A stretch of 64,000 bases of DNA from Pseudomonas saliphila. GTDB taxonomy: Bacteria > Pseudomonadota > Gammaproteobacteria > Pseudomonadales > Pseudomonadaceae. The DNA lies in NCBI RefSeq assembly GCF_008638345.1, contig NZ_VTVA01000004.1, forward strand, positions 62,001-126,000, in the 5' to 3' direction. The notes below the pieces were generated by a model that saw only the letters and a program-made list of their open reading frames with translations, did not search any database and was not told the origin of the DNA. A program made the position numbers and the translations under genes. Within the stretch, counting starts at the first letter, position 1. Every line of letters begins with the position of its first letter. Below are positions 1 through 64,000 of the stretch, piece after piece.

Positions 1-31
1 ACCCGATGGTGATTCGGATCAGATCTGCGAA

Positions 32-51
32 CATCGTCCAAACGGCTTACA
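32..51 (-). promoter_or_regulatory. Possible degenerate copy of the shared operator
   Basis: The stretch begins CATCGTCCA and resembles the left half of the repeated operator found before other transcription units here (for example 15161-15180), but its right half is poor. It lies just downstream of the thiolase gene and would control a leftward gene beyond the window edge. The call rests only on the half-site match. Confidence 0.3.
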
Positions 52-90
52 AGAAAACAGATAGGCAGGAGGGGGTTCGGAGGGACAGTA

Positions 91-1293
91 TTAAAGGACT
101 TCGAATAGCCCGGCTGCGCCCATTCCGCCACCGATACACATGGAAACGACCACGTAGCGTACGCCGCGGCGACGCCCTTCCAGCAGGGCATGCCCAACCA
201 TACGCGCACCACTCATACCGAACGGATGACCAATGGAAATGGCGCCGCCGTTTACGTTCAGGCGATCATTGGGGATGCCCAGCGTGTCGCGGCAATACAG
301 CACCTGACTGGCGAAGGCCTCGTTGATTTCCCACAGACCGATATCCTCGACCTTGAGCTTGAAACGCTCTAGCAGCTTAGGAATCGCATACACCGGACCA
401 ATCCCCATTTCCTCGGGCTTGCAACCCGCCACAGCGATACCACGGTAGATGCCCAGCGGTTTCAGACCACGGCGGTCGGCTTCGGTACGGCTCATCAGCA
501 GACAGGCCGCAGCGCCATCGGAGAACTGGGAAGCGTTACCGGCGGTGATGTGCTGGCCTTGCTTGATCCACTGACCGTCCTTCCATACCGGCTTCAGGCC
601 TTGCAGCCCTTCGAGGGTGGTCGAGGTGCGGTTACATTCGTCACGATCAGCAGTCACCTGCTCGTGGCCGGTGGGCGAGCCTTCCTTGTCGAACAGCCGC
701 TTGCTGGCGGTGAGCGGTACAATTTCATCCGCAAACAGCCCGGCCTCCTGTGCGTTGGCCGTCCGCTGCTGGCTCTGCAGGGCGTATTCATCCTGCGCCG
801 CGCGGCTGATCCCATAACGTTCGGCAACGATTTCTGCCGTCTCGATCATGGGTATATACGCGGCCGGCGCCACTTCCATTACCGCTTCGGAACGCGCGCG
901 GTGGGTGTTCTTGTGCTTGGTCTGGGTCAGCGACAGCGACTCGACGCCGCCTCCGATAGCCACATCCATTTCACCGGTCATGATCGCCTTGGCAGCTTCG
1001 CCAATCGCCATCAATCCAGAAGCGCACATGCGATCAACCGCCATACCCGCTACTGTTTCAGGCAGGCCACCGGTGTAGGCGCACAGACGCCCGATGTTGT
1101 AGCCCTGGGTACCCTGCTGCACGGCAGCGCCCATGATCACATCTCCGACATCCGCCGGATCGATACCAGCCCGCTCAACCACGGCACGAATCACATGCCC
1201 GCCGAGTACCGGGGCTTCGGTGTCATTGAATGAACCGCGGAAGGATTTGGCCAGCGCGGTACGCGCGGTGGCGACAATAACTGCTTCTTGCAT
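91..1293 (-). CDS. Thiolase (acetyl-CoA C-acyltransferase), FadA family
   Basis: This 400-residue thiolase would split a 3-oxoacyl-CoA with CoA to release acetyl- or propionyl-CoA. It carries the nucleophile Cys90 in DRMCASGL, His356 in the [10 protein letters not shown] segment and Cys386 in [12 protein letters not shown], so all catalytic residues are present. An ATG four codons further upstream (1305) overlaps the MaoC stop as TGATG but has no ribosome site. The chosen ATG follows TGAGG at good spacing and gives the usual thiolase start ([12 protein letters not shown]). It is the last gene of the minus-strand steroid operon, directly after a MaoC hydratase, so it probably finishes one beta-oxidation round. 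The precise substrate (side chain or ring remnant) cannot be read from sequence. Confidence 0.9.
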
Positions 1294-1304
1294 GGGTTGC
1301 CTCA

Positions 1305-1775
1305 TCAGGAATCTGGGTTAAAGGTGTAACGGCTGATGGTGTCCACCACACAGCCGGGACGGTCGCTGCCCTGAACTTCAACGGTGACGCGTACCACTAC
1401 CTGTACGGCGCCGTTGGCCAGAGTTTCGACCTGGGTAATTTCGCCGTTACCGCGAATGCTGGCGCCAACCCGCACCGGGGCCGGAAAGCGCACGCGGTCG
1501 CAGCCGTAGTTCACGCCCATCTGCAGGTTTTCAACCTTCATCAGTTGCGGCAGGAAATAATTCACTAGCGACAGGGTCAGGTAGCCGTGGGCGATGGTGC
1601 CGCCGAACGGGCCGGTCTTGGCCTTCTCAGGATCGACGTGAATCCATTGATGGTCGCCGGTGGCGTCGGCAAAGGTATCGACGCGCTGCTGATTGATAGT
1701 CATCCACTCGGTCACGCCGAGGGACTGGCCCACTGCCTGTTCCAGGGCAGCGGCGCTTTTGAAAACGGTGGTCAT
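1305..1775 (-). CDS. MaoC-like (R)-specific enoyl-CoA hydratase
   Basis: A single-hotdog MaoC protein of 156 residues. It has the hydratase-2 signature [16 protein letters not shown] followed by [16 protein letters not shown], supplying the Asp/His pair that adds water to a trans-2-enoyl-CoA. The open frame extends upstream to 2015, but that part runs through repeat DNA. The ATG at 1775 follows a good AGGAGA site and begins at the domain. It is closely followed by the thiolase gene, so the two act as a hydratase/thiolase pair. A 420-bp repeat-rich gap separates it from the rest of the operon, so it may have its own promoter. Confidence 0.88.
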
Positions 1776-2196
1776 GTTGATTCTCCTGATTAAACCTTGA
1801 TTGGGGCTTCCGGCTGGTGGTGACGGTTCATCTGGCGTGTCGCCCGATCCCGAGCCACCCACCTCAGACACGCCGCAAGTACGTCCCTGTAGGCTCGGCT
1901 GTTGCCATCCATGGCAACCAACGGTCTGAAGTGGGCGGCTCGGAACCGTGCTTGCATGGCTTCGTGAGTTTCGCAACAAGCGCAACAGCTTGACGACTTT
2001 GGGGTTGGGTACCATCAGCCTGCACCAGCTTCCGCAGCACGCTTGGCTGCGGGCTACTGTGGACCGTTGGTTGCCAGGGATGGCAACAGCGAGCCTCCAT
2101 GGATGGATTCACGGCGTGTCCGCAGTAGCCCGCAGGCAAGCGTGCAACACCGCAACACCCCAGCACACCAGCACACCAGCACACCAACCCAGACCA
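1776..2196. repeat. Intergenic region with nested inverted repeats
   Basis: No credible gene lies in these 421 bases; the open frames crossing it are low-complexity and unconserved in style. It holds two inverted copies of a ~60-bp unit: copy A 1867-1926, copy B 2062-2120 on the other strand. Each contains a small hairpin of type GTTGCC...GGCAAC and the block ACACGCCG...GGCTCG. Copy B lies inside a second inverted repeat with arms 2037-2063 and 2119-2145, matching at about 25 of 27 bases. A three-unit tandem of CAGCACAC lies at 2161-2184. The pattern fits a dispersed REP- or MITE-like intergenic element rather than a transposon gene. Confidence 0.75.
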
Positions 2197-2991
2197 TCAA
2201 GCCTGCTGCGAGCTCACCGGCACTATCTCGCCGGTCATGTAGCTGGAGTAATCGCTTGCGAGGAACATCATCACGTTGGCCACTTCCCAGCACTCGGCGC
2301 CACGGCCGAAGGCTTCGCGGGATTCCAGTTCCTTCAGCAGGGCCTCGGGGGCGGACTTGCGTAGCATCGGGTGTACTGCCAGCGAGGGTGCAACGGCATT
2401 GATGCGTACATTCAGTTCTGCAGCTTCCAGTGCCGCGCAGCGGGTCAGCGCCATCACACCGGCCTTGGCCGCCGCGTAATGCGCCTGCTCCTTCTGCGCT
2501 CGCCAGCCGAGGACCGAAGCATTATTGACGATCACCCCACCCTGCCCGCGCGCCTTCATGACTTGCAGCATGTAACGGGTCATGCGCATGGTGCCATTGA
2601 GGGTTACATCGATGACCTTGTTCCACTCCGCATCTTCCATCTCGATCAGCGCCTTGGTTGTTCCCAGCCCAGCGTTATTGATCAGGATGTCGATGCCCTG
2701 CAGCCTGTCCTCGGCAAAGTCGATCAGCGCACGCACCTCGGTCTCGTCGGCAACGTTGCAGAGCTTGCCCCACACGGCCGCAAGTCCGGTTTCCTGCTTG
2801 AGCTTGTCCACGGAAGCGGCCAGACGGCCCTCATGCACATCACTGATAACGATAGCGCGGCAGCCCTCTTCAACCGCTCTGGTTGCTGCGGCGAAACCAA
2901 TGCCGGCACCAGCCGCGGCGGTGATCAATACCGACTTGTCTTTGAGCAGACCATGGCCTGCTACATATTGGGGATTCTTCAAATCTATCAT
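2197..2991 (-). CDS. ipdF: IpdF-like SDR, 5-hydroxy-HIC-CoA dehydrogenase of steroid C/D-ring breakdown
   Basis: A 264-residue classical SDR. The NAD-binding loop reads TAAAGAGIG, NNAG follows, and the active site is in NNASVLGWRAQ with YAAAK. The wording around AGHGLL, TAAAG.GIG, NNASVLGWRAQ, HYAAAKAGVMALTRC and FLASDYSSYMTGE agrees closely with what I recall of mycobacterial IpdF (Rv3559c), which oxidises the 5-hydroxyl of the HIP-derived CoA ester. The long open frame extends upstream to 3201, but the ATG at 2991 follows AAAGG and lies 2 bp after the preceding ACAD stop, giving translational coupling. As in mycobacteria, it neighbours a FadE30-like ACAD gene. Confidence 0.85.
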   Translation of the reverse strand: MIDLKNPQYVAGHGLLKDKSVLITAAAGAGIGFAAATRAVEEGCRAIVISDVHEGRLAASVDKLKQETGLAAVWGKLCNVADETEVRALIDFAEDRLQGIDILINNAGLGTTKALIEMEDAEWNKVIDVTLNGTMRMTRYMLQVMKARGQGGVIVNNASVLGWRAQKEQAHYAAAKAGVMALTRCAALEAAELNVRINAVAPSLAVHPMLRKSAPEALLKELESREAFGRGAECWEVANVMMFLASDYSSYMTGEIVPVSSQQA

Positions 2992-2993
2992 GG

Positions 2994-4178
2994 TTATCTG
3001 CCTTTGGGTTCTTTGGGCATGCCGAGTCCGCGCTCCGCGATGATGTTGCGCTGAATCTGGTTGGTGCCGCCGTAAATGGTGTCGGAGCGGGTGAACAGGA
3101 ACATCGACTGCAGGCGTGTGAGGTTGTAAGGCGCGGACTCGATGATTTCCGCCTCCGGACCCAGCACATCCATCGCCAGCGCACCCAGATTGCGGTGCCA
3201 ACTGGACCAGTGCAGCTTGTAGACCAATGAGGAACTGTCGGGCTCACTGGAGCCGTTATCCGAGAGCATGCGCATGGCGTTGTAGCGCATCAGCCGCAAG
3301 CCGGTGTGGGCCTCGGCAATACGTTGGCGGATGCTGGGCTCGGTGGCTGCGCCATTTGCCTTGGCGATGCGGATAATTTCATCCAGCTCATTCTGGAACT
3401 GCATCTGCTGGCCGAGCGTCGACACGCCCCGCTCAAATCCCAGCAGCCCCATGGCCACCTTCCAGCCGTCTCCGGGTTCACCAACAATGTCAGCGGCCAC
3501 GGCATCATCGAAGAAGACCTCGTTGAATTCCGAGGTGCCGGTGAGCTGCTCGATCGGCCGCACCGTGACGCCCGGCTGGTGCATGGAAACCAGGAAGAAG
3601 CCCAGGCCCCGGTGCGCCTGCGAGTCCGGATCGGTGCGGGCGATAACAAAACACCAGTCGGACTCATGAGCCAGCGAGGTCCAGACTTTCTGCCCATTGA
3701 TGAGCCACTTGCCGGACGCCGTATCTTGCGTGGCCTTGGTTCTGACATTGGCGAGATCCGAGCCGGCGCTCGGCTCGGAATAACCCTGGCACCAGAGCTC
3801 GGTGCCGGCGACTATGCCGGGCAGGTAACTCTGCTTCTGTTCTTCGCTGCCGAACGCAATCAACGTCGGGCCGGCGAGCCCTTCGCCGATATGACCGACT
3901 CGGCCGGGAGCACCGGCGCGGGCGTATTCTTCAAAGAAGATCACCTGCTGTTCAATCGACGCCCCTCGGCCGCCGTATTGTTGCGGCCAGCCGACGCAGG
4001 TCCAGCCGCCTTCGGCCAGCTTCTGCTCCCAGCGTTTGCGTTCTTCCGGGAACATGTGTTCGTCGCCGGGGCCGCCGCGATAGCGTAGCACCTCGAATTC
4101 GCCGACCAGATTGTCCCGCAGCCAGCCAGCCACTTCTCCGCGGAAGGCTTCGTCTTCCGGGCTGAACGTCAATTTCAT
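2994..4178 (-). CDS. Acyl-CoA dehydrogenase, FadE30-like, catalytic chain of a heteromeric pair
   Basis: This 394-residue flavin acyl-CoA dehydrogenase has the standard YSEPSAGSDLA and WTSLAHESDW flavin-contact segments. The C-terminal position that holds the catalytic Glu in MCAD is Gly (IYGGTNQIQRN). A Glu is instead found at residue 249 in GFERG, the isovaleryl/steroid-ACAD position. Its neighbour at 4189-5370 lacks this Glu, so the two probably form an alpha2beta2 enzyme, as known for steroid ACADs. Next to ipdF, it most likely oxidises the propionyl side chain of HIP-CoA (FadE30/ScdC role, inferred). Start ATG follows AGGAAG. Confidence 0.85.
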   Translation of the reverse strand: MKLTFSPEDEAFRGEVAGWLRDNLVGEFEVLRYRGGPGDEHMFPEERKRWEQKLAEGGWTCVGWPQQYGGRGASIEQQVIFFEEYARAGAPGRVGHIGEGLAGPTLIAFGSEEQKQSYLPGIVAGTELWCQGYSEPSAGSDLANVRTKATQDTASGKWLINGQKVWTSLAHESDWCFVIARTDPDSQAHRGLGFFLVSMHQPGVTVRPIEQLTGTSEFNEVFFDDAVAADIVGEPGDGWKVAMGLLGFERGVSTLGQQMQFQNELDEIIRIAKANGAATEPSIRQRIAEAHTGLRLMRYNAMRMLSDNGSSEPDSSSLVYKLHWSSWHRNLGALAMDVLGPEAEIIESAPYNLTRLQSMFLFTRSDTIYGGTNQIQRNIIAERGLGMPKEPKGR

Positions 4179-4188
4179 CTTGGCTTCC

Positions 4189-5370
4189 TCAGTCCAGCAA
4201 CAGGCCGGCGATCAGCTCACGCTGCGCCGCCCCGTTGCCCAGATACAGTTCACTGGCCTTGGCCCGTTTGAAATAGAGATGCACGTCATACTCCCAGGTA
4301 AAGCCCACCCCGCCGTGCAGCTGGATGGCGTTACCCGCATTGAAGAACAGCGTGTCCGAGCAATAACCCTTGGCCATCGCGGCCGCCTCGTGGAGTTCGC
4401 TGGCGATGCGTTGATCGCCGTCTGGGCTCAGCACTTCCTGCGCCACGCAGGCGGCGTAATGCACCGCCGAGCGCGCCACTTCGCACTTCAGCTTCATGTC
4501 CGCGGCTTTGTGTTTGAGCGCCTGGTAGCTGGCGATGGGACGACCGAACTGCACCCGCTCCTGCATGTAGGCCACGCTCATGTCCAGCAGCTGCTGGGCT
4601 GCGCCCATCTGTTCGGCGGCCAGACATACCTTGGCCAAATCGATAAGGGACATAAGCTGTGCAGCACCCTGACCGGCAGTGCCCATCAGGGCAGTGGCGG
4701 GCAGCTGGACATCAGCAAGAGTGATCTGTGCCTGGTGTCGAGTCTGATCCATGGTCGGCAACCATTGGCGAGCAACACCTGCAGTCTCGGCCGGGACGGC
4801 GAACAGCGAGATGCCGTCCATACCCTGGCTCCCCGGTGCACGAGCAGCAATGATCAGCAAATCAGCACTGTGGCCGTCGACGACATAGCGCAGTTCGCCA
4901 TCAAGCTGGTAACCCTCGTGGGTGGCTTGCCAGGTCGCGGTAACCGCTTCGCAGCCCCACTGCCCACCTGTGCGCGCCGCCTGCGGCCCGGTCCAGGCCA
5001 GCGTGGCGGTCAGACTGCCATCGACCATGGCCGGCAGATATTGCTGCTTGTGCTCGTCAGTCCCCGCGAGCAGCAGGCTATTGGCGCCGAGACAGACTGT
5101 CGCGAAAAAAGGCGAACACAGCAGCACTCGACCCATTTGCTCCAACACCGCCGCCAGCTCGACGTGGCCCAGGCCCATGCCGCCGTATTCTTCCGGCACG
5201 GTAATCGCCTGGAAACACAGTTCCTGGCAGATGCGTTGCCAGAGCGCCGGATCGTAACCCGCCTCGGTAGCCATGGCTTCGCGCACGGCTGCCGAGGTGG
5301 ATACATCCCGCAGAAATTCTTCCGCAGTATCGCGGATCATGTTCTGCTCGTCGGTGAAGCGAAATTCCAT
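4189..5370 (-). CDS. Acyl-CoA dehydrogenase-like partner chain
   Basis: A 393-residue ACAD-fold protein with the C-terminal motif LHGGVGFTWEYDVHLYFKRA, which binds FAD in this family. The segment aligned with the catalytic Glu of its neighbour reads IDLAKVCLAAEQ, so no base is evident there. It lies 10 bp before the FadE30-like gene and is probably the non-catalytic subunit of that heteromer, a design typical of steroid beta-oxidation. The ATG follows GGAGA. Confidence 0.83.
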   Translation of the reverse strand: MEFRFTDEQNMIRDTAEEFLRDVSTSAAVREAMATEAGYDPALWQRICQELCFQAITVPEEYGGMGLGHVELAAVLEQMGRVLLCSPFFATVCLGANSLLLAGTDEHKQQYLPAMVDGSLTATLAWTGPQAARTGGQWGCEAVTATWQATHEGYQLDGELRYVVDGHSADLLIIAARAPGSQGMDGISLFAVPAETAGVARQWLPTMDQTRHQAQITLADVQLPATALMGTAGQGAAQLMSLIDLAKVCLAAEQMGAAQQLLDMSVAYMQERVQFGRPIASYQALKHKAADMKLKCEVARSAVHYAACVAQEVLSPDGDQRIASELHEAAAMAKGYCSDTLFFNAGNAIQLHGGVGFTWEYDVHLYFKRAKASELYLGNGAAQRELIAGLLLD

Positions 5371-5385
5371 GGATTGTCTCCGGGC

Positions 5386-6270
5386 TTAGGCGCCGTACAC
5401 TTTCTGCGCGGGTACTTCCGTGCTCAGCAGCGCCTGCACCGCTTCGCCTACTTGAGCCGGTTGCCAATGGGCGCCCTTGTCGACGCCTTCGGTAGTGCGC
5501 CAGCCATCGGCAATGGAGATCTTTCCGCCTTCTGCCTCGAAGACGCGCCCGGTCACCTGAGCCGCTTCAGCTGACGCCAACCAGGCCAGCAGCGAGCTGA
5601 CATTCTCCGGCGCCCAGTAATCGAAGCTGCCATCGGTTGGCTTGGCCATGCGCTCGGCCATCGCGTCTACCGCCGTGGTCATGCCGGTACGGGCAGCCGG
5701 AGCTACAGCGTTGGCGGTGATGCCATAACGGCGCAGTTCGGCCGCCTGGTTCAGAGTCAGCGCAGCGATACCCGCCTTGGCGGCGGCATAGTTGGACTGG
5801 CCGATAGAGCCCTGCAGACCTGCACCTGAAGTGGTATTGATGATGCGTGCATCGACCTTGTTGCCTGCCTTGGCCTGATCACGCCAATAGTGCACGGCAT
5901 GGGAGCTGATGCAGAAATGCCCCTTGAGGTGCACGGCCATGATGGTGTCCCACTCGGCTTCGGTCATCGACGCAAACATGCGGTCGCGGTTGACGCCGGC
6001 GTTGTTCACGACCACGTGCAGATCACCGTAGGTATCGATGGCCTGTTTGACGGCATTCTCGCTGTCGGAATAATGGGTGATGTCCGAGGTATTGACCACG
6101 GCGCGGCCACCGGCGGCGACGATCTCATCGACGACCTTCTGTGCGGCGTCACGGTTGATGTCGTTGACGATGACGCAGGCACCTTCGCTGGCGAACACCC
6201 GCGCATGGGCCGCGCCCAATCCCCCACCGGCGCCGGTGATAATCGCTACTCTATCGTTCAAAATACCCAT
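5386..6270 (-). CDS. SDR, probable 3-hydroxyacyl-CoA dehydrogenase
   Basis: A 294-residue SDR with TGAGGGLG, NNAG, a Ser in NTTSGAGLQGS, and YAAAK. The C-terminal extension resembles the dehydrogenase part of peroxisomal multifunctional enzyme type 2 and Rv3548c-like proteins. It likely oxidises a 3-hydroxyacyl-CoA between the ACAD/hydratase and thiolase steps. I take the ATG at 6270, preceded by AGGAGC, instead of the open frame beginning at 6297. The 65-bp gap to the upstream thiolase carries a perfect 14-bp palindrome at 6329-6342. Confidence 0.82.
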   Translation of the reverse strand: MGILNDRVAIITGAGGGLGAAHARVFASEGACVIVNDINRDAAQKVVDEIVAAGGRAVVNTSDITHYSDSENAVKQAIDTYGDLHVVVNNAGVNRDRMFASMTEAEWDTIMAVHLKGHFCISSHAVHYWRDQAKAGNKVDARIINTTSGAGLQGSIGQSNYAAAKAGIAALTLNQAAELRRYGITANAVAPAARTGMTTAVDAMAERMAKPTDGSFDYWAPENVSSLLAWLASAEAAQVTGRVFEAEGGKISIADGWRTTEGVDKGAHWQPAQVGEAVQALLSTEVPAQKVYGA

Positions 6271-6328
6271 CTTTAGCGCTCCTGTTCTTGGCACCACTGA
6301 ACGCTTGTTTTCGCGTCCAGTGGGAGCA

Positions 6329-6342
6329 TCTCTGATCAGAGA
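6329..6342. promoter_or_regulatory. Perfect palindrome TCTCTGATCAGAGA
   Basis: A 14-bp perfect palindrome spanning the thiolase stop codon, 59 bp before the SDR start. Its centre, CTGATCAG, is the same as in the operator-like sites at 39842-39861, 63617-63636 and 35527-35535. It may be an internal operator or an mRNA hairpin between two genes. There is no T-run, so a terminator is unlikely. Confidence 0.4.
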
Positions 6343-7487
6343 CGCTCAATAATGGTGACGTTGGCCTGGCCACCGCCTTCGCACATGGTCTGCAGGGCGT
6401 AACGGCCGCCGCTGCGCTCCAACTCGTGCAGCAAGGTGGTCATCAGGCGTGCGCCCGTGGCGCCGAGCGGGTGGCCAAGAGCAATGGCGCCGCCGTTGAC
6501 GTTGGTTTTTGCCGGGTCGTAATCCAGTTCTTTCTGCCAGGCCATAACTACCGAGGCGAAGGCTTCGTTGATCTCCACCAGATCGATGTCGGCCATGCTC
6601 ATACCCGCGCGTTGCAGCGCTTTACGGGTGGCGGCAATGGGCGCCGTCAGATGCCAGATCGGGTCGTCGCCGAGCACGGTCAGGTTATGAATTCGCGCGC
6701 GTGGCGTGAGGTTGTAGCGTTTGAGCGCGGCTTCCGAGACCACCAACATGGCAGCCGAGGCGTCGCAGGTCTGACTGGACACGGCGGCGGTAATGTCCGG
6801 AAACTGCGGATCGACCGGCTCCAGCGAGGCCATTTTTTCAAGGGTCGTCTCGCGAGGCGTTTCGTCATGGCTAAGGCCGTTACAACCGACTATCTCGCGC
6901 TGAAAGCGTCCCTCGGCGATAGCGTGGAGTGCACGCCGGTGGCTTTCCAGAGCAAAGGCTTCCATGTCTGCACGGCTGATATTCCAGTGGCTGGCGATGC
7001 GCTGAGCTGAATAGAACTGGTTGACCGGCTGGTCGCCAAAACGCGCCTGCCAGCCCTGGCTGCCGGAGAATGGATCGGGGAAACCCAGTGGCTGCCCGGC
7101 GAGCATGGCGGAAGAAATAGGAATCTGCGTCATGGTTTGTACGCCGCCGACGGCGACCACGTCCTGGGTCCCGCTCATCACAGCCTGCGCGGCAAAATGC
7201 ACCGCCTGCTGGGATGAACCGCACTGCCGGTCGACAGTGGTGCCCGGTACATTCAGTGGCAGGCCCGCGGCGAGCCAGCTGGTGCGGGCGATATCACCAG
7301 CCTGCGAGCCAATGGTGTCGACACAGCCAAAAATCACATCGTCGTATTCGTCGGCGGGAATCGCGTTGCGCTCTACCAGCGCCTTGAGCACGTGGGCACC
7401 GAGATCAATCGCGTGCACGTTCGACAGCGAGCCCTTGCGTCTGCCTGTCGGCGTGCGCAACGCGTCTACGATATAGGCTTGTGGCAT
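6336..7487 (-). CDS. fadA6: FadA6-like thiolase of steroid-ring degradation
   Basis: A 383-residue thiolase with Cys89 in [10 protein letters not shown], His339 in [10 protein letters not shown] and Cys369 in [14 protein letters not shown]. The CEGGGQAN ending is typical of the FadA5/FadA6 group. Its position between the Ipd genes and the FadE30-like pair points to FadA6, which removes acetyl-CoA during C/D-ring beta-oxidation (inferred from family and context). The ATG follows CGGAGA and begins 2 bp after the preceding ACAD stop. Confidence 0.85.
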
Positions 7488-7489
7488 GG

Positions 7490-8548
7490 TTATTCTCCGA
7501 AGGTGAATTGCGGACCGATGGGGGCCCCGTCGGCGAGCACGGCCGTGGCCACCCGCGACTTGTGGAAGGCTCGATCACCCCAGGAGGAGTCCAGCGCCCA
7601 GGCGCGTTTCATGAACATCTGCAGATCGACTTCCCAGGTGTAACCCATGGCGCCATGCACCTGAATGCCATGCCGCGCGGCGAGCCAGGCCGCCTCGCAG
7701 CAAGCCAGTTTGGCGTGCGACACATGCAGATCGACATTGGCTTCGCCTTGCGCCAGCGCGTGGGCGGCGCGGTAGAGAACCGGCTTGGCAAATTCGATTT
7801 TCTCGGCGACTTGGGCCAGGTGATGCTTGACCGCCTGAAAGCTGCCGATCGGCTTGCCAAACTGCTTGCGCTGAACCACGTAATCAATCGACAGATCCAG
7901 CATACGCTGGGCCAGCCCGATGCTCTGGCCGGCTACCGCCAGCGCGCCGCGGTTGAGCGTCTGGTTCCAGATGGCCTGACCCTGTGCGGCGTCGACGATG
8001 CGAGTCTCGTCGCTCGGGCTGAAGGTGATCCGACTCAGCCGGCGAGAGCTGTCGATGCTCGGGTTGCGCTCGAAACCTATGCTCTCGCGGCGCACGCTGT
8101 GTATCTCGCCGTTGTGCTCAAGCAGTATTACGTCCGCCAGGTGCACATCGGCGACCAGCGGGTTGACTGGATGGCCCACGGCAAAACGGGCGTCGCCCTC
8201 GGCAATTTTCGACAGCATTTCATCCCGGCGCGGTGTTGCTTCCGGCAGTGCACTGAGCAGACCGGTGGCAACGTAGGCGGTGTCGGCCATGGAGTCAGCG
8301 ATGGCGTAGTAGCCCAGTTCCTGCGTCATCAGTGCCCAGGCGACATCGTCCATCCCCAGGCCGCCAAGCGCTTCGGGGACAGACAACGCAGTCAGCCCTT
8401 GTGCGGCCATCTTGCTGCGCAGTTCCGGGGAGCGACCATCGTCGGTATCCCATATCTCGCGCAGCATTTCCGGCGGTGCTTCGGTCATCAGGAAGCGGCT
8501 GATCGCCTCGCGAAAGGCAAGCTGGTCTTCGGTAAAGGTAAAGTCCAT
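7490..8548 (-). CDS. Acyl-CoA dehydrogenase-like partner chain (FadE31/32/33 type)
   Basis: A 352-residue ACAD-fold chain with the HGAMGYTWEVDLQMFMKRA motif near the C-terminus. It is shorter than its partner and has no Glu at the GFERG-equivalent position (NRGALAVAGQSIG). It is adjacent to the full ACAD at 8560-9726, so a second alpha2beta2 enzyme is likely. In mycobacteria, FadE31-33 with similar architecture lie in the same C/D-ring cluster; which one this matches cannot be decided here. Confidence 0.82.
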   Translation of the reverse strand: MDFTFTEDQLAFREAISRFLMTEAPPEMLREIWDTDDGRSPELRSKMAAQGLTALSVPEALGGLGMDDVAWALMTQELGYYAIADSMADTAYVATGLLSALPEATPRRDEMLSKIAEGDARFAVGHPVNPLVADVHLADVILLEHNGEIHSVRRESIGFERNPSIDSSRRLSRITFSPSDETRIVDAAQGQAIWNQTLNRGALAVAGQSIGLAQRMLDLSIDYVVQRKQFGKPIGSFQAVKHHLAQVAEKIEFAKPVLYRAAHALAQGEANVDLHVSHAKLACCEAAWLAARHGIQVHGAMGYTWEVDLQMFMKRAWALDSSWGDRAFHKSRVATAVLADGAPIGPQFTFGE

Positions 8549-8559
8549 GTTTGGCTTCC

Positions 8560-9726
8560 TCAGGCTTTCGGCAGGCCGAGCATGCGCTCGGCAATAATGT
8601 TGCGCTGGATTTCGTTGGTGCCCGCATAGATAGGCCCGGCCTGAGCGAACAGGAAGCCTTCCAGCCAGTTGCCGTGTTCCACCGCTTCCGGGGCATAGCC
8701 ATTCAATTCGCCGTATGGGCCAAGAATGCGCATAGCGGTTTCATGCATCTTCAGGTCGAGTTCGGACCAGACGATCTTGTTGATACTGGCCTCGGCGCCA
8801 ATCTTCGCGCCCTTCTCGACCAGACCCACTGTGTGATACGCGGAATGAGCGTAGGCTTCTGCGCCCATCCAGCTCTCGATCACCGCGTCGCGCAGGCCCG
8901 GGTCGCGTTCGGCCACCTCGGGATGTGCCTTGTACAGGTCGACCAGCCGTTTGGCGGTCTGCTGAAAGCGCGCCGGGGAACGCAACAACAATCCGCGCTC
9001 GAACCCCGCGGTAGCCATCGCCACATGCCAGCCCTGCCCGTCTCCACCGATACGGTTGCCCACCGGCACCCGCACGTCATCGAAAAACACTTCGGCAAAG
9101 GCGTCTTTTCCGTTCAAGGCCTTGATCGGGCGCACGGTGACGCCGGGGCTGTTCAGCGGTACCAACAGGTAGCTCAAACCATGGTGACGGCTGCTCTGCG
9201 GGTCGGTGCGGAACAAACCGAAGATCCAGTCAGCGAAGATCGCGCGGGTAGACCAGGTTTTCTGGCCGTTGATCACGTACTCATCGCCTTCACGCAGCGC
9301 CTTGCTGCGAATAGCCGCCATATCGGAACCGGCGTTCGGCTCCGACCAGCCCTGCGCCCACATGTCCTCACTGGAGGCAATGCGTGGCAGGAAGTGGCGT
9401 TTCTGCTCCTCGGTTCCGAACTCCATGAGCGTTGGTCCGAGCAGCAGCTGGCCGTTCTGATTGACCCGCATGGGGGCGCCAGCGGCGTAGTATTCTTCCT
9501 CAAAGATCAGCCACTCGATCAGGTCGCAGCCGCGACCACCCAGGTGCTCGGGCCACATGACCATCGACAGCCGGCTTTCGTATAGCTTGCCTTCCCAGGC
9601 ACGATGCTCCTCGAAGCCTTCGCGGGTGTCATAGCTGGCCAGCGGCTGGCTCGGCACATTGGCCTTCAACCAGGCGCGCACTTCGGCGCGAAAGGCTTGT
9701 TGCTTGGCGGTATAGGTCAATTGCAT
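8560..9726 (-). CDS. Acyl-CoA dehydrogenase, catalytic chain of second heteromeric pair
   Basis: A 388-residue ACAD with WSEPNAGSDMA and NGQKTWSTRA flavin-binding segments and Glu243 in GFERG as probable base. The MCAD-type Glu position is Ala (IYAGTNEIQRN). It lies 10 bp from echA20 and 11 bp from its partner chain, and would introduce a double bond in a ring-derived CoA ester. Start ATG is chosen by the standard N-terminus; no upstream alternative is needed. Confidence 0.85.
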   Translation of the reverse strand: MQLTYTAKQQAFRAEVRAWLKANVPSQPLASYDTREGFEEHRAWEGKLYESRLSMVMWPEHLGGRGCDLIEWLIFEEEYYAAGAPMRVNQNGQLLLGPTLMEFGTEEQKRHFLPRIASSEDMWAQGWSEPNAGSDMAAIRSKALREGDEYVINGQKTWSTRAIFADWIFGLFRTDPQSSRHHGLSYLLVPLNSPGVTVRPIKALNGKDAFAEVFFDDVRVPVGNRIGGDGQGWHVAMATAGFERGLLLRSPARFQQTAKRLVDLYKAHPEVAERDPGLRDAVIESWMGAEAYAHSAYHTVGLVEKGAKIGAEASINKIVWSELDLKMHETAMRILGPYGELNGYAPEAVEHGNWLEGFLFAQAGPIYAGTNEIQRNIIAERMLGLPKA

Positions 9727-9736
9727 GGCATGGTTC

Positions 9737-10489
9737 TCAGAAGCTGGCGTCGCGCTTTTCGACGAAGGCGCGGCGGGTCTCGGCGGAGTCCGGCAGGGTG
9801 TAGGCTTCCAGGGTGAAACCCTGTTCCCAGCGGTACTTGTCTTCCAGGTTGCCGTCCTCGATGCCGTTCAGCGCCTCCTTGGCGATACGGATCATGGCCG
9901 GGCTCTTGGCAGCAATGCGGGCGGCAATCTCGCGGGCCGTAGCAGCCAACTCATCGCGCTCGACCAGCCGCTCGATAAAGCCGTACTGCATGGCATCCGG
10001 TGCGGTGACCGTCTCGCCAGTGAAGAACATGTAGCGCACCTTTTGTACCGGGAACAGGCGCTGCAGGTGGGCGCCGCCGCCCATGGCACCGCGGTCCACT
10101 TCCGGCAGGGCAAAGGTGGCGCAGCGCGACGCAACGACAATATCCGCCGCGCCCGTCATGCCGATGCCACCGCCCAGCACGAAGCCGTGCACGGCAACGA
10201 TCACCGGCACCGCGCAGCGATGGATGGCCTTGAAGGTGGCGTAATTACCGGCATTGACCTTGACGATCAGCTCGGGGTTGGCGTCCAGTTCCTTGATGTC
10301 GACCCCAGCACAGAAGCCGCGTCCTTCAGAACGGATGATCAGCACGCGGACCGCCTCATCGGCGCCCAGCGCATCAATTTGCGCGGCCAGTGCCAGCCAC
10401 TCTGTACTGTCCAGCGCGTTGACCGGCGGCTTGTTGATCACCAGCTCGGCAATGCCCTGATTGATGTCCACCTTGAATGCACTGTTCAT
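9737..10489 (-). CDS. echA20: EchA20-like ring hydrolase (HIEC-CoA hydrolase)
   Basis: A 250-residue crotonase-fold protein. The family, known in mycobacteria, opens the D ring of the bicyclic CoA intermediate by a hydrolytic retro-Claisen step. Telling segments match what I recall of EchA20: NKPPVNALDS, GRGFCAGVDIKELD, CAVPVIVAVHGFVLGGGIG, LPEVDRGAMGG and WEQGFTLEAY. The first crotonase Glu position is replaced while LPEVDRG keeps the second. ATG at 10489 overlaps the ipdC stop as ATGA; the open frame further upstream is ipdC sequence in another frame. Gene order echA20-ipdC-ipdB-ipdA is the classical neighbourhood. Confidence 0.85.
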   Translation of the reverse strand: MNSAFKVDINQGIAELVINKPPVNALDSTEWLALAAQIDALGADEAVRVLIIRSEGRGFCAGVDIKELDANPELIVKVNAGNYATFKAIHRCAVPVIVAVHGFVLGGGIGMTGAADIVVASRCATFALPEVDRGAMGGGAHLQRLFPVQKVRYMFFTGETVTAPDAMQYGFIERLVERDELAATAREIAARIAAKSPAMIRIAKEALNGIEDGNLEDKYRWEQGFTLEAYTLPDSAETRRAFVEKRDASF

Positions 10490-11598
10490 GCTGGAATCCT
10501 CTCGTGTTGGTCGGCTTGTTCCGCCGGGGGGTGCTGCATGCGTTGGCACAGACGCTGCAGACAGGTCTCTGCCTCGTCGGCAATCTCGCGGATCAATTCT
10601 TCGCAGCTCTGCAAACGGTCGATCGCTGCGGCTACCTGGCCACTCGGCAGAATGCCCTCATCGGGGAAACCCTCGACCATCGAGCGTTGCAGCAGCACCG
10701 GCTGGTTGGCGGCCATGATCACCTGGGACGTGGCGCCAGGATCGTCCTTGATCGCACGGATGAAGGTCTTGATCATGTGCCCGGTAGTCATGCCGGTTTG
10801 CGCTTTCCATTTGCGCGCACTGTTCAGGGCGATCCACAACCGACCCACTGGGCCGGCCGCTTCAAGCTTGTTGATAAAGGGGTTTTCCACCATGCGGTGA
10901 CGCATGCCGTCGACCGCTAGCGTGACGCGAATCTGCTGGGTATCACGGGTGTCCAGATAGCGCTGGAGTGTGGCTTTGGGAGTGGGCGAGTCACTGCTCA
11001 TCATGAAGCGCGTGCCCATGGCGATGCCTTCGGCACCGGCAGCCAGCGCCGAGGCCAGCCCGCGTCCAGTCGAGAACCCACCGGCCGCAATCACCGGCAC
11101 ATCGACTGCGTCCAGCACCTGCGGCAACAGGATGGTGGTTGGCACGCCGCCGGTATGGCCGCCGCCCTCGCCGCCCTGGATGGTGATCATGTCCGCACCC
11201 ATTTCCACCGCTTTCACCGCATGCTTGACTGCGCCCACCGTGGGGATACACAGCACGCCGGCATCCTTGAAGCGCTGGACCGTTTCGCGGTCCGGGCCAC
11301 GGCCATAACTGACCGCACGCAAACGGTACTGGATGGCAAGATCAACGCACTGCGCCGCGTTTTCCTGAAACATATGAAAATTCAGGCCGAAGCTGCTGCT
11401 GTCGGTGGCCTCAATGACCTTCCTGATTTCAGCTTCAAGCTGCTCTGCCGGGATGGTCGCGCCGGCCAGAAAGCCAAAACCGCCGGCACGCGTGGTTGCG
11501 ATCACCAGATTGGCATCCGATACCCAGCCCATGGCGGTCTGGATGATCGGATAGCGGCAACCGAGCATCTCGGTCAGCCGGGTGTTCAGCGCACTCAC
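10486..11598 (-). CDS. ipdC: IpdC-like flavin reductase (nitronate monooxygenase family)
   Basis: A 370-residue FMN TIM-barrel of the 2-nitropropane dioxygenase family, with GGEGGGHTGG and AAGGFSTGRGLASALAAGAEGIAMGTRF phosphate-binding loops (split here for emphasis). In the steroid C/D-ring pathway IpdC acts on the 5-hydroxy bicyclic CoA ester to move or reduce the ring double bond before ring opening. It overlaps its neighbours on both sides by ATGA. The annotation as a real nitronate-detoxifying enzyme is less likely given the ipdAB and echA20 context. Confidence 0.85.
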   Translation of the reverse strand: MSALNTRLTEMLGCRYPIIQTAMGWVSDANLVIATTRAGGFGFLAGATIPAEQLEAEIRKVIEATDSSSFGLNFHMFQENAAQCVDLAIQYRLRAVSYGRGPDRETVQRFKDAGVLCIPTVGAVKHAVKAVEMGADMITIQGGEGGGHTGGVPTTILLPQVLDAVDVPVIAAGGFSTGRGLASALAAGAEGIAMGTRFMMSSDSPTPKATLQRYLDTRDTQQIRVTLAVDGMRHRMVENPFINKLEAAGPVGRLWIALNSARKWKAQTGMTTGHMIKTFIRAIKDDPGATSQVIMAANQPVLLQRSMVEGFPDEGILPSGQVAAAIDRLQSCEELIREIADEAETCLQRLCQRMQHPPAEQADQHERIPA

Positions 11599-12509
11599 GA
11601 CTTGCCTCTTTGGCCATCCGCCTGCGCCTTGTTTGCCGCAGCCATGGCCTTGCCATCGAAGCCGCCCAGCTTGTCGCCGGATATCTGTTCGTTGTGCACG
11701 TGGGCGAAGTGATGCCAGGCGAACGCCGCTTCCATCCCGGTACGCTTGCCCTGCAGATCCTCAATATGATTGACCGCCTGCTTGGTCAGGGCCAGGCCCA
11801 TGCGCGGTTGCTTGGCAATACGGCTGGCCATCTCCAGCGTGGCGGATTCCAGATCGTCCCGCGGCACGACGCGATTGACCATACCCAGTTCATAGGCACG
11901 GGCAGCCGGCATGCGATCGCCGAGCATGAGAAATTCCTTGGCAATGCGTGGATGCATCTCAAAGGCGTGGGCGAAGTACTCCACACCCGGGATGCCCATG
12001 CGCACGACCGGATCCTGGAAAAAGGCGTCATCGCTGGCCACGATCAGGTCGCAGACCCAGGCCAGCATCAGTCCGCCAGCGATGCAGCCTCCCTGGACCA
12101 TGGCGATGGTCGGCTTGGGCATCTCGCGCCAGCGCCGGCACATGTTCAAATAGACTTCCTGCTCACGTACGTAGAGAAACTCGCCACCGGGCTTGTTGGT
12201 GTGGTCCCACCACAGATGTTTGTGCTCGAAGGACTTGGTCACGTCCCGTCCGGGGGTGCCAATGTCGTGTCCGGCGGAGAAATGCTTACCAGTAGAGCGC
12301 AGCACTATGACCTTGACCGCATCATCATTGATGGCGCGGCGGAAGCAGTCGTCCAGCGCGTAGGTCATCTGCGAGTTCTGCACGTTGTTGTACTGGGGCC
12401 GGCTCATGGTGACAATCGCCACGCCCGCTTCGACCTGATAGCTGACCGGCTCCTCCGTTTCGTAAACCGCAGTGTCCGGGCGTTCGACGAATTCGCTTGG
12501 CTCGCTCAT
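11595..12509 (-). CDS. Atypical crotonase-family protein in the ipd operon
   Basis: A 304-residue enoyl-CoA hydratase/isomerase-fold protein with oxyanion-hole segments GKHFSAGHD and QGGCIAGGLMLAWVCD. The two glutamates of classical hydratases are not conserved: the first lies at Leu in AGGLML and the second at Asp in FFQDPVVRMG. It is longer than standard hydratases, with an insert after HDIGTPGRD. It is coupled by ATGA overlaps to ipdC and ipdB. It probably performs a hydration, isomerisation or C-C bond step on a ring intermediate, but the exact step is not known to me. Confidence 0.78.
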   Translation of the reverse strand: MSEPSEFVERPDTAVYETEEPVSYQVEAGVAIVTMSRPQYNNVQNSQMTYALDDCFRRAINDDAVKVIVLRSTGKHFSAGHDIGTPGRDVTKSFEHKHLWWDHTNKPGGEFLYVREQEVYLNMCRRWREMPKPTIAMVQGGCIAGGLMLAWVCDLIVASDDAFFQDPVVRMGIPGVEYFAHAFEMHPRIAKEFLMLGDRMPAARAYELGMVNRVVPRDDLESATLEMASRIAKQPRMGLALTKQAVNHIEDLQGKRTGMEAAFAWHHFAHVHNEQISGDKLGGFDGKAMAAANKAQADGQRGKS

Positions 12510-13315
12510 GCACGCAACTCCTCTGCAGTACGGATACCAGCCGGGTTGCCCTTCAACTGCTTGTCGCGCAGATTGTGCGGGTCCAGCTTGGCAATGACCG
12601 CCAGCTGCTCTGCTGTGGGGTGCGCGGTCTCGCTCAGATGGTCCGCTTTCAACAAAGGAAACCCGGTGCGCTCCTGAACCAGCTCAAAATCAACTCCGGG
12701 GTGCAGCGAGACAACCCGCGCTGCATGATCCGGCCCGTTGAAATCCATGACACACAGGTCGGTTACCGCAACGCCGATAAACATCAGGTCATTGCGCATG
12801 CCCGGCTTCCAGCGTTCAGGATTGAAGCCGACGCCGGATACCATATCGACTTCACCGGAGACGAATACCCGCTTGCTGTGGTTCGGCACGAAGAAGGAGT
12901 TGGCGTGGTTGATGCTGTTGCCCGGCAAACCCCGTACACCCAGCATGGCCACTTTGGGTTTGTGATAATCACCGATCACCGACAGGTTGCTCTGCGCCCA
13001 GCGATCAATCTGCGTTGGGCCGACCATCGCATGCCGCCGGCCATGCCAAACGCAGTCGAACACCCGCTCGAACGGCATGTAGCCAGAGTACTTCGGCACA
13101 TAGTCACCGCGCGGGCCGACCGGAATGGGCTCTTCAACCAGATAGGCCTCACTGTCGGTCATCAGCAGCTCGGGGCTATGCGTGAGCTTGGCCAGGCTGG
13201 CACCCAGACGCGGGATAATGCCCAACCCGGAGGCCAGCAATTCACCGTTGTTGCGCCAGGCTTCCGAGGCAGCAACTATCATCAATTCAGCCAGGCTGAA
13301 GTTTGCGTTACTCAT
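12506..13315 (-). CDS. ipdB: IpdB, beta chain of steroid ring-opening CoA-transferase-like hydrolase
   Basis: A 269-residue class I CoA-transferase beta-type chain (GLGIIPRLGASLAKL, MVGPTQIDRWAQSN, KPKVAMLGVRGLPGNS). With IpdA it forms the enzyme that hydrolytically opens the last carbocycle of HIP-derived COCHEA-CoA rather than moving CoA. Start ATG follows GAGGAG. It lies 11 bp after ipdA and overlaps the next gene by ATGA, so the order ipdA-ipdB-crotonase-ipdC-echA20 is translationally linked. Confidence 0.87.
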   Translation of the reverse strand: MSNANFSLAELMIVAASEAWRNNGELLASGLGIIPRLGASLAKLTHSPELLMTDSEAYLVEEPIPVGPRGDYVPKYSGYMPFERVFDCVWHGRRHAMVGPTQIDRWAQSNLSVIGDYHKPKVAMLGVRGLPGNSINHANSFFVPNHSKRVFVSGEVDMVSGVGFNPERWKPGMRNDLMFIGVAVTDLCVMDFNGPDHAARVVSLHPGVDFELVQERTGFPLLKADHLSETAHPTAEQLAVIAKLDPHNLRDKQLKGNPAGIRTAEELRA

Positions 13316-13326
13316 GTTCAGGCTCC

Positions 13327-14202
13327 TCAGAAAGTCGGCAGTGGCAGTGCGGCCATGCGCTCGGCACCGCCGTTACGGGTGCGGTATTCGTCCTGGCTGC
13401 AATCGACGTAGGTTTGCAGATAGCGCTCCCAGCCGTTTTCTTCGCTGGCGCTGTTGCTGTAATCCTTCAGGTGTTGCATGTCCCAACCGTATTCCGGGCC
13501 GCAACTGGTCGGGTGAGCGCCCAGCGGGGCCTCGATCACCCCGGTTACCAGGGAACGCTCGAAGGTATTGAAGCGCGCGGTCGCAGCGTCCAGTTCGAGC
13601 CGCTCTTCAACCACCTCGGCCGACACAAAACATTGCTTGGCTGCGCGGGCGACGTGATGATCGAAATACACGTCATGTCCGGTAACCAGGGTGTTGCCCA
13701 AGCGGTCGGCACGGTTGACATGAATGAACGCCACGTCCAGATTCAACGCCGGCATCGCCAACAGCACTTCGCCGTCCGCATAGGGGGAAGTAATCAGCTG
13801 CAGATCAGGATTGTGCGTCAGCACATCGGTGGCCAGGCCGGCACGGGCCGGCAGGAACGGCAGGCGCATCGCGGCGGCCTTCAGCCCCCACTGGAACAAG
13901 CCTTCATCCAGCTCCATCACGTCCAGGGTGCCGGCTTCCCGGGCCTTGCGAAAATAGGGTTCCAGCGGGATGGCATCCATGGTGGCGAAGCCGAAGATCA
14001 GCTTCTTGACCTTGCCAGCAGCGCACAGCATGCCAACTTCCGGCCCGCCATAAGCCACCACTGTGAGATCCTTGACCTCGCTGCGCAGTATTTCGCGCAC
14101 TATTGCCATGGGCTTGCGGCGGGGACCCCAGCCACCGAAACCGATCGTCATGCCGTCACGCAGCTGGCCAACCGCATCGGTTGCCGTCATCAGCTTGTTC
14201 AT
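13327..14202 (-). CDS. ipdA: IpdA, alpha chain of steroid ring-opening CoA-transferase-like hydrolase
   Basis: A 291-residue alpha-type chain beginning with the glycine-rich CoA loop GMTIGFGGWGPRRKPMA. The acidic patch MELDEG at residues 96-101 sits where the catalytic Glu of IpdA is expected (alignment inferred). It is separate from the beta chain, as in Mycobacterium and Comamonas (ScdL1L2). The start overlaps the dioxygenase stop by ATGA, placing C/D-ring opening under the same transcript as meta-cleavage. Confidence 0.87.
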   Translation of the reverse strand: MNKLMTATDAVGQLRDGMTIGFGGWGPRRKPMAIVREILRSEVKDLTVVAYGGPEVGMLCAAGKVKKLIFGFATMDAIPLEPYFRKAREAGTLDVMELDEGLFQWGLKAAAMRLPFLPARAGLATDVLTHNPDLQLITSPYADGEVLLAMPALNLDVAFIHVNRADRLGNTLVTGHDVYFDHHVARAAKQCFVSAEVVEERLELDAATARFNTFERSLVTGVIEAPLGAHPTSCGPEYGWDMQHLKDYSNSASEENGWERYLQTYVDCSQDEYRTRNGGAERMAALPLPTF

Positions 14203-15095
14203 TGACCTTCTCCCGCTTGGCCGAATTCATGTCCCCAGATGCTCACCCGGGTAAACTCAAATGCGGAATGCTGGTCCCAATCGACCTGCAACCCGCCATA
14301 GCCATACTCGAGATCGAAACCCGATGGCGTTTTCATATAAAAGGAAGTCATCTTGTCGTTCAGGTGCTGCCCCAGAGTGGCTGAGAGCGGCGTCTTATGG
14401 GCGACTCGGCGATCATGGGCGCGGCCCACTTCGGTCATCGAATCCACTTCCACCATCACGTGCACGCACTTGCTGGGCACGTCGTACTCAGCGATTGCCA
14501 GGCTGTGGTGGCGCGAGTTACCGCAATGCAGAAAGTGGATACGCACCGGTGGCACGCTCGGATCCGGACGGAAGTTAAATATGTCGGAAATTTCGAATCC
14601 CAGAACGTCCTGATAGAACCTGGCGCATTCATCGAAGTTGGGTGCCGGCAACACAGTGTGTCCCAGCCCCATGTCCCCGGTCAGGAAACACGGTACGCCC
14701 TGCGGCGAGACGAACGGCTGGCAGTCGGAACGGTAGCCCCAGGTCAGCTCGTTGCGGTTGCCCGACGGGTCAAAGACGATCGCCATCGCCTGCACGCCGC
14801 GCTGGTCACACAGCGCCGCATCACCGAGCTCATAGGCCACCCCCTGGTCCTGCAACCGACCCAGCACCGCTTCAAACGCGGACTTACCCGACATTTCCCA
14901 GCCGGATGCCAGATAGCAGGGGGTATCGCCCTCGACGATCAGCATGCGAAACGGACGATCATCCATTTTGACGTACAGGCCACCGCCGGGCGCAGGGGAC
15001 GTCATCATGCCCAGCACGTTTTCGGCGTAATCGCGCCACTTGTTCAGGTCGTCGATCTGCGCGACGTAATAGCTCAATGCGCGAATGTCACTCAT
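14199..15095 (-). CDS. hsaC: Type I extradiol dioxygenase, HsaC/TesB-like
   Basis: A 298-residue two-domain vicinal-oxygen-chelate dioxygenase. Iron ligands are visible as His146 (GLGHTVLP), His197 (SRHHSLA) and Glu263 (FDLEYGYGG), the pattern of 2,3-dihydroxybiphenyl dioxygenases. In steroid degradation this enzyme cleaves ring A of the catechol 3,4-DHSA. The ATG at 15095 has a GAGGAG site; the 25 extra codons upstream are basic and cross the promoter. It heads the operon with ipdAB, and a shared operator lies 66 bp upstream. The matching hydrolase is at 49377-50216. Confidence 0.85.
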   Translation of the reverse strand: MSDIRALSYYVAQIDDLNKWRDYAENVLGMMTSPAPGGGLYVKMDDRPFRMLIVEGDTPCYLASGWEMSGKSAFEAVLGRLQDQGVAYELGDAALCDQRGVQAMAIVFDPSGNRNELTWGYRSDCQPFVSPQGVPCFLTGDMGLGHTVLPAPNFDECARFYQDVLGFEISDIFNFRPDPSVPPVRIHFLHCGNSRHHSLAIAEYDVPSKCVHVMVEVDSMTEVGRAHDRRVAHKTPLSATLGQHLNDKMTSFYMKTPSGFDLEYGYGGLQVDWDQHSAFEFTRVSIWGHEFGQAGEGQ

Positions 15096-15160
15096 CTGGC
15101 AGCTCCTCATACGATGCTTGGTAGGCTTCAGATGATTGTTGCGCCGACGACGCGAGGACT

Positions 15161-15180
15161 CATCGTCCATTGAGACTAAA
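15161..15180 (-). promoter_or_regulatory. Shared operator before the hsaC-ipd operon
   Basis: CATCGTCCATTGAGACTAAA, nearly identical to 47888-47907 (two differences) and closely related to 39842-39861, 63617-63636, 59313-59332 and the reverse of 47960-47979. It lies 66 bp before the dioxygenase ATG, in a 210-bp gap between two minus-strand units. Repeated occurrence only in promoter gaps supports a regulator-binding site. The binding protein is not identified. Confidence 0.65.
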
Positions 15181-15225
15181 GGGCGGGATTGCCTGTGTTA
15201 CGGCGTTGCCCCCTCTATCAGAGAC

Positions 15226-15258
15226 AAAAAAAAGCCGCCCTGCTTATGCGTGGGCGGC
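15226..15258 (-). terminator. Rho-independent terminator after the aldolase/hydratase pair
   Basis: Read leftward, GCCGCCC (15252-15258 complement) pairs with GGGCGGC (15234-15240 complement) around an 11-base loop and is followed by eight Ts (15226-15233). It lies 48 bp past the DUF35-MaoC stop and separates that unit from the downstream hsaC-ipd operon. Confidence 0.85.
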
Positions 15259-15305
15259 ATGGCGTTGCTACTCGGCAACCAAGGACAGCACAATGACAAT
15301 GCAGA

Positions 15306-16247
15306 TTACATATACAGGATCACCAGATCGTTGATCACCGCAGGCCGTTCCTGGCCGACCACATGGACATTGAATTCCAGCGTGAGCTGGGTGCCACGCT
15401 TGTTGCGCTCGACCGCTTTCACCCGGGCCCGGGAGTGCACCAATGAGCCGGCAGGCACTGGCGAGGGGAAGCGCAACCGTTCCGAGCCGTAATTGACCAT
15501 GTTGGTAAAGCCGGTAATCTCAAAGGTCAGCGGCACTTGCATCCGCGACATCAACACCTGTACCAGCGCGCCATGTGCAATGGTTCCGCCAAACGGACCT
15601 TCCTTGCGGGCGCGCTCCGGATCGGTGTGGATCCAGTAGTTGTCGCCGGACAGTTCAGCAAAGGCATTAATCAGATTCTGATCAACCAGAACCTGATTGC
15701 TCCATGCGCTGTATTCATCCGAGACCAACGCCTTGAGCGCAGCCTCATCCGTGACGGCGATCTGTTGCTTGGCGGGCCCACTGTCAGCAGTCGGCGCCGG
15801 TGGCGCCTTTGGCACTTCGTCGCGCTCTGTCAGATCAACGTTAGCGCCGGTATAGCGCAGCAGCACGGTACCGTCCTCGCTGACGCGGGCGCGCACTGGT
15901 TTTACAGGCATGCCGATTTCTATCTGCTCCGGATCCAGGCCAATCAGCGTGGTATTCACGCGCACGCCCTGCTCCAGCTCAACCACCGCCAGAATCTGCA
16001 GCTCCGCACCGGCAAACTCCGGCAACGTCGGTACCCGGGCCACGGTGAAGGTGTACAGAGTTCCTTTACCCGACACTTCTTTCCAGGCCACATTATGAGA
16101 CAGGCAATGGCTGCAATGGCGCCGCGGATAGAAAGTCCATTGTTGGCAGTCGCCGCACTGCTGCAGCATGATTTTTCCGGCCTTCAGGCCATCCCAGAAA
16201 GGGGCTGACAAACTGGTCGCCACCGGCATCGGTTTATTGCTCGACAT
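15306..16247 (-). CDS. DUF35-MaoC fusion, steroid side-chain hydratase (ChsH2/Shy1-like)
   Basis: This 313-residue protein joins an N-terminal DUF35 part (zinc ribbon CGDCQQW...CSHC, residues about 31-50, then an OB fold) to a C-terminal MaoC hotdog with SGDNYWIHTDPERARKEG and [13 protein letters not shown]. In steroid side-chain breakdown such proteins hydrate the C17-C20 enoyl-CoA, and their DUF35 part docks the aldolase partner. The upstream gene is exactly that aldolase, overlapping it. The hydratase residues are intact, so it could be active without a separate ChsH1. I take ATG at 16247 (GGAG 7 bp upstream) over the GTG at 16253. Confidence 0.83.
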   Translation of the reverse strand: MSSNKPMPVATSLSAPFWDGLKAGKIMLQQCGDCQQWTFYPRRHCSHCLSHNVAWKEVSGKGTLYTFTVARVPTLPEFAGAELQILAVVELEQGVRVNTTLIGLDPEQIEIGMPVKPVRARVSEDGTVLLRYTGANVDLTERDEVPKAPPAPTADSGPAKQQIAVTDEAALKALVSDEYSAWSNQVLVDQNLINAFAELSGDNYWIHTDPERARKEGPFGGTIAHGALVQVLMSRMQVPLTFEITGFTNMVNYGSERLRFPSPVPAGSLVHSRARVKAVERNKRGTQLTLEFNVHVVGQERPAVINDLVILYM

Positions 16248-16249
16248 AC

Positions 16250-17461
16250 TCACGCTCCCTGAAGAATCAATGCGCCCTGCTCGCTCATGACACCACCGGT
16301 GCCCGAGACAAACACCTGATCACAGACCTTGAGCTGACGATCTCCGGCCCGACCGGCAATCTGTTGGTAGCCCTCGATCACCTGTGAGAACCCGCCCGCT
16401 GCACCGGCCTGGCCGAAGCTCAGCTGACCGCCGTGGGTGTTCATCGGGAAGTTGCCGCTATAGGTCAGATCGTTTTCCAGAATGAAACGCATGCCCTCGC
16501 CCTTGGCGCAGAAACCGGCGTCTTCAAGGCTCAGCAGTACGGTGATGGTGTAGCAGTCATAGATCTGCGCCGTGTGCATGTCCTGCGGCTTGAGCCCGGA
16601 CATAGCGAAGGCGCCCCGCGCCGCCGGACCGACAGGCGTCTCGGTCATATCCGGCGAATAGGTCGGGGACTTGTAGCCCAGACGCTCACCGAAACCGGTG
16701 ACATAGGCCGGACGATTGCGCGCCTTTGCAGCCATCTCCTTGGAGGCAACGATGACCGCTGCGCCGCCAGCCACCGGCATGACGATTTCCAGAATATGCA
16801 GCGGGTCGGCCACCATCTTGCTGTTCAGCACGTCTTCAATGGTCAACGTCTGACCACGGAAGATCGCGTCCGGGTGGGCCTGCGCACTGGTGCGCTGATC
16901 CACGGCGATCTTCGCCAGGGCGCGCGGATCGTAGCCATACTGCGCCGCATAACGCTGGGCAATCATGGCGTAACCGGTGTTCTGGCCCATATGCCCATAG
17001 GGCAAATCGAATTCCGCCTCCGGCGCACCGAATTGGGTGCTGTGGCCGCCATAGCGCATGGCGCGTGCCATAGCCGACGGATCCTCATCCGGCCCGAACG
17101 GCGCCATGCGCTGTGGAATCACGCAGAGCACTGCCTGACATTGTCCCAGCTCGATGGCAGCCGCAGCACGCCAGATCATGCCTACTGCGGTGGTCCCACC
17201 AAGATCGACGACCTCGGCAAAGTTCAGCGCGATGCCGAGATACTCGGCAGCCATGGCCGGTACGAAGCTGGACGCTTCATGAAAATGTGGACCGTTGATG
17301 CACAGGCCATCGATATCGCTGGCCTTGAGCCCTGCATCGGCGAGCGCCTGCGCCGCCAGATCCGCCACCTGCTCCAGATGGAACATCTGCGGAGCGGTGG
17401 AATATTTTTCCGGCTTGTACTGAGCGGCGCCAACGATGGCCGCCTGTCCTTTTAGTCCCAT
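16250..17461 (-). CDS. Steroid side-chain aldolase, Ltp2/Sal1-like thiolase-fold protein
   Basis: A 403-residue SCP-x/lipid-transfer type thiolase fold. The usual nucleophilic Cys is missing (AEVVDLGGTTAVG), while IYDCYTITVL and MNTHGGQLSFG, typical of Ltp2-type aldolases, are present. Such enzymes split 17-hydroxy-steroid-20-carboxyl-CoA by retro-aldol cleavage, releasing propionyl-CoA (or acetyl-CoA) and the C19 ketosteroid. Pairing with a DUF35-MaoC gene strongly supports this. In Pseudomonas bile-acid work the pair is called Sal1/Shy1 (from memory). Two operator-like sites lie in the divergent promoter region upstream. Confidence 0.82.
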   Translation of the reverse strand: MGLKGQAAIVGAAQYKPEKYSTAPQMFHLEQVADLAAQALADAGLKASDIDGLCINGPHFHEASSFVPAMAAEYLGIALNFAEVVDLGGTTAVGMIWRAAAAIELGQCQAVLCVIPQRMAPFGPDEDPSAMARAMRYGGHSTQFGAPEAEFDLPYGHMGQNTGYAMIAQRYAAQYGYDPRALAKIAVDQRTSAQAHPDAIFRGQTLTIEDVLNSKMVADPLHILEIVMPVAGGAAVIVASKEMAAKARNRPAYVTGFGERLGYKSPTYSPDMTETPVGPAARGAFAMSGLKPQDMHTAQIYDCYTITVLLSLEDAGFCAKGEGMRFILENDLTYSGNFPMNTHGGQLSFGQAGAAGGFSQVIEGYQQIAGRAGDRQLKVCDQVFVSGTGGVMSEQGALILQGA

Positions 17462-17525
17462 GCGCTGCGAACCTCTTGTGGTTTTTATGACTTCTCAGGA
17501 TTGTTCAACGTCAGGCCGGGCGTTC

Positions 17526-17545
17526 CATCGTCCATAAGGCCTACA
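17526..17545 (-). promoter_or_regulatory. Operator-like site, aldolase promoter side
   Basis: CATCGTCCATAAGGCCTACA matches the left half of the shared operator perfectly but only part of the right half. It lies 65 bp before the aldolase ATG, at the same distance as the site before hsaC, which supports a functional role. Confidence 0.45.
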
Positions 17546-17582
17546 TTCACACATTCTTTCTGAAATTGGACCGTAACCGCCC

Positions 17583-17602
17583 TCTCTATCCATATGGACG
17601 AG
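17583..17602 (+). promoter_or_regulatory. Operator-like site, quinohaemoprotein promoter side
   Basis: On the minus strand this reads CCTCGTCCATATGGATAGAG, a weaker copy of the shared operator with a central CCATATGG palindrome. It lies 56 bp before the plus-strand dehydrogenase gene. The divergent region 17462-17657 thus carries two oppositely oriented half-matches. Confidence 0.35.
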
Positions 17603-17657
17603 GCTGGAATAGTGGCCTCGCGTCATCCTCATACACGCAAAACCAATAATAACGAGG

Positions 17658-19739
17658 ATGAACGCGATGCTGCGCAGCAAACTGATCAGGCTTGTCGGCT
17701 TAATAGCGGGCCTGGTGATCACCACCATTAGCCAGACCGCACCCGCCCTATCTGATACCGATTGGCCGATGCATGGCAATAATGCCGGCGAGACGCGTTT
17801 CGCGCCTGAGGCCATGATCAATCGCGCCAACATACAGCGTCTGGGGCTTGCCTGGCATTTCCGGTTCGACAGACCACGCGGCGTGCAGGCCACCCCTATC
17901 AAGGTTGGCGACACGCTGTACGTCAGTGGCCCCTGGGGCGTGGTCTATGCATTGAATGCCCGAGATGGCTCACTGCGCTGGCAGCATGATCCCGAGGTAC
18001 CACCGCGCAAAGCAGCGATCAGCTGTTGCGATGTGGTAAATCGCGGCGTAGCTGTCGAAGACGGCAAGGTCTTTGTAGGCACCATCGACGGCCGCCTGCA
18101 AGCGATCGACGCCGAGTCCGGTAAGCTCCTGTGGGAGACCCTGACTGTGGATACGGATCAGCCTTACACCATTACCGGCGCGCCCCGCGTCGCTGCGGGA
18201 CTGGTGATGATCGGTAACGGCGGCGCCGAGTTCGGGGTGCGTGGATATATCTCCGCCTACGACCCCTCCAACGGGGAGCTCAAGTGGCGCTTCTATACCG
18301 TGCCCGGAAACCCGAAGGCTCCGGCAGACGGGCAGATTTCAGATCAGCCCCTCAAACAGCTTGCGCAGTCTACCTGGACCGGGGAATGGTGGGCTCAGGG
18401 CGGCGGCGGTACTGTCTGGGACTCCATGGCCTGGGACCCGCAAAGCGGTCTGCTGTATTTCGGCGTGGGCAACGGTTCGCCACATGACCGGGACCTTCGT
18501 AGCCCCGAGGGCGGCGATAACCTCTTTCTCTCTTCGATCATCGCCGTACGCGCACAGACCGGGGAGTATGTCTGGCACTACCAGACCACCCCTGGCGACA
18601 GCTGGGACTACACGGCAACCCAACACATTGTCCTGACCGATCTGGAAATTAACGGCGAAACCCGCAAGGCATTGTTGCAGGCACCGAAGAATGGATTTTT
18701 CTATGTACTGGATCGCCTCACCGGGGAACTGCTCAGCGCCAAAAACTATGTGCCCACCTCCTGGGCCTCGCATATCGACAAGCAAACCGGTCGTCCCGTA
18801 GAACTGGCAGGCGTGCGATACCCGGCCGGTCAGCCGGCGCTGGTCACGCCGTCCCAGATCGGCGGGCACAATTGGCAACCTATGGCCTATAACCCCTTGA
18901 CCGGTCTGGTCTATATCCCGGCCATGGAAAGCACAGCATTCATGATGAAGGCGGCGGACTTTCGCCATGAACCCGGCCGCTGGAATACCGGCATACAGGA
19001 TCATCCGATGCCCACCGACGCCGCAGCACTGGCTCAGGCAAAGGAGAGTTTCAGTGGCCATCTTCTGGCATGGGACCCGGTCAGACAAACAGCGGCCTGG
19101 CGTACCGAGCAGCCCGGTCCGTGGAATGGCGGCGTTCTGACCACCGGCGGCAAACTGGTCTTCCAGGGCCAGGGCGGCGGCGGATTGCATGCCTACGATG
19201 CCCAAACCGGTAAGCCTTTGTGGCAGAGCGATACTTGGCTGGATGTCCTCGGCGGTCCGATCTCCTATACGCTGGATGGCGAGCAATATGTCGCCGCCAC
19301 AGCCGGCTTCGGCAGTTCAATGCATTTGTCTGCCAGCGTGCTGATGCCCAGACAAGGGATGCCGGTGCCAGGGGGTGTCTTCGTCTGGAAGCTGGACGGC
19401 AAGCAGCCACTACCAATCCCCCAGTCACGCCCTCCCGCCCCGGCCTTGCCCTCTATCGATGCGGATAACGAGGATATCCAGCTCGGCGGGCAGCTTTACA
19501 CGCGCTACTGCATGGTCTGTCATGGCGCCGCCGCTGTGGCAGGCGCAGCCATCCCGGACCTGAGGTACTCGCCCTATATCCAGGACCAGGAGCTGTTCAG
19601 TCTTCCCTTACTTGAAGGCATTTTGCAGAAACGCGGGATGCCTTCCTTTGCGGGCACGCTGGATCACTCAACGGTGGAACAGATCCGCAGCTATATCATT
19701 CACAGCGCGGCGAATGTAAATGGTCCGAATGAACGATGA
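17658..19739 (+). CDS. Quinohaemoprotein (PQQ + cytochrome c) alcohol dehydrogenase
   Basis: A 693-residue exported enzyme. A signal peptide covers about residues 1-32 (LVGLIAGLVITTISQTAPALS). An eight-bladed PQQ propeller follows, with the rare adjacent Cys123-Cys124 disulfide pair, tryptophan-docking repeats, and the GDSWDY segment (Asp314/Asp317) expected to hold the catalytic Asp. A C-terminal cytochrome c has CMVCH at 618-622. It oxidises primary or secondary alcohols in the periplasm and passes electrons to the respiratory chain. Family members act on simple alcohols, but its place in a steroid island suggests a hydroxysteroid or side-chain alcohol (inference). PQQ genes are not in the window. 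Confidence 0.88.
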   Translation: MNAMLRSKLIRLVGLIAGLVITTISQTAPALSDTDWPMHGNNAGETRFAPEAMINRANIQRLGLAWHFRFDRPRGVQATPIKVGDTLYVSGPWGVVYALNARDGSLRWQHDPEVPPRKAAISCCDVVNRGVAVEDGKVFVGTIDGRLQAIDAESGKLLWETLTVDTDQPYTITGAPRVAAGLVMIGNGGAEFGVRGYISAYDPSNGELKWRFYTVPGNPKAPADGQISDQPLKQLAQSTWTGEWWAQGGGGTVWDSMAWDPQSGLLYFGVGNGSPHDRDLRSPEGGDNLFLSSIIAVRAQTGEYVWHYQTTPGDSWDYTATQHIVLTDLEINGETRKALLQAPKNGFFYVLDRLTGELLSAKNYVPTSWASHIDKQTGRPVELAGVRYPAGQPALVTPSQIGGHNWQPMAYNPLTGLVYIPAMESTAFMMKAADFRHEPGRWNTGIQDHPMPTDAAALAQAKESFSGHLLAWDPVRQTAAWRTEQPGPWNGGVLTTGGKLVFQGQGGGGLHAYDAQTGKPLWQSDTWLDVLGGPISYTLDGEQYVAATAGFGSSMHLSASVLMPRQGMPVPGGVFVWKLDGKQPLPIPQSRPPAPALPSIDADNEDIQLGGQLYTRYCMVCHGAAAVAGAAIPDLRYSPYIQDQELFSLPLLEGILQKRGMPSFAGTLDHSTVEQIRSYIIHSAANVNGPNER

Positions 19740-19824
19740 CCATGTGATAAAGAGCCCCGACCATCAGGTGACAAGAATGCGGGCTGCGACAGCAACCTGA
19801 CTGGAATACCGGGGAGCAATGAAC

Positions 19825-20505
19825 ATGACAACAATTAACATGGGCACCATTGGCGTGATTGGCGGCACTGGAAACCTTGGAGCCGCTTTGGCCCAGCGCT
19901 GGATCAAGGCCGGACACCAGGTGCTGATCGGCTCCAGGGACGCAACCAAGGCTCAGGAAAGTGCCGCACAGCTGAGCCAAAAACTGGGGGTCGCCGTAGG
20001 CGCCGGGGACAACCGCAGCGTGGCGGAACAGGCTGATCTGCTGGTGATGGCCGTCCCCTTCGCTACCCAGGCGGCGGTCATTGCCGACATTCGGGCCGCC
20101 GCACAGGGCAAGATCGTGGTCGATACCACAGTGCCGCTGATGCCGCCGAAGGTGATGCGCGTGCAACTCCCGGAAGAAGACTCTGCAGCGGTACGCGCTC
20201 AACACCTGTTTGGCGCCGATGTACGTGTTGTCTCGGCCTTTCACAACGTGGCGGCGCACAAGCTGGCCACTGACGAGGAAGTAGCCTGCGACGTGCTGGT
20301 CTTTGGTGATGACGCCGACGCCCGCGCGATTGTGGTCAAGCTGGCGGATGACGCAGGCCTGCGCGGACTGCATGCCGGTGCCCTGACTAACTCTACTGCA
20401 GCGGAAGCGCTGACCTCGATTCTGATTTTCATGAACAAGTACTACAAAGTTGATGGTGCCGGCATCCGCATCAGCGGAGAGCTGGTCATGAATCCCGACA
20501 ACTGA
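19825..20505 (+). CDS. npdG: NADPH-dependent F420 reductase (Fno/NpdG family)
   Basis: A 226-residue Rossmann protein: GTIGVIGGTGNLGAALAQRW at the N-terminus, then GSRDATKA, whose Ser-Arg fits the 2'-phosphate of NADP. The family moves hydride between NADPH and coenzyme F420, so it supplies F420H2 to F420-dependent enzymes. The open frame has an earlier ATG at 19819, but GGGGAG is spaced correctly only for the ATG at 19825. It directly precedes cofE and cofD, which makes the F420 reading much safer than a generic NAD-binding oxidoreductase. Confidence 0.85.
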   Translation: MTTINMGTIGVIGGTGNLGAALAQRWIKAGHQVLIGSRDATKAQESAAQLSQKLGVAVGAGDNRSVAEQADLLVMAVPFATQAAVIADIRAAAQGKIVVDTTVPLMPPKVMRVQLPEEDSAAVRAQHLFGADVRVVSAFHNVAAHKLATDEEVACDVLVFGDDADARAIVVKLADDAGLRGLHAGALTNSTAAEALTSILIFMNKYYKVDGAGIRISGELVMNPDN

Positions 20506-20515
20506 GCGACCCGCC

Positions 20516-21283
20516 ATGCTCAACAGCGTCCAGTTTCAGGCCTTGGAAAATATCCCCGAAATCACAGCCGGGGATGATCTGTCGCGCATCATCCGACAGG
20601 CGCTGGCGGAGGCCGAGCTGATCCTTGAGGACAGCAGCATACTGGTCGTAGCGCAGAAGATTGTGTCTAAAGCGGAGGGACGGCTAGTCGACCTAGCCAG
20701 CGTCTCGCCCTCACCTCAAGCCCATGAATATGCGCGCATCACCGGCAAGGACGCGCGTCTCGTCGAGCTGGTCCTGGCCGAGTCCAGCAGCGTATTGCGT
20801 GCCGTACCCGGCGTCATGATAGTTCGTCATCGGCTCGGCTATGTAATGGCCAATGCCGGGATCGATCAATCCAACTTGCCCGATAACACAAAGGGAACCC
20901 AGGCCCTGCTACTCCCCCTTGATCCCGGCGCGTCGGCGCGAGCCCTGCACGCCGGCCTTACCACGCGCAACGGCGGCCATCCGGGCATTATTATTTCGGA
21001 CAGCTTCGGCAGGCCGTGGCGCAACGGCGTAGTCAACATCGCCCTGGCCTCCGCTGGCATTCCGGCGCTGATCGACCAGCGCAACGGCAGTGACCGCCAT
21101 GGGCGCACCTTGCAGAACACCCTGGTAGCCTTCGCCGATGCGGTGACCGCCGGCGCGGGCCTGGTCATGGGCGAAGCCAGTGAGGGGACTCCGGTAGCGC
21201 TGGTCAACGGCCTGCGTCCGTCAGCTGCGCACAACGATGCCGCGGCGCTAGTCAGGCCCCTTGAAGCGGATTTGTTCCAATGA
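20516..21283 (+). CDS. cofE: Coenzyme F420-0:L-glutamate ligase
   Basis: A 255-residue CofE. Recognisable segments are VVAQKIVSKAEGRLVDL, the SDSFGRPWRNGVVNIALASAG core cut at 1000 (IISDSFGRPWRNG) and GEASEGTPVALVNG. It adds gamma-linked glutamates to F420-0 with GTP. It lacks the C-terminal nitroreductase domain found in actinobacterial FbiB, so it cannot itself reduce dehydro-F420-0. It lies 10 bp after the F420 reductase gene and overlaps cofD by ATGA. The ribosome site is weak (TGAGCG), pointing to coupling. Confidence 0.9.
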   Translation: MLNSVQFQALENIPEITAGDDLSRIIRQALAEAELILEDSSILVVAQKIVSKAEGRLVDLASVSPSPQAHEYARITGKDARLVELVLAESSSVLRAVPGVMIVRHRLGYVMANAGIDQSNLPDNTKGTQALLLPLDPGASARALHAGLTTRNGGHPGIIISDSFGRPWRNGVVNIALASAGIPALIDQRNGSDRHGRTLQNTLVAFADAVTAGAGLVMGEASEGTPVALVNGLRPSAAHNDAAALVRPLEADLFQ

Positions 21284-22224
21284 ACGGGGGTCGCATATTA
21301 GCCCTCAGCGGCGGGGTCGGCGGCGCCAAACTAGCCGATGGACTGATGCACGCCTGCCCCGGCGGTCGACTAACCCTGGTGGTGAATACCGGAGATGATT
21401 TCAACCATCTGGGCCTGCACATTTCCCCGGATATCGATACCGCCCTGTATACCCTGTCTGGTTTCTCCAACCCGCAAACCGGCTGGGGCCGGCGCGACGA
21501 AACCTGGTCCTTTATGCAGGCGCTGGAACAGCTCGGCGGCGACACCTGGTTCCGTCTCGGCGATGCGGACCTGGCATTGCACGTGGAGCGCACGCATCGA
21601 CTGGCAGCCGGCGCCTCGCTGAGCGAGATTACGGCCGAGTTCGGCACGCGCCTGGGCATTAGCGCGCAGATACTGCCCATGAGCGATGACCCGGTACGTA
21701 CCCGGGTCAGTACTGACATGGGCGAGTTGGATTTTCAGCACTATTTCGTTCGCGAACAGTGCCGCCCCCAGGTTCGCCGGATCGAATTCAGCGGGGCTGA
21801 GACGGCGCGGCCAGCGCCCGGCGTTGTGCGCGCTCTGCAGAATGGGGATCTCGACGCCATCATCCTGTGCCCGTCCAATCCCTATCTGAGCATCGCACCC
21901 ATCCTTGCCGTTACCGGCATGCGCGCATTACTGCGTGCAGCTGGCGTGCCGGTCATCGCGGTATCGCCACTGGTTGGCGGACAGGCGGTAAAAGGGCCAA
22001 CGACCAAGATTATGAATGAGCTGGGCCTGTCGGTGAGCGCGCTGCAGATCGTGCAGGACTATGCCGGGCTGATCGATGGCTTCGTGCTCGATAGTCGTGA
22101 TGCACAGCTGCGCGACCAGATAGATTTGCCCGTCGCGATAGTCGACACGCTCATGCACTCCCCCCTCGACCGCCAACGCGTCGCCCAACAGACCCTGGCC
22201 TTCGCTACCACCCTACGGGCCTGA
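21280..22224 (+). CDS. cofD: 2-phospho-L-lactate (or PEP/3-PG) transferase CofD
   Basis: A 314-residue CofD. It begins with LSGGVGGAKLADGL and has NTGDDFNHLGLHISPDIDT and CPSNPYLSIAPIL, typical of enzymes that transfer the phospho-acid from its GDP-activated form onto the deazaflavin Fo. It overlaps cofE (ATGA). Its stop codon is built into a GC hairpin (22217-22237), after which an AT-rich gap precedes cofC. Full length with no disruption. Confidence 0.9.
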   Translation: MNGGRILALSGGVGGAKLADGLMHACPGGRLTLVVNTGDDFNHLGLHISPDIDTALYTLSGFSNPQTGWGRRDETWSFMQALEQLGGDTWFRLGDADLALHVERTHRLAAGASLSEITAEFGTRLGISAQILPMSDDPVRTRVSTDMGELDFQHYFVREQCRPQVRRIEFSGAETARPAPGVVRALQNGDLDAIILCPSNPYLSIAPILAVTGMRALLRAAGVPVIAVSPLVGGQAVKGPTTKIMNELGLSVSALQIVQDYAGLIDGFVLDSRDAQLRDQIDLPVAIVDTLMHSPLDRQRVAQQTLAFATTLRA

Positions 22225-22237
22225 CTCTCTCAGGCCC
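22217..22237 (+). terminator. Hairpin spanning the cofD stop codon
   Basis: GGGCCTGA (22217-22224) pairs perfectly with TCAGGCCC (22230-22237) around a five-base loop; the TGA is the cofD stop. There is no T-run directly after it, so it may be a partial terminator or an mRNA-stability structure rather than a strong stop. Confidence 0.5.
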
Positions 22238-22421
22238 AGCCCTTCCCTACCCAGCAAAAACCGAGCTTTTTCAATTACTGTCTGAACTGCGTCTTCTATA
22301 AAATATAAGCCCTTGTTTTATAACATTTTTTTACCTAAAAACAAAAACTGAAAAAACTCGGAAAGCGAGTAGCGGTCCGCGCTCACGGTTGCTTGAATGG
22401 CTGCAAGTGAGGAGCGCAAAC
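22238..22421 (+). promoter_or_regulatory. AT-rich control region before cofC-fbiC
   Basis: This gap is far more AT-rich than its surroundings. It contains a long-range inverted repeat (CCGAGCTTTTTCA 22261-22273 with TGAAAAAACTCGG 22349-22361, one mismatch). Inside that lies a shorter one (TATAAAA 22297-22303 with TTTTATA 22316-22322). A promoter for the cofC-fbiC-cys part of the operon is likely here; I cannot fix its -35/-10 boxes with confidence. A structured 5' leader is also possible. Confidence 0.5.
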
Positions 22422-22472
22422 ATGACTATTCATCCGTCTCAACGCACCAGCATTGCCCGGGAACTGCCATGA
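22422..22472 (+). CDS. 16-residue leader peptide coupled to cofC
   Basis: A short frame (MTIHPSQRTSIARELP) starts with ATG 22422 after the strongest ribosome site in the region, GAGGAG at 22410-22415 or so. It ends in TGA overlapping the cofC ATG as ATGA (22469-22472). cofC itself has only a poor site (GGGA). Translation of the leader may therefore deliver ribosomes to cofC. The peptide has no run of one amino acid, so classical attenuation is not suggested. It is inferred from signals only. Confidence 0.45.
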   Translation: MTIHPSQRTSIARELP

Positions 22473-23098
22473 GCTGCTGGGCATTGATACCGCTCAAAGC
22501 GCCAAGCCAAGGCAAGACCCGGCTGAGCCAAACGCTGGACAGCCGCAGCCGCACACAGCTGATTGAAAACATGCTGATGCGCGTACTCGCCGCGCTGGCT
22601 GGCAGTTACCTGGTGGACCGGATCGCCATTGTCGGCATGCTGCCAGACCGTTGCCGCGCTGACATCCGACACCTGCCCGATCCCGGCACAGGGCTGAATG
22701 GCGCGCTGTCGGCGGCCAGTCAACAGCTGCAAGCGACAGGGGCCCAGGAATTGCTGGTGCTGCATGCCGATCTACCCTTACTGCTCAGTGAAGAGGTTGA
22801 CCAATTCATTCTTGCCGGCCGCCGCCAAGGCATGGCGCTGGCCAGCGATCACCATGCGCTGGGCACCAATGCCATATTCCTCAGCCAACCGGACGACTTT
22901 GCATTCAGCTTCGGACCTCACAGTCTGACGCGCCATCTGACCCTGGCCGCCGCCCGGAATCTGCAGCCTGCCATGAATCAGGCGCCGGGCTTGATGTTTG
23001 ACGTCGATACCGCGCAGGACCTGCAAACGCTGATCGAAGCAGCGCCTCCTTTCTATATCCCCGAGTCAATCTCGCATTGGAGTCCAGCCCATGCATGA
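22469..23098 (+). CDS. cofC: Phospho-acid guanylyltransferase CofC
   Basis: A 209-residue nucleotidyltransferase with LIPLKAPSQGKTRLSQ at the start, LVLHADLPLL (metal-binding Asp) and HHALGTNAIFLSQP, characteristic of CofC/FbiD. It activates 2-phospholactate, PEP or 3-phosphoglycerate with GTP for CofD. The frame is open upstream to 22397, but ATG 22469 gives the family N-terminus and overlaps a leader peptide. It overlaps fbiC by 8 bp. Which phospho-acid it prefers cannot be read by eye. Confidence 0.87.
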   Translation: MSCWALIPLKAPSQGKTRLSQTLDSRSRTQLIENMLMRVLAALAGSYLVDRIAIVGMLPDRCRADIRHLPDPGTGLNGALSAASQQLQATGAQELLVLHADLPLLLSEEVDQFILAGRRQGMALASDHHALGTNAIFLSQPDDFAFSFGPHSLTRHLTLAAARNLQPAMNQAPGLMFDVDTAQDLQTLIEAAPPFYIPESISHWSPAHA

Positions 23099-25556
23099 AC
23101 ACGGTCATTACCTATTGGATAAGGTTCGCTCCGGCATATTGTTGAATGCCGACGAAATTTATCTGTTAGCCGCCGAGGCCGCGCCCAGCGAGCTGATGGC
23201 CTGTGCTGAAGCCCTGACTCTCGAGGGTCACGGCCGCCGCATCGGGTATTCACGCAAGGTGTTTATTCCCCTTACGCGGCTGTGCCGGAACCATTGCGGC
23301 TACTGCATCTTCGCCACGTCCCCGAAAAAAGTACCCAGCCCCTACCTGAGCCCCGAGCAAGTCCTGGAAATTGCCCGCGCTGGTGCCCGCGCGGGCTGCC
23401 GTGAGGCCCTGTTCACCCTGGGTGAGCGCCCGGAGCTGCGCTATCCCCAAGCGCGAGAGGCACTGGATGCCATGGGTTATGCGGACACCTTCGCCTATGT
23501 CGCAGCGATGGCCCAACTCGTGTTCGAGGAAACCGGCCTGTTACCGCATATCAATCCGGGCACCATGACCCGCGAGGAGATGGCGCCGCTGCGCACGGTC
23601 TCTGCCTCTCTGGGCATCATGCTGGAATCCACCGCGGAGCACCTGCATCAGCGGGGAGCGGCGCATTGGCGCTGCCCCGACAAACTGCCTCAGGCGCGCC
23701 TCGACACCCTGCGACATGCCGGCGAGCTGTCGGTGGCGATTACCTCGGGCATTCTGATCGGCATAGGCGAAACCCGTGAAGAGCGTATCGACGCCCTGCT
23801 GGCGCTGCGTGAGTTGCACCAGCAATACGGTCATCTGCAGGAAATCATCGTGCAGAACCTACGCGCCAAGCCCGGCACCCTGATGGCCGATGCCCCGGAA
23901 CCGGACATCGCCGATCATGCCTGGACCATTGCCATTACCCGGCTGATCTTCGGCCCCGGCATGTCGATCCAGGCACCACCGAATCTGCGTCCGGGTGAAC
24001 TGGGCCAACTGATAGGCGCTGGGATCAATGACTGGGGCGGTATTTCCCCGGTGACGCAAGATCATGTCAATCCCGAAGCAGCCTGGCCGGAGCTCGATGC
24101 ACTGGCTGCCGACACGGCGCGCGTTGGCCGCCAACTGGTCCAACGGCTGCCGCTGATTCCGGCGTACCTTCGTGACCTGGACCGCTGGGTTGACCCAGCC
24201 ATGGCCACAGCCATCCGGCATGCGGCCGATGCCCGCGGCTTTGCCCGCACCGACGGCTGGTTCGCTGGGCGCGGGGATACCCCCGAGCCTGAAGCCTTGC
24301 GTTACCTCAGCCGGAGGGCCGAGCACGTCAGCGCATCCATTGAAATCACCCGTATTCTCGAACGTGCCTGCGCTGGCGATCCGCTCAACGAGGCCGAGAT
24401 CGTACAGCTGTTTCAGGTGGAGGGTGCTGATCTGCAGGCCGTTATCCAGGCCGCCGATGCACTGCGCCGTTCCACTGCGGGCGACACCCTTACCTACGTG
24501 CGCAACTGCAATATCAACTACACCAACATCTGCCAGTACCGCTGTGGTTTTTGCGCCTTCGCCAAGGGCAGCAGCGCTGCTCACCTGCGTGGCCCAGCCT
24601 ACCAACTCGATGCCGACGCCGTCGCGCTGCGTGCCGAGGAAGCCTGGTTACGGGGAGCGACCGAGGTTTGCATGCAGGGCGGCATCCACCCGCACTACGA
24701 CGGCAATACCTATCTGGAGCTGGTGGCCGCAGTCAAACAGGCCGTACCGGATATGCACGTACACGCATTCTCGCCGTTGGAAGTGCTGCACGGGGCCGAG
24801 ACCCTGGGGCTGAGCCTGACGCAGTATCTAACCAGGCTGCATCAGGCCGGGTTGCGCTCCCTGCCCGGCACCGCCGCGGAAATTCTGGATGATGACGTCC
24901 GCGCGATCATCTGCCCGGACAAGCTTAATACCGAGCAGTGGCTTGAGGTCATGCGGGCCGCGCATCAGGTCGGAATCCGCAGTACCGCCACACTGATGTT
25001 CGGCCATGTCGAAGAGCCCAAACACTGGGCTCGCCATCTGTTGCGCGTGCGTGAGCTGCAGGCAGAGACCGGCGGCTTTACCGAATTCGTGCCCCTGCCC
25101 TTTGTGCATATGGAATCGCCGATATGGCACAGGGGGCAGGCACGTTCAGGGCCCACCTTGCGTGAGGCGGTACTGATGCATGCGGTCAGTCGCCTGGCGC
25201 TGCATCCATTGATACCGAATATCCAGACGTCCTGGGTAAAGATGGGTCGCGAGGGGGCAGCGCTGTGTTTGCAAGCTGGCGCCAACGACCTCGGCGGCAC
25301 CCTGATGTACGAATCCATCACCCGTGCCGCTGGCGGCAGCAATGGCCAGCTGCTGGATGACCCTGAACTACAAGCGATTGCTGCCAAGGTCGGACGACCT
25401 CTGCTACGCCGAAACACCCTCTATCAGACAAGCACTGACGACCGCACCGGATCCGCGGTAGTCGCGAATCTGATCTCTTTGCGTGAGCTCATCCCCCCAC
25501 TCCCGAGCGCGCAGCTTCAGACCGAACTCGCACCATCCAATAACAATATGAGGTAA
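23091..25556 (+). CDS. fbiC: Fused CofG-CofH, Fo (deazaflavin) synthase
   Basis: An 821-residue protein with two radical-SAM halves. The N-terminal CofG-type cluster ligands are Cys65, Cys69, Cys72 (LCRNHCGYC). The C-terminal CofH-type ligands are Cys481, Cys485, Cys488 (NICQYRCGFC). Together they build 7,8-didemethyl-8-hydroxy-5-deazariboflavin from tyrosine and a flavin precursor. Fusion is the arrangement seen in actinobacteria; many archaea and cyanobacteria have separate genes. It starts inside cofC (8-bp overlap) and ends 3 bp before cysD, tying Fo synthesis to the sulfate-activation genes. Confidence 0.93.
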   Translation: MHEHGHYLLDKVRSGILLNADEIYLLAAEAAPSELMACAEALTLEGHGRRIGYSRKVFIPLTRLCRNHCGYCIFATSPKKVPSPYLSPEQVLEIARAGARAGCREALFTLGERPELRYPQAREALDAMGYADTFAYVAAMAQLVFEETGLLPHINPGTMTREEMAPLRTVSASLGIMLESTAEHLHQRGAAHWRCPDKLPQARLDTLRHAGELSVAITSGILIGIGETREERIDALLALRELHQQYGHLQEIIVQNLRAKPGTLMADAPEPDIADHAWTIAITRLIFGPGMSIQAPPNLRPGELGQLIGAGINDWGGISPVTQDHVNPEAAWPELDALAADTARVGRQLVQRLPLIPAYLRDLDRWVDPAMATAIRHAADARGFARTDGWFAGRGDTPEPEALRYLSRRAEHVSASIEITRILERACAGDPLNEAEIVQLFQVEGADLQAVIQAADALRRSTAGDTLTYVRNCNINYTNICQYRCGFCAFAKGSSAAHLRGPAYQLDADAVALRAEEAWLRGATEVCMQGGIHPHYDGNTYLELVAAVKQAVPDMHVHAFSPLEVLHGAETLGLSLTQYLTRLHQAGLRSLPGTAAEILDDDVRAIICPDKLNTEQWLEVMRAAHQVGIRSTATLMFGHVEEPKHWARHLLRVRELQAETGGFTEFVPLPFVHMESPIWHRGQARSGPTLREAVLMHAVSRLALHPLIPNIQTSWVKMGREGAALCLQAGANDLGGTLMYESITRAAGGSNGQLLDDPELQAIAAKVGRPLLRRNTLYQTSTDDRTGSAVVANLISLRELIPPLPSAQLQTELAPSNNNMR

Positions 25557-25559
25557 CCA

Positions 25560-26459
25560 ATGTCACTCACTCATTTGCAACGGCTTGAGGCCGAAAGCAT
25601 CCAGATCATCCGCGAGGTGGTCGCCGAATCCGACAACCCGGTGATGATGTATTCCATCGGCAAGGACAGCGCAGTCATGCTACATCTGGCGCGCAAGGCG
25701 TTCTATCCCGCCGTGCCGCCGTTTCCGCTACTGCACGTAGATACACGCTGGAAATTCCGCGAGATGTACAGCTTCCGCGAGCGCATGGCAGAAGAAACCG
25801 GCATGAAACTGATCGTCCATATCAACCCCGATGGCGTCGCCCAGAACATCAACCCCTTCGATCATGGCTCTAGCGTGCATACCGACATCATGAAAACCGA
25901 AGGGCTGAAACAGGCCCTCGACAAATACGGTTTTGATGCGGCTTTCGGTGGCGCGCGCCGCGACGAGGAGAAATCCCGGGCCAAGGAACGAGTGTTCTCA
26001 TTCCGCTCCACAGCCCACCGCTGGGACCCGAAGAATCAGCGCCCGGAACTGTGGAAGCTATACAACACGCGAAAGCAGAAAGGCGAATCGATCAGGGTCT
26101 TCCCCCTGTCGAACTGGACCGAACTGGATATCTGGCAATACATCCATCTGGAGAGTATTCCGATCGTGCCGCTGTACTACTCCGCCGAGCGTCCTGTGGT
26201 CGAGCGTGACGGCACGCTGATCATGGTCGATGACGAGCGCATGCCACTTGAGCCGGGCGAAACGCCAGTAATGAAGAAGGTGCGCTTTCGCACCCTGGGG
26301 TGCTACCCACTGACCGGAGCGGTTGAGTCTGAAGCCTCAACCCTGCCAGCCATTATCCAGGAGATGCTGCTGGCCCGGACCTCCGAGCGCCAAGGCCGAA
26401 TGATTGATCACGATGCTTCAGCGTCCATGGAAAAGAAAAAACAAGAGGGGTACTTCTGA
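25560..26459 (+). CDS. cysD: Sulfate adenylyltransferase small subunit
   Basis: A 299-residue Cys[21 protein letters not shown] holds the SGGKD-type ATP loop, and [18 protein letters not shown] and [13 protein letters not shown] are family hallmarks. With CysN it makes adenosine phosphosulfate from ATP and sulfate, driven by GTP. It follows fbiC after 3 bp with its own site (TGAGGT), and its TGATG overlap couples it to cysNC. A housekeeping assimilation role cannot be excluded, but the next genes suit sulfate conjugation. Confidence 0.93.
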
Positions 26460-28366
26460 TGTCCCATGTCTCAGAAATGATTTCCAACGATATCGATCAG
26501 TACCTTCAAATGCATGAGCACAAAAGCCTGCTGCGTTTTATTACATGCGGCAGCGTGGATGACGGCAAGAGCACCCTGATCGGGCGCCTGCTGTTCGAGT
26601 CCAAGATGCTGTTCGAGGATCAGCTGGCCGCCATTGAGGTTGATTCGCGTAAATACGGCACCCAGGGCGAAGCCATGGACTTTGCCTTGCTGGTCGACGG
26701 CCTGGCCGCCGAGCGCGAACAGGGCATCACCATTGATGTAGCTTACCGGTTTTTCTCCACCGACAAACGCAAGTTCATCGTCGCGGATACCCCCGGCCAC
26801 GAACAATACACCCGCAACATGGTGACCGGAGCATCCACCGCCGATGCCGCCGTTATGCTGGTGGATGCGCGCAAAGGCCTGCTAACCCAGACACGCCGTC
26901 ACAGCTATCTGGTTTCACTGTTGGGCATTCGTCATGTTGTGGTGGCGATCAATAAGATGGACCTGGTGGATTATTCCGAAGAAGTCTTCCAGAACATCGT
27001 CAATGATTACCGGCAACTGGCCGAGCACCTCGGCTTGAGCAGTGTGACCTACATTCCGATGTCGGCCTTCAAGGGCGACAATATTACCGAGCCAAGCGCC
27101 AATATGCCCTGGTATCAGGGCCAGCCCCTGATGCACTTCCTGGAGCACGCCGTGGTCGATGCCGATGCGGGCGTCGACACCCCGTTTCGCCTCGCTGTGC
27201 AATGGGTCAACCGGCCGAATCTGGATTTCCGTGGCTTCACCGGCAGTATCGCCAGTGGCCGCATCCGCCCGGGTGACCGTGTCCGCGTGCAGCCTTCGGG
27301 CCAGGAAAGTACCGTGGCCCGCATTGTCACCATGGACGGCGACCTGCCTGAAGCCGTGGCCGGTCAATCCATCACGCTGACGTTAACGGATGAGATCGAC
27401 ATTTCGCGGGGCGATGTCATTTCCAAAGCTCTCGCACCCGCTGAAATCGCTGACCAGTTTGAATGCACCCTTACCTGGATGCACGAGGCACCGCTGCTGC
27501 CAGGCCGGCCTTACCTACTCAAAATCGGCAGTCGCACCGTCACCGCAACGATCACCGAAATCAAATATCAGGTGAACGTCAACACGCTGGAGCACTTGCC
27601 AACCAAGACTCTGGAACTGAATGCCATTGGTGTCTGCAACCTGAGTATTGACCGTCCGATTGCCTTCGACCCTTACCGTGAAAACCACGACACCGGCGGC
27701 TTCATCCTGATCGATCGGCTCAGCAACAATACTGTAGGTGCGGGCCTGCTGCATTTCGCCCTGCGTCGTTCGCAGAATATTCATATGCAAGCAGTGGACA
27801 TCAACAAGGCCGCCCGTTCGCGCCTGAATGGTCAGAAGAGCTGCGTACTCTGGTTCACCGGCCTGTCTGGCGCCGGCAAATCAACCATCGCCAACGAGCT
27901 GGAGAAACAGCTGTTCGCACTCGGTCATCACACCTACCTGCTCGATGGCGACAACGTGCGCCATGGTCTGAACCGGGATCTGGGTTTCACCGATGTCGAC
28001 CGCGTGGAAAACATTCGCCGTATCGCCGAAGTATCCAGGCTGATGGTGGATGCCGGCCTGATTGTCATCAGCGCCTTCATCTCACCCTTCCGCGCCGAGC
28101 GGGATATGGCGCGCTCGCTGGTGGGTGACGGTGAGTTCATTGAGATCCATGTTGATACGCCATTGGCAATCGCCGAGGAACGCGACGTCAAGGGGCTCTA
28201 TCGCAAGGCGCGTGACGGTCAGCTGAAAAATTTCACCGGCATCGACTCGCCCTATGAGCAGCCCGAATCGCCAGAGCTGCGCATCGACACGACCGAGACC
28301 AATGTCGATAGGGCCGTGCAGCAAATCATGGCGTGCCTGCGTGAACGCGGCATTCTGCCACTGTGA
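26459..28366 (+). CDS. cysNC: Bifunctional sulfate adenylyltransferase GTPase / APS kinase
   Basis: A 635-residue fusion. The N-terminal CysN GTPase has GSVDDGKST at 31-39, [12 protein letters not shown] and NKMD. The C-terminal CysC kinase has GLSGAGKS at 468-475, followed by [16 protein letters not shown]. The product is PAPS. Fused CysNC is often found where PAPS is needed for sulfotransferases rather than only for assimilation. It is followed by a 9-bp-stem hairpin (28374-28397) and cysQ. Confidence 0.94.
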
Positions 28367-28373
28367 TGACTCC

Positions 28374-28397
28374 CGCGCAGCCGGCGTCGGCTGCGCG
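28374..28397 (+). other. Intercistronic hairpin between cysNC and cysQ
   Basis: CGCGCAGCC (28374-28382) pairs with GGCTGCGCG (28389-28397) across a six-base loop. No T-run follows, so it is more likely an RNA-stability element or weak attenuator than a terminator. Confidence 0.55.
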
Positions 28398-28417
28398 GCC
28401 ATTTGAAGGAAAGCAAT

Positions 28418-29212
28418 ATGGACACCACCACCCTCAATGGTTTACTCGAGGCGTTGATCCCTATCGTCCGCACCGCTGGTCAGGGCATCATGGACATCTA
28501 CGCCGGTGATATCGCCGTGCGTACCAAGTCGGACTCATCGCCCGTAACTGTGGCAGATGAATACGCTGAATCACTGATCCTGCCTGGCCTGCAGGCGCTG
28601 GATCCATGGATCCCCATCGTTTCTGAAGAGCAGGCAGAAGTGGGCCTGCTCCCGGAAACCGGACAGCGCTTTTGGCTGGTCGACCCGCTGGACGGAACCA
28701 AGGAATTCATCAACCGCAACGGTGAATTCACCGTCAACGTCGCTTTGATCGATGCAGGCGAACCGGTGCTGGGCGTGGTCCTGGCCCCTGCCCTGGGTCG
28801 GCTGTTCGCTGGCGTGCGTGGCCACGGAGCCTTCATCGAGGAGAACGGCACGCGGCGCCCGATCAGCTGCCGCGTCGCTCCCGAGGCCGGCTTGACGGTC
28901 GTTGCCAGCCGCTCCCACGGCGATGCCCACGCGCTGGAGCAATTCCTGGCTGGACGCAAGGTAGCCGCCCAAACCAATGCTGGATCCTCACTGAAGTTAT
29001 GCCTGGTTGCGGCGGGGGAAGCCGACGTCTATCCGCGCCTTGGGCGCACGATGGAATGGGACATCGCAGCCGGTGATGCTGTGCTGCGCGCGGCTGGAGG
29101 TCGCCTGCTGACCCTTGATTCGCAGCCCATGCAGTACGGCAAGACAGACTTTGCCAATCCACATTTTGCAGCCTGGGGGCTCGCGCCTGACGCATCTAGG
29201 CCGTCTGGATGA
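28418..29212 (+). CDS. cysQ: 3'(2'),5'-bisphosphate nucleotidase CysQ
   Basis: A 264-residue inositol-monophosphatase-fold enzyme with metal site DPLDGTKEF at residues 89-97 and WDIAAGDAVLRAAGG near the end. It removes the 3' phosphate of PAP, the by-product left when a sulfotransferase uses PAPS. The frame can open from TTG 28403, but ATG 28418 has AAGGAAA at good spacing. Its place between cysNC and a sulfotransferase completes a PAPS make-use-recycle set. Confidence 0.92.
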   Translation: MDTTTLNGLLEALIPIVRTAGQGIMDIYAGDIAVRTKSDSSPVTVADEYAESLILPGLQALDPWIPIVSEEQAEVGLLPETGQRFWLVDPLDGTKEFINRNGEFTVNVALIDAGEPVLGVVLAPALGRLFAGVRGHGAFIEENGTRRPISCRVAPEAGLTVVASRSHGDAHALEQFLAGRKVAAQTNAGSSLKLCLVAAGEADVYPRLGRTMEWDIAAGDAVLRAAGGRLLTLDSQPMQYGKTDFANPHFAAWGLAPDASRPSG

Positions 29213-29277
29213 TTCGCCACGGCCCTGAACAGGATGCACTGCCAATTTGACCTTCCACAAGCAATAACAAGGCGGGG

Positions 29278-29952
29278 ATGATCATGACGTCACGTTCGAC
29301 CAGTTTGCGCCGGCAGCCAAGCCAATCCCGTGCGGAGGTGACGCTGCGGGCAATTCGCGAAGCTTGCCTGAAAATCCTTGAAGAAGAGGGTCTCAAGCGT
29401 CTGACGACCAACCGCATCGCCGAGGTGGCTGGGGTCAGCATCGGCAGCCTGTATCAGTACTACGCCGACAAACACGCGATAGCAGCCGATATCTGCAATG
29501 AGCTGCTGATGAGTGAACTCGGCGAGGTCAATCGCCTCGATCAACAAACGTTGTTGATGGTGCAGAACTCCCTGGAAGACACCATCGCCTTCTTCGTGCG
29601 CGAGTACATCGCACGCCACCAACGGTTGTATCGCAAACTCAAGGATTTTTACCTTGAGATGCACTGGCACTACAACTTCGAGCATTACGTACGCCGCCGG
29701 CACCCGCGCAAGCTGAGGACCGTGGACTGGCTGCCCTCTGCACTGGAGCAACACCGAGAGTCGATCAACGTGAGTGATCCTCTGCTTGCCGCGACCATGG
29801 TCGTCAATACGCTGGAAGGCACACTGCATGCGACCCTGGATCACAATCCGACATTAATCTTCGAGCCCGCATTCGAGCGCGAGATGGTAGCGCTGATCCT
29901 CAGCTACCTGAAGTTTGCCAACCGCATTAACTTTCCCTCACAACAATTATAA
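29278..29952 (+). CDS. TetR-family regulator
   Basis: A 224-residue repressor-type protein. The N-terminal helix-turn-helix is RLTTNRIAEVAGVSIGSLYQYYADK (residues about 40-64, shown here by its core GVSIGSLYQYY). The C-terminal ligand domain is unconserved. It is only 9 bp before the sulfotransferase gene and probably controls this part of the operon in response to a lipid-like ligand. Its arm QPSQSRAE and HTH resemble the second TetR at 34695-35375, suggesting duplicated regulators with related operators. Confidence 0.85.
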   Translation: MIMTSRSTSLRRQPSQSRAEVTLRAIREACLKILEEEGLKRLTTNRIAEVAGVSIGSLYQYYADKHAIAADICNELLMSELGEVNRLDQQTLLMVQNSLEDTIAFFVREYIARHQRLYRKLKDFYLEMHWHYNFEHYVRRRHPRKLRTVDWLPSALEQHRESINVSDPLLAATMVVNTLEGTLHATLDHNPTLIFEPAFEREMVALILSYLKFANRINFPSQQL

Positions 29953-29961
29953 GGATTGCCC

Positions 29962-31137
29962 ATGCTGTTTTACTTCGACTTCAAGACCTGGCTCGCCATG
30001 ATCAGGCTGGTTGCCAAGGAGCCCAAATCGCGCCATCGCACTGGCCTTTACAAACTGCTGCTGTGGCGCATTCCGGTGCGCGCAGTGTTCCACAGCATCT
30101 GTTTTTTCCTGGACGGCATCCTGTTTCCGAAATTGTGGTTGGTCAAAGTCAAGGAACCGGTTTTCATTATTGGTCATGCCCGCAGCGGCACCACCTTGGC
30201 CCATCGTTTAATGGGTGCAGATGAACGCTTTTCCACCTTCAAATACTACGAGTTGATACTGCCCTCGCTGTTGCAGAAAAAAGTCGTACGACTGATTGCC
30301 AAACTTGATTCAAGTATCCTGGGCCGACGCCTGGAGCGCCGTTTGCAGGCCTGGGAAAAACGTAAATTCGGCCCGACCCAACATATCCACAAGATGGGCC
30401 TGACGATTCCCGAAGAAGACGACCTGATCTATTTCAACTCCTGCGCGTCGGGCTTCTGGGCCACCAAGTTGCCCTATATGGATTCCCTGGATTTCTTCCA
30501 TATTGACCAGCGTCCAGCCGCAAGTCGGCGCCGGCTGATGGACTTCTACCGCAGTTGTGTACGCCGTCAGCTGTACCTGAATGGCGACAACCGGGTTCAT
30601 CTGAGCAAGAACCCAACCTATTGCGGCCGTGTGGAATCTCTGCTGGAAGCCTTTCCCGACGCCCGCATAGTGCTGTTGTATCGCAACCCCTACGAGACCA
30701 TTCCCAGTCTGCTGAAGCTATTGCATGTCAGCTGGAAACTCCAAGGCAACCAGTCTGCAGAAAGCATCCAGAAATCCACCCGTGCAATGATCAACCTGTC
30801 ATACGAGAGCTACCTCCAACCCCTTGAAGTACTCCGCCGGCACCCGGAAACCCCCTGCGCGATTATTGACTATCGCACCCTGACCACCGCGCCCAAGGCA
30901 GCCATGGAGCAGGCCTACGTCGATCTGGGCCTACCGCTTTCTGACGACTTCATGCGGTTTCTTACGACCGAGCAGAACAAGACCCGCAAGCATGAGACCA
31001 CCCATACCTACAGCCTGGCCGAATTTGGCCTGGCCGACAGCGAGATCCATGACCGCCTCGCCCCGCTGTTCGAACGGTTCAACTGGGACGCACAGCAGCC
31101 CTCCCCACAACAAGAAAAGGAGCTAAACCATGTCTGA
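29962..31137 (+). CDS. PAPS-dependent sulfotransferase
   Basis: A 391-residue sulfotransferase of the bacterial Sulfotransfer_3 type. The 5'-phosphosulfate loop is FIIGHARSGTTLAHRLM (residues 68-84), and the 3'-phosphate segment is RIVLLYRNPYETIPSLLKLL (around 235-254). It transfers sulfate from PAPS to a hydroxyl or amine acceptor. Located right after PAPS genes and cysQ and inside a steroid island, the acceptor could be a sterol, bile alcohol or lipid (inference). ATG 29962 follows AAGGAT; it overlaps the DUF1214 gene by 8 bp. Confidence 0.87.
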   Translation: MLFYFDFKTWLAMIRLVAKEPKSRHRTGLYKLLLWRIPVRAVFHSICFFLDGILFPKLWLVKVKEPVFIIGHARSGTTLAHRLMGADERFSTFKYYELILPSLLQKKVVRLIAKLDSSILGRRLERRLQAWEKRKFGPTQHIHKMGLTIPEEDDLIYFNSCASGFWATKLPYMDSLDFFHIDQRPAASRRRLMDFYRSCVRRQLYLNGDNRVHLSKNPTYCGRVESLLEAFPDARIVLLYRNPYETIPSLLKLLHVSWKLQGNQSAESIQKSTRAMINLSYESYLQPLEVLRRHPETPCAIIDYRTLTTAPKAAMEQAYVDLGLPLSDDFMRFLTTEQNKTRKHETTHTYSLAEFGLADSEIHDRLAPLFERFNWDAQQPSPQQEKELNHV

Positions 31138-32536
31138 GATCACCTATCAGGATCCGGCTACAGCTGCCGCCGCCGAAAGCCTACGCGAGGCCTGGAATGA
31201 GCTGTTGGTGCAAATAGGCGACGCGCGCAATGCAATTGACGACCCTCAACTCTGGGCACCGCCAGCGTCACCACGTACGCTGGCCGAAGGCTATCGCTAC
31301 GTGCTTGGCTATTTGTATGGGTCCATTGGCCGTGGTCTCGGGCCAACCGTGGAGAATCCCTATTTCATACGCGCCATCCAGCCGTTGAACCGCTCGACCA
31401 TCGATAATGCAGACGCCATATATCTGACTGCGCCTATAGATGGCAATCACAGCTATACCATCCGCGGCCGTGCGGGCGACACCAGTATCTGGCGTGGCGC
31501 GCAGCCTCTCGCCGGTGTGCGCAAGGCACCACATTATGTGATTTTTGAAACGCCCAGCGGGTTCGCCGGCGATACCGGCAGCATCAAGGAACTGAAGCGT
31601 GGCTCGCGGACCAACTGCGCCATGCTGGACTCAACCACACTGCACGTGAATGCCGATGGCAGCTTCGAGATTTTGCTGGCACCCGAGAAGCCCGCAGGCT
31701 ACCAGGGCAACTTCATGTACACCCGTACCACCCGCCAGCGTAAACAGGAGGACGGCAGCGTGCTCGAGCAGGAATATGTCGCCCAGCAGGTCATGCTGCG
31801 CGAATTGTTCTGCGACTGGGAAAAGGAAGATCTGCTGGACCTGTTCATCTACCGCAACGATCGGCTGGGCATGCCAATCCCGGCCTATAGCGCCGAGACA
31901 GCGGCGGAACAGATCCGCAAGGTCGGCACGCTCACCCGTAATCAGGTGCACTTCTGGAATGAATTCTATGCCGTGGTCTGCGAAGCCTATGGAGACATGA
32001 ATGGCGATGGCGAGCGCTTCATGCCACGCAATGATTTCAACAAGCCCAACGCCGCCTCGCTGGCGACCGCCGGTGGCATGGCCACTAACGTCTATTGCGG
32101 TGGCATGTTCGAACTGCTGCCTGATGAGGCACTGATCATTGAGCTGCACCAACCGGTCGAGCCGATCTACCTGGGCTTCCACCTGGGTAACCTGTGGGGC
32201 GAGTCGCTGGAGTTTGCCAGCCACCAGTCCAGCCTCAATGGCATACAGGGACATCGCGACGCCGATAACATCTACCGCTACGTCATTTCCCACAGCGATC
32301 CGGGCGTAGCCAACTGGGTCGATACCACCGGCCAGTTTGAAGGCTACATGGCGGTGCGCTGGGCTTACCCGGAGAAGCCCATGGACAACCTGCCCTGGGC
32401 CACTGCGAAGAAGGTAAAAGTGGGTGAGGTGCTGGAACACTTGCCTGCGAACACCCAACGCATAACCCCTGAAGAGCGGCGTCACCAGATCGCGATACGC
32501 CAGGAACATGTCCAACGCCGCTACCGGCACCACTAG
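31130..32536 (+). CDS. DUF1214-type protein of unknown function
   Basis: A 468-residue soluble protein with no signal peptide or membrane segment. The C-terminal half (YLGFHLGNLWGES, WVDTTGQFEGYMAVRW) looks like a DUF1214 domain; the N-terminal half begins with an acidic helical region. It overlaps the sulfotransferase by 8 bp (ribosome site AAGGAG inside that gene), so the two are made together. Proteins of this type often sit beside sulfotransferases or lipid-degradation genes, but no reaction is established that I can name. It could be a substrate-binding or hydrolase partner. Confidence 0.6.
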   Translation: MSEITYQDPATAAAAESLREAWNELLVQIGDARNAIDDPQLWAPPASPRTLAEGYRYVLGYLYGSIGRGLGPTVENPYFIRAIQPLNRSTIDNADAIYLTAPIDGNHSYTIRGRAGDTSIWRGAQPLAGVRKAPHYVIFETPSGFAGDTGSIKELKRGSRTNCAMLDSTTLHVNADGSFEILLAPEKPAGYQGNFMYTRTTRQRKQEDGSVLEQEYVAQQVMLRELFCDWEKEDLLDLFIYRNDRLGMPIPAYSAETAAEQIRKVGTLTRNQVHFWNEFYAVVCEAYGDMNGDGERFMPRNDFNKPNAASLATAGGMATNVYCGGMFELLPDEALIIELHQPVEPIYLGFHLGNLWGESLEFASHQSSLNGIQGHRDADNIYRYVISHSDPGVANWVDTTGQFEGYMAVRWAYPEKPMDNLPWATAKKVKVGEVLEHLPANTQRITPEERRHQIAIRQEHVQRRYRHH

Positions 32537-32544
32537 GAACCTAC

Positions 32545-33411
32545 ATGCCCAATATTTTGAGTGATAAGGTCGCCATTATTACCGGCGCTAGCCGAGGCAT
32601 CGGCGCGGCCATAGCCGAGCGCTTCGCCGCCGAAGGTGCCCGCGTAGTGATTACCGCACGGACCAGTGAACCCGGCGGCAGGCTTCCCGGTTCCCTGCAA
32701 GAGGTCGCCGAGCGCATTCGTGCGCGGGGCGGCCAGTGCCTGAGCATCATCGGTGATCTGGCCAAGGAAGAAGATCGCGAACGCATCATGGCGCAAACGC
32801 TGGAGCACTGGGGCGGCGTCGATATCCTGGTGAACAACGCTGCCTTCGCTCGCTTCAGCCCCACGCGTGAACAGCAAGCCAAGCATGTTCAGCTGTCACT
32901 GGGGATCAATTTCATTGCCCCGCTGCACCTGAGCCAGCTGGTTATTCCATCCATGGTCGAACGCGGCGGTGGCTGGATTCTGAACCTGTCCAGCGACACG
33001 TCGCGCAAGCCCCGGCATGGCCCCTATCCCGCCGATGATCGGACATACCGTTTTCACAACACCGCCTCCCCCAGTTTGTACGGCTCGACCAAGGCGGCAC
33101 TAGAACGATTGACCGCGGGCTGGGCGATGGAGCTGGCTAGCCAATCGATTGCCATCAACAGTCTGGCGCCAGTAGAGGCCGTTGCCAGCGAAGGCGCGCT
33201 CGACAGCGGCAGCATTGACGACCAGGCGTTCTTCGAACCCGTGGAAGCCGTTGTGGAAGCGGCTCTGGCCCTCTGTTCAGGCCCGCAGCAATGTCTGACC
33301 GGCCGCAATTCCTATAGTTTGAACCTGCTGGAAGAACTGGGCTTGCGCGTGCGCTCGCTGGACGGTCTGACCGAGCTCGACAACATTCCCGCCGCGCCCT
33401 TCAAAGGCTGA
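32545..33411 (+). CDS. SDR oxidoreductase
   Basis: A 288-residue classical SDR: TGASRGIGAAIAERF, NNAAF, Ser in NLSSDTSR, and YGSTK with its catalytic Tyr-Lys. An insert after the Ser (RKPRHGPYPADDRTYRF) and a longer C-terminus set it apart from FabG. It probably oxidises or reduces a hydroxyl/keto group on the same substrate as the sulfotransferase. It lies 8 bp after the DUF1214 gene and 15 bp before the F420-type oxidoreductase. Confidence 0.8.
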   Translation: MPNILSDKVAIITGASRGIGAAIAERFAAEGARVVITARTSEPGGRLPGSLQEVAERIRARGGQCLSIIGDLAKEEDRERIMAQTLEHWGGVDILVNNAAFARFSPTREQQAKHVQLSLGINFIAPLHLSQLVIPSMVERGGGWILNLSSDTSRKPRHGPYPADDRTYRFHNTASPSLYGSTKAALERLTAGWAMELASQSIAINSLAPVEAVASEGALDSGSIDDQAFFEPVEAVVEAALALCSGPQQCLTGRNSYSLNLLEELGLRVRSLDGLTELDNIPAAPFKG

Positions 33412-33426
33412 TACCGGAGTAACCTT

Positions 33427-34470
33427 ATGCTGGAAATTTTTGCTTCCACCCCTGAAAACTTAGGGCTACGCGACATCGGCGCCTTCGCGCGCCGGGTCGA
33501 AACCATGGGCTATGACGGCCTGTTCGTGTCCGACGCGATTCATGATGGTTTACTGCTGGCAGGTCAGGCGCTGGCTTCGACTACGAGACTGAAGGTCGGC
33601 ACCTCGGTACTGGTGGCCTTCCCGCGCAGCCCGATGAACGTGGCGCTGGCTTGCTGGGATCTTCAAGGCATGTCCGGTGGGCGTTTTGAGCTGGGGCTCG
33701 GGACCCAGATCAAGCAGAACATCGAAGAGCGCTATTCTGCCCGCTGGCTACCGCCAGCGGCGGGGATGCGCGAATACCTGGGCGCATTGCAGGCGATCTT
33801 TCACAGCTTCCGTACCGGCGAGCGACTGAACTTTGTCGGCGAGCATTATCAGTTCACCCGCCTGCAACCCTTCTTCAACCCCGGCCCGATCGAGGCCCCG
33901 GACGTGCCGCTAATGCTGGGTGCCGTGGGCCCCATGATGCTCAAGCTGGTGGGCTCTACCGCTGATGGCATCCATACACACCCGACGAATACCTCGGTAC
34001 GCTACCTCCAGGAAGTCATTCATCCGCAGATCGCCAATGGACTGGCCGAGCGTGATCCGGCGCGCAAGCGCCCGCTCATCAGCGCGAGCCAGTTTGTCGC
34101 CACCGGCCCGGACGCAGCTACGGTCGCCAAGGAGCGAGAACGCTTCCGTGACATGCTCGCCTTTCTGTTTTCGACGCCCGCCTATCGCGCCAGCCTGGAG
34201 CTGTTTGGCTGGGGCGAGGTAGGTGACGCTCTGCAACAACTGACCCGCAACAAACAATGGGCGGATATGCCTGGCATCTTCACCGACGAAATCCTGGACA
34301 CCTTCCTGGTCAGCGCAGAGTACGGCTCCTTACCGCAGGCAATGGTCTCGCGCTTCAACGGCCTGGTCGACAGGGTGACCCTGACGGTACCAAATGATCC
34401 AGCGAATGATCAGGAGTGCGCCCAGGCGATTAACGCCATTCGTGATGAGGCCCGACGAGGCGACAGCTAA
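33427..34470 (+). CDS. F420-dependent luciferase-like oxidoreductase
   Basis: A 347-residue LLM-class TIM barrel: VETMGYDGLFVSDAIHDG near the start, LKVGTSVLVAFPRSPM, the SGGRFELGLGTQIKQNIEERY segment and DVPLMLGAVGPMMLKL. The pattern is that of the F420-dependent branch (MSMEG_2256-like families, from memory) rather than FMN luciferases. As the last gene of an operon that makes F420 and its reductase, it is the most likely user of F420H2 here. Substrate unknown; a steroid enone or hydroxyl is plausible. ATG follows GGAGTAAC. Confidence 0.8.
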   Translation: MLEIFASTPENLGLRDIGAFARRVETMGYDGLFVSDAIHDGLLLAGQALASTTRLKVGTSVLVAFPRSPMNVALACWDLQGMSGGRFELGLGTQIKQNIEERYSARWLPPAAGMREYLGALQAIFHSFRTGERLNFVGEHYQFTRLQPFFNPGPIEAPDVPLMLGAVGPMMLKLVGSTADGIHTHPTNTSVRYLQEVIHPQIANGLAERDPARKRPLISASQFVATGPDAATVAKERERFRDMLAFLFSTPAYRASLELFGWGEVGDALQQLTRNKQWADMPGIFTDEILDTFLVSAEYGSLPQAMVSRFNGLVDRVTLTVPNDPANDQECAQAINAIRDEARRGDS

Positions 34471-34524
34471 AACGGAGGAAAGCTGCGCACTGGGCTCCAG
34501 GCGCAGCGCCCCAGCGCAGGGAAT

Positions 34525-34567
34525 CGGCTGGCTGGAGCCCGAGCCGAAACTCTCAACCAGCCAGCCG
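34525..34567. terminator. Hairpin between convergent genes
   Basis: CGGCTGGCTGG (34525-34535) pairs perfectly with CCAGCCAGCCG (34557-34567), loop 21 bases. It lies between the convergent LLM oxidoreductase and TetR genes in a 224-bp gap with no reading frame of note. With no T-run on either side, termination is only likely, not certain. Confidence 0.45.
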
Positions 34568-34694
34568 TCATCATCAGCTGGCAATCAGCCGAAAAGCAGC
34601 GAGACCCTGGCGGACTGATGGGTATGAAGCAGCTCCGAAACGAGCTTGTTCCCGGGGTCCGAAGGGTGATCGGCCCTCGGGCTCTGGTCGCCAG

Positions 34695-35375
34695 TCAATC
34701 GAATGTTTGAGGGCGCAGGCAACCGACCGCCATGGCCACCAGGCTATCGAGTAAAGCTGGGGATTCGAGCTGCGCCGGAATGTCTTCCAGTACCGAGCGG
34801 ATGACGCTGCGCAACCCCTGCCCAAGCAAATAGGCCGCTAACGCGGGGTGCTCGGTGGTGATCTCATGCTCGTACATGTGCAAGAGCGGCAGCCAGGTCG
34901 CTTCGATGAACTCGCCTGCCGTGTGGTATGGGCCGCGCCACATTCCCAGATGAAGGGCGGAGTGGTAGCGCAAGTGAAAGGCCTTGTTCAACTTGAACAG
35001 GCGCGTTTCGACCCGAATGATGTTGGCCAGAATATCTCGCAGTGCCGCTTTCAATGGCACACCAACCAGCCTTTCGCGCATCCTCAACAGGTTCTCCGAC
35101 TCCTCATCGAGAACACGCTCATACAGCAAGGCAACGATCGCGTCCTTGTTGGGGAAGTATTGATAGATCGAGCCGACTGCCACCCCAGATACCTCGGCGA
35201 TGCGGGCGACGGTCAGTGCGTCCTCTCCCGCCTCATCCAGAATCCGAAGGCACGCCTGTTCTACGGCGTCGACCAGTGCGCGAGAGCGGGACTGACTTGG
35301 ACGTTTGCGTAGCGCAGGAAGCTGCTCAGATGCTGGCCAAGAGCCGATTGTGGTTTCACTGTTCTTCTTGTTCAT
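34695..35375 (-). CDS. TetR-family regulator, divergent from the TauD operon
   Basis: A 226-residue regulator with an N-terminal HTH (LTVARIAEVSGVAVGSIYQYFPNK) and an all-helical ligand domain. It is transcribed away from the TauD-aldolase-dehydrogenase operon across a 209-bp gap that carries two GATCAGACA direct repeats, the usual layout for a self-regulating TetR repressor. Its N-terminal arm (RKRPSQSRSRA) and HTH resemble those of the TetR at 29278-29952. Confidence 0.85.
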   Translation of the reverse strand: MNKKNSETTIGSWPASEQLPALRKRPSQSRSRALVDAVEQACLRILDEAGEDALTVARIAEVSGVAVGSIYQYFPNKDAIVALLYERVLDEESENLLRMRERLVGVPLKAALRDILANIIRVETRLFKLNKAFHLRYHSALHLGMWRGPYHTAGEFIEATWLPLLHMYEHEITTEHPALAAYLLGQGLRSVIRSVLEDIPAQLESPALLDSLVAMAVGCLRPQTFD

Positions 35376-35511
35376 GGTAACCCGAGGACCGCTCTCAATA
35401 GCGTACCAATATTATATGATTATCAATTAAATCAGATGGTTGTTGACGATAAAAGCGACTTTAAAATGCGAATATATAAGCATCGGTGACGCCAGTATGA
35501 TCATTTCTGTC

Positions 35512-35535
35512 GATCAGACAACCTCTGATCAGACA
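35512..35535. promoter_or_regulatory. Direct repeats GATCAGACA, probable TetR operator
   Basis: GATCAGACA occurs at 35512-35520 and 35527-35535, a 15-bp period. The second is embedded in the palindrome TCTGATCAGA (35524-35533). The core is the same as that of the palindromic operators at 39842 and 63617. The site lies 50-73 bp before the TauD-like start and in the divergent promoter of the TetR gene. Confidence 0.55.
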
Positions 35536-35539
35536 GTGA

Positions 35540-35558
35540 ATCCGCCATTGAGGCGGAT
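35540..35558 (+). other. Hairpin in the TauD leader
   Basis: ATCCGCC (35540-35546) pairs with GGCGGAT (35552-35558) over a five-base loop, just 26 bp before the TauD-like start. It could form in the mRNA leader; its role is unknown. Confidence 0.35.
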
Positions 35559-35584
35559 GTCCCACCCCTACTGGGAGATCACCC

Positions 35585-36424
35585 ATGTCGTCATCTTTCA
35601 CTATCCGCCCCCTCGGCCCCAATATTGGGGCTGAAGTGCTTGATCTGGATTCGGCTTCAGTCTTTTTGCCAGAAACGCTAGCCGCTCTTGAGACGGCACT
35701 TTACAAACACGAAGTCATCATACTTCGCGCGCCTGATCTACGGCCCGAACAGCACCTGGCGATAGCAAAGCATTTCGGTGAACCCGAAGTGCACACATTT
35801 TATCCCAACCTGGGCGAAGGCTTTGAACAGATCACCGTGATCGACTCCAAGCTGGGTGATCGCGCTGATATGTGGCACCACGACGAAAGCTTTCTGGGCA
35901 GCCCGCCGATCGTCACCATGACTCACGCTCAGATTCTTCCGCCGTGTGGCGGCGACACCTGCTGGATCAGCATGACCACGGCCTACGACGCGTTGTCCGA
36001 ACGAATGAAACATTACCTCGAAGGTCTCAGCGCCTGGCATGACATGAACGGACCGATGACCGCAGCGCTGCGCCAGGGCGTGGTCACGCATGAACGCTAT
36101 CTCGAAGTCATCAGCATGAACCGACGGCATCTGCACCCGCTGGTTATTCAACATCCGGATACGGGGCGCAAAGCGTTGTATCTGAGCCCCACCTATACTA
36201 CTCATATCGACGGTCTGGCGATCGCCGAAAGCGACGCGATCCTCAGCTACCTGCACGCCCATTGCCAACATGTCAACTTTGGATTCCGCCACCGGTGGTC
36301 CGTTGGTGACATGGCGATCTGGGACAACCGTAGCGTACTCCACAACGCCATCCTGGATTATCAACCACACCAGCGGCGGATGCAGCGTGCTTCGGTATTT
36401 GCCCGCGGGGCTTTCCACGCGTAA
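35585..36424 (+). CDS. TauD/TfdA-type Fe(II)/2-oxoglutarate dioxygenase
   Basis: A 279-residue dioxygenase. The iron triad is visible as His98 and Asp100 in MWHHDESF and the distal His in DNRSVLHNA; the Arg in RRMQRASV would bind 2-oxoglutarate. Such enzymes hydroxylate a carbon next to a sulfonate, sulfate ester, aryloxy or similar group, splitting it off. With a sulfotransferase operon nearby, an alkyl- or steroid-sulfate substrate is an option but not shown. GGGAG ribosome site. It heads a three-gene operon. Confidence 0.87.
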   Translation: MSSSFTIRPLGPNIGAEVLDLDSASVFLPETLAALETALYKHEVIILRAPDLRPEQHLAIAKHFGEPEVHTFYPNLGEGFEQITVIDSKLGDRADMWHHDESFLGSPPIVTMTHAQILPPCGGDTCWISMTTAYDALSERMKHYLEGLSAWHDMNGPMTAALRQGVVTHERYLEVISMNRRHLHPLVIQHPDTGRKALYLSPTYTTHIDGLAIAESDAILSYLHAHCQHVNFGFRHRWSVGDMAIWDNRSVLHNAILDYQPHQRRMQRASVFARGAFHA

Positions 36425-36476
36425 TTCACTGATCAATCAAGCCCCCTTATACAGCGGTGGCTCAAGAGGAACATCT

Positions 36477-37247
36477 ATGTTGAAGGATTCGTTGAACCAG
36501 GATTTGCTGGCTCGCTACACTCCCAAGCCAGGTCGGCATGCGCTGCTGCCTGAGCTGACACCCCACCAGACGGTGGCACTGCTGTGCCGAGTGCTGTATC
36601 GCGAGGGTTATAACGACCACATTGCAGGCCACATTACCGTTCGCCAGGATGACGGCAGCTACCTCGCCAACCCCTGGGAACTCACCTGGGGAGAAGTGAC
36701 CGCGTCGGATATTGTTCGTCTCGATCAGACCGGCAAGGTGATCGAAGGTGAATGGAATATCACGCCAGCCATCAATCTACACATTGATGTACACGCCGCC
36801 CGGCACGATGTCGGCGTGGTGATTCACAATCATCCACAATGGGGATCGGTATGGTCGGCGGTCGGACGCATTCCGCCAATATATGACCAAACCTCCGCTC
36901 TGGTTGATACCGACCCGGTACTCTATGACGAATATCGTGGCACAGTCGAAGACATCGATCTGGGCCGCGCCTGTGTCGATGCCCTGGGTACGCAAAAATG
37001 GGCGTTGCTCGCCAACCACGGTGTACTGGTGGTGGCCAACGGCATTCGCCAGGCCCATTTGCGCGCCATTACCCTGGAGTGGCGCAGCCGTCTGGCCTGG
37101 CGTGTGGAGATGCTTGGTGGCGGCTCACCATTGCCCGCCAGTGTTGCCGTCGCGACCGGAGAGCGCACTGACTCGAATGGGTTCCCATTTCTCTGGGAAG
37201 CCATGGCTCGCGAGGAAATCCGGCGCGATCCAACCGTTCTAGAGTAA
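36477..37247 (+). CDS. Class II aldolase/adducin-family protein
   Basis: A 256-residue zinc aldolase fold: HIAGHITVRQDDG, zinc ligands His117 and His119 in IHNHPQW, and a further His in LANHGVLVV. The family covers fuculose- and ribulose-phosphate epimerases/aldolases and decarboxylases, and substrate cannot be read here. The open frame begins at 36270 inside the dioxygenase gene, but ATG 36477 with AGAGGA is the natural start. It lies between a dioxygenase and a 2-hydroxyacid dehydrogenase, so it may cleave or decarboxylate the dioxygenase product. Confidence 0.83.
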   Translation: MLKDSLNQDLLARYTPKPGRHALLPELTPHQTVALLCRVLYREGYNDHIAGHITVRQDDGSYLANPWELTWGEVTASDIVRLDQTGKVIEGEWNITPAINLHIDVHAARHDVGVVIHNHPQWGSVWSAVGRIPPIYDQTSALVDTDPVLYDEYRGTVEDIDLGRACVDALGTQKWALLANHGVLVVANGIRQAHLRAITLEWRSRLAWRVEMLGGGSPLPASVAVATGERTDSNGFPFLWEAMAREEIRRDPTVLE

Positions 37248-37327
37248 ACCTTTCGCATTGCTGAGCGGCGGCATGGCAGACAGCCAAGCCGCTGCTATTT
37301 CGTATTTCTCCGACGCGAGATAACCCG

Positions 37328-38272
37328 ATGAAACCCACCCTGTTACTGCTCTCCCAATTCCCCGATAGCTTGAATAACCGCCTGCGCGAACATTTCGATT
37401 GCCATCACCATACACAGCTCGGCGAGAACCAGACCACGGCGCTGGCCACATCCGTACGTGGCATCGTCGCAACCGCCGAATCAAGCGTGACGCGCGAACT
37501 GATTGCTCGGCTACCAGCCCTTGAAATTATCTCTGTGTTGGGTGTCGGTTACGACGGGATCGACCTTGCAGCAGCACGTGAAAACAATATATGCGTCACT
37601 CATACCCCAGGATTATCTACCGAAGACATTGCAGACTTCACCATGGCACTGTTGCTGTGCACTGCACGTCAGGTGCTATCCGGCGACCGGTTTATCCGAC
37701 AAGGCGCATGGACTGCGAGTCGCCATCCGATGACCCCGCGGGTGTTCGGCGGACGCATGGGCATTGTCGGTTTGGGTCGTATTGGCCGCGCAGTAGCCCT
37801 GAGAGCACAGGCGTTCGGTATGAGTATTGCCTACACCGGACGCACTCCAAAAGCCGATGTGAGCTATCGCTGGTGCAACGATGTGCAGTCCTTGGCGGCG
37901 AGTGTCGATTATCTGGTGATATGCGCGACCGGTGGGCCTGACACCCATGGCTTGATCAGCGCAGCCGTGCTGGCTGAACTTGGTTCCGCTGGTGTGCTGG
38001 TCAATATTGCACGTGGCTCGATCGTCGACGAGCATGCCCTGGTGGAGGCCTTACGCGACCGCACGATACTCGCCGCGGGGCTCGACGTATTTTGCCATGA
38101 GCCGCAGGTTCCGAAGGCACTGCTAGCGCTGTCAAATGTCGTGCTGACACCGCATATGGCGAGCGCGACAAACGCAACCGTGCAGGCAATGATGGATCTG
38201 ACGTTCGATAATCTAACCGCGCATTTCGCGGGAGAGGCTGTACTAACTCAAGTGAGCGATTGCTGCCCTTAG
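37328..38272 (+). CDS. D-isomer-specific 2-hydroxyacid dehydrogenase
   Basis: A 314-residue NAD(P)-linked enzyme. The nucleotide loop is GIVGLGRIGRAVALRAQAFG followed by YTGRTPK, whose Gly-Arg suggests NADP use. The catalytic Arg is in NIARGSIVDE, Glu in CHEPQVP and His in LTPHMAS. It is close in type to glyoxylate/hydroxypyruvate reductases. It ends the dioxygenase-aldolase operon and would reduce a 2-oxoacid released upstream. A strong hairpin follows. Confidence 0.87.
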   Translation: MKPTLLLLSQFPDSLNNRLREHFDCHHHTQLGENQTTALATSVRGIVATAESSVTRELIARLPALEIISVLGVGYDGIDLAAARENNICVTHTPGLSTEDIADFTMALLLCTARQVLSGDRFIRQGAWTASRHPMTPRVFGGRMGIVGLGRIGRAVALRAQAFGMSIAYTGRTPKADVSYRWCNDVQSLAASVDYLVICATGGPDTHGLISAAVLAELGSAGVLVNIARGSIVDEHALVEALRDRTILAAGLDVFCHEPQVPKALLALSNVVLTPHMASATNATVQAMMDLTFDNLTAHFAGEAVLTQVSDCCP

Positions 38273-38321
38273 CAGACCTTGCAGTGACGTTCATCATCAC
38301 ACCGCGTCCATCACCCACAAA

Positions 38322-38352
38322 TGACAAACCCCGAAAGATTCGGGGTTTGTCA
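38322..38352. terminator. Perfect 14-bp hairpin, bidirectional terminator
   Basis: TGACAAACCCCGAA (38322-38335) pairs with TTCGGGGTTTGTCA (38339-38352) around AGA. It lies between convergent genes ending at 38272 and 38403. A second hairpin, CCCCTGC/GCAGGGG at 38364-38380, follows. The T-tract is short, but stem strength supports termination in both directions. Confidence 0.75.
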
Positions 38353-38402
38353 TGGGTCTGTCACCCCTGCAAGGCAGGGGCTTCAGTCATTGCTAGATAG
38401 AA

Positions 38403-39779
38403 TCAACGTCCCATGGCTCGCAGGCGATCGGGGGTGAACATATCAGGCGACATATCGCCTTGATTCAGCACAGGGCCCTTGTCCCGCTCGTTGCTCAGCG
38501 TGTAGCCGATATAACCACCATTGTTCAGATCGTGATAGAAAGAGGCGCCGGCCTGCCAGGCGCTCGTATCTGGATGATAGTAATAGTTGACGATCGTGTG
38601 TTTCCAAAGCTCACCGCGACTGTCGTAGTTATCCGCCATCACCGCATGCCAGTTATCCTCATCGATGAACAGGCGGCGTTTGCCATACAAATGGCGGCTA
38701 TCAGGCTTGACCGTGCCTTCGACAACCCATACGCGGCGCAGCTCGTAGCGCAGATGCTCCGGGTTCGGATGATTAGGTGTCAACAGGTCCGAATAGGCTA
38801 TATCGGCGCTATGCACCTTGTAAGCGTTGGCAGGAATGAAGATTTCCTTCTTGCCGATCAGTTCCCAGTTGTAGCGATCCGGGGCACCATTAAACAAACG
38901 ATCCTCGTCAATCGTCATCAAGCCGTTACTACCACCCAGCGGTTGGTCATAACCGTAACCGGGAGCCAGACGCACACGACGCGTTCCGGTGTTATACGAC
39001 CAGGCAGTACGGTCGGCCACTTCCCAGTCATAGGGCTCGTGGTTCAAGGAGGTATTGCCGCGCTCACGCAAAGGCAACATGACCTCGGTCGTACAGTAGG
39101 CCGATACGCCCTGGTCAGTATGGGGCCGCTCAGCCGGATCAGGATTGTTTGAAGGCGCAAGACAGCGACCGTGAGAACGCCCCCAGCCTATGCCGCCCCC
39201 AGGTGTTACCGACGCAATATCGCGAACTTCGTCTTGCGTATAAGCACGATACGGCAGCTGGTGATTCCACAATACCTCACTGGCCGACTGGGGAATCGGG
39301 AAGGGGTTATGGCCCAAGCCGCTGACGCCCAAACCGTCATTTTCCAGCTTGGCATTAACGGCATTCCACTTTGCCCGCTCGCATACGAACTCGGGATAAG
39401 CAAAGTCACGATGTCCTTCGTAGACATTGATCTTGTAGGTATCAGGGTACTGCTTGAACATGCCCAGCTGGCCTTCGGTCAGGTTATCGGCGTGCTCTTG
39501 CGCATTCTGCGCAGTGATGACCAGAATCGGCTTTTCATCGGCGTATGGGTCTATCGGATGTGTACCAGGCTCAGCGTCCCAACCTGGGACTTCCCCGACA
39601 TAAATACCCTTGAACTCCGGAATGCTTCCATCGGCATTACCGGCACGCTCGGCACCCACACAGGTCAGATCCTGACCCAGGCGCTCAGCTTCTTCGGGTG
39701 ATACCGCAGCATGGGCAAAGCCCGCTGCCGCCATACTGATAACCGCTGCAATGGATAATACTGCACCGTGTTTACTCAT
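38403..39779 (-). CDS. DUF1329 exported protein
   Basis: A 458-residue protein with a clear signal peptide (about 1-24, ending FAHA). The DUF1329 family, structurally related to LolB/LppX-like lipoprotein carriers, regularly pairs with DUF1302 in genomes that degrade steroids, alkanes or aromatics. A role in carrying hydrophobic substrate across the periplasm is inferred from this. The ATG at 39779 has GGAGA; the open frame extends upstream without good signals. An operator copy lies in the 121-bp gap to DUF1302, so it may have its own promoter. Confidence 0.85.
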   Translation of the reverse strand: MSKHGAVLSIAAVISMAAAGFAHAAVSPEEAERLGQDLTCVGAERAGNADGSIPEFKGIYVGEVPGWDAEPGTHPIDPYADEKPILVITAQNAQEHADNLTEGQLGMFKQYPDTYKINVYEGHRDFAYPEFVCERAKWNAVNAKLENDGLGVSGLGHNPFPIPQSASEVLWNHQLPYRAYTQDEVRDIASVTPGGGIGWGRSHGRCLAPSNNPDPAERPHTDQGVSAYCTTEVMLPLRERGNTSLNHEPYDWEVADRTAWSYNTGTRRVRLAPGYGYDQPLGGSNGLMTIDEDRLFNGAPDRYNWELIGKKEIFIPANAYKVHSADIAYSDLLTPNHPNPEHLRYELRRVWVVEGTVKPDSRHLYGKRRLFIDEDNWHAVMADNYDSRGELWKHTIVNYYYHPDTSAWQAGASFYHDLNNGGYIGYTLSNERDKGPVLNQGDMSPDMFTPDRLRAMGR

Positions 39780-39841
39780 TATTCTTATCTCCACAGGGTG
39801 ATTGCGTCTTTCATCCATTATTGCGTCTGCCATGGCAGGCT

Positions 39842-39861
39842 CATCGTCTGATCAGACTAAA
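39842..39861 (-). promoter_or_regulatory. Shared operator before the DUF1329 gene
   Basis: CATCGTCTGATCAGACTAAA contains the 12-bp perfect palindrome GTCTGATCAGAC and matches the operator at 63617-63636 in 17 of 20 positions. It lies 63 bp before the DUF1329 start, the same spacing as at hsaC. Confidence 0.65.
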
Positions 39862-39900
39862 CAGCTGATCATCACGGGTGAAAGTCGCATTATTAGTTGC

Positions 39901-41514
39901 TCAGAATGAATACTTGGCCGAGAACGTAATGTTGTCGCGGTCGGCCAGTTGGCGGTTGTACTTAACGCTGGCGTTGCCCATATAGGCTGTATAAGTCGTA
40001 TTCAGCTCCAGGTTGCCCAGCCGCTTGAAAGTGGCTCCCAGTGAAAGGCGTTTATCGCCCTCGCCCGCGCTAATCGTGCCTTTAAGCGGCGTCATGCCAT
40101 CAACGACATGGGCCCAGTTGATCGGAACGCTGAGATCCCAACCGGAGAACACGCCTGGATAGGATAGGACTGTTTGCAGCGTGTAGGCGGTGGCGTGCTT
40201 GGTCTGCTTAGCAGTGTCGGTTTCGTATACGAAATCGTCGCTGCCATTTACCGATTCAGCGTCGTCCGCGCGTACGTGAACAACCTCGCCCACCAAGGTG
40301 GTCGAACTCGCCCAAGGCATTGCACCCATGCTCCGAATGAAGCTCAACTGCATCTGCTGCCCCGATCCCTTAGTCAGAGATGTCTGACCCGGCGAAGTCT
40401 CAACCATAATCGGCGCGCCGGAACGGTAGGACCATTCACCGCCAATCTGGGTATCACCTAAGCTCGTAGAGAAGCTGACGCCGGTGAGTTTGATGTCCTC
40501 GAAGTACTCGATTTCATAGGTTGTTGGCAGAAACGGGCTTATCGGACTCAGACCGAACCCGCCAAGCGATACGCCGCCTGGATTCTTGTCGTGATAGCGC
40601 ACGTGGAATAAGCCCAGCTCAAGACCGAGAGACGGACGGTACATGGCCCTGAAGCCGTACTGACCGTCATCCCGTGGATCATTGGTTCCCGCGTAAGCAG
40701 CGTTCATCCCAGGACCGAGGATAAGCATTTCCCTGCCCGGCCCTGTCACGTCGGACGTTGAGGTGAAGCCTCCCACAGGTACCAGCTCGTTAGGCAACCA
40801 CTCGTATTGGTAGTAGGCAGCCAGACCGAAATCCGGATTCACATCCCAGCTGGCCGATACCTGACCGATGGGTAGCAATACTTCCTTGGTTTCCACCCCT
40901 GGCTGGGACGACTTGACCACGTCAACCGGCGACTGGACACCATTCACCCCGGGGTAGAACAAACCCTCACCCCAGGCAACCATATGGCGACCTGCCTTGA
41001 CGTCCAGATATTGCTGGTTCGGCAAGGAGAAACCGGCAAACACGTAGGCATCAAGGAACCGGCTACGGCCACCGGCGTAACGCTCGGTATCACTGGTAAA
41101 TTCGTCAGGCGCGCCGAACTTGTTCAGTGTGCCGGGGGAATTATGATCGTTTTCGCGGTGATAGACATGATCATAGAAGGTGCTGGCACGCAGTACCGCT
41201 CCGTAGTTGTCCTTGCGCAGAATCATTTCAGCCAGCGCACCCACTCGGTTGGTGGTGAGCGCGTGCTTGTCGAAGTTCCGATTGCCGTCGTCGCCATTGA
41301 CGTTGCCCAACAGCTCGGAGGACTGGCCGCTCAAACGCATGCCGATCCCGTAACTGGTTGTCAACGACCAATCCAGAGTCGCGCCATTGTCGAAGTTGAT
41401 CCGCTCTCCCGCCTGCACTCCCGCAGAGGAAAACATGGCCACCGAGGCAGCGAGTGCCGCAACGGCAAAGCCTCCTGTGGTGGGGTGTGAACGCCTGTTA
41501 TTGTTGTTTTGCAT
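39901..41514 (-). CDS. DUF1302 outer-membrane protein
   Basis: A 537-residue protein with a signal peptide (about 1-35, ending VQA), alternating amphipathic strands and the outer-membrane C-terminus AKYSF. DUF1302 proteins are predicted beta-barrels and are found beside DUF1329 in steroid-degradation clusters of Pseudomonas and Comamonas, so uptake of the hydrophobic substrate is likely. It lies 42 bp after the MBL hydrolase gene and precedes DUF1329. Confidence 0.87.
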   Translation of the reverse strand: MQNNNNRRSHPTTGGFAVAALAASVAMFSSAGVQAGERINFDNGATLDWSLTTSYGIGMRLSGQSSELLGNVNGDDGNRNFDKHALTTNRVGALAEMILRKDNYGAVLRASTFYDHVYHRENDHNSPGTLNKFGAPDEFTSDTERYAGGRSRFLDAYVFAGFSLPNQQYLDVKAGRHMVAWGEGLFYPGVNGVQSPVDVVKSSQPGVETKEVLLPIGQVSASWDVNPDFGLAAYYQYEWLPNELVPVGGFTSTSDVTGPGREMLILGPGMNAAYAGTNDPRDDGQYGFRAMYRPSLGLELGLFHVRYHDKNPGGVSLGGFGLSPISPFLPTTYEIEYFEDIKLTGVSFSTSLGDTQIGGEWSYRSGAPIMVETSPGQTSLTKGSGQQMQLSFIRSMGAMPWASSTTLVGEVVHVRADDAESVNGSDDFVYETDTAKQTKHATAYTLQTVLSYPGVFSGWDLSVPINWAHVVDGMTPLKGTISAGEGDKRLSLGATFKRLGNLELNTTYTAYMGNASVKYNRQLADRDNITFSAKYSF

Positions 41515-41556
41515 AGCACTTCTCCTTGAGCAGCCTGAACTGCTTTTTTGTCGTAG

Positions 41557-42648
41557 TTAGACGTGAATGTCTTCGGCGAAAAACTGTCCCTGATCGGCGG
41601 CGCCGGCCAGGCTGTAGTGGTACGCATCTCCTCGGAGCTCTCTCACCAGCAAACCCCGGTTCAGGAGGAAATTGAGATGGGCCTGGGTCTCGCCCACAGC
41701 CATCAGCAGATCGAAACTGTTCTTGATTCTGGGAAACAACACCGGTCGCAACGCACTGGTGGTCATCGGTTGAGCAAGGGCTGCGGTTATTCGGTCAAAA
41801 TGATCGTCGTGGTGCTTCTGCAACTGCTGCAAACGATGATGGAGTCCGTGAAACGGGCGCTCGTGGGCCGGCAGCACCAATACCGAATCGGGCAAACTGC
41901 GAAACCGCCGGACGCTTTCCAGCCAATCACCCAAGGGGTTCGCTTCAGGTTCAGTGACGCCCACGCACACGCTGGAGGTGATACGCGGAAGAATCTGATC
42001 ACCGGAGATGAGCAACTGGTCCTCATCGTTGTACAGGCAGGCGTGTTCGGGGGAATGCCCGGACCCCATTACCACTCGCCAGTTCCGGTTACCAATGCGC
42101 AGTTCGGAGCCTTCACTAAGCCGCCGGAAGCTGGACGGTGCTTCTATCGAATAAAAAGTCTGGGTAAGCACCGGCCGGAAGCCGGCGATTTCTTCACTCG
42201 ACAGCCCACACCGCTGGAAGAACTGATCAAACGCCCAGTTGGGCTTGTCGCCCTTGGGCGGCGTGACGAACATCGCTTGATATTCGCCAAAGGACATATA
42301 GGCAGGGCATTGAAAGCGGTCCACCAGCCAGCCGAGCATGCCGGTATGGTCATAATGGAAATGCGTGCAGATAACCGCCAGCACGGGCTCGCCGTGCAAC
42401 GCTTCCTCAAATACCCGTTCCCATACATCCTTACTCTGATCGGTACCCAGGCCGGTATCGACCACCACCCAGCCATGCTCATGTTTCAGCAGGTAAAGGT
42501 TGATGTGATCCAGACCAAACGGCAGCGGCATGCGCAGCCAGAGAATCCCATCGGCCACTTCCTGTACCTGACCCGGGGCTGGCGGCGTTTCCCAGGGGAA
42601 GCACAGCTCGCTGTAGGATTCGCGCCCGCCCAGGGCGAGATCGATCAT
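41557..42648 (-). CDS. Metallo-beta-lactamase-fold hydrolase
   Basis: A 363-residue enzyme. The metal motif THFHYDHTG gives His96, His98, Asp100 and His101, and a second His is in GSGHSPEHACLY. The C-terminal helical part resembles glyoxalase-II-like or CoA-thioesterase MBL proteins. It overlaps the acyl-CoA synthetase by ATGA, so thioester or lactone hydrolysis is reasonable. No single substrate can be named. Confidence 0.83.
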   Translation of the reverse strand: MIDLALGGRESYSELCFPWETPPAPGQVQEVADGILWLRMPLPFGLDHINLYLLKHEHGWVVVDTGLGTDQSKDVWERVFEEALHGEPVLAVICTHFHYDHTGMLGWLVDRFQCPAYMSFGEYQAMFVTPPKGDKPNWAFDQFFQRCGLSSEEIAGFRPVLTQTFYSIEAPSSFRRLSEGSELRIGNRNWRVVMGSGHSPEHACLYNDEDQLLISGDQILPRITSSVCVGVTEPEANPLGDWLESVRRFRSLPDSVLVLPAHERPFHGLHHRLQQLQKHHDDHFDRITAALAQPMTTSALRPVLFPRIKNSFDLLMAVGETQAHLNFLLNRGLLVRELRGDAYHYSLAGAADQGQFFAEDIHV

Positions 42649-44510
42649 GCCGACGCTCCGGCAAAGGCCGGCAAGCCGTTCCGCTCCAGGGCCTCTACGC
42701 TGTATGGCACGTAGGTTTGCTGGTCGACATCCCGGATGAATAACGGCTCTCCCACCAATGCTGGGTCGTAGCCCTGACGCTGCAGCTCGATCTTGCGCAG
42801 CTTGAAGGTGGTCGTCAGGTCAGCCTGCGAAGACACGCGCACAAATACCGGTACGGCATAGTGCGGTACACGCTGTTCAACATGCTGATAAAACGCTTTT
42901 GGATCAAAGGCTTGGCCAGGCTGCATCAGAATAGCTGCCATACCAGCGCGACCTTCATGCTCAGGTACCAGCACGCCGTAGACGTTGATCAGCTCCATAC
43001 CAGGGAAATCACCGAGCGCGTCGGAAACCTCCTGGGTAGAGACGTTCTCGCTTTTCCAGCGGAAGGTATCGCCGATGCGATCAACGAAGTAGCAATAGCC
43101 ATCTTCGTCATAACGCAGCAGGTCGCCGGATGCCCACCAGGCATCACCGTCCTGGAACACATTGCGCAGGATCTTGCTTTCCGTGGCCTCGGGTGAGGTA
43201 TACCCCTCGAAGCGGCCAGCGCCGATTTCCGGATGGTCGACGATATAGCCAACCGCCTCACCTATCTCGCCAGGCTCGCAATGCACGTAGCGGCCATTTT
43301 TGTCGCGGGCGTGGCATCCAGTTTCGGGATCAAAGCGCAGCAGGCGAAGATTGGTTTTGTCCCAAAATGGTATGCGACCACAGGAACCCAGGTGATTGTC
43401 GACATTCAGTACGGCAGCGTTTGCCTCCGTCGCACCCCAGCCCTCAAATACCTCGATAGCACCGAAGCGCTCCAGCCAACGACGCCAGATCTCGGGGCTC
43501 AGGCCCGCGCCTAGCATGCAGCGCAAACTGTGCTCGCGATCATTTGCTTGCTCGGGCTTGTTGAGCAGATAACGGCAGATCTCACCGATGTACTGAAAAA
43601 TGCTCACCTGATTCTGGCGCACGTCCGACCAGAATTCGCTGGCGCTGAATTTGCGCCGGACGACGATGGATGAACCCGATGTCAGTGCTGTGGAGGTTAC
43701 CGACGTGGCGGCTGCGCCATGGTATAGCGGCAGGCAGCAATAAAAGACGTCAGCCGGGGTGACTTCCAGGGTGACGTTCATCACATCGCCCGAACTCATC
43801 CAACGCATATGGCTGTATTTAGCGGCCTTCGGTAGCCCCGTCGTTCCGGAGGTGAAGATGTACAACATGTCATCTTCGGCCTTGACTCCGGCACGCACGC
43901 TCGCGTCAGGAGCAGTGGTGTCCGCAGCCAGTACCTCGGCGTAGAACGTCTGATCGAGGTGCGCCGGTAATGGCGCTTCGGCGGGTTTTTCTGCGTCTGG
44001 AACCAGCCAGCTGGTAAAGTCCGCGGCCCCGTCGGTATCGGCGAACACCGAGATACATTCCTCGCCCACCACCACTGCTTTAGCCCGGGTGCTCTGCAGC
44101 GCATGCACCAGAGGCCTGCCGCTGAGGTTGTAATTGAGAAACGCAGTGATAGCCCCGAGTTTGGTGAGCCCGAGCCAGCAAAAGAAAAAATCCGGGCGAT
44201 TTTCCATAGCCATGGCGCATACATCACCCACCCCAATTCCTCGTACAGCGAAGACGCGGGCGTATTGATTGGCGCGCTCGTCTACCTCGCGGTAGCTGAA
44301 ATGACGGCCGCGGTAGACCAGAAAATCCTTGTCGCCATATTCGGCGACCTGCGCTTCGAATCGGTCGGCAACTGTATACGCATCCGCAGGCTTGATGCGG
44401 CTTGCCGCCGCGGAACGCAGGTCAAGCTTGCGCTGGGTTTCTTCTCGAGTAGGCATCTGATAAATGTCCGTAAGCTTTTGTTTTTGTTTGGCAACGGCGG
44501 ACTGAGTCAT
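42645..44510 (-). CDS. Acyl-CoA synthetase (FATP/very-long-chain type)
   Basis: A 621-residue adenylate-forming ligase. The ATP loop reads YIFTSGTTGLPKAAK, followed by LPLYHGAAAT, WGATEANA and the C-terminal hinge with DRIGDTFRWKSENVSTQEV. This last pattern is that of the FATP/FadD6 group that activates long-chain or bile acids. A steroid side-chain carboxylate is the likely substrate in this context. It has ATGA overlaps with both neighbours. Confidence 0.86.
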   Translation of the reverse strand: MTQSAVAKQKQKLTDIYQMPTREETQRKLDLRSAAASRIKPADAYTVADRFEAQVAEYGDKDFLVYRGRHFSYREVDERANQYARVFAVRGIGVGDVCAMAMENRPDFFFCWLGLTKLGAITAFLNYNLSGRPLVHALQSTRAKAVVVGEECISVFADTDGAADFTSWLVPDAEKPAEAPLPAHLDQTFYAEVLAADTTAPDASVRAGVKAEDDMLYIFTSGTTGLPKAAKYSHMRWMSSGDVMNVTLEVTPADVFYCCLPLYHGAAATSVTSTALTSGSSIVVRRKFSASEFWSDVRQNQVSIFQYIGEICRYLLNKPEQANDREHSLRCMLGAGLSPEIWRRWLERFGAIEVFEGWGATEANAAVLNVDNHLGSCGRIPFWDKTNLRLLRFDPETGCHARDKNGRYVHCEPGEIGEAVGYIVDHPEIGAGRFEGYTSPEATESKILRNVFQDGDAWWASGDLLRYDEDGYCYFVDRIGDTFRWKSENVSTQEVSDALGDFPGMELINVYGVLVPEHEGRAGMAAILMQPGQAFDPKAFYQHVEQRVPHYAVPVFVRVSSQADLTTTFKLRKIELQRQGYDPALVGEPLFIRDVDQQTYVPYSVEALERNGLPAFAGASA

Positions 44511-45592
44511 GGGGTCTTCTCCATGAGGGTCTGATCAAAAGGGAGGTAGTCGCAATACCCGGCCGAACCGGGTGAATACAACGTCTTGCGGTCAAATTTG
44601 CTAAGTGGCTGGTACTGACGAATGCGCTCGACCAGATCGGGATTAGCGATGAAATGGCGCGCAAAAGAGACTGCGTCTGCACCACCGTCAGCGATAATCG
44701 CCTCGGCCGTGTCGGGCTCAAAACCGTCGTTGGTGATCAGCGCGCCGCTGAAGCCTGCGCGGGCGATGGCAAACGCATCCAAACCCTTTACGTGCGCACG
44801 CATCATATGCAGGTACGCCAGTCCCATGCCTTCGATGGCTTTGAGCAACGCGGACAGAGTGGCGGCAGGATCACTGTCACGGGCATCGTTGTAGCTATTG
44901 CCCGGGCACAGTCTCAGGCCAACCCGGCCAGGCCCGATGGCGTCGGCCATCGCGGCCAGCACTTCAAGCGTGAAGCGCACCCGATTCTCGACCGAGCCAC
45001 CGTATTCATCAGTCCGCTGGTTCGCGTTCTCCGCCATGAATTGCATCGGCAGATACCCGCTGGTGCCGTGCAGTTCAACGCCATCAAACCCGGCTTCACG
45101 AGCATTGAGTGCCGCCTGCCGGTAGTCCTGAATCACTGCTGCGATGTCGTCGCGGGTCAGTTCATCAGGCAGCTCGGTATCAGCCATTCCGACGGTATCG
45201 GTGAACAACTGGGTTTCGGCTGCTACGCTCGACGGCCCCACCGTGCGGCTGCCGGCGGGCTTGTTGTGCCGGGAAGCAACCCGACCGCAGTGCATCAGCT
45301 GGACCACAATCTGGCCACCGGCGGCGTGTACGGCATCCGTCACCTGACGCCAGGCAGCAATCTGTTCGGCGTTATAGAGGGCCGGCGTGCGGCAATATCC
45401 GAGCCCATCTGCCGAAGGCGAGGTGCCTTCGGCGATGATCAGTCCGGCCGTTGCCCGCTGCGCGTAATAATCAACCATGACCGCGGTGGGTACCGCCTTG
45501 TCGTCCGCTCGGCTGCGCGTCATCGGTGCCATGACGATGCGATTGGCAAGCTGCAGATCACCGAAACGCGCGGGTTGGAATAGATGTTTCAT
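44507..45592 (-). CDS. Old-yellow-enzyme family ene-reductase with changed active-site pair
   Basis: A 361-residue FMN TIM barrel of the OYE/NemA class (VMAPMTRSRAD, VQLMHCGRVASR, DEYGGSVENRVRF). The substrate-oxygen-binding pair, usually His-x-x-Asn (HGANGY), is here His175 and Ser178 in HGTSGY, which should alter carbonyl binding. OYEs reduce alpha,beta-unsaturated ketones, and 3-keto-4-ene steroids are such substrates. It lies between a SnoaL-fold protein and the acyl-CoA synthetase in one operon. Confidence 0.86.
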   Translation of the reverse strand: MKHLFQPARFGDLQLANRIVMAPMTRSRADDKAVPTAVMVDYYAQRATAGLIIAEGTSPSADGLGYCRTPALYNAEQIAAWRQVTDAVHAAGGQIVVQLMHCGRVASRHNKPAGSRTVGPSSVAAETQLFTDTVGMADTELPDELTRDDIAAVIQDYRQAALNAREAGFDGVELHGTSGYLPMQFMAENANQRTDEYGGSVENRVRFTLEVLAAMADAIGPGRVGLRLCPGNSYNDARDSDPAATLSALLKAIEGMGLAYLHMMRAHVKGLDAFAIARAGFSGALITNDGFEPDTAEAIIADGGADAVSFARHFIANPDLVERIRQYQPLSKFDRKTLYSPGSAGYCDYLPFDQTLMEKTP

Positions 45593-45601
45593 AGAGGCTC
45601 C

Positions 45602-46231
45602 TCAGCGCACGCGGATTTTTGGTGCAGGGGTATTGCCGCGCATCTGGCGTAGAAACTGTTCCAGCGGTGCCGGCTCAGCAACTTCAGGCAAGGTGTCGCG
45701 CGCCGGAGCTTGCGCCCAGAACGCCTTCCAGGAGGGGAACAGGTCATGGAAGGTGCCGGGATAGGGTTCGCGGCCGGGCCAGCGCATTTTCATGTCGCCG
45801 ATCGGCGGCTTGTTCAGATCGGTCGCGTACCAGTAGCAGGGCAAACGACGCCGGAAGAACCACTCCCCGTCGATGCGCTGATAGTCGTCCCAGTAGAGCA
45901 TCTGCATGATTACCCACTCGGCACCCGTCTCATGTTCGTTCTTCGAATAGACGACGCCGACGGCATTGTCCGCATCGGTAAATTCGATGATGTGCTGACC
46001 GACGTGGTGCGAGGTACCGGTGAACTGGTGTCTGAGCGTGTCGTCCACCCAGGCTTTCAGGTGCGCACGTCCAGAGGTTTCCTTGCCGACCCGGATGTCC
46101 GGGGCGAACAGATTGACGTGCGCATCGAGGTCACGCATATCCAGCGATAGCGAGTATTTGCCCACCAGCTGGCGGATCGCTTCTATCGATTCCAGCCGGT
46201 CCACACGTTGCGCAAGATTGTTCTGATCCAT
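45602..46231 (-). CDS. SnoaL/NTF2-fold protein, possible steroid dehydratase or isomerase
   Basis: A 209-residue SnoaL_4-like protein. It has Tyr26 and Asp31 (KYSLSLDMRDLD) and a His pair at 75-76 (GTSHHVGQ), the Tyr-Asp-His layout seen in bile-acid 7alpha-dehydratase BaiE (as I recall it). The fold also includes ketosteroid isomerases. The 45-residue C-terminal extension is unusual. ATG 46231 is chosen from the domain start; the longer open frame runs into the upstream gap. It lies 9 bp before the OYE gene. Confidence 0.72.
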   Translation of the reverse strand: MDQNNLAQRVDRLESIEAIRQLVGKYSLSLDMRDLDAHVNLFAPDIRVGKETSGRAHLKAWVDDTLRHQFTGTSHHVGQHIIEFTDADNAVGVVYSKNEHETGAEWVIMQMLYWDDYQRIDGEWFFRRRLPCYWYATDLNKPPIGDMKMRWPGREPYPGTFHDLFPSWKAFWAQAPARDTLPEVAEPAPLEQFLRQMRGNTPAPKIRVR

Positions 46232-46280
46232 CGGGTTTCGCCTTTTTTCTGATTGCTCGCGAGCTGCCGGGCTCTCGCCC

Positions 46281-47054
46281 TTACTCCATAACGGTGTACA
46301 GATCCGAACCTCTACCGCCGTCCACTGCCAGGCTTGCACCGGTTATGTAGGACGCCTCATCGGAGGCGAGGAACAGGATCGCGTTGGCCAGCTCGACGGA
46401 TTCGCCGACGCGCTTCATGGGAATCAGTTTTTCGGTATTGGTCCGGGCCTTGTCATCGCCGAGCATGCCGGCTGTAGCAGGTGTGGCGACCACACCCGGA
46501 ACAACGACGTTGCAGCGGATATTCAGTGGCGCGCCTTCGGAAGCGACAGCCCGGCTGAAGTTGATAACCGCCGCCTTGGCTGCGGAATAACCGGACATCC
46601 AGGCCGTACCGAATACGCCGCAAATGGATGCCAGATTGACGATGGAACCGCCGCCCTGCTTCTTCATGATCTGCATCGCCGTGCGGGTGCCCCAGAAGGT
46701 GCCGTCCACGGTGGTCGCGAAGTTGGCGTGCCAGTCTTCAGTGGTCATGGCGTCCACGGTGCCCCAGGTGAAGGCCATCGCGTTGTTGACCATGACATCC
46801 AGACGGCCATATTCAGCAGCGGTCGACTCGATGGCCGAAACGAACTGCTGCTCGTTGCTTACGTCAGCGACGCGATACGCCGCCTTGCCGCCGGCGGCAT
46901 TGATCTTTTCGACCACGCCCTGCAAGGGCTCTTCGCGGCGACCACAGATCACTACAGTGGCGCCCTCTTCTGCCATACGCTCCGCCGTGGCGGCACCAAT
47001 TCCCGAGCCACCGCCGGTAATGAAAACGATCTTGTTCTGCATACGTAAAGTCAT
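46281..47054 (-). CDS. SDR oxidoreductase
   Basis: A 257-residue classical SDR: TGGGSGIGAATAERMAEEG, NNAMAF, Ser in NLASICGVFG and YSAAK. Its close relatives include hydroxysteroid and 3-oxoacyl dehydrogenases. It lies between another SDR and a SnoaL-fold protein under the operator at 47888, so a hydroxysteroid dehydrogenase role is likely but not specific. The start has GGGG 9 bp upstream. Confidence 0.82.
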   Translation of the reverse strand: MTLRMQNKIVFITGGGSGIGAATAERMAEEGATVVICGRREEPLQGVVEKINAAGGKAAYRVADVSNEQQFVSAIESTAAEYGRLDVMVNNAMAFTWGTVDAMTTEDWHANFATTVDGTFWGTRTAMQIMKKQGGGSIVNLASICGVFGTAWMSGYSAAKAAVINFSRAVASEGAPLNIRCNVVVPGVVATPATAGMLGDDKARTNTEKLIPMKRVGESVELANAILFLASDEASYITGASLAVDGGRGSDLYTVME

Positions 47055-47066
47055 GATATTTACCCC

Positions 47067-47801
47067 TTAGATGAAGGCCGAGCCGCCATTGATGGTGATG
47101 TTCTGACCCGTGATGAAACTGGCGTCATCGCTGGCGAGGAACACCACCGCGCGGGCAATTTCGTCTGGCTGGCCGAGGCGGCCTAGCGGGATGGCAGCGA
47201 CCATCGCCTGCATCCACTCGTCAGGAATGCCGGCCATCATTGGTGTGTCGGTAGGACCAGGCACTATGGTGTTGACGCGGATACGGCTGGGCGCCAGTTC
47301 ACGTGCCAGGCTGCGGGTCAGGCCCATGACGCCGGCCTTGGAGGCCACGTAATGGCTGGGACCTTCGCCGGTTAACGCGCCGGTGCTGGAAAAGTTGATG
47401 ATGGTGCCGGCGGTTTCCTTGGAAACCATCAGTCGGGCGGCTTCGCGGGCGCACAGGAAGGTGCCTCTGAGGTTAACGCCCAGCACGCGATCCCAGTTTT
47501 CCACCGGCGTATCCAGGAAGCTGTCCACCGAACCAGTACCGGCGTTGTTCACCAGTATGTCGAGGCGCCCGGCCTCGTCAGTAATGCGCTGCATGGCAGC
47601 CTGCACAGAGGCTTCATCCATCACGTTGCACACGACCGCGTGGGCACGTTCGCCCAGATCGGCAACACTGGCATTGATCGCATCAGCGTTGATATCTGCT
47701 GCGTAGACCACGGCACCCTCGGCCACGAACTGGCGCACAATAGCGGCGCCCATGCCCTGCGCGGCACCGGTGACAAAAGCGATCTTGTTATTAAGTTTCA
47801 T
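47067..47801 (-). CDS. SDR oxidoreductase
   Basis: A 244-residue FabG-like SDR: TGAAQGMGAAIVRQF, NNAGTG, Ser in NFSSTGALTGEG and YVASK. It is the first gene of the operon ending at DUF1329 and starts after AAGGAG. A hydroxysteroid dehydrogenase is plausible in this place; a generic 3-oxoacyl reductase is the alternative. Confidence 0.82.
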   Translation of the reverse strand: MKLNNKIAFVTGAAQGMGAAIVRQFVAEGAVVYAADINADAINASVADLGERAHAVVCNVMDEASVQAAMQRITDEAGRLDILVNNAGTGSVDSFLDTPVENWDRVLGVNLRGTFLCAREAARLMVSKETAGTIINFSSTGALTGEGPSHYVASKAGVMGLTRSLARELAPSRIRVNTIVPGPTDTPMMAGIPDEWMQAMVAAIPLGRLGQPDEIARAVVFLASDDASFITGQNITINGGSAFI

Positions 47802-47887
47802 AGCTGCTCCTTACTGACACTCGACCATTGGGGCCATGAGAGCCTGGTTACGGTTGCAGCTATGATTGATGGCTGGAAACTGAGCAA

Positions 47888-47907
47888 CATCGTCCGTTGA
47901 GACTAAA
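47888..47907 (-). promoter_or_regulatory. Shared operator, left-facing
   Basis: CATCGTCCGTTGAGACTAAA differs at one position from the site before hsaC (15161-15180). It lies 87 bp before the SDR start. An oppositely oriented copy follows at 47960-47979, giving each side of the divergent promoter its own site. Confidence 0.65.
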
Positions 47908-47959
47908 GCGTTCGACGGAGTGAAAAGTCCACACGGAAGAAACGCGACACAGGTTTCGC

Positions 47960-47979
47960 ACTGGTCTGAATGGACGATG
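47960..47979 (+). promoter_or_regulatory. Shared operator, right-facing
   Basis: On the minus strand this reads CATCGTCCATTCAGACCAGT, sharing CATCGTCCATT.AGAC with the hsaC site. It lies 58 bp before the MFS TTG start, in inverted orientation to 47888-47907. Confidence 0.6.
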
Positions 47980-48036
47980 CTTCGCTAGCGTCAAGCGAAC
48001 AGCATCGGGGCAATAAAAACTAAAGGAGTCTGCCCC

Positions 48037-49359
48037 TTGAGCCCCTCTCCTACCCGGACCACCTGGCGGACGCATTACGCACTGGCCGTGCTCGCCGTGA
48101 TTTACATCTTCAACTACATCGATCGACTGCTGGTTTCGATCCTTATTGAGCCCATCAAACTCGAGTTCGGCGTATCCGATACCCTTATAGGATTACTCAC
48201 CGGGGTAGCCTTCGCGCTGTTCTATACGGTGTTCGGTTTGCCGCTCGGCCGGCTGTCCGACCGCATTGGACGCAAGCCGGTGATTGCCTTGGCCTGTATT
48301 GCATGGAGCTTCATGACCGTGTTGTGCGGCGTGGCCACCAGTTTCACCATGCTGCTGATATTCAGGATTGGCGTGGCGGTCGGCGAAGCCGGCGGGTCCG
48401 CGCCTTCGGTGGCAATGATTTCCGATCTCTACCCACCAAGTCAGCGCTCGCGAGCCCTGGCAGTGTTTTTAATGGGACCTGCCCTGGGTGCCGTATTCGG
48501 CCTCGGTATGGGTGGCTGGGTTGCCGACACCTATGGCTGGCGCTGGGCATTCATCATTATCGGTGCGCCTGGTGTGTTGCTCGGTCTGTTGCTGGCCCTG
48601 ACCGTACGTGCACCCAACCAGATAAAGTCAGCTGCAGATGCGCCACAGGAAAGTTTCCTGACAACCTTCAACAGCCTGATCAGTACTCCGTCGTATCTGT
48701 TGATAGTGGTTGCAGGCAGCGTGGCGGCCATTGCCGGCTACGCGATCGGCACCTGGAACCCCAGTTTTCTGATTCGCTCACACGACCTCAGCATCACCGA
48801 AGCCGGTGCGTTGATGGGACTGGGCGGCGGCATGACGTCGGTCATTGGCACCCTGACCTGCGGCTGGTTTGCTGACCGGATGGTTAAGAAGAATACCGGT
48901 TGGCAGCTAGGCACAGCGCTGCTCGGGACGGCGATCAGCATTCCCTTTGGTCTGTTGTTCTTCTTATGGCCAGCTGGCACCGCTTTCTATATAGCCGGCA
49001 CGGCTGTGCCAACCGCTTTCCTTTTCTACCTTGGGTTTGCCTTCTTTGCTACCTGGTGGACAGTGCCGTGCTTCGGCTCGATGAGCCATTTGTTTCCGCC
49101 GACCAAGCTGGCCCAAGGCACGGCCATCTTCTTCATGGGCATAACCCTGCTGGGCGTCGGCCTGGGCCCGCTGGTTGTCGGCGTTCTCAGCGACCTTTTC
49201 GCATTAACGATCGGCACCGAGGCTTTGAGATATGCACTGGCCAGTACCATAGGCATTCTGCTTATCCCGTGCATTTGCCTGGCGATCGCCATTCCAAAAT
49301 ACCGCGACCAGGTAGATGGCACGCAAGACGAACTGCCTGACGCCGTCGCCACGATTTAA
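48037..49359 (+). CDS. MFS transporter (spinster/organic-anion type)
   Basis: A 440-residue, 12-helix transporter. Signature loops GRLSDRIGRKPVI and the NYIDRLLVSILIEPIKLEF opening are typical of the Spns-like group. It starts with TTG, supported by AAAGGAG eight bases before. It heads the operon with the HsaD-like hydrolase and probably imports the steroid acid or exports an intermediate; direction is not deducible. Confidence 0.86.
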   Translation: MSPSPTRTTWRTHYALAVLAVIYIFNYIDRLLVSILIEPIKLEFGVSDTLIGLLTGVAFALFYTVFGLPLGRLSDRIGRKPVIALACIAWSFMTVLCGVATSFTMLLIFRIGVAVGEAGGSAPSVAMISDLYPPSQRSRALAVFLMGPALGAVFGLGMGGWVADTYGWRWAFIIIGAPGVLLGLLLALTVRAPNQIKSAADAPQESFLTTFNSLISTPSYLLIVVAGSVAAIAGYAIGTWNPSFLIRSHDLSITEAGALMGLGGGMTSVIGTLTCGWFADRMVKKNTGWQLGTALLGTAISIPFGLLFFLWPAGTAFYIAGTAVPTAFLFYLGFAFFATWWTVPCFGSMSHLFPPTKLAQGTAIFFMGITLLGVGLGPLVVGVLSDLFALTIGTEALRYALASTIGILLIPCICLAIAIPKYRDQVDGTQDELPDAVATI

Positions 49360-49376
49360 ACCACAGGAGCCAGAAC

Positions 49377-50216
49377 GTGACCAACACAACCAACCAGGAT
49401 CTACCCCTACCTGTCGGCAAATACGCCAAGCTCGATAACGGGCTCATCCTCCACTACCTCGATATCGGCGACGGGCCGATCGTGCTCTGGCTGCATGGCA
49501 GCGGTCCCGGCGCAAGCGGGTTCAGCAATTTCAAGGGTAATTATCCCGTATTCGAGAAAGCAGGTTTCCGCAATATCGTGCTGGATCTGCCGGGCTTCGG
49601 CCGTTCAGATAAGCCAGCCGACGTGAATTATGATCTGGATTTCTTTGTCAGCAATCTCAAGCAATTTCTGGATATCGTCGGTATTGCGCGCTGTACCTTG
49701 CTGGGCAACTCGCTGGGCGGTGCAATTGCATTGGGCGCCACCCTGGCTTATCCCGAGCGCGTGGAAAAGCTGGTATTGATGGCGCCGGGCGGTGTCGAAG
49801 AACGCGAGACCTATTTCCAGATGCCGGGGATCGTCCGCATGGTAGAAGTGTTCGGTCAAGGCCCCATGGGCGTCGAGCAGATGCGCGACGTGATGACCTT
49901 GCAACTGTTCGACAGCAGCCAGCTGGACGAAACCCTGCTACAGGAACGTGCCGCCGTCGCGCCATTGCAGCCGGCCAACCTGTTCTCCACCATGATGGTG
50001 CCGAACATGACGGAACGCCTGCATGAGATCAGCGTGCCTATCCTGGGTTTCTGGGGCACCAATGACGCCTTCAATCCCTCGTCTGGTGCCTTCAAGATTC
50101 TAGATAACGCGCCCAATGCGCGCTTTATTCTGCTCAACCGGTGCGGTCATTGGGTGCAAGTCGAGCATCAGGCGTTATTCAATCGCAGCTGTATCGAATT
50201 CCTGATCAACGGATAA
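49377..50216 (+). CDS. hsaD: Meta-cleavage product hydrolase, HsaD/TesD-like
   Basis: A 279-residue alpha/beta hydrolase with the C-C bond hydrolase signature LHGSGPGASGFSNFKGNYP. The catalytic triad is Ser112 (LGNSLGGA), Asp230 (GTNDAFNP) and His258 (RCGHWVQ). It would split 4,5:9,10-diseco-steroid after dioxygenase cleavage, releasing the HIP propionate bicycle and a hydroxydienoate. Its partner dioxygenase is 34 kb away on the other strand but shares the operator. The start is GTG with AGGAG. Confidence 0.86.
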   Translation: MTNTTNQDLPLPVGKYAKLDNGLILHYLDIGDGPIVLWLHGSGPGASGFSNFKGNYPVFEKAGFRNIVLDLPGFGRSDKPADVNYDLDFFVSNLKQFLDIVGIARCTLLGNSLGGAIALGATLAYPERVEKLVLMAPGGVEERETYFQMPGIVRMVEVFGQGPMGVEQMRDVMTLQLFDSSQLDETLLQERAAVAPLQPANLFSTMMVPNMTERLHEISVPILGFWGTNDAFNPSSGAFKILDNAPNARFILLNRCGHWVQVEHQALFNRSCIEFLING

Positions 50217-50270
50217 AAACAGTCTGATCGGCGCAGCGCGTGCTGTGCTGATCTCAAGGATTCAACGTTC

Positions 50271-52394
50271 ATGACCTATTCGCACTTACTGGGGCCAGCA
50301 AGGCTCGGCAGTCTGGAACTACGTAACCGCATCATCATGGCCCCGATGGGCTCCAATTTCGCCGAGTCGGACGGCAGCTGCGGCGAGCGCATCCAGGCTT
50401 ATTACGAAGCCCGCGCTGCTGGCGGCGCTGGCTTGCTGATCATGGGCGTGTGCTCGATAGCCTACCCAGCCGGAACCGCCGAGCCGTACCAGGTCGGGAT
50501 TTCTGACGATAAATACTTGCCCGGTCTCACGCGCCTGGCGGAGCGGGTTCACAAGCATGGTGCGAAGATAGCGGCGCAGCTACAGCATGCCGGCAAAACC
50601 GCGACACGTGACCTTGCAGAGGGGCGCGAGCTCTGGGTGCCATCCATGCCTCCGCGGTTCAAAACCGACATGATGGCCTCGCTGACGCCCGAGGAGATAG
50701 GGTCCTTTATCTCTGCCAGCAAGCCGAAAACCAGCCCGGGCATCAGAATCATGGCCAAGCCCGACATCGAGCAAATGATTGAGTGGTTTGCCAGCGCCGC
50801 TGAGCGGGCGCAGAAAGCCGGTTTCGATGGCGTCGAAATCCATGCAGCTCACAGTTACATCATTGCTGGTTTCCTGTCCGCCTACTACAACAAGCGGGAC
50901 GATGAGTATGGCGGAAGTCTGGAAAACCGTGCCCGGCTAATGCTCGAAGTGCTGCACGAAACGCGGCGGCGCACCGGCAAGGATTTCGGCGTGTGGCTTC
51001 GGTTGGACGCCTATGAATTGCATACCGAGGGCGGCATTACACTGGAGGAATGCAAGGCGTTCGCAAGCATGGCCGAGGCAGCGGGTGCCGATGCCGTATC
51101 CATCTCCGCCTATGCAGCGACAACCAACGGGGTGGCCTTCACCGAAGCGCCACTGGTGCAAAAGCCGGCTGGCTTCCTGGACTGGGCAGCCGAGGTCAAG
51201 CAGGCGGTGAGCATTCCAGTAATCGCAGTGGGGCGGCTCTCCCCCGATGCTGCTGACAAGGCTATTGCCGAAGGTCAGTGTGACTTCGTGGCCATGGCGC
51301 GCAAGCTGCTCGCCGATCCGGAATTACCCAACAAGCTGGCACGCGATGATGCCGCCGCCATCCGCCCCTGCATATACTGCTATGTGTGCGTCAGCCAGAT
51401 CTTCGTCAATGAGCGGGTGAAGTGTGCGGTCAACCCCTTTACCGGTCATGAGTCGCAGCGGGTGATAACCCCAGCTGAAAAACCTCAGCATATTCTGATC
51501 GTCGGAGCCGGCCCAGCGGGCCTGGAGGCCGCACGGCTGGGCAGTTTGCGCGGACATAGGGTAACGGTGGTAGAGCGCAGTGGTCGCCTCGGCGGCACGT
51601 TGTTCTTCGCCGCCCTCGCCTACCCGGAAAATGGCGCCCTGCTGGACAACCTGATACATCAGGTCAAGCAGCTGCCCATCGACATCAAGCTCGGTACCGC
51701 TGCCACGCCCGAACTGATCGCACAGTTGAATCCCGATCATGTTCTGGTAGCCAACGGGGCCAAGCGCGCTGCGCCCGATATCCCCGGTGCAACGGCCAAA
51801 CATGTATGGAGCGGTGATGAGTTGCGGCGCCTGATGACGGGCGACCGGGCCGATGAAATCGCCAAAGCCAAGCTGTCCCTGGGCCAGCGCGCCCTGATGA
51901 AAGCGGGCAGCTTGACCGGCGCCAACAACAGCACCGATGCGCTCAAGCAGTTATCGAAACTGTGGATGCCGCTTGGCAAAAAGGTAGTGATTGTTGGTGG
52001 TGGGCTGGTGGGTTTGGAGCTGGCGGAGTTTCTGGTAGAGCGCGGCCGCCAGGTCACCGTACTGGAACCCAGCGAAAGCCTGGGACGGGAACTGTCCATC
52101 GTGCGCCGCTGGCGTGTGCTGGATAACCTGACTCAACACCAGGTTGCCATGCATAAACAGGCCGAGGTCACCCATATAGACAGTGACCGTGTGTGCTATC
52201 AGGATGCAGAAGGTCAGGCCCATGAGGTGATGATGGATTCGGTGGTCCTCGCCCTGGGTGCTGGCCCGGATCACAGCTTGAGTGAACAGCTGGCAGCCTG
52301 CGGTAAACCGGTACACCGTCTGGGCGACTGCGACGAGTTGGGATATATCGAAGGCGCGATCCGCTCGGCTACCGAAACAGTCCTTTCCCTCTGA
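50271..52394 (+). CDS. FadH/BaiH-like FMN-FeS-FAD ene-reductase
   Basis: A 707-residue three-part enzyme. It has an OYE-type TIM barrel with HxxH in VEIHAAHSY, an iron-sulfur site, and a C-terminal FAD/NADH region (LIVGAGPAGLEAARLGSLRG and VIVGGGLVGLELAEFL). The cysteines are 367, 370, 373 and 385, a CxxCxxC-x11-C layout, one residue shorter between the second and third than FadH (CxxCxxxC). Such enzymes reduce dienoyl-CoAs or steroid enones (BaiCD/BaiH). A role on Delta4 or Delta6 steroid bonds is likely. Confidence 0.84.
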   Translation: MTYSHLLGPARLGSLELRNRIIMAPMGSNFAESDGSCGERIQAYYEARAAGGAGLLIMGVCSIAYPAGTAEPYQVGISDDKYLPGLTRLAERVHKHGAKIAAQLQHAGKTATRDLAEGRELWVPSMPPRFKTDMMASLTPEEIGSFISASKPKTSPGIRIMAKPDIEQMIEWFASAAERAQKAGFDGVEIHAAHSYIIAGFLSAYYNKRDDEYGGSLENRARLMLEVLHETRRRTGKDFGVWLRLDAYELHTEGGITLEECKAFASMAEAAGADAVSISAYAATTNGVAFTEAPLVQKPAGFLDWAAEVKQAVSIPVIAVGRLSPDAADKAIAEGQCDFVAMARKLLADPELPNKLARDDAAAIRPCIYCYVCVSQIFVNERVKCAVNPFTGHESQRVITPAEKPQHILIVGAGPAGLEAARLGSLRGHRVTVVERSGRLGGTLFFAALAYPENGALLDNLIHQVKQLPIDIKLGTAATPELIAQLNPDHVLVANGAKRAAPDIPGATAKHVWSGDELRRLMTGDRADEIAKAKLSLGQRALMKAGSLTGANNSTDALKQLSKLWMPLGKKVVIVGGGLVGLELAEFLVERGRQVTVLEPSESLGRELSIVRRWRVLDNLTQHQVAMHKQAEVTHIDSDRVCYQDAEGQAHEVMMDSVVLALGAGPDHSLSEQLAACGKPVHRLGDCDELGYIEGAIRSATETVLSL

Positions 52395-52405
52395 TCAACC
52401 AGTTC

Positions 52406-52427
52406 GGGGTATCGGATCCGATACCCC
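52406..52427 (+). terminator. Perfect 22-bp palindrome after the reductase gene
   Basis: GGGGTATCGGA at 52406-52416 is exactly mirrored by TCCGATACCCC at 52417-52427 with no loop, 12 bp past the stop. It can form a hairpin and probably ends the plus-strand unit; the lack of a T-run and its perfect symmetry leave a protein-binding site as an alternative. Confidence 0.5.
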
Positions 52428-52700
52428 GCTGATCGCCCCGCCTGTAACGCCTCTTCTCTAGCCAACAGCCTGTACCAGCGATCCTGTCTGCTTCCTTGCG
52501 TCCATCATGATTGCGCGTCAACACGATGCCGGCCCTGGGGTGTAGCGCGCCTGCGCTATGCCAGATTCGCGGTAACAACAGACCCCGTCGGCGCCTCCGA
52601 ACACGGCCTGAGCCGCACGCCAACCCCAGGGAACCCGTGGGCCGGTCGCAATGCTGGCCCGGTGGGTACCATCCTGCTATAGGGTAGTCTCATCGTGCGT
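52428..52700. other. Intergenic stretch without recognisable features
   Basis: Between the palindrome and the MFS terminator I see no credible gene: the reading frames here are arginine-rich and lack ribosome sites. Scattered short GC-rich inverted repeats are present, none clear enough to name. Confidence 0.6.
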
Positions 52701-52703
52701 GCA

Positions 52704-52729
52704 GAAAAAAGCCAACCCGAAGGTTGGCT
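52704..52729 (-). terminator. Rho-independent terminator of the DHA2 exporter operon
   Basis: Read leftward, AGCCAACC pairs with GGTTGGCT (52710-52717 and 52722-52729) around a UUCG-type loop and is followed by a run of Ts (52704-52710). It lies 22 bp past the MFS stop. Confidence 0.88.
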
Positions 52730-52750
52730 GAATCACACGGGGTCTGCCGG

Positions 52751-54304
52751 TTAACCAGATACAGCCTGAATATCCCTACGCTTGGCCAGCCAGGGGGTTA
52801 GTGCCAGAGCTAGCACTGACATAACCAGCATCAGATAGCCCACATTGGTGATCGCGCCACCCAGGGAAGCGACATTGATGTGCTCCAGCACCTGTTCGAT
52901 CTCATTGCCGGTGGCCAACAGGGCCGCAGTCAAATCCGTGCTCAGCTCCGCCGACTTGCTGCCTGCTACGGCGAGCAGTTCCGTTGTCAGGCTCTCGCTC
53001 AACTGCATCTCTTCTGCAGTATCTTCAACTACCCTTCGCGTATGCATAGCCGACGACAAGCCGAAAATGGCCAACGCGAAGGACGAACCGGTCGGCAATC
53101 CCAGGTCACGCAGCATGCTGAAAAGCCCGGATCCCGAACCAGCCTTGTGCGGCGGCACCGCGCCTAGTGCCAGTTTCATCAGCGCTGTGCTGTTAGCCGC
53201 CAGCATGACACCGATAAAACCCGCCATGACCAGCACGGTAGTCAGAGGCACGTCGGTATCCATCTGCACAAAGAACAGCATGGTCAGCAAGCTGCCCAAC
53301 AATGCCAGAATGGAAATCAGCTTGGGCTCGAAGCGATCAATCAACTTGCCCACGATGGGCGAGGCCAGCATCGTGCAGCCAAACAGGGCCAGTGTGACCA
53401 TGCCAAACTGGGAGGCGGAGCCACCGGGACGGCCATTGATGAAGAAGGCCAATGAATAAATGATGCCACTATTCATCAGCATCTGAATCCAGTAAATGGC
53501 ACTGGGTACGGCGAACCGACGGTCCTTAAGCAGACTGACGTCCAGAATGGGTGCCTGCTGTCGGCCACTATGGCGCCACAGCAGTGTCAGACTGAGCACA
53601 CCAACAGCAACAACCGTCCAGGTCACCCAGGAGCTGCCACCAAAATTGGCTGCCCAAGTGGGCAGCGACAATAAAGCCGCAATGGTAATAAAGAGGAGCA
53701 TCGCACCCAGACTGTCAAATCGACCTGCTGGCGGCTCGCCTTTGCTTTCCGGTACCCAGATCAACAACGGCACCAAACCAATTAACGCCAGGCTACCACT
53801 GACTATATACACACTCTGCCAGCCAAATGAATCAATCAACAGACCACCAAGCAAACCACCCGTGGCCGCGCCCAGGGTCCAGATAAACATCATTACCCCC
53901 AGCGCCATGCCACGTTTCTCTTCGGCAAATAGGCGATTCACATAACTGAATACAGCCGGGAAGATACAGGCGACACCCATACCCTGAAGAAAACGGGCAA
54001 ACAGGAAGATCCAGAAGTTGGGCGCCCAGGCTGCCAGGAACTCGGAAATACCAAAGATGACCAGCCCAATGACTACCATCCGCCGGCGGCCGTGCTGATC
54101 TCCGAGACGCCCCATCATGGGTGCAAACACGGCCACAGCAATGAAGTAGGAAATCAATATCAGTGCGGCCAGGTTGACCGGGATGCCGAAGAACGCCGTC
54201 ACACTGGGCAGGACCGGGGCCTGAAATGCCGCCGCTTCGATGGTGACAAAGGTAGCGAACAGCAGGGCAATAAAACTTACCCAGGGGTTGGCTTGCTTGC
54301 TCAT
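52751..54304 (-). CDS. DHA2-family MFS exporter (14-helix)
   Basis: A 517-residue transporter related to EmrB/QacA. It has motif A GRLGDQHGRRRMVV and motif C-like GAATGGLLGGLL, with about 14 hydrophobic segments. It is the last gene of an operon that starts with an ACAD pair. Efflux of steroid intermediates or of a toxic substrate is a reasonable role. Confidence 0.85.
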   Translation of the reverse strand: MSKQANPWVSFIALLFATFVTIEAAAFQAPVLPSVTAFFGIPVNLAALILISYFIAVAVFAPMMGRLGDQHGRRRMVVIGLVIFGISEFLAAWAPNFWIFLFARFLQGMGVACIFPAVFSYVNRLFAEEKRGMALGVMMFIWTLGAATGGLLGGLLIDSFGWQSVYIVSGSLALIGLVPLLIWVPESKGEPPAGRFDSLGAMLLFITIAALLSLPTWAANFGGSSWVTWTVVAVGVLSLTLLWRHSGRQQAPILDVSLLKDRRFAVPSAIYWIQMLMNSGIIYSLAFFINGRPGGSASQFGMVTLALFGCTMLASPIVGKLIDRFEPKLISILALLGSLLTMLFFVQMDTDVPLTTVLVMAGFIGVMLAANSTALMKLALGAVPPHKAGSGSGLFSMLRDLGLPTGSSFALAIFGLSSAMHTRRVVEDTAEEMQLSESLTTELLAVAGSKSAELSTDLTAALLATGNEIEQVLEHINVASLGGAITNVGYLMLVMSVLALALTPWLAKRRDIQAVSG

Positions 54305-54348
54305 TAACGCCTCTTTGCTTTTATTGGAGGTTGAAGTGCGTTGGGTGC

Positions 54349-55140
54349 TCAGTTTCGGAGCTGGGGCGCCCAGTGCACGCCGTTGATATGTGCGCCACCG
54401 TCGACAAACAAGGTGTTACCAGTGAGGTAGCGACACTCGTCACTGGCGAGAAACACGGCCACTGGAGCTATATCGGTCAGGGGATCGCCCACCCGACCCA
54501 TGGGATTGGCTTTAGCGATCTCTGCAGCATTATCCGGATTGTTACGAGCGAAACGCTGATAGGCGTCGCTGGCGGCACCAGGGCAAATGACGTTGCAACA
54601 CACCTGATCCGCCGCCCATTCTCGGGCCGCAGTGCGGGTCAGGGTGCGCAGCGCCTCCTTGGCAGCGTTATAGTCGGCGCTGTACATATGGGCGTTAACG
54701 CCATTCAGCGAGCACAGGTTGATGACCCTGCCAGCACCCAGGCGCCGGAACTCCGGCAGCGCAGCCTGCATGGCCCAGAAGGCAGCCATCACCGCCATAT
54801 CGAAAGCCCCGCGAATCTGTTCGTCGCTCTGCTCTTCCAGCCGCGCGAAGCCCGAACCGCGCCAGGCGTTATTCACCAGAATATCCAGGCGTCCGAACGC
54901 TTCGATAGCGCCCGCCACCATGCTCTGCACTTTCTGCTTGTTCGTCACATCCACCTGGGCTGAGCGCACCTGTCCCGGGTAACGGGACTCGAAATGCTCC
55001 ATGGCCTCCGCAGCCGCAGCCTGGTTCACGTCCGCCATCAGCACCGACGCCCCCTCACGTACGAAGGCTTCGGTTATGCCGCGACCAATACCCGCTGCGC
55101 CGCCGGTGACAATGGCGACCCGGTTTTCGAGCTTACCCAT
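54349..55140 (-). CDS. SDR oxidoreductase
   Basis: A 263-residue SDR: TGGAAGIGRGITEAF, NNAWRGSG, Ser in NLCSLNGVN and YNAAKEAL. ATG at 55140 overlaps the CoA-ligase stop by 8 bp; the open frame continues upstream without a ribosome site. In an operon with ACADs and a CoA ligase it may be the 3-hydroxyacyl-CoA dehydrogenase of this beta-oxidation set. Confidence 0.8.
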   Translation of the reverse strand: MGKLENRVAIVTGGAAGIGRGITEAFVREGASVLMADVNQAAAAEAMEHFESRYPGQVRSAQVDVTNKQKVQSMVAGAIEAFGRLDILVNNAWRGSGFARLEEQSDEQIRGAFDMAVMAAFWAMQAALPEFRRLGAGRVINLCSLNGVNAHMYSADYNAAKEALRTLTRTAAREWAADQVCCNVICPGAASDAYQRFARNNPDNAAEIAKANPMGRVGDPLTDIAPVAVFLASDECRYLTGNTLFVDGGAHINGVHWAPQLRN

Positions 55141-56854
55141 GTGATGTTTCTGCGTGGTCATTGCGTGGCTTTGCCTTGGCACCTGCGAAGAAAGCATCCC
55201 GGATTAGTTGCTTTTGCAGCTTCCCTGTGGCGTTTCGCTGGAGCGGCTGTTCAGTAAGCCAGATTGTACTTGGTACCTTGTAACCCGCCATATGGCGGGC
55301 CATGAACGCCTGTAGCTCGGCGGGTTCCACCGGTGCGCTGACGCGAGCCACCATGGCAACGGTTTCGCCCAGCTCGACATCCGGTAACGCGAACACGGCC
55401 GATTCGATGACGTCAGCGTGCTCGGCTGCGCACTGCTCCACTTCAAGAGCAGAAATGTTCTCACCACCGCGGATGATGATGTCCTTGATACGATCGGTGA
55501 TGTACACCATGCCATGCTCATCGAGGTAGCCGATGTCGCCGCTGAACAGCCAGCCGTCGACCAATGCCTGCTCTGTCTCCTCTGGTCGGTTCCAGTAGCC
55601 CTGCATCATGGCCGAGGACCGCAGCCAGATCGGACCAGGCGAGCCGCTGGGTAAAGGCTTGTCTGGCGATGCGCCGATAACGATATCTACCAGCGGCAAC
55701 GGCCAGCCTGCGCTTTCGGGAAAGTTCACAAACTGCTCGCCGGAATGGGCTGCGCCGATGCCGTTGCTTTCGGTCATGCCATAACCAGCGCCAGCCATCA
55801 CCATGGGTTTGATGTGCAATACCTTATCCAGCAGTGGCCTTGACGACGCACCGCCACCGAGACCCAGTCCGAACAATGTCTTCGTAGCATCGCTACTGAA
55901 ACGCGGATGGCTGAGCAGCTGATGCATCATGACCGGGACGCCATTGAACTGGGTGCAGCGCTCTTGCTCAATCAATCGCAGGGCTTCTTCGAGGTCCCAC
56001 TTGAACATGATCACCATGCGCCGCCCGTTGCGCAGCATGGTCAGAAACTGCGCGTGCAAGCCGCTGACGTGGAATAACGGGACACACAGCAGCGCGGTCG
56101 GCTGCAGCCCGGACTCCATGATCGGCTTGACGCGATCGGGCGACGTCATACCAGCAAAGGCAGCTTGATAATCGAGGCTGAAAAGTGCCTGCCCCAGAGC
56201 ACGGTGCGTTGATACAACGCCCTTGGCGCGGCTGGTCGTACCCGATGTGTACAGAATTAGCGCGGGCTGATCCGGCTCCGCAGTCGCCAATTGCATCGGC
56301 GCAAGCGGCAGATCCAGTAACGCCTGCCATGCATGTATACCCATGTCCGGGTCCGCAGGGCCGTCTACGACGATGACTTGGGTATGTCCGAGGCTGCCGG
56401 CCAGTTGCTTGAGACGATCCTGGTCACAGATCACTACGCTGGCGCCCGCATCCTTCACCGCGTACAGCAGTTCGTCATGCAATCCCCAGCTGTTCAAGGG
56501 CACCGGAATCGCTCCGGCCTGGACGCAGGCGATGAAGCCGATCATCCACTCCGGACGATTGCGCATGGCAATAGCGACGCGCTCGCCAGAGCGGATTTTC
56601 AACTCCTGCTGCAGCGCAGCAGTAAGCGTGTCGGCAAGGGCAAAAAACTGGCTGAAGCTCAGCCGTTGATCCTGCCATAGCAGAAAAGGCGCGTCGCCAT
56701 GACGGCGCCCAGCCTGGATCGCTTCGATCAGGCTGCTCGGTGCGTTGCAGAATATCTTGTTGCCATTGGCATCTTCACCTAGGGCGAAAGGCGATTGCTC
56801 GGACAGCAGTTGCTGGCTGCACATGCGCCACTGATTGATCAGTTCTGTATCCAT
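55133..56854 (-). CDS. Acyl-CoA synthetase (AMP-binding)
   Basis: A 573-residue ligase. The ATP loop is LILYTSGTTSRAKGV, with GYGMTESNG, DRIKDIIIRGGENISALEVE and the C-terminal catalytic Lys in RNATGKLQKQLI. An N-terminal extension of about 50 residues precedes the usual start. It activates a carboxylic acid to its CoA ester for the ACAD pair upstream. FadD3-like (HIP) or steroid side-chain acid activation are the two best guesses. Start supported by AGAGGT. Confidence 0.85.
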   Translation of the reverse strand: MDTELINQWRMCSQQLLSEQSPFALGEDANGNKIFCNAPSSLIEAIQAGRRHGDAPFLLWQDQRLSFSQFFALADTLTAALQQELKIRSGERVAIAMRNRPEWMIGFIACVQAGAIPVPLNSWGLHDELLYAVKDAGASVVICDQDRLKQLAGSLGHTQVIVVDGPADPDMGIHAWQALLDLPLAPMQLATAEPDQPALILYTSGTTSRAKGVVSTHRALGQALFSLDYQAAFAGMTSPDRVKPIMESGLQPTALLCVPLFHVSGLHAQFLTMLRNGRRMVIMFKWDLEEALRLIEQERCTQFNGVPVMMHQLLSHPRFSSDATKTLFGLGLGGGASSRPLLDKVLHIKPMVMAGAGYGMTESNGIGAAHSGEQFVNFPESAGWPLPLVDIVIGASPDKPLPSGSPGPIWLRSSAMMQGYWNRPEETEQALVDGWLFSGDIGYLDEHGMVYITDRIKDIIIRGGENISALEVEQCAAEHADVIESAVFALPDVELGETVAMVARVSAPVEPAELQAFMARHMAGYKVPSTIWLTEQPLQRNATGKLQKQLIRDAFFAGAKAKPRNDHAETSHG

Positions 56855-56883
56855 GGGCTACCTCTTGTTCTTGTTGTAGTGCG

Positions 56884-58014
56884 TTATTTGTTCAGATTGT
56901 CGGCGTAGCGCTGACAGTGGAAATCACTATTGCCAAGCGCAGCCTGCGCGACGCGGATGCGCTTCAGGAACAGTCCCACATCATATTCGTCGGTGACGCC
57001 GATCCCGCCGTGCATTTGTATGCCTTCGTTACTGACCCGCTGCGCGGCCAGATTACATTTCCACTTGGCCAGGCTGACCAAACGACGCCGTTCAGGAACG
57101 GCCAACCCAGGCTGCTCCAGCGCTTCGAAAGCACCCATGACCGTGCTGCGTGCCAATTGCAGATCAGTAAATAGGCGGGCAGCGCGGTGCTGCAGGGCCT
57201 GGAAGGTGCCGATAGGTGCGCCGAACTGTACGCGGGTCTTGAGATACTCCACTGTCATCCCGAAGACGGTTTCGGCCATGCCGAGCAATTCGGCCGCCAG
57301 GCAGGCCCGTCCGCGGTCAAGTGCCAGTTCAAGCGCCTGTGTAATATCGGCCGAACCCAGTTGCGCGCTAGCGGCCAGGCGGACATCTTCCAATACCAGC
57401 GCGGCATGGTTACGTGAATCAATCAGGCTACGCGCAGAGCAGCGTGCGCCCTCGCTATTGGCCGGCACCTGGAACAATCCGATTGAACCGTCCTCCAGAC
57501 GCGCCACCACCAGCCAGGCGTCCGCTTCAAGCGCGTCATCAACCAGGGCTTTGTGCCCGTTCAAAACCAGTTCGTCGCCCGCCAGTTGGGCTGTGGTGCG
57601 GATGTCATCTGGTGCATGCCGGACGTTTTCCTCAAGCGCCAGCGCCAGGCGCAGCTCGCCGCTTATCAGTTTCGGGATCAGCTCCTGCTTCTGCGCTTCG
57701 CTAGCCAATTCTTCCATTAGCGCGCCGCATAACACCACGCTGCTCAATAAGGGAGAGGCACCAAGATGCCGGCCGAGTTGCTCGAACAAAGGTGCAAAAC
57801 CACCGAAACCGAATTCCAGACCCTGATAGTCTTCGGCGAAAGCAACAGCACTCCAGCCAAGCTCGATCATGCCTTGCCATACCTGCGGATCAAAACCCGC
57901 AGCAATCTGCTCGTCGCGCACCCGACGCTGAACCGCCACCGGTGACCGAGCGGCAAGAAAATCGCGAGCGCTGTCATGTAACTGCTGCTGTTCGTCGCTA
58001 TAGATAAGACTCAC
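56884..58014 (-). CDS. Acyl-CoA dehydrogenase-like partner chain, third pair
   Basis: A 376-residue ACAD fold with MHGGIGVTDEYDVGLFLKRI near the end and no Glu at the GFERG-equivalent site (ALDRGRACLAAELLG). It begins with GTG at 58014 after GAGGAG; the 18 extra codons upstream overlap the neighbouring gene. It lies 10 bp after the catalytic ACAD and should form a heteromer with it. Confidence 0.82.
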   Translation of the reverse strand: MSLIYSDEQQQLHDSARDFLAARSPVAVQRRVRDEQIAAGFDPQVWQGMIELGWSAVAFAEDYQGLEFGFGGFAPLFEQLGRHLGASPLLSSVVLCGALMEELASEAQKQELIPKLISGELRLALALEENVRHAPDDIRTTAQLAGDELVLNGHKALVDDALEADAWLVVARLEDGSIGLFQVPANSEGARCSARSLIDSRNHAALVLEDVRLAASAQLGSADITQALELALDRGRACLAAELLGMAETVFGMTVEYLKTRVQFGAPIGTFQALQHRAARLFTDLQLARSTVMGAFEALEQPGLAVPERRRLVSLAKWKCNLAAQRVSNEGIQMHGGIGVTDEYDVGLFLKRIRVAQAALGNSDFHCQRYADNLNK

Positions 58015-58024
58015 GGCGCTCTCC

Positions 58025-59215
58025 TCATTTGGACTCAGGCAGGCCAAGCACCCGCTTGGCGATAACATTGAGCTGCACTTCCGAAGAACCGCCAGCTATG
58101 GTTTGGGCATAACTCATCAACCAGGACCCGGTCAGGTCGAGTTCCTGCTGACTGAAGCCTTCACCCTCCCAGCCCATTGCCTGATGCCCCATCAGTTCGA
58201 GCAGCAGCTCGAATTTCTCGCGCTCCTGTTCGCTGTGCACCAGTTTGGAAATCGCTACCAGGCCAGATACGTCCTGGCGCGCACGCATTCCTTCCACAAT
58301 TTGGCGATTGCTCAGGCTGAACGCCTGCTCTTCCATCAGGCAGGCAACGGCGCGCTGTTGCAGGACGATTTCAGCGGGAGACTGGGGGTCAGGCAAATAG
58401 CGCTGCAGGTGCTCAAGCATGTCGAAATGCGTGGGCAGCGCGAACTCGCTGAACTTGGACATGGCGCGCCGCTCGTGCTGCAGCAGCGCCTTGCCCAGCG
58501 CCCAGCCCTTGTTGAGTTCGCCGATCAGCTGGGTCTTGGGAATGCGCACATTATCGAAGAACACCTGACAGAAGCTGGACTTGCCGCTGATCAGATCTAT
58601 CGGCGCCACGGTCACGCCAGGAGACGCCATATCCAGAACAACGAGGCTGATACCGGCCTGTTTGGGCACCATCGGACCCGTGCGTACCAGGGCGTACATC
58701 CAGTCGGACTTGTTGCCATAGGAGGTCCAGATCTTGGTGCCGTTGATCACGAACTCGTCGCCGTCCTCGACCGCACTGGTGCGCAGGCTCGCCAGATCCG
58801 AGCCGGCATTCGGCTCTGAAAACCCCTGACACCAGCGGATCTCGCCGCGCGCCATGGGTGGCAGAAACTGCTGCTTCTGTTCCTCGCTGGCATATTCCAG
58901 CAGCACCGGGCCGAGCATCCAGATACCCAGGTTGATCTGCGGCGGCCGACACCGCAGACGGCGCATTTCGGCTTCAAGCACCGACAGCTGCTGCGGGCTC
59001 AGGCCACCACCGCCGTATTCGGTTGGCCAGTCCGGACAGAACCAGCCACGGTCGCGCATGCGCTCGAACCACAGACGCTGGTCTTCATTCTTGAATTCGA
59101 CGGTGCGTCCGCCCCAGACCATCTCATCGGAGGGCATCGCGGTTCGCATGGAAGCCGGGCAGTTGGCTTCCAGCCAGCTGCGGACCTCCTGGCGGAATTG
59201 TTCTATATCGCTCAT
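58025..59215 (-). CDS. Acyl-CoA dehydrogenase, catalytic chain of third heteromeric pair
   Basis: A 396-residue ACAD with FSEPNAGSDLA and NGTKIWTSYGNKSDW. Glu248 in LQHERR is the probable base, and the MCAD-type position reads IAGGSSEVQLN. It is the first gene of the operon ending with the DHA2 exporter. An operator copy lies 98 bp upstream. The ATG at 59215 (MSDIEQ) matches family length; ATG 59233 also opens the frame. Confidence 0.84.
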   Translation of the reverse strand: MSDIEQFRQEVRSWLEANCPASMRTAMPSDEMVWGGRTVEFKNEDQRLWFERMRDRGWFCPDWPTEYGGGGLSPQQLSVLEAEMRRLRCRPPQINLGIWMLGPVLLEYASEEQKQQFLPPMARGEIRWCQGFSEPNAGSDLASLRTSAVEDGDEFVINGTKIWTSYGNKSDWMYALVRTGPMVPKQAGISLVVLDMASPGVTVAPIDLISGKSSFCQVFFDNVRIPKTQLIGELNKGWALGKALLQHERRAMSKFSEFALPTHFDMLEHLQRYLPDPQSPAEIVLQQRAVACLMEEQAFSLSNRQIVEGMRARQDVSGLVAISKLVHSEQEREKFELLLELMGHQAMGWEGEGFSQQELDLTGSWLMSYAQTIAGGSSEVQLNVIAKRVLGLPESK

Positions 59216-59312
59216 TAGTCGCTCGCCTGTCATCGTTGACCAAACCCGAAACCATGCGTCGGTTCGGTTTTAGGAAACCTTTGCCGACTCTAATTAGCCG
59301 GTGGAGGGTTGG

Positions 59313-59332
59313 CGTCGTCCGGATGGACGACA
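59313..59332 (-). promoter_or_regulatory. Shared operator before the third ACAD operon
   Basis: CGTCGTCCGGATGGACGACA contains a perfect inverted repeat, GTCGTCC-GGAT-GGACGAC (59314-59331), and aligns with the other copies. It lies 98 bp before the ACAD start in a 208-bp gap. Confidence 0.62.
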
Positions 59333-59423
59333 CATCACCATGAATTAACTGCGCAGGATAATAGCCCACAGCCATCTGTCGGTAGTCAGCCTGGTTTGGC
59401 TGGCTGACCGGTAGGGCCGGTTC

Positions 59424-60905
59424 TTATGCCGTGTTGTGGTTTCGAGCCGCCGCCAGACCGGCCTGGCGACCGAAGAAGGTGGAATCGCCGAGCGACAGCC
59501 CAGAGCTGTAACCCTCACCCCAACGCGGCAGACCACAGGCGGTGCGGCCCGCTGCATAGAGCCCTGCAATCGGATTACCATCGGCGTCGAGCACTTCGCC
59601 GTTGGGCCGGGTCGCCAGTCCGCCAAGGGTGAAGGCATGCCCCTGGAAGTCGCCCTGGCAATAGCTGATGGCGGCAAACGGGGGCTTGGTCAGCGGTCGC
59701 AGCCATTCCGCGGCCTTATACAGATACGGGTCCTGGCCCTGCGCCGCATGCCGGTTGAATTCGTCAACGGTGTGTACCAGGGCACCTTCGGGCAATCCCA
59801 GCTCCTGCTCGATCTCGCCCCAGGTCTCGCCGACCGCAGCAATCTGGATGTCCGGCTGGATAACCGGCCGCCCGAAAATCTCTTCGTCGACCAGCAGCCA
59901 GACGCGGCCGTTTGGCTGGCGCAGCACATAGTGGGCAACACGACCGTGGTAGCTGTCCTCATTGACGAAGCGCTGGGCGCGTTCATTGATAAAGATGCCC
60001 TTGACCAGCGATTCCGGCGGAAAGAACGGCAACGTGGCAAAAAACTCCTGCATGTTCAGGGTGGCCGCGCCGACGCCGACACCCATGCGGATACCGGACC
60101 CGTCATCATTGCCTGCCGACACCTGCAGCTCACACGCCTGGGCCGCCGGTACAAAGCGCTTGACCATGTCCTCGTTACAGATGAAACCGCCCGCACACAG
60201 GATGACGCCCTTGCGCGCCCGGACAAAGCGCAGCACGCCATCGATGCGCACCACCAGTCCCCTGGCCGCCCCGTCGGCATCGACGATCAGCGTCACGGCC
60301 CTGCTGTTGTAGTGGTCGCGAACGCCCAGCTCAATAGCGCGCTGGCATAACTTTTTCATCAGGCGCTTGCCGCCGCCCCAGCCGGTGAACTGCACTGTAT
60401 GGCCACGGGGGGCGGGCCTGGCGTTCTCAACATAGGGCCAGGCCTTTTCATTACCGGACCACAGCAGCGTGTCATCGGTAGTCGGTTCGATCCATTTGCC
60501 CGGCAGATAGGTGCCTTTGAACGGCACGCCCTGCTCCCGCAGCCAGGTAAAGTGTGCCGCGCCGTTTTCCGCGTAGAGCCCGACCCGCTCGGCGTCCGCC
60601 GCCGGCCCACCGGCCATCATCAGATAGGTCTTGAAGTCCTCCGTGGCATCCTCAAAGCCGGCTTCACGCTGCACATCCGTGCCACCGCTGCCACCCACAT
60701 AGACCTCACCACCTGACAGGCTCGCGCTTCCCCCCGGGGCGTCAGCCACTTCAAACACATCGACCTCGGCGCCGGCCATGCGCGCTTCGATCGCAGCGCA
60801 ACTGCCAGCCGCGCCAAAGCCAACAATGGCCACATCCGTTTCAATATCCCAGTGGGTTACGTCTTCGATCCGGCATGGCCGGGCGGGTGTATAGGTCTTG
60901 TTCAT
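59424..60905 (-). CDS. 3-ketosteroid Delta4-(5alpha)-dehydrogenase
   Basis: A 493-residue FAD enzyme of the KSTD/fumarate-reductase fold. The dinucleotide loop is AIVGFGAAGSCAAIEARMAG (residues 26-45). Tyr319 (NEDSYHG), Tyr466 and Ser468 (GEGYSSG) fall exactly where I recall the catalytic residues of the Rhodococcus Delta4-(5alpha) enzyme. The Delta1-KSTD ending YPGPG is absent. It desaturates C4-C5 of 5alpha-3-ketosteroids. It ends the operon with a BaiE-like protein, a flavin-FeS reductase and an SDR. The AGGAAA site supports the start. Confidence 0.85.
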   Translation of the reverse strand: MNKTYTPARPCRIEDVTHWDIETDVAIVGFGAAGSCAAIEARMAGAEVDVFEVADAPGGSASLSGGEVYVGGSGGTDVQREAGFEDATEDFKTYLMMAGGPAADAERVGLYAENGAAHFTWLREQGVPFKGTYLPGKWIEPTTDDTLLWSGNEKAWPYVENARPAPRGHTVQFTGWGGGKRLMKKLCQRAIELGVRDHYNSRAVTLIVDADGAARGLVVRIDGVLRFVRARKGVILCAGGFICNEDMVKRFVPAAQACELQVSAGNDDGSGIRMGVGVGAATLNMQEFFATLPFFPPESLVKGIFINERAQRFVNEDSYHGRVAHYVLRQPNGRVWLLVDEEIFGRPVIQPDIQIAAVGETWGEIEQELGLPEGALVHTVDEFNRHAAQGQDPYLYKAAEWLRPLTKPPFAAISYCQGDFQGHAFTLGGLATRPNGEVLDADGNPIAGLYAAGRTACGLPRWGEGYSSGLSLGDSTFFGRQAGLAAARNHNTA

Positions 60906-60952
60906 ATCTTTTCCTGGACTCTGTAATGGATCACCAACGGTTAGGACACGCG

Positions 60953-62194
60953 TTACATCGCAGCGGCCGCCTGCTTGTTCAGTACCGGGTCGCCTGGTTG
61001 CCCCAACACACAGGAAGTGCCGCCCTCGGTGTACATCATCGCAACGCAGCGATTGCAGGAGGTGCAGGCCGAGACACTATTGGTGCCCTCGGCAAACTGG
61101 TTGACCAGCGAAGGATCAAAGATCAGTGCCCGTCCCATGGCGACGGTATCGAAGCCTTCGGCCAGAACCTGATCCACTCCCGCAGCGCTTTTGATCCCAC
61201 CCAGATACGCCAAGGGCATCTTTACTGCCGCGCGTACCTTGCGTGAGTGCTCAAGCAGATACAGTTCGCGAAAATCCACCTTCTTTTCAGTGAACTGCTG
61301 GATAAACATCGCGGCCTTGACGATAGGGTTAGTCACTGACGCCCGGTTCTCCGCCGGAAAGGATGAGCCGAACATGGTGGTGATGGATTCGGCATTCATG
61401 CCAGCACTGAGCACCAGCAAATGGGCGCCCTCTCGCTCCAGAATCCGGGCAATCTGAGCCCCGTCATCCGCGCTGTTACCCTGGCTGACGCCGTCGGTCA
61501 CGCTGAATTTGCAGATCACCGCGAGGTCGGCGCCGACTGCATCGAGTACGTGCTTCAGTACCATCACCGGAAAGCGCATACGGTTCTCGATGCTGCCGCC
61601 GAATTCGTCCTTGCGCTTGTTATACAGAGGAGAAATGAACTGGCTAAGCAGGTAGCCATGTCCCATATGGATCTCGACCGCATCGAAACCGGCCTCACGA
61701 GCCAGTTTTGCGCCGCTGGCAAACTCATTGGCTATCCGATGCATATCGCTATGATTCATCTGCTGCTTGAAATACAAACCGCTCATCAAGCCGATCTTGT
61801 TAAATCCGCCGCTGGCCGACAACGGCCTTTTGGTGCTCAGGTCGGCGAGGAATGTGAAACAGCCGCCGTGGGTGATTTGTGCGGAGACCGCCCCACCCTG
61901 TTCATGTACTGCATCAGTCAATGCGCGCAGATGCGCCAGGGTTTGAAGCTCGAGAGTGATCTGGTCGGGAAAGGTGCGACCGTCCCGGCTGACGGCGCAA
62001 TAGGCCACGGTAGTCAGAGCTGCGCCGCCAGCTGCAATATCAGCATGGAATTTCACCAGCTGCTTGGACGGCACCCCGCCCCGCGCCATTCCTTCGTTGG
62101 TCGCTGCCTTGATAAAACGATTCTTCAACAGCAGAGGACCAATCACCAGCGGCGTTAAGGCGGCGGCGGATACGGAGGAAACTGTGTCACTCAT
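60953..62194 (-). CDS. FMN ene-reductase with C-terminal Fe-S site
   Basis: A 413-residue OYE-type TIM barrel (VEIHMGHGYLLSQF, DEFGGSIENRMRF) that ends in four cysteines, 377, 380, 383 and 395 (CTSCNRC, x11, C). It has the iron-sulfur site of FadH/BaiH but not the FAD/NADH domain, so electrons must come from a separate donor. The CxxCxxC spacing equals that of the 707-residue enzyme at 50271. It overlaps the SnoaL gene by 8 bp and probably reduces a steroid enone. Confidence 0.82.
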   Translation of the reverse strand: MSDTVSSVSAAALTPLVIGPLLLKNRFIKAATNEGMARGGVPSKQLVKFHADIAAGGAALTTVAYCAVSRDGRTFPDQITLELQTLAHLRALTDAVHEQGGAVSAQITHGGCFTFLADLSTKRPLSASGGFNKIGLMSGLYFKQQMNHSDMHRIANEFASGAKLAREAGFDAVEIHMGHGYLLSQFISPLYNKRKDEFGGSIENRMRFPVMVLKHVLDAVGADLAVICKFSVTDGVSQGNSADDGAQIARILEREGAHLLVLSAGMNAESITTMFGSSFPAENRASVTNPIVKAAMFIQQFTEKKVDFRELYLLEHSRKVRAAVKMPLAYLGGIKSAAGVDQVLAEGFDTVAMGRALIFDPSLVNQFAEGTNSVSACTSCNRCVAMMYTEGGTSCVLGQPGDPVLNKQAAAAM

Positions 62195-62666
62195 GGGATG
62201 AATCTCCAGGCAGGGTATGACCGTCCACGGTCGAATGAATGCGACAGCGGGTCTCGACCATGCGCCAGCCGGCCTCGGTCAGCCGGTAACGGTCTTCATA
62301 GATCCCGCCGATCTGGCGGGTGATGCCGGTCTCTGCATCCAGGTTGAAGTAATACAAAGCCCAGCGCCCTTGCGCTTCGGTGGGCGAGTTCAGAACGATT
62401 TCAGGATTAGCGCCGTGGTGCAAATCGATCACCTGAGGCTGACAAGCCAGGCGCGTGTAAAGCGCGATAAAGCTGTCACGATCATGGAAAATGCCGAGAG
62501 GGCCGTAATCGATGGTGATCGCCCCGGGCGCGAAGCACTCGCGTATCTCATCAACGGCCTTGAGATCGCAGGCGTTGAAATAGCGGTGCTTGAGCAGACG
62601 GATCTGTTCCAAAGCCTCGAGCTGTTGGAGTCGCTGCTCCATCGCCAGCATGCTTGCTGTGTCCAT
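62187..62666 (-). CDS. BaiE-like SnoaL-fold protein, possible hydroxysteroid dehydratase
   Basis: A 159-residue SnoaL_4 protein. Tyr29, Asp34 (RYFNACDLKAVD) and His83-His84 (DLHHGAN) match, in spacing and almost in number, the Tyr30/Asp35/His83 set I recall for bile-acid 7alpha-dehydratase BaiE. A catalytic role such as removal of a ring hydroxyl or double-bond isomerisation is inferred. Its operon partners, a flavin-FeS reductase and a ketosteroid dehydrogenase, mirror the bai set. Confidence 0.75.
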   Translation of the reverse strand: MDTASMLAMEQRLQQLEALEQIRLLKHRYFNACDLKAVDEIRECFAPGAITIDYGPLGIFHDRDSFIALYTRLACQPQVIDLHHGANPEIVLNSPTEAQGRWALYYFNLDAETGITRQIGGIYEDRYRLTEAGWRMVETRCRIHSTVDGHTLPGDSSHE

Positions 62667-62678
62667 ACACTAAGTTCC

Positions 62679-63560
62679 TTATCCCACTCGCGCCGGATGC
62701 ACTGATACAGGCCCACCCAACTGGTTGCGCAAGGATGCCGGCTGGCGCCCCCCGGTATCAGCAATGCCGTAGCGCACTGCCTGCTCGGCACTGATCAGGG
62801 TCTGCCCACTCAGCTGAGCCAGCGTCGGATCATTCAGCAACGCATGAATCACCCGGCCATTGAATTCGGGCGTCTCCGCTTGAGCTATGAAGGCTGCATA
62901 GTCCACGCCGCTGGAGGCACCGACCAGCGCGCTACGTTCGGTGTGCTGCAAACCAAGCCATAACGACAAGGTAGAGACGCCAGTGCCTTCTAGATCAACC
63001 GCCATGTCCGCAGCCAGCTTGTCGCAACCCGCTTTCTGGGCACCATAGGCCGGGCCATGCATATAGCAGTTGGCGCCATAGGATGAAATGAAGGCAATCA
63101 GGCCACGGGGCGCTTGAAGCAACAGCGGGACAGCGTAATAACTGGCGACATACGCCGAACGCAAGCCCACGTTAAGCATGTCCACCATACCCAGCGGCTT
63201 GTTCCAGAACGGCCCCGGAGACACCAGGCTCTCGTGCAGAAAGGTCGCGTTGTTAACCAGTAGATCCAGTCGCCCCTGCTCTGCCCGTATGCGCTCGAAC
63301 AAGTCGGACACCTGCGCATCGTCGGCATGATCACAGCTAACCGCAACCGCACGACCTCCGGCGGCGCGGACCTGCTCGGCGGTTTCCTCCAGATTGCCGC
63401 CCAACTGCTGGCCGTTGACCTTTTCCTGCCCGAGCCCGCCCAGCGTTCGGCCGCTCAGATAGACCGTCATCCCGGCTGCGCCCAGCGCAACAGCGATGCC
63501 CCGCCCTACGCCGCGACTAGCGCCCGTGACTACCGCAATACCGCCCTCTGCCGACCCCAT
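62679..63560 (-). CDS. DHRS1-like SDR oxidoreductase
   Basis: A 293-residue SDR: TGASRGVGRGIAVALGAAG, LSGRTLGG (Ser-Gly-Arg, NADP type), NNATF, Ser in FISSYGANC and YGAQK. The insert after the nucleotide loop and long C-terminus resemble DHRS1, which reduces steroids and carbonyls. It is the first gene of the ketosteroid-dehydrogenase operon; an operator lies 57 bp upstream. The start has GGGAGC. Confidence 0.8.
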   Translation of the reverse strand: MGSAEGGIAVVTGASRGVGRGIAVALGAAGMTVYLSGRTLGGLGQEKVNGQQLGGNLEETAEQVRAAGGRAVAVSCDHADDAQVSDLFERIRAEQGRLDLLVNNATFLHESLVSPGPFWNKPLGMVDMLNVGLRSAYVASYYAVPLLLQAPRGLIAFISSYGANCYMHGPAYGAQKAGCDKLAADMAVDLEGTGVSTLSLWLGLQHTERSALVGASSGVDYAAFIAQAETPEFNGRVIHALLNDPTLAQLSGQTLISAEQAVRYGIADTGGRQPASLRNQLGGPVSVHPARVG

Positions 63561-63616
63561 GAACTGCTCCCATGACGAAATCCTCGTTCCTTTTTATGGG
63601 GTTACAAAGATTGCCG

Positions 63617-63636
63617 CATCGTCTGATCAGACGACA
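63617..63636 (-). promoter_or_regulatory. Shared operator before the ketosteroid-dehydrogenase operon
   Basis: CATCGTCTGATCAGACGACA holds the longest symmetric core, the 16-bp perfect palindrome TCGTCTGATCAGACGA (63619-63634). It is the best copy for defining the site and lies 57 bp before the SDR start. Confidence 0.7.
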
Positions 63637-63765
63637 CAGTAGGTACAGTCGGGATCCCAGGAACTACTCCAAATGGAGGAGGAAAGGCTTGCCTTGATCG
63701 CCTAATCTCGTGGCAATGGATTCATCGGCATGGTGCCAAATAAGACCTGACAAAAGGGGCAAACC

Positions 63766-63939
63766 ATGAAAACAAGAAAATGGCCGTTCTGGTCCGCTGT
63801 GGCTATGAGCTCACTGATTGGGCTTAGTGCACTGGCGTACACTTATACCGACGCCGAGCGTCACGCGTCCCAATGCAGCGCCCATTCTGCTACTTGCGGC
63901 GCTCCGGCAGTCTCCATCAACCAGCTATTCAGTTATTGA
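63766..63939 (+). CDS. Small exported or membrane peptide, unknown function
   Basis: A 57-residue frame with a good ribosome site (AAGGGG, 8 bp before ATG). It has a basic start MKTRK, a hydrophobic stretch over residues 7-25 and a short polar tail with two cysteines (Cys37, Cys44). It is followed 24 bp later by a strong terminator, which supports a real short transcript. I do not recognise the family. It lies opposite the SDR operon, so the gap 63561-63765 may hold a divergent promoter. Confidence 0.6.
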   Translation: MKTRKWPFWSAVAMSSLIGLSALAYTYTDAERHASQCSAHSATCGAPAVSINQLFSY

Positions 63940-63962
63940 ATAGTTACAAGCCTCACTAAAAA

Positions 63963-63991
63963 AACCGGCAGAATTACTGCCGGTTTTTTTT
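63963..63991 (+). terminator. Rho-independent terminator
   Basis: AACCGGCAG (63963-63971) pairs with CTGCCGGTT (63977-63985) around a five-base loop, ending in eight Ts (63984-63991). It follows the small-peptide gene. Confidence 0.93.
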
Positions 63992-64000
63992 GGAGTTTGG

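Follow-up and report, generated by a model that had tools for sequence, protein, structure and literature searches.

The production of coenzyme F420 in Proteobacteria has been confirmed biochemically (accessible part of PMC8498797). In Sterolibacterium denitrificans, cofC, cofD and cofE lie beside genes for an acyl-CoA synthetase, a steroid delta-isomerase and an acyl-CoA dehydrogenase, as listed in the accessible part of a 2019 review (PMC6678751), and both the cofactor and its placement beside steroid genes are already known to this extent. The five genes of bacterial F420 biosynthesis (fbiC, cofC, cofD, cofE and npdG/fno) are also found in the window, which is the whole stretch of 64,000 nucleotides analysed here. 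Unlike in the described pathway, however, they are continuous with genes for PAPS synthesis, a sulfotransferase and a single client, a luciferase-like oxidoreductase (LLM), and CofE is a single-domain protein. The S. denitrificans locus likewise has F420 genes next to steroid genes, but as listed it includes no sulfotransferase, cys or LLM gene, and the word sulfotransferase is absent from the accessible text of that review (PMC6678751).

There are 13 genes in the run from npdG to the LLM gene (19819-34470, Table 1), and we lean towards the view that they work together as a single unit in steroid catabolism, served by two cofactor supplies of its own, wherein the LLM would be the client for F420H2 and the sulfotransferase the client for PAPS. 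The genes may be transcribed as one or two units. The original prediction that npdG, cofE, cofD, cofC and the fused cofG-cofH gene are all intact is borne out, since the ORFs are whole and all five products, called with NCBIfam profiles, exceed the curated cut-offs. Its extent for the F420 set (19825..25556) fell short, as the same-strand run continues to 34470 with eight further genes (cysD, cysNC, cysQ, tetR and the genes for the sulfotransferase, the DUF1214-like protein, the SDR and the LLM). From its gene content, the host is proposed to make F420. The PAPS, sulfotransferase and LLM genes are the better guide to function.

Table 1. Features of the F420-PAPS-sulfotransferase-LLM run (window positions).
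Feature	Position	Strand	Basis or remark
npdG, NADPH:F420 oxidoreductase (F420H2 supply)	19819..20505	+	TIGR01915 180.7 bits, cut-off 149.8
cofE, F420-0:glutamate ligase, single domain	20516..21283	+	TIGR01916 237.7 bits, cut-off 180.65
cofD, 2-phospho-L-lactate transferase	21280..22224	+	TIGR01819 293.6 bits, cut-off 257.45
Two-box element, GAGCTTTyTCA ... AAAGCGAGTAG	22263..22372	+	Conserved in relatives; putative promoter/operator
cofC, 2-phospho-L-lactate guanylyltransferase	22397..23098, likely start 22469	+	TIGR03552 148.2 bits, cut-off 105
Leader ORF, 16 codons	22422..22472	+	Stop overlaps likely cofC start (ATGA)
fbiC, fused cofG-cofH FO synthase	23091..25556	+	NF006687 1101.9 bits, cut-off 1018
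cysD, sulfate adenylyltransferase subunit 2	25560..26459	+	PF01507
cysNC, GTPase subunit fused to APS kinase (PAPS-making)	26459..28366	+	PF00009, PF01583
cysQ, 3'(2'),5'-bisphosphate nucleotidase (would remove PAP)	28403..29212	+	TIGR01331 290.1 bits, cut-off 228.8
TetR-type regulator	29278..29952	+	PF00440
Sulfotransferase (Sulfotransfer_3), PAPS-type	29956..31137	+	PF13469 E 1.4e-24, 88 bits, cut-off 27
DUF1214-like protein, 468 aa	31130..32536	+	Below the gathering score of PF06742
Short-chain dehydrogenase/reductase (SDR)	32545..33411	+	PF00106
F420-subfamily LLM	33427..34470	+	TIGR03617 340 bits, cut-off 278.15

The cofC ORF opens at 22397, and the start that is kept in relatives (MSCWALIP) lies at 22469, which puts 244 bp between cofD and cofC. 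This gap carries a conserved element of two boxes that spans 110 bp in the window and in eight relatives and 111 bp in a further locus (L013), where it lies upstream of cysD rather than cofC. The element is probably a promoter or operator of the genes downstream. In the window and in eight relatives, a leader-type ORF begins 49-52 bases past the second box. It ends in the ATGA overlap in eight of these nine sequences, the exception being L006, where it shares the reading frame of cofC. A scan for consensus promoters gave one match, at 35446-35419, away from the two-box element. A riboswitch in the gap was considered and is unsupported: an RNAalifold consensus of 10 sequences reached -1.35 kcal/mol, a single base pair being maintained despite changes on both sides, and a search of 701 bases of the window against Rfam returned a single match (E 6.9) and none near a cut-off.

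The genes for PAPS supply and PAP removal (cysD, cysNC and cysQ) share a run with the sulfotransferase gene. A role in ordinary sulfate assimilation was rejected for these three genes, because a second cysNC (50% identical) and another cysQ above its cut-off are found elsewhere in the genome, and because the unit's copies accompany the sulfotransferase and LLM genes in relatives. The only PDB matches of the sulfotransferase are 2zq5 (5.5e-14), presumably mycobacterial Stf1, and 2z6v, which we also take to be a mycobacterial sulfotransferase. The DUF1214-like protein falls below the gathering score of PF06742, and a fold comparison returned only uncharacterised or loosely similar chains. The SDR gene is absent from the unit in two relatives (L012 and L013).

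Four luciferase-family proteins were found in the genome, and the LLM of the unit is the only one to pass an F420-subfamily cut-off; the others are one NtaA/DmoA-type protein (FMN-dependent) and two of MsnO8 type. Its nearest PDB sequences are methylenetetrahydromethanopterin reductases. TIGR03617 is the name of a subfamily and not of a tested F420 enzyme, and the use of F420 by the LLM is predicted. In the genome, PF01243 has one match, a single 217-codon frame, and the F420H2:quinone-reductase family (PF04075) has none, but it has none in the control genomes either, so this search is no proof of absence. One possibility is that the LLM works oxidatively, as an alcohol dehydrogenase like Adf, wherein F420 would accept electrons from a steroid alcohol and NpdG would pass them to NADP. 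Adf and Fgd are indeed LLM-type F420 reducers and npdG belongs to the unit, but the dominant direction of bacterial Fno is F420 reduction (both points from the accessible part of PMC8498797) and the SDR genes of the island could already perform such oxidations, which makes this arrangement distinctly improbable.

The unit is present in eight of the 80 nearest FbiC loci, where it is colinear in seven and split in L013 into two convergent runs, one with the F420 genes and one with the cys, sulfotransferase and LLM genes. A ninth locus (L009) has the F420 half and the two-box element before its contig ends. The hosts are Azoarcus, Aromatoleum, Thauera, Pseudomonas linyingensis and MAGs, and cysD in the eight loci is 84-89% identical to that of the window. 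The LLM gene lies within the cys-sulfotransferase run in all eight loci where this run is visible. Its inclusion even in L013, apart from the F420 run, argues against the LLM being a plain ene-reductase of ring degradation that reduces the C=C bond of an unsaturated 3-keto steroid while the sulfotransferase tags or detoxifies, with a shared promoter and separate reactions. A dedicated supply of PAPS and removal of PAP would also be a large outlay for a mere tag. Such an ene-reductase would nevertheless be in keeping with double-bond reduction by LLM enzymes in other pathways (accessible part of PMC8498797), with reductive dehydroxylation of bile acids via a dehydratase and an oxidoreductase (accessible part of PMC8399759) and with the genes of SnoaL-like, OYE-like and SDR type that the window carries at 44.5-47.1 kb. 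In addition, 71 of the 80 FbiC loci have no visible cysD in the stretch covered, some of these stretches being short. On balance, we regard the separate-reaction arrangement as unlikely.

The single unit serving steroid catabolism finds further support in the gene content of its hosts. All nine genomes with the unit, L009 included, carry an HsaC-like gene (at least 68% identity), and eight of the nine carry a delta4-KSTD-like gene (at least 70% identity), which in P. linyingensis was not found at E 1e-50. Sources named among the 120 LLM matches listed include Thauera, Halopseudomonas, P. linyingensis, Denitratisoma sp. DHT3, Steroidobacteraceae and Sterolibacterium denitrificans. The PDB matches of the sulfotransferase, together with the F420-dependent hydroxymycolic acid dehydrogenase and phthiodiolone ketoreductase, which are of LLM type (accessible part of PMC8498797), could instead point to a unit for the synthesis of a sulfated lipid or another envelope compound, placed in a steroid island by chance or through the membrane stress that steroids cause. 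However, the HsaC-like gene in all nine genomes, the presence of Sterolibacterium, Steroidobacteraceae and Denitratisoma among the LLM matches listed and the finding that profile searches recognised no lipid-assembly gene in the unit render this improbable.

The pair of sulfotransferase and DUF1214-like genes, sometimes with SDR and TetR genes, is more widespread than the full unit, and we propose that the cys and F420 blocks joined this pair in lineages with steroid genes. The unit has probably moved between Rhodocyclales and Pseudomonadaceae. Among eight 20-kb stretches around such pairs in other genomes of the host's order, one has a close SnoaL/OYE/SDR set. Apart from genes of the unit, the other seven show only weak similarity (25-44%) to acyl-CoA dehydrogenase, thiolase, ligase, dioxygenase or SDR genes, or none, which counts against the steroid reading.

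The window lies inside one contig of 350,827 bases whose host is, as originally predicted, gammaproteobacterial, its RpoB being sister to that of P. linyingensis (87% identity) in the RpoB tree. Steroid genes had originally been noted on both sides of the F420 set. The left flank agrees, with ChsH2/MaoC-like, thiolase-like and HsaC-like genes, but the immediate right flank consists of the sulfate-activation, sulfotransferase and LLM genes, which are not classical steroid catabolism, and steroid-type genes start again only at about 44-62 kb. The contig as a whole carries KshA-, HsaA-, HsaC-, HsaD- and delta4-ketosteroid-dehydrogenase-like genes, candidates for a 9,10-seco steroid degradation island. 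The best PDB matches of the KshA-like and delta4-KSTD-like proteins are 4qdc (1.2e-98) and 4at0 (1.2e-105), respectively, and the former has no NCBIfam match at 1e-20. The HsaA, HsaC and HsaD profiles match island proteins at E <= 3.1e-52, all below the curated cut-offs. The best PDB match of the window's HsaC-like protein is 2zi8, which is deposited as BphC and which we take to be HsaC. With the HsaC profile this window protein scores slightly lower than with that of the biphenyl-diol dioxygenase, both below cut-off.

A place in a steroid island is not proof of a steroid substrate. It is likely that F420 serves steroid catabolism, because the set sits in an island with steroid-type genes and recurs in genomes that carry such genes. 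The original proposal that F420 is made for a step in that pathway thus gains from setting and recurrence, but it did not take in the neighbouring genes for PAPS synthesis, the sulfotransferase and the LLM.

The same proposal knew of few described uses of F420 in gammaproteobacteria; the F420 genes are not rare in the host's order. A strong FbiC match (E < 1e-100, a limit of our choosing; in some cases cofG and cofH are separate) was found in 83 of 293 sampled genomes of the order, 66 of them over the curated cut-off, and in none of 12 other sampled genomes of the host's family. Such matches occur in 53 of the 60 genomes with TIGR03617 over its cut-off, leaving seven exceptions, versus 30 of the 233 without it, and in 22 of the 27 genomes with a strong DUF1214 match, kinship being uncontrolled in both comparisons. 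The order-wide association of TIGR03617 with FbiC may partly reflect shared ancestry. A recent transfer from Actinobacteria, which had been raised as something for trees to decide, is unsupported for FbiC. In a tree of 49 rows, which include the window, 43 of the 80 loci and five plasmid sequences, the window's FbiC lies deep among Pseudomonadota and is not nested among actinobacterial sequences, the three Actinomycetota rows used as outgroup standing apart on long branches flagged by the program.

The gene families suggest how the preferred unit might operate. NpdG, CofE, CofD, CofC and FbiC would provide F420 and its NADPH-driven reduction to F420H2, while CysD and CysNC would make PAPS and CysQ would destroy the by-product PAP. 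The sulfotransferase may use PAPS to sulfonate a hydroxyl on a steroid-derived intermediate, and the LLM may reduce this or a neighbouring intermediate with F420H2, or oxidise it with F420. The likely task of the SDR is to convert hydroxyl and ketone into each other, and the DUF1214-like protein would partner the sulfotransferase, perhaps acting on the sulfate ester. Perhaps the outcome is a steroid deoxygenation activated by sulfonation and dependent on F420H2, wherein the SDR reduces a ketone, the sulfotransferase sulfonates the hydroxyl, the sulfate, a good leaving group, departs with the help of the DUF1214-like protein, and the LLM reduces the resulting C=C bond; actinobacteria with a triad of DUF1214-like, SDR and sulfotransferase genes would do likewise, drawing on F420 of their own. 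This specific chemistry is speculative and, we think, rather unlikely.

Bacterial removal of steroid hydroxyls by genes in steroid clusters is known from the Hsh/Sor reductive dehydroxylation of bile acids. This resembles the proposed role, but it employs a dehydratase and an oxidoreductase, unlike the unit in the window, and in the accessible text of the source (PMC8399759) the term F420 is absent and 'sulfat' occurs three times. Among open-licence full texts, we found no description of a link between F420, PAPS and a sulfotransferase, no text joining F420, sulfotransferase and steroid degradation, and none joining DUF1214 with a sulfotransferase. The recurrence of the run in far-apart bacteria that have steroid genes hints at the purpose of F420 in some proteobacteria. 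Its synthesis is tied to one LLM and a PAPS-fed sulfotransferase in genomes from two proteobacterial groups that are only remotely related, and thus the purpose of F420 could be answered by a few gene deletions in one lineage. A sulfonated intermediate of steroid breakdown might also come to light through the unit.

Another parallel is a Tsukamurella plasmid (L086), in which DUF1214-like, SDR and sulfotransferase genes are adjacent and lie beside cysD and cysNC, as in the window. We take Rv3531c-Rv3530c-Rv3529c of the mycobacterial cholesterol region to be a triad of the same kind, with Rv3529c presumably the sulfotransferase, and the plasmid's sulfotransferase matches 2zq5 at 1.9e-171. Unlike the window, the plasmid stretch has no F420 gene or LLM annotated. 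Its DUF1214-like protein, which has no Pfam match, is 28% identical to that of the window, and its cysD and cysNC are 49% and 46% identical. The window's sulfotransferase does not match that of the plasmid at 1e-8 and the plasmid's SDR is closer to another SDR of the window than to that of the unit; thus, the parallel holds at the family level only. The unit described here might also help to explain what the sulfotransferase/SDR/DUF1214-like triad of an actinobacterium does.

The original prediction of an intact, contiguous set of five F420 genes is borne out, and each of them scores over its NCBIfam curated cut-off with concordant Pfam matches. The gammaproteobacterial host is likewise confirmed by an RpoB tree in which its sister is Pseudomonas linyingensis (87% identical); of 30 genomes requested for this tree, 25 had a match and 22 were used, three partial matches being excluded. 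The contig from which the window comes has 350,827 bases, in a genome of 4.37 Mb. There is no strong FbiC match (E below 1e-100, a threshold set by us) in the 12 other sampled genomes of the host's family, among which one match at 9.6e-4 was observed.

While the F420 set is as described, the unit to which it belongs extends further, by eight more genes. Downstream of fbiC, which encodes a fused CofG-CofH FO synthase, and on the same strand, are cysD, cysNC, cysQ and genes for a TetR regulator, a sulfotransferase (stf), a DUF1214-like protein, an SDR and a luciferase-like oxidoreductase (LLM). Three bases separate fbiC from cysD, and the gaps through to the end of the unit are no longer than 65 bases. 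PAPS is made by CysD and CysNC and is used by sulfotransferases, wherein the product PAP is removed by CysQ. A second cysNC (50% identical) and a second cysQ over cut-off are located elsewhere in the genome, and thus the PAPS set of the unit is an extra one. A gene for a PQQ-dependent alcohol dehydrogenase lies upstream of npdG, and no relatives of it were matched in eight loci showing the unit.

Features of the unit and of related loci
Feature	Location	Details
Unit, npdG to LLM	window 19819-34470 (+)	13 genes
Two-box element	window 22263-22372 (+)	between cofD and cofC
Leader ORF	window 22422-22472	16 codons; 32-34 codons in seven relatives; between element and cofC
Unit colinear with window	L006, L007 (Azoarcus sp. 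Aa7), L008 (Aromatoleum anaerobium), L010 (Thauera sp. 28), L011, L012 (Thauera butanivorans), L023 (Thauera sp. 2A1)	
Unit as two convergent runs	L013 (P. linyingensis)	
F420 genes and element as in unit	L009 (Aromatoleum toluolicum)	contig ends ~430 bases past fbiC
npdG as two separate tblastn pieces	L008, about 6669-7364	
Additional sequence, ~1 kb	L008, 17.0-18.1 kb	between tetR and sulfotransferase
Second F420 locus	L018:8652-15780 (Azoarcus sp. Aa7)	npdG-cofC-fbiC
Second F420 locus	L015 (Aromatoleum anaerobium)	npdG-cofC-fbiC, also with cofE and cofD
PQQ-dependent alcohol dehydrogenase	window 17658-19739	C-terminal cytochrome-type domain; 79 bases 5' of npdG
OYE-like, SnoaL-like and SDR-type genes and a second, putative SDR-type gene	window 44507-47801	

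Four luciferase-family proteins were found in the genome. The LLM of the unit is over the TIGR03617 cut-off (340 versus 278 bits), and the three outside the operon (one FMN-dependent NtaA/DmoA type and two MsnO8 types) match F420 subfamilies far below cut-off. A genome search with PF01243 yielded one frame of 217 codons, perhaps pdxH, and one with PF04075 gave no match, the control being silent too. Among 293 genomes of the order, a strong FbiC match is present in 53 of the 60 with TIGR03617 over cut-off versus 30 of the 233 without, a coincidence that is a correlation among related genomes.

The unit is present in 8 of the best 80 FbiC loci, these being drawn from 548 confirmed relatives in a scan of genome contigs. 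The LLM of these eight is 78-85% identical to that of the window, and the SDR is absent from the L012 and L013 units. At the other 71 of the best 80 loci, cysD was not seen within the stretches examined, some of which were short. Of the trees that the original prediction had proposed for four F420 proteins, the one for FbiC was built by a quick method from the window, 43 of the best 80 loci and five plasmid sequences. In it a group with a support of 95 unites the window, L006 and seven sequences of Rhodocyclales type, and three Actinomycetota sequences fall outside on long branches. Since RpoB of Rhodocyclales is only 66-67% identical to that of the host, these sequence comparisons make horizontal movement of the fbiC-bearing unit between Rhodocyclales and the host lineage likely.

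The cofD-cofC gap carries two boxes, GAGCTTTyTCA and AAAGCGAGTAG, with variable sequence between them. Their span is 111 bp in L013 and 110 bp both in the window and in the eight relatives L006-L012 and L023. The pattern, derived from the very loci that carry it, was found in 10 of 160 loci examined, including the window's own copy. In L013, cofD and cofC have no gap and the element is located 5' of cysD; it thus travels with the cys-stf-LLM run, and in all genomes but this one cofC and fbiC are downstream of it as well. A search for RNA structure in the element region found none, and we infer that the element is a promoter or operator. An ORF starts 49-52 bases 3' of the element in the window and all eight relatives, ending in an ATGA overlap with cofC in eight of these nine and reading in frame with cofC in L006.

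The contig encodes relatives of KshA (best PDB match 4qdc, 1.2e-98), HsaC (best PDB match 2zi8) and delta4-(5alpha)-ketosteroid dehydrogenase (PDB 4at0, 1.2e-105), as well as HsaA and HsaD relatives with NCBIfam matches below cut-off. The NCBIfam HsaC score of the HsaC-like protein is slightly lower than its biphenyl-diol dioxygenase score, and both are below cut-off. An HsaC-like gene of at least 68% identity is found in all nine genomes with the unit or its F420 part, that of P. linyingensis having one in-frame TGA reported, and a ketosteroid dehydrogenase-like gene of at least 70% identity is found in eight, P. linyingensis being without. In the P. linyingensis genome (G007:C13), one in-frame TGA is reported in each of two of its four HsaC-like places. 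The 120 homologues listed for the LLM include proteins from Halopseudomonas phragmitis, P. linyingensis, Thauera, Denitratisoma sp. DHT3, Sterolibacterium denitrificans, Steroidobacteraceae, Rhodocyclales and Rhodocyclaceae bacteria, and a proteobacterium.

Both second F420 loci (Table) occur in genomes that also carry the unit, with a delta4-KSTD-like gene ~8 kb off and SnoaL-, SDR- and OYE-like genes near; CoxG-like and XdhC-like genes at L018 hint at a molybdenum hydroxylase. Genes of like types in the window are candidates that may be counterparts of the Sor/Hsh/Ste genes of bile-acid degradation. According to a passage in PMC8399759, bile acids support growth of Azoarcus sp. Aa7 with or without oxygen.

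Read most economically, the unit makes F420H2 as well as PAPS for its own enzymes, whose substrate would be a steroid intermediate, in keeping with the steroid step originally suggested for F420. A bold but allowed order of steps, which we consider improbable, is that the SDR would act first, the PAPS-using sulfotransferase second, that sulfate would then be lost, and that reduction with F420H2 would follow. F420 production is established in Proteobacteria, for a purpose that PMC8498797 calls an open question. A section of PMC6678751 places steroid genes of Sterolibacterium denitrificans next to cofC, cofD and cofE. No earlier description of an F420-PAPS-sulfotransferase unit was found in the literature searched.

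The stf-DUF1214 pair is presumably the older core of the unit. A sulfotransferase relative is located within 1.5 kb of the DUF1214 gene in 20 of 27 loci of the order (26 strong matches and one partial, excluding the window's own copy and two weak matches), and eight 20-kb stretches around such pairs gave no match to cys or F420 genes. DUF1214 and FbiC are found together in 22 of 27 genomes. In one of the eight stretches, L170, SnoaL-like (79% identical), OYE-like and SDR genes stand only a few kb away from the pair. Another DUF1214-LLM neighbourhood is on a Croceicoccus plasmid (L087), where the DUF1214 protein adjoins a cytochrome P450 and is near an LLM annotated as TIGR03857 F420-dependent. 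The DUF1214 protein was modelled with a pLDDT of 88.3, and the predicted fold, which matches an uncharacterised structure (6ans), gives no pointer to mechanism.

Rv3529c-Rv3531c of the mycobacterial cholesterol region presumably share the DUF1214-like/SDR/sulfotransferase make-up. PMC6429209 counts these three as genes of cholesterol catabolism and describes them as hypothetical proteins and a possible oxidoreductase. A Tsukamurella plasmid carries cysNC and cysD next to genes for the three protein types (DUF1214-like, SDR and sulfotransferase) that are also in the window. The Tsukamurella sulfotransferase matches 2zq5, which we take to be mycobacterial Stf1, at 1.9e-171, but a search with the sulfotransferase of the window did not recover the Tsukamurella one at 1e-8.
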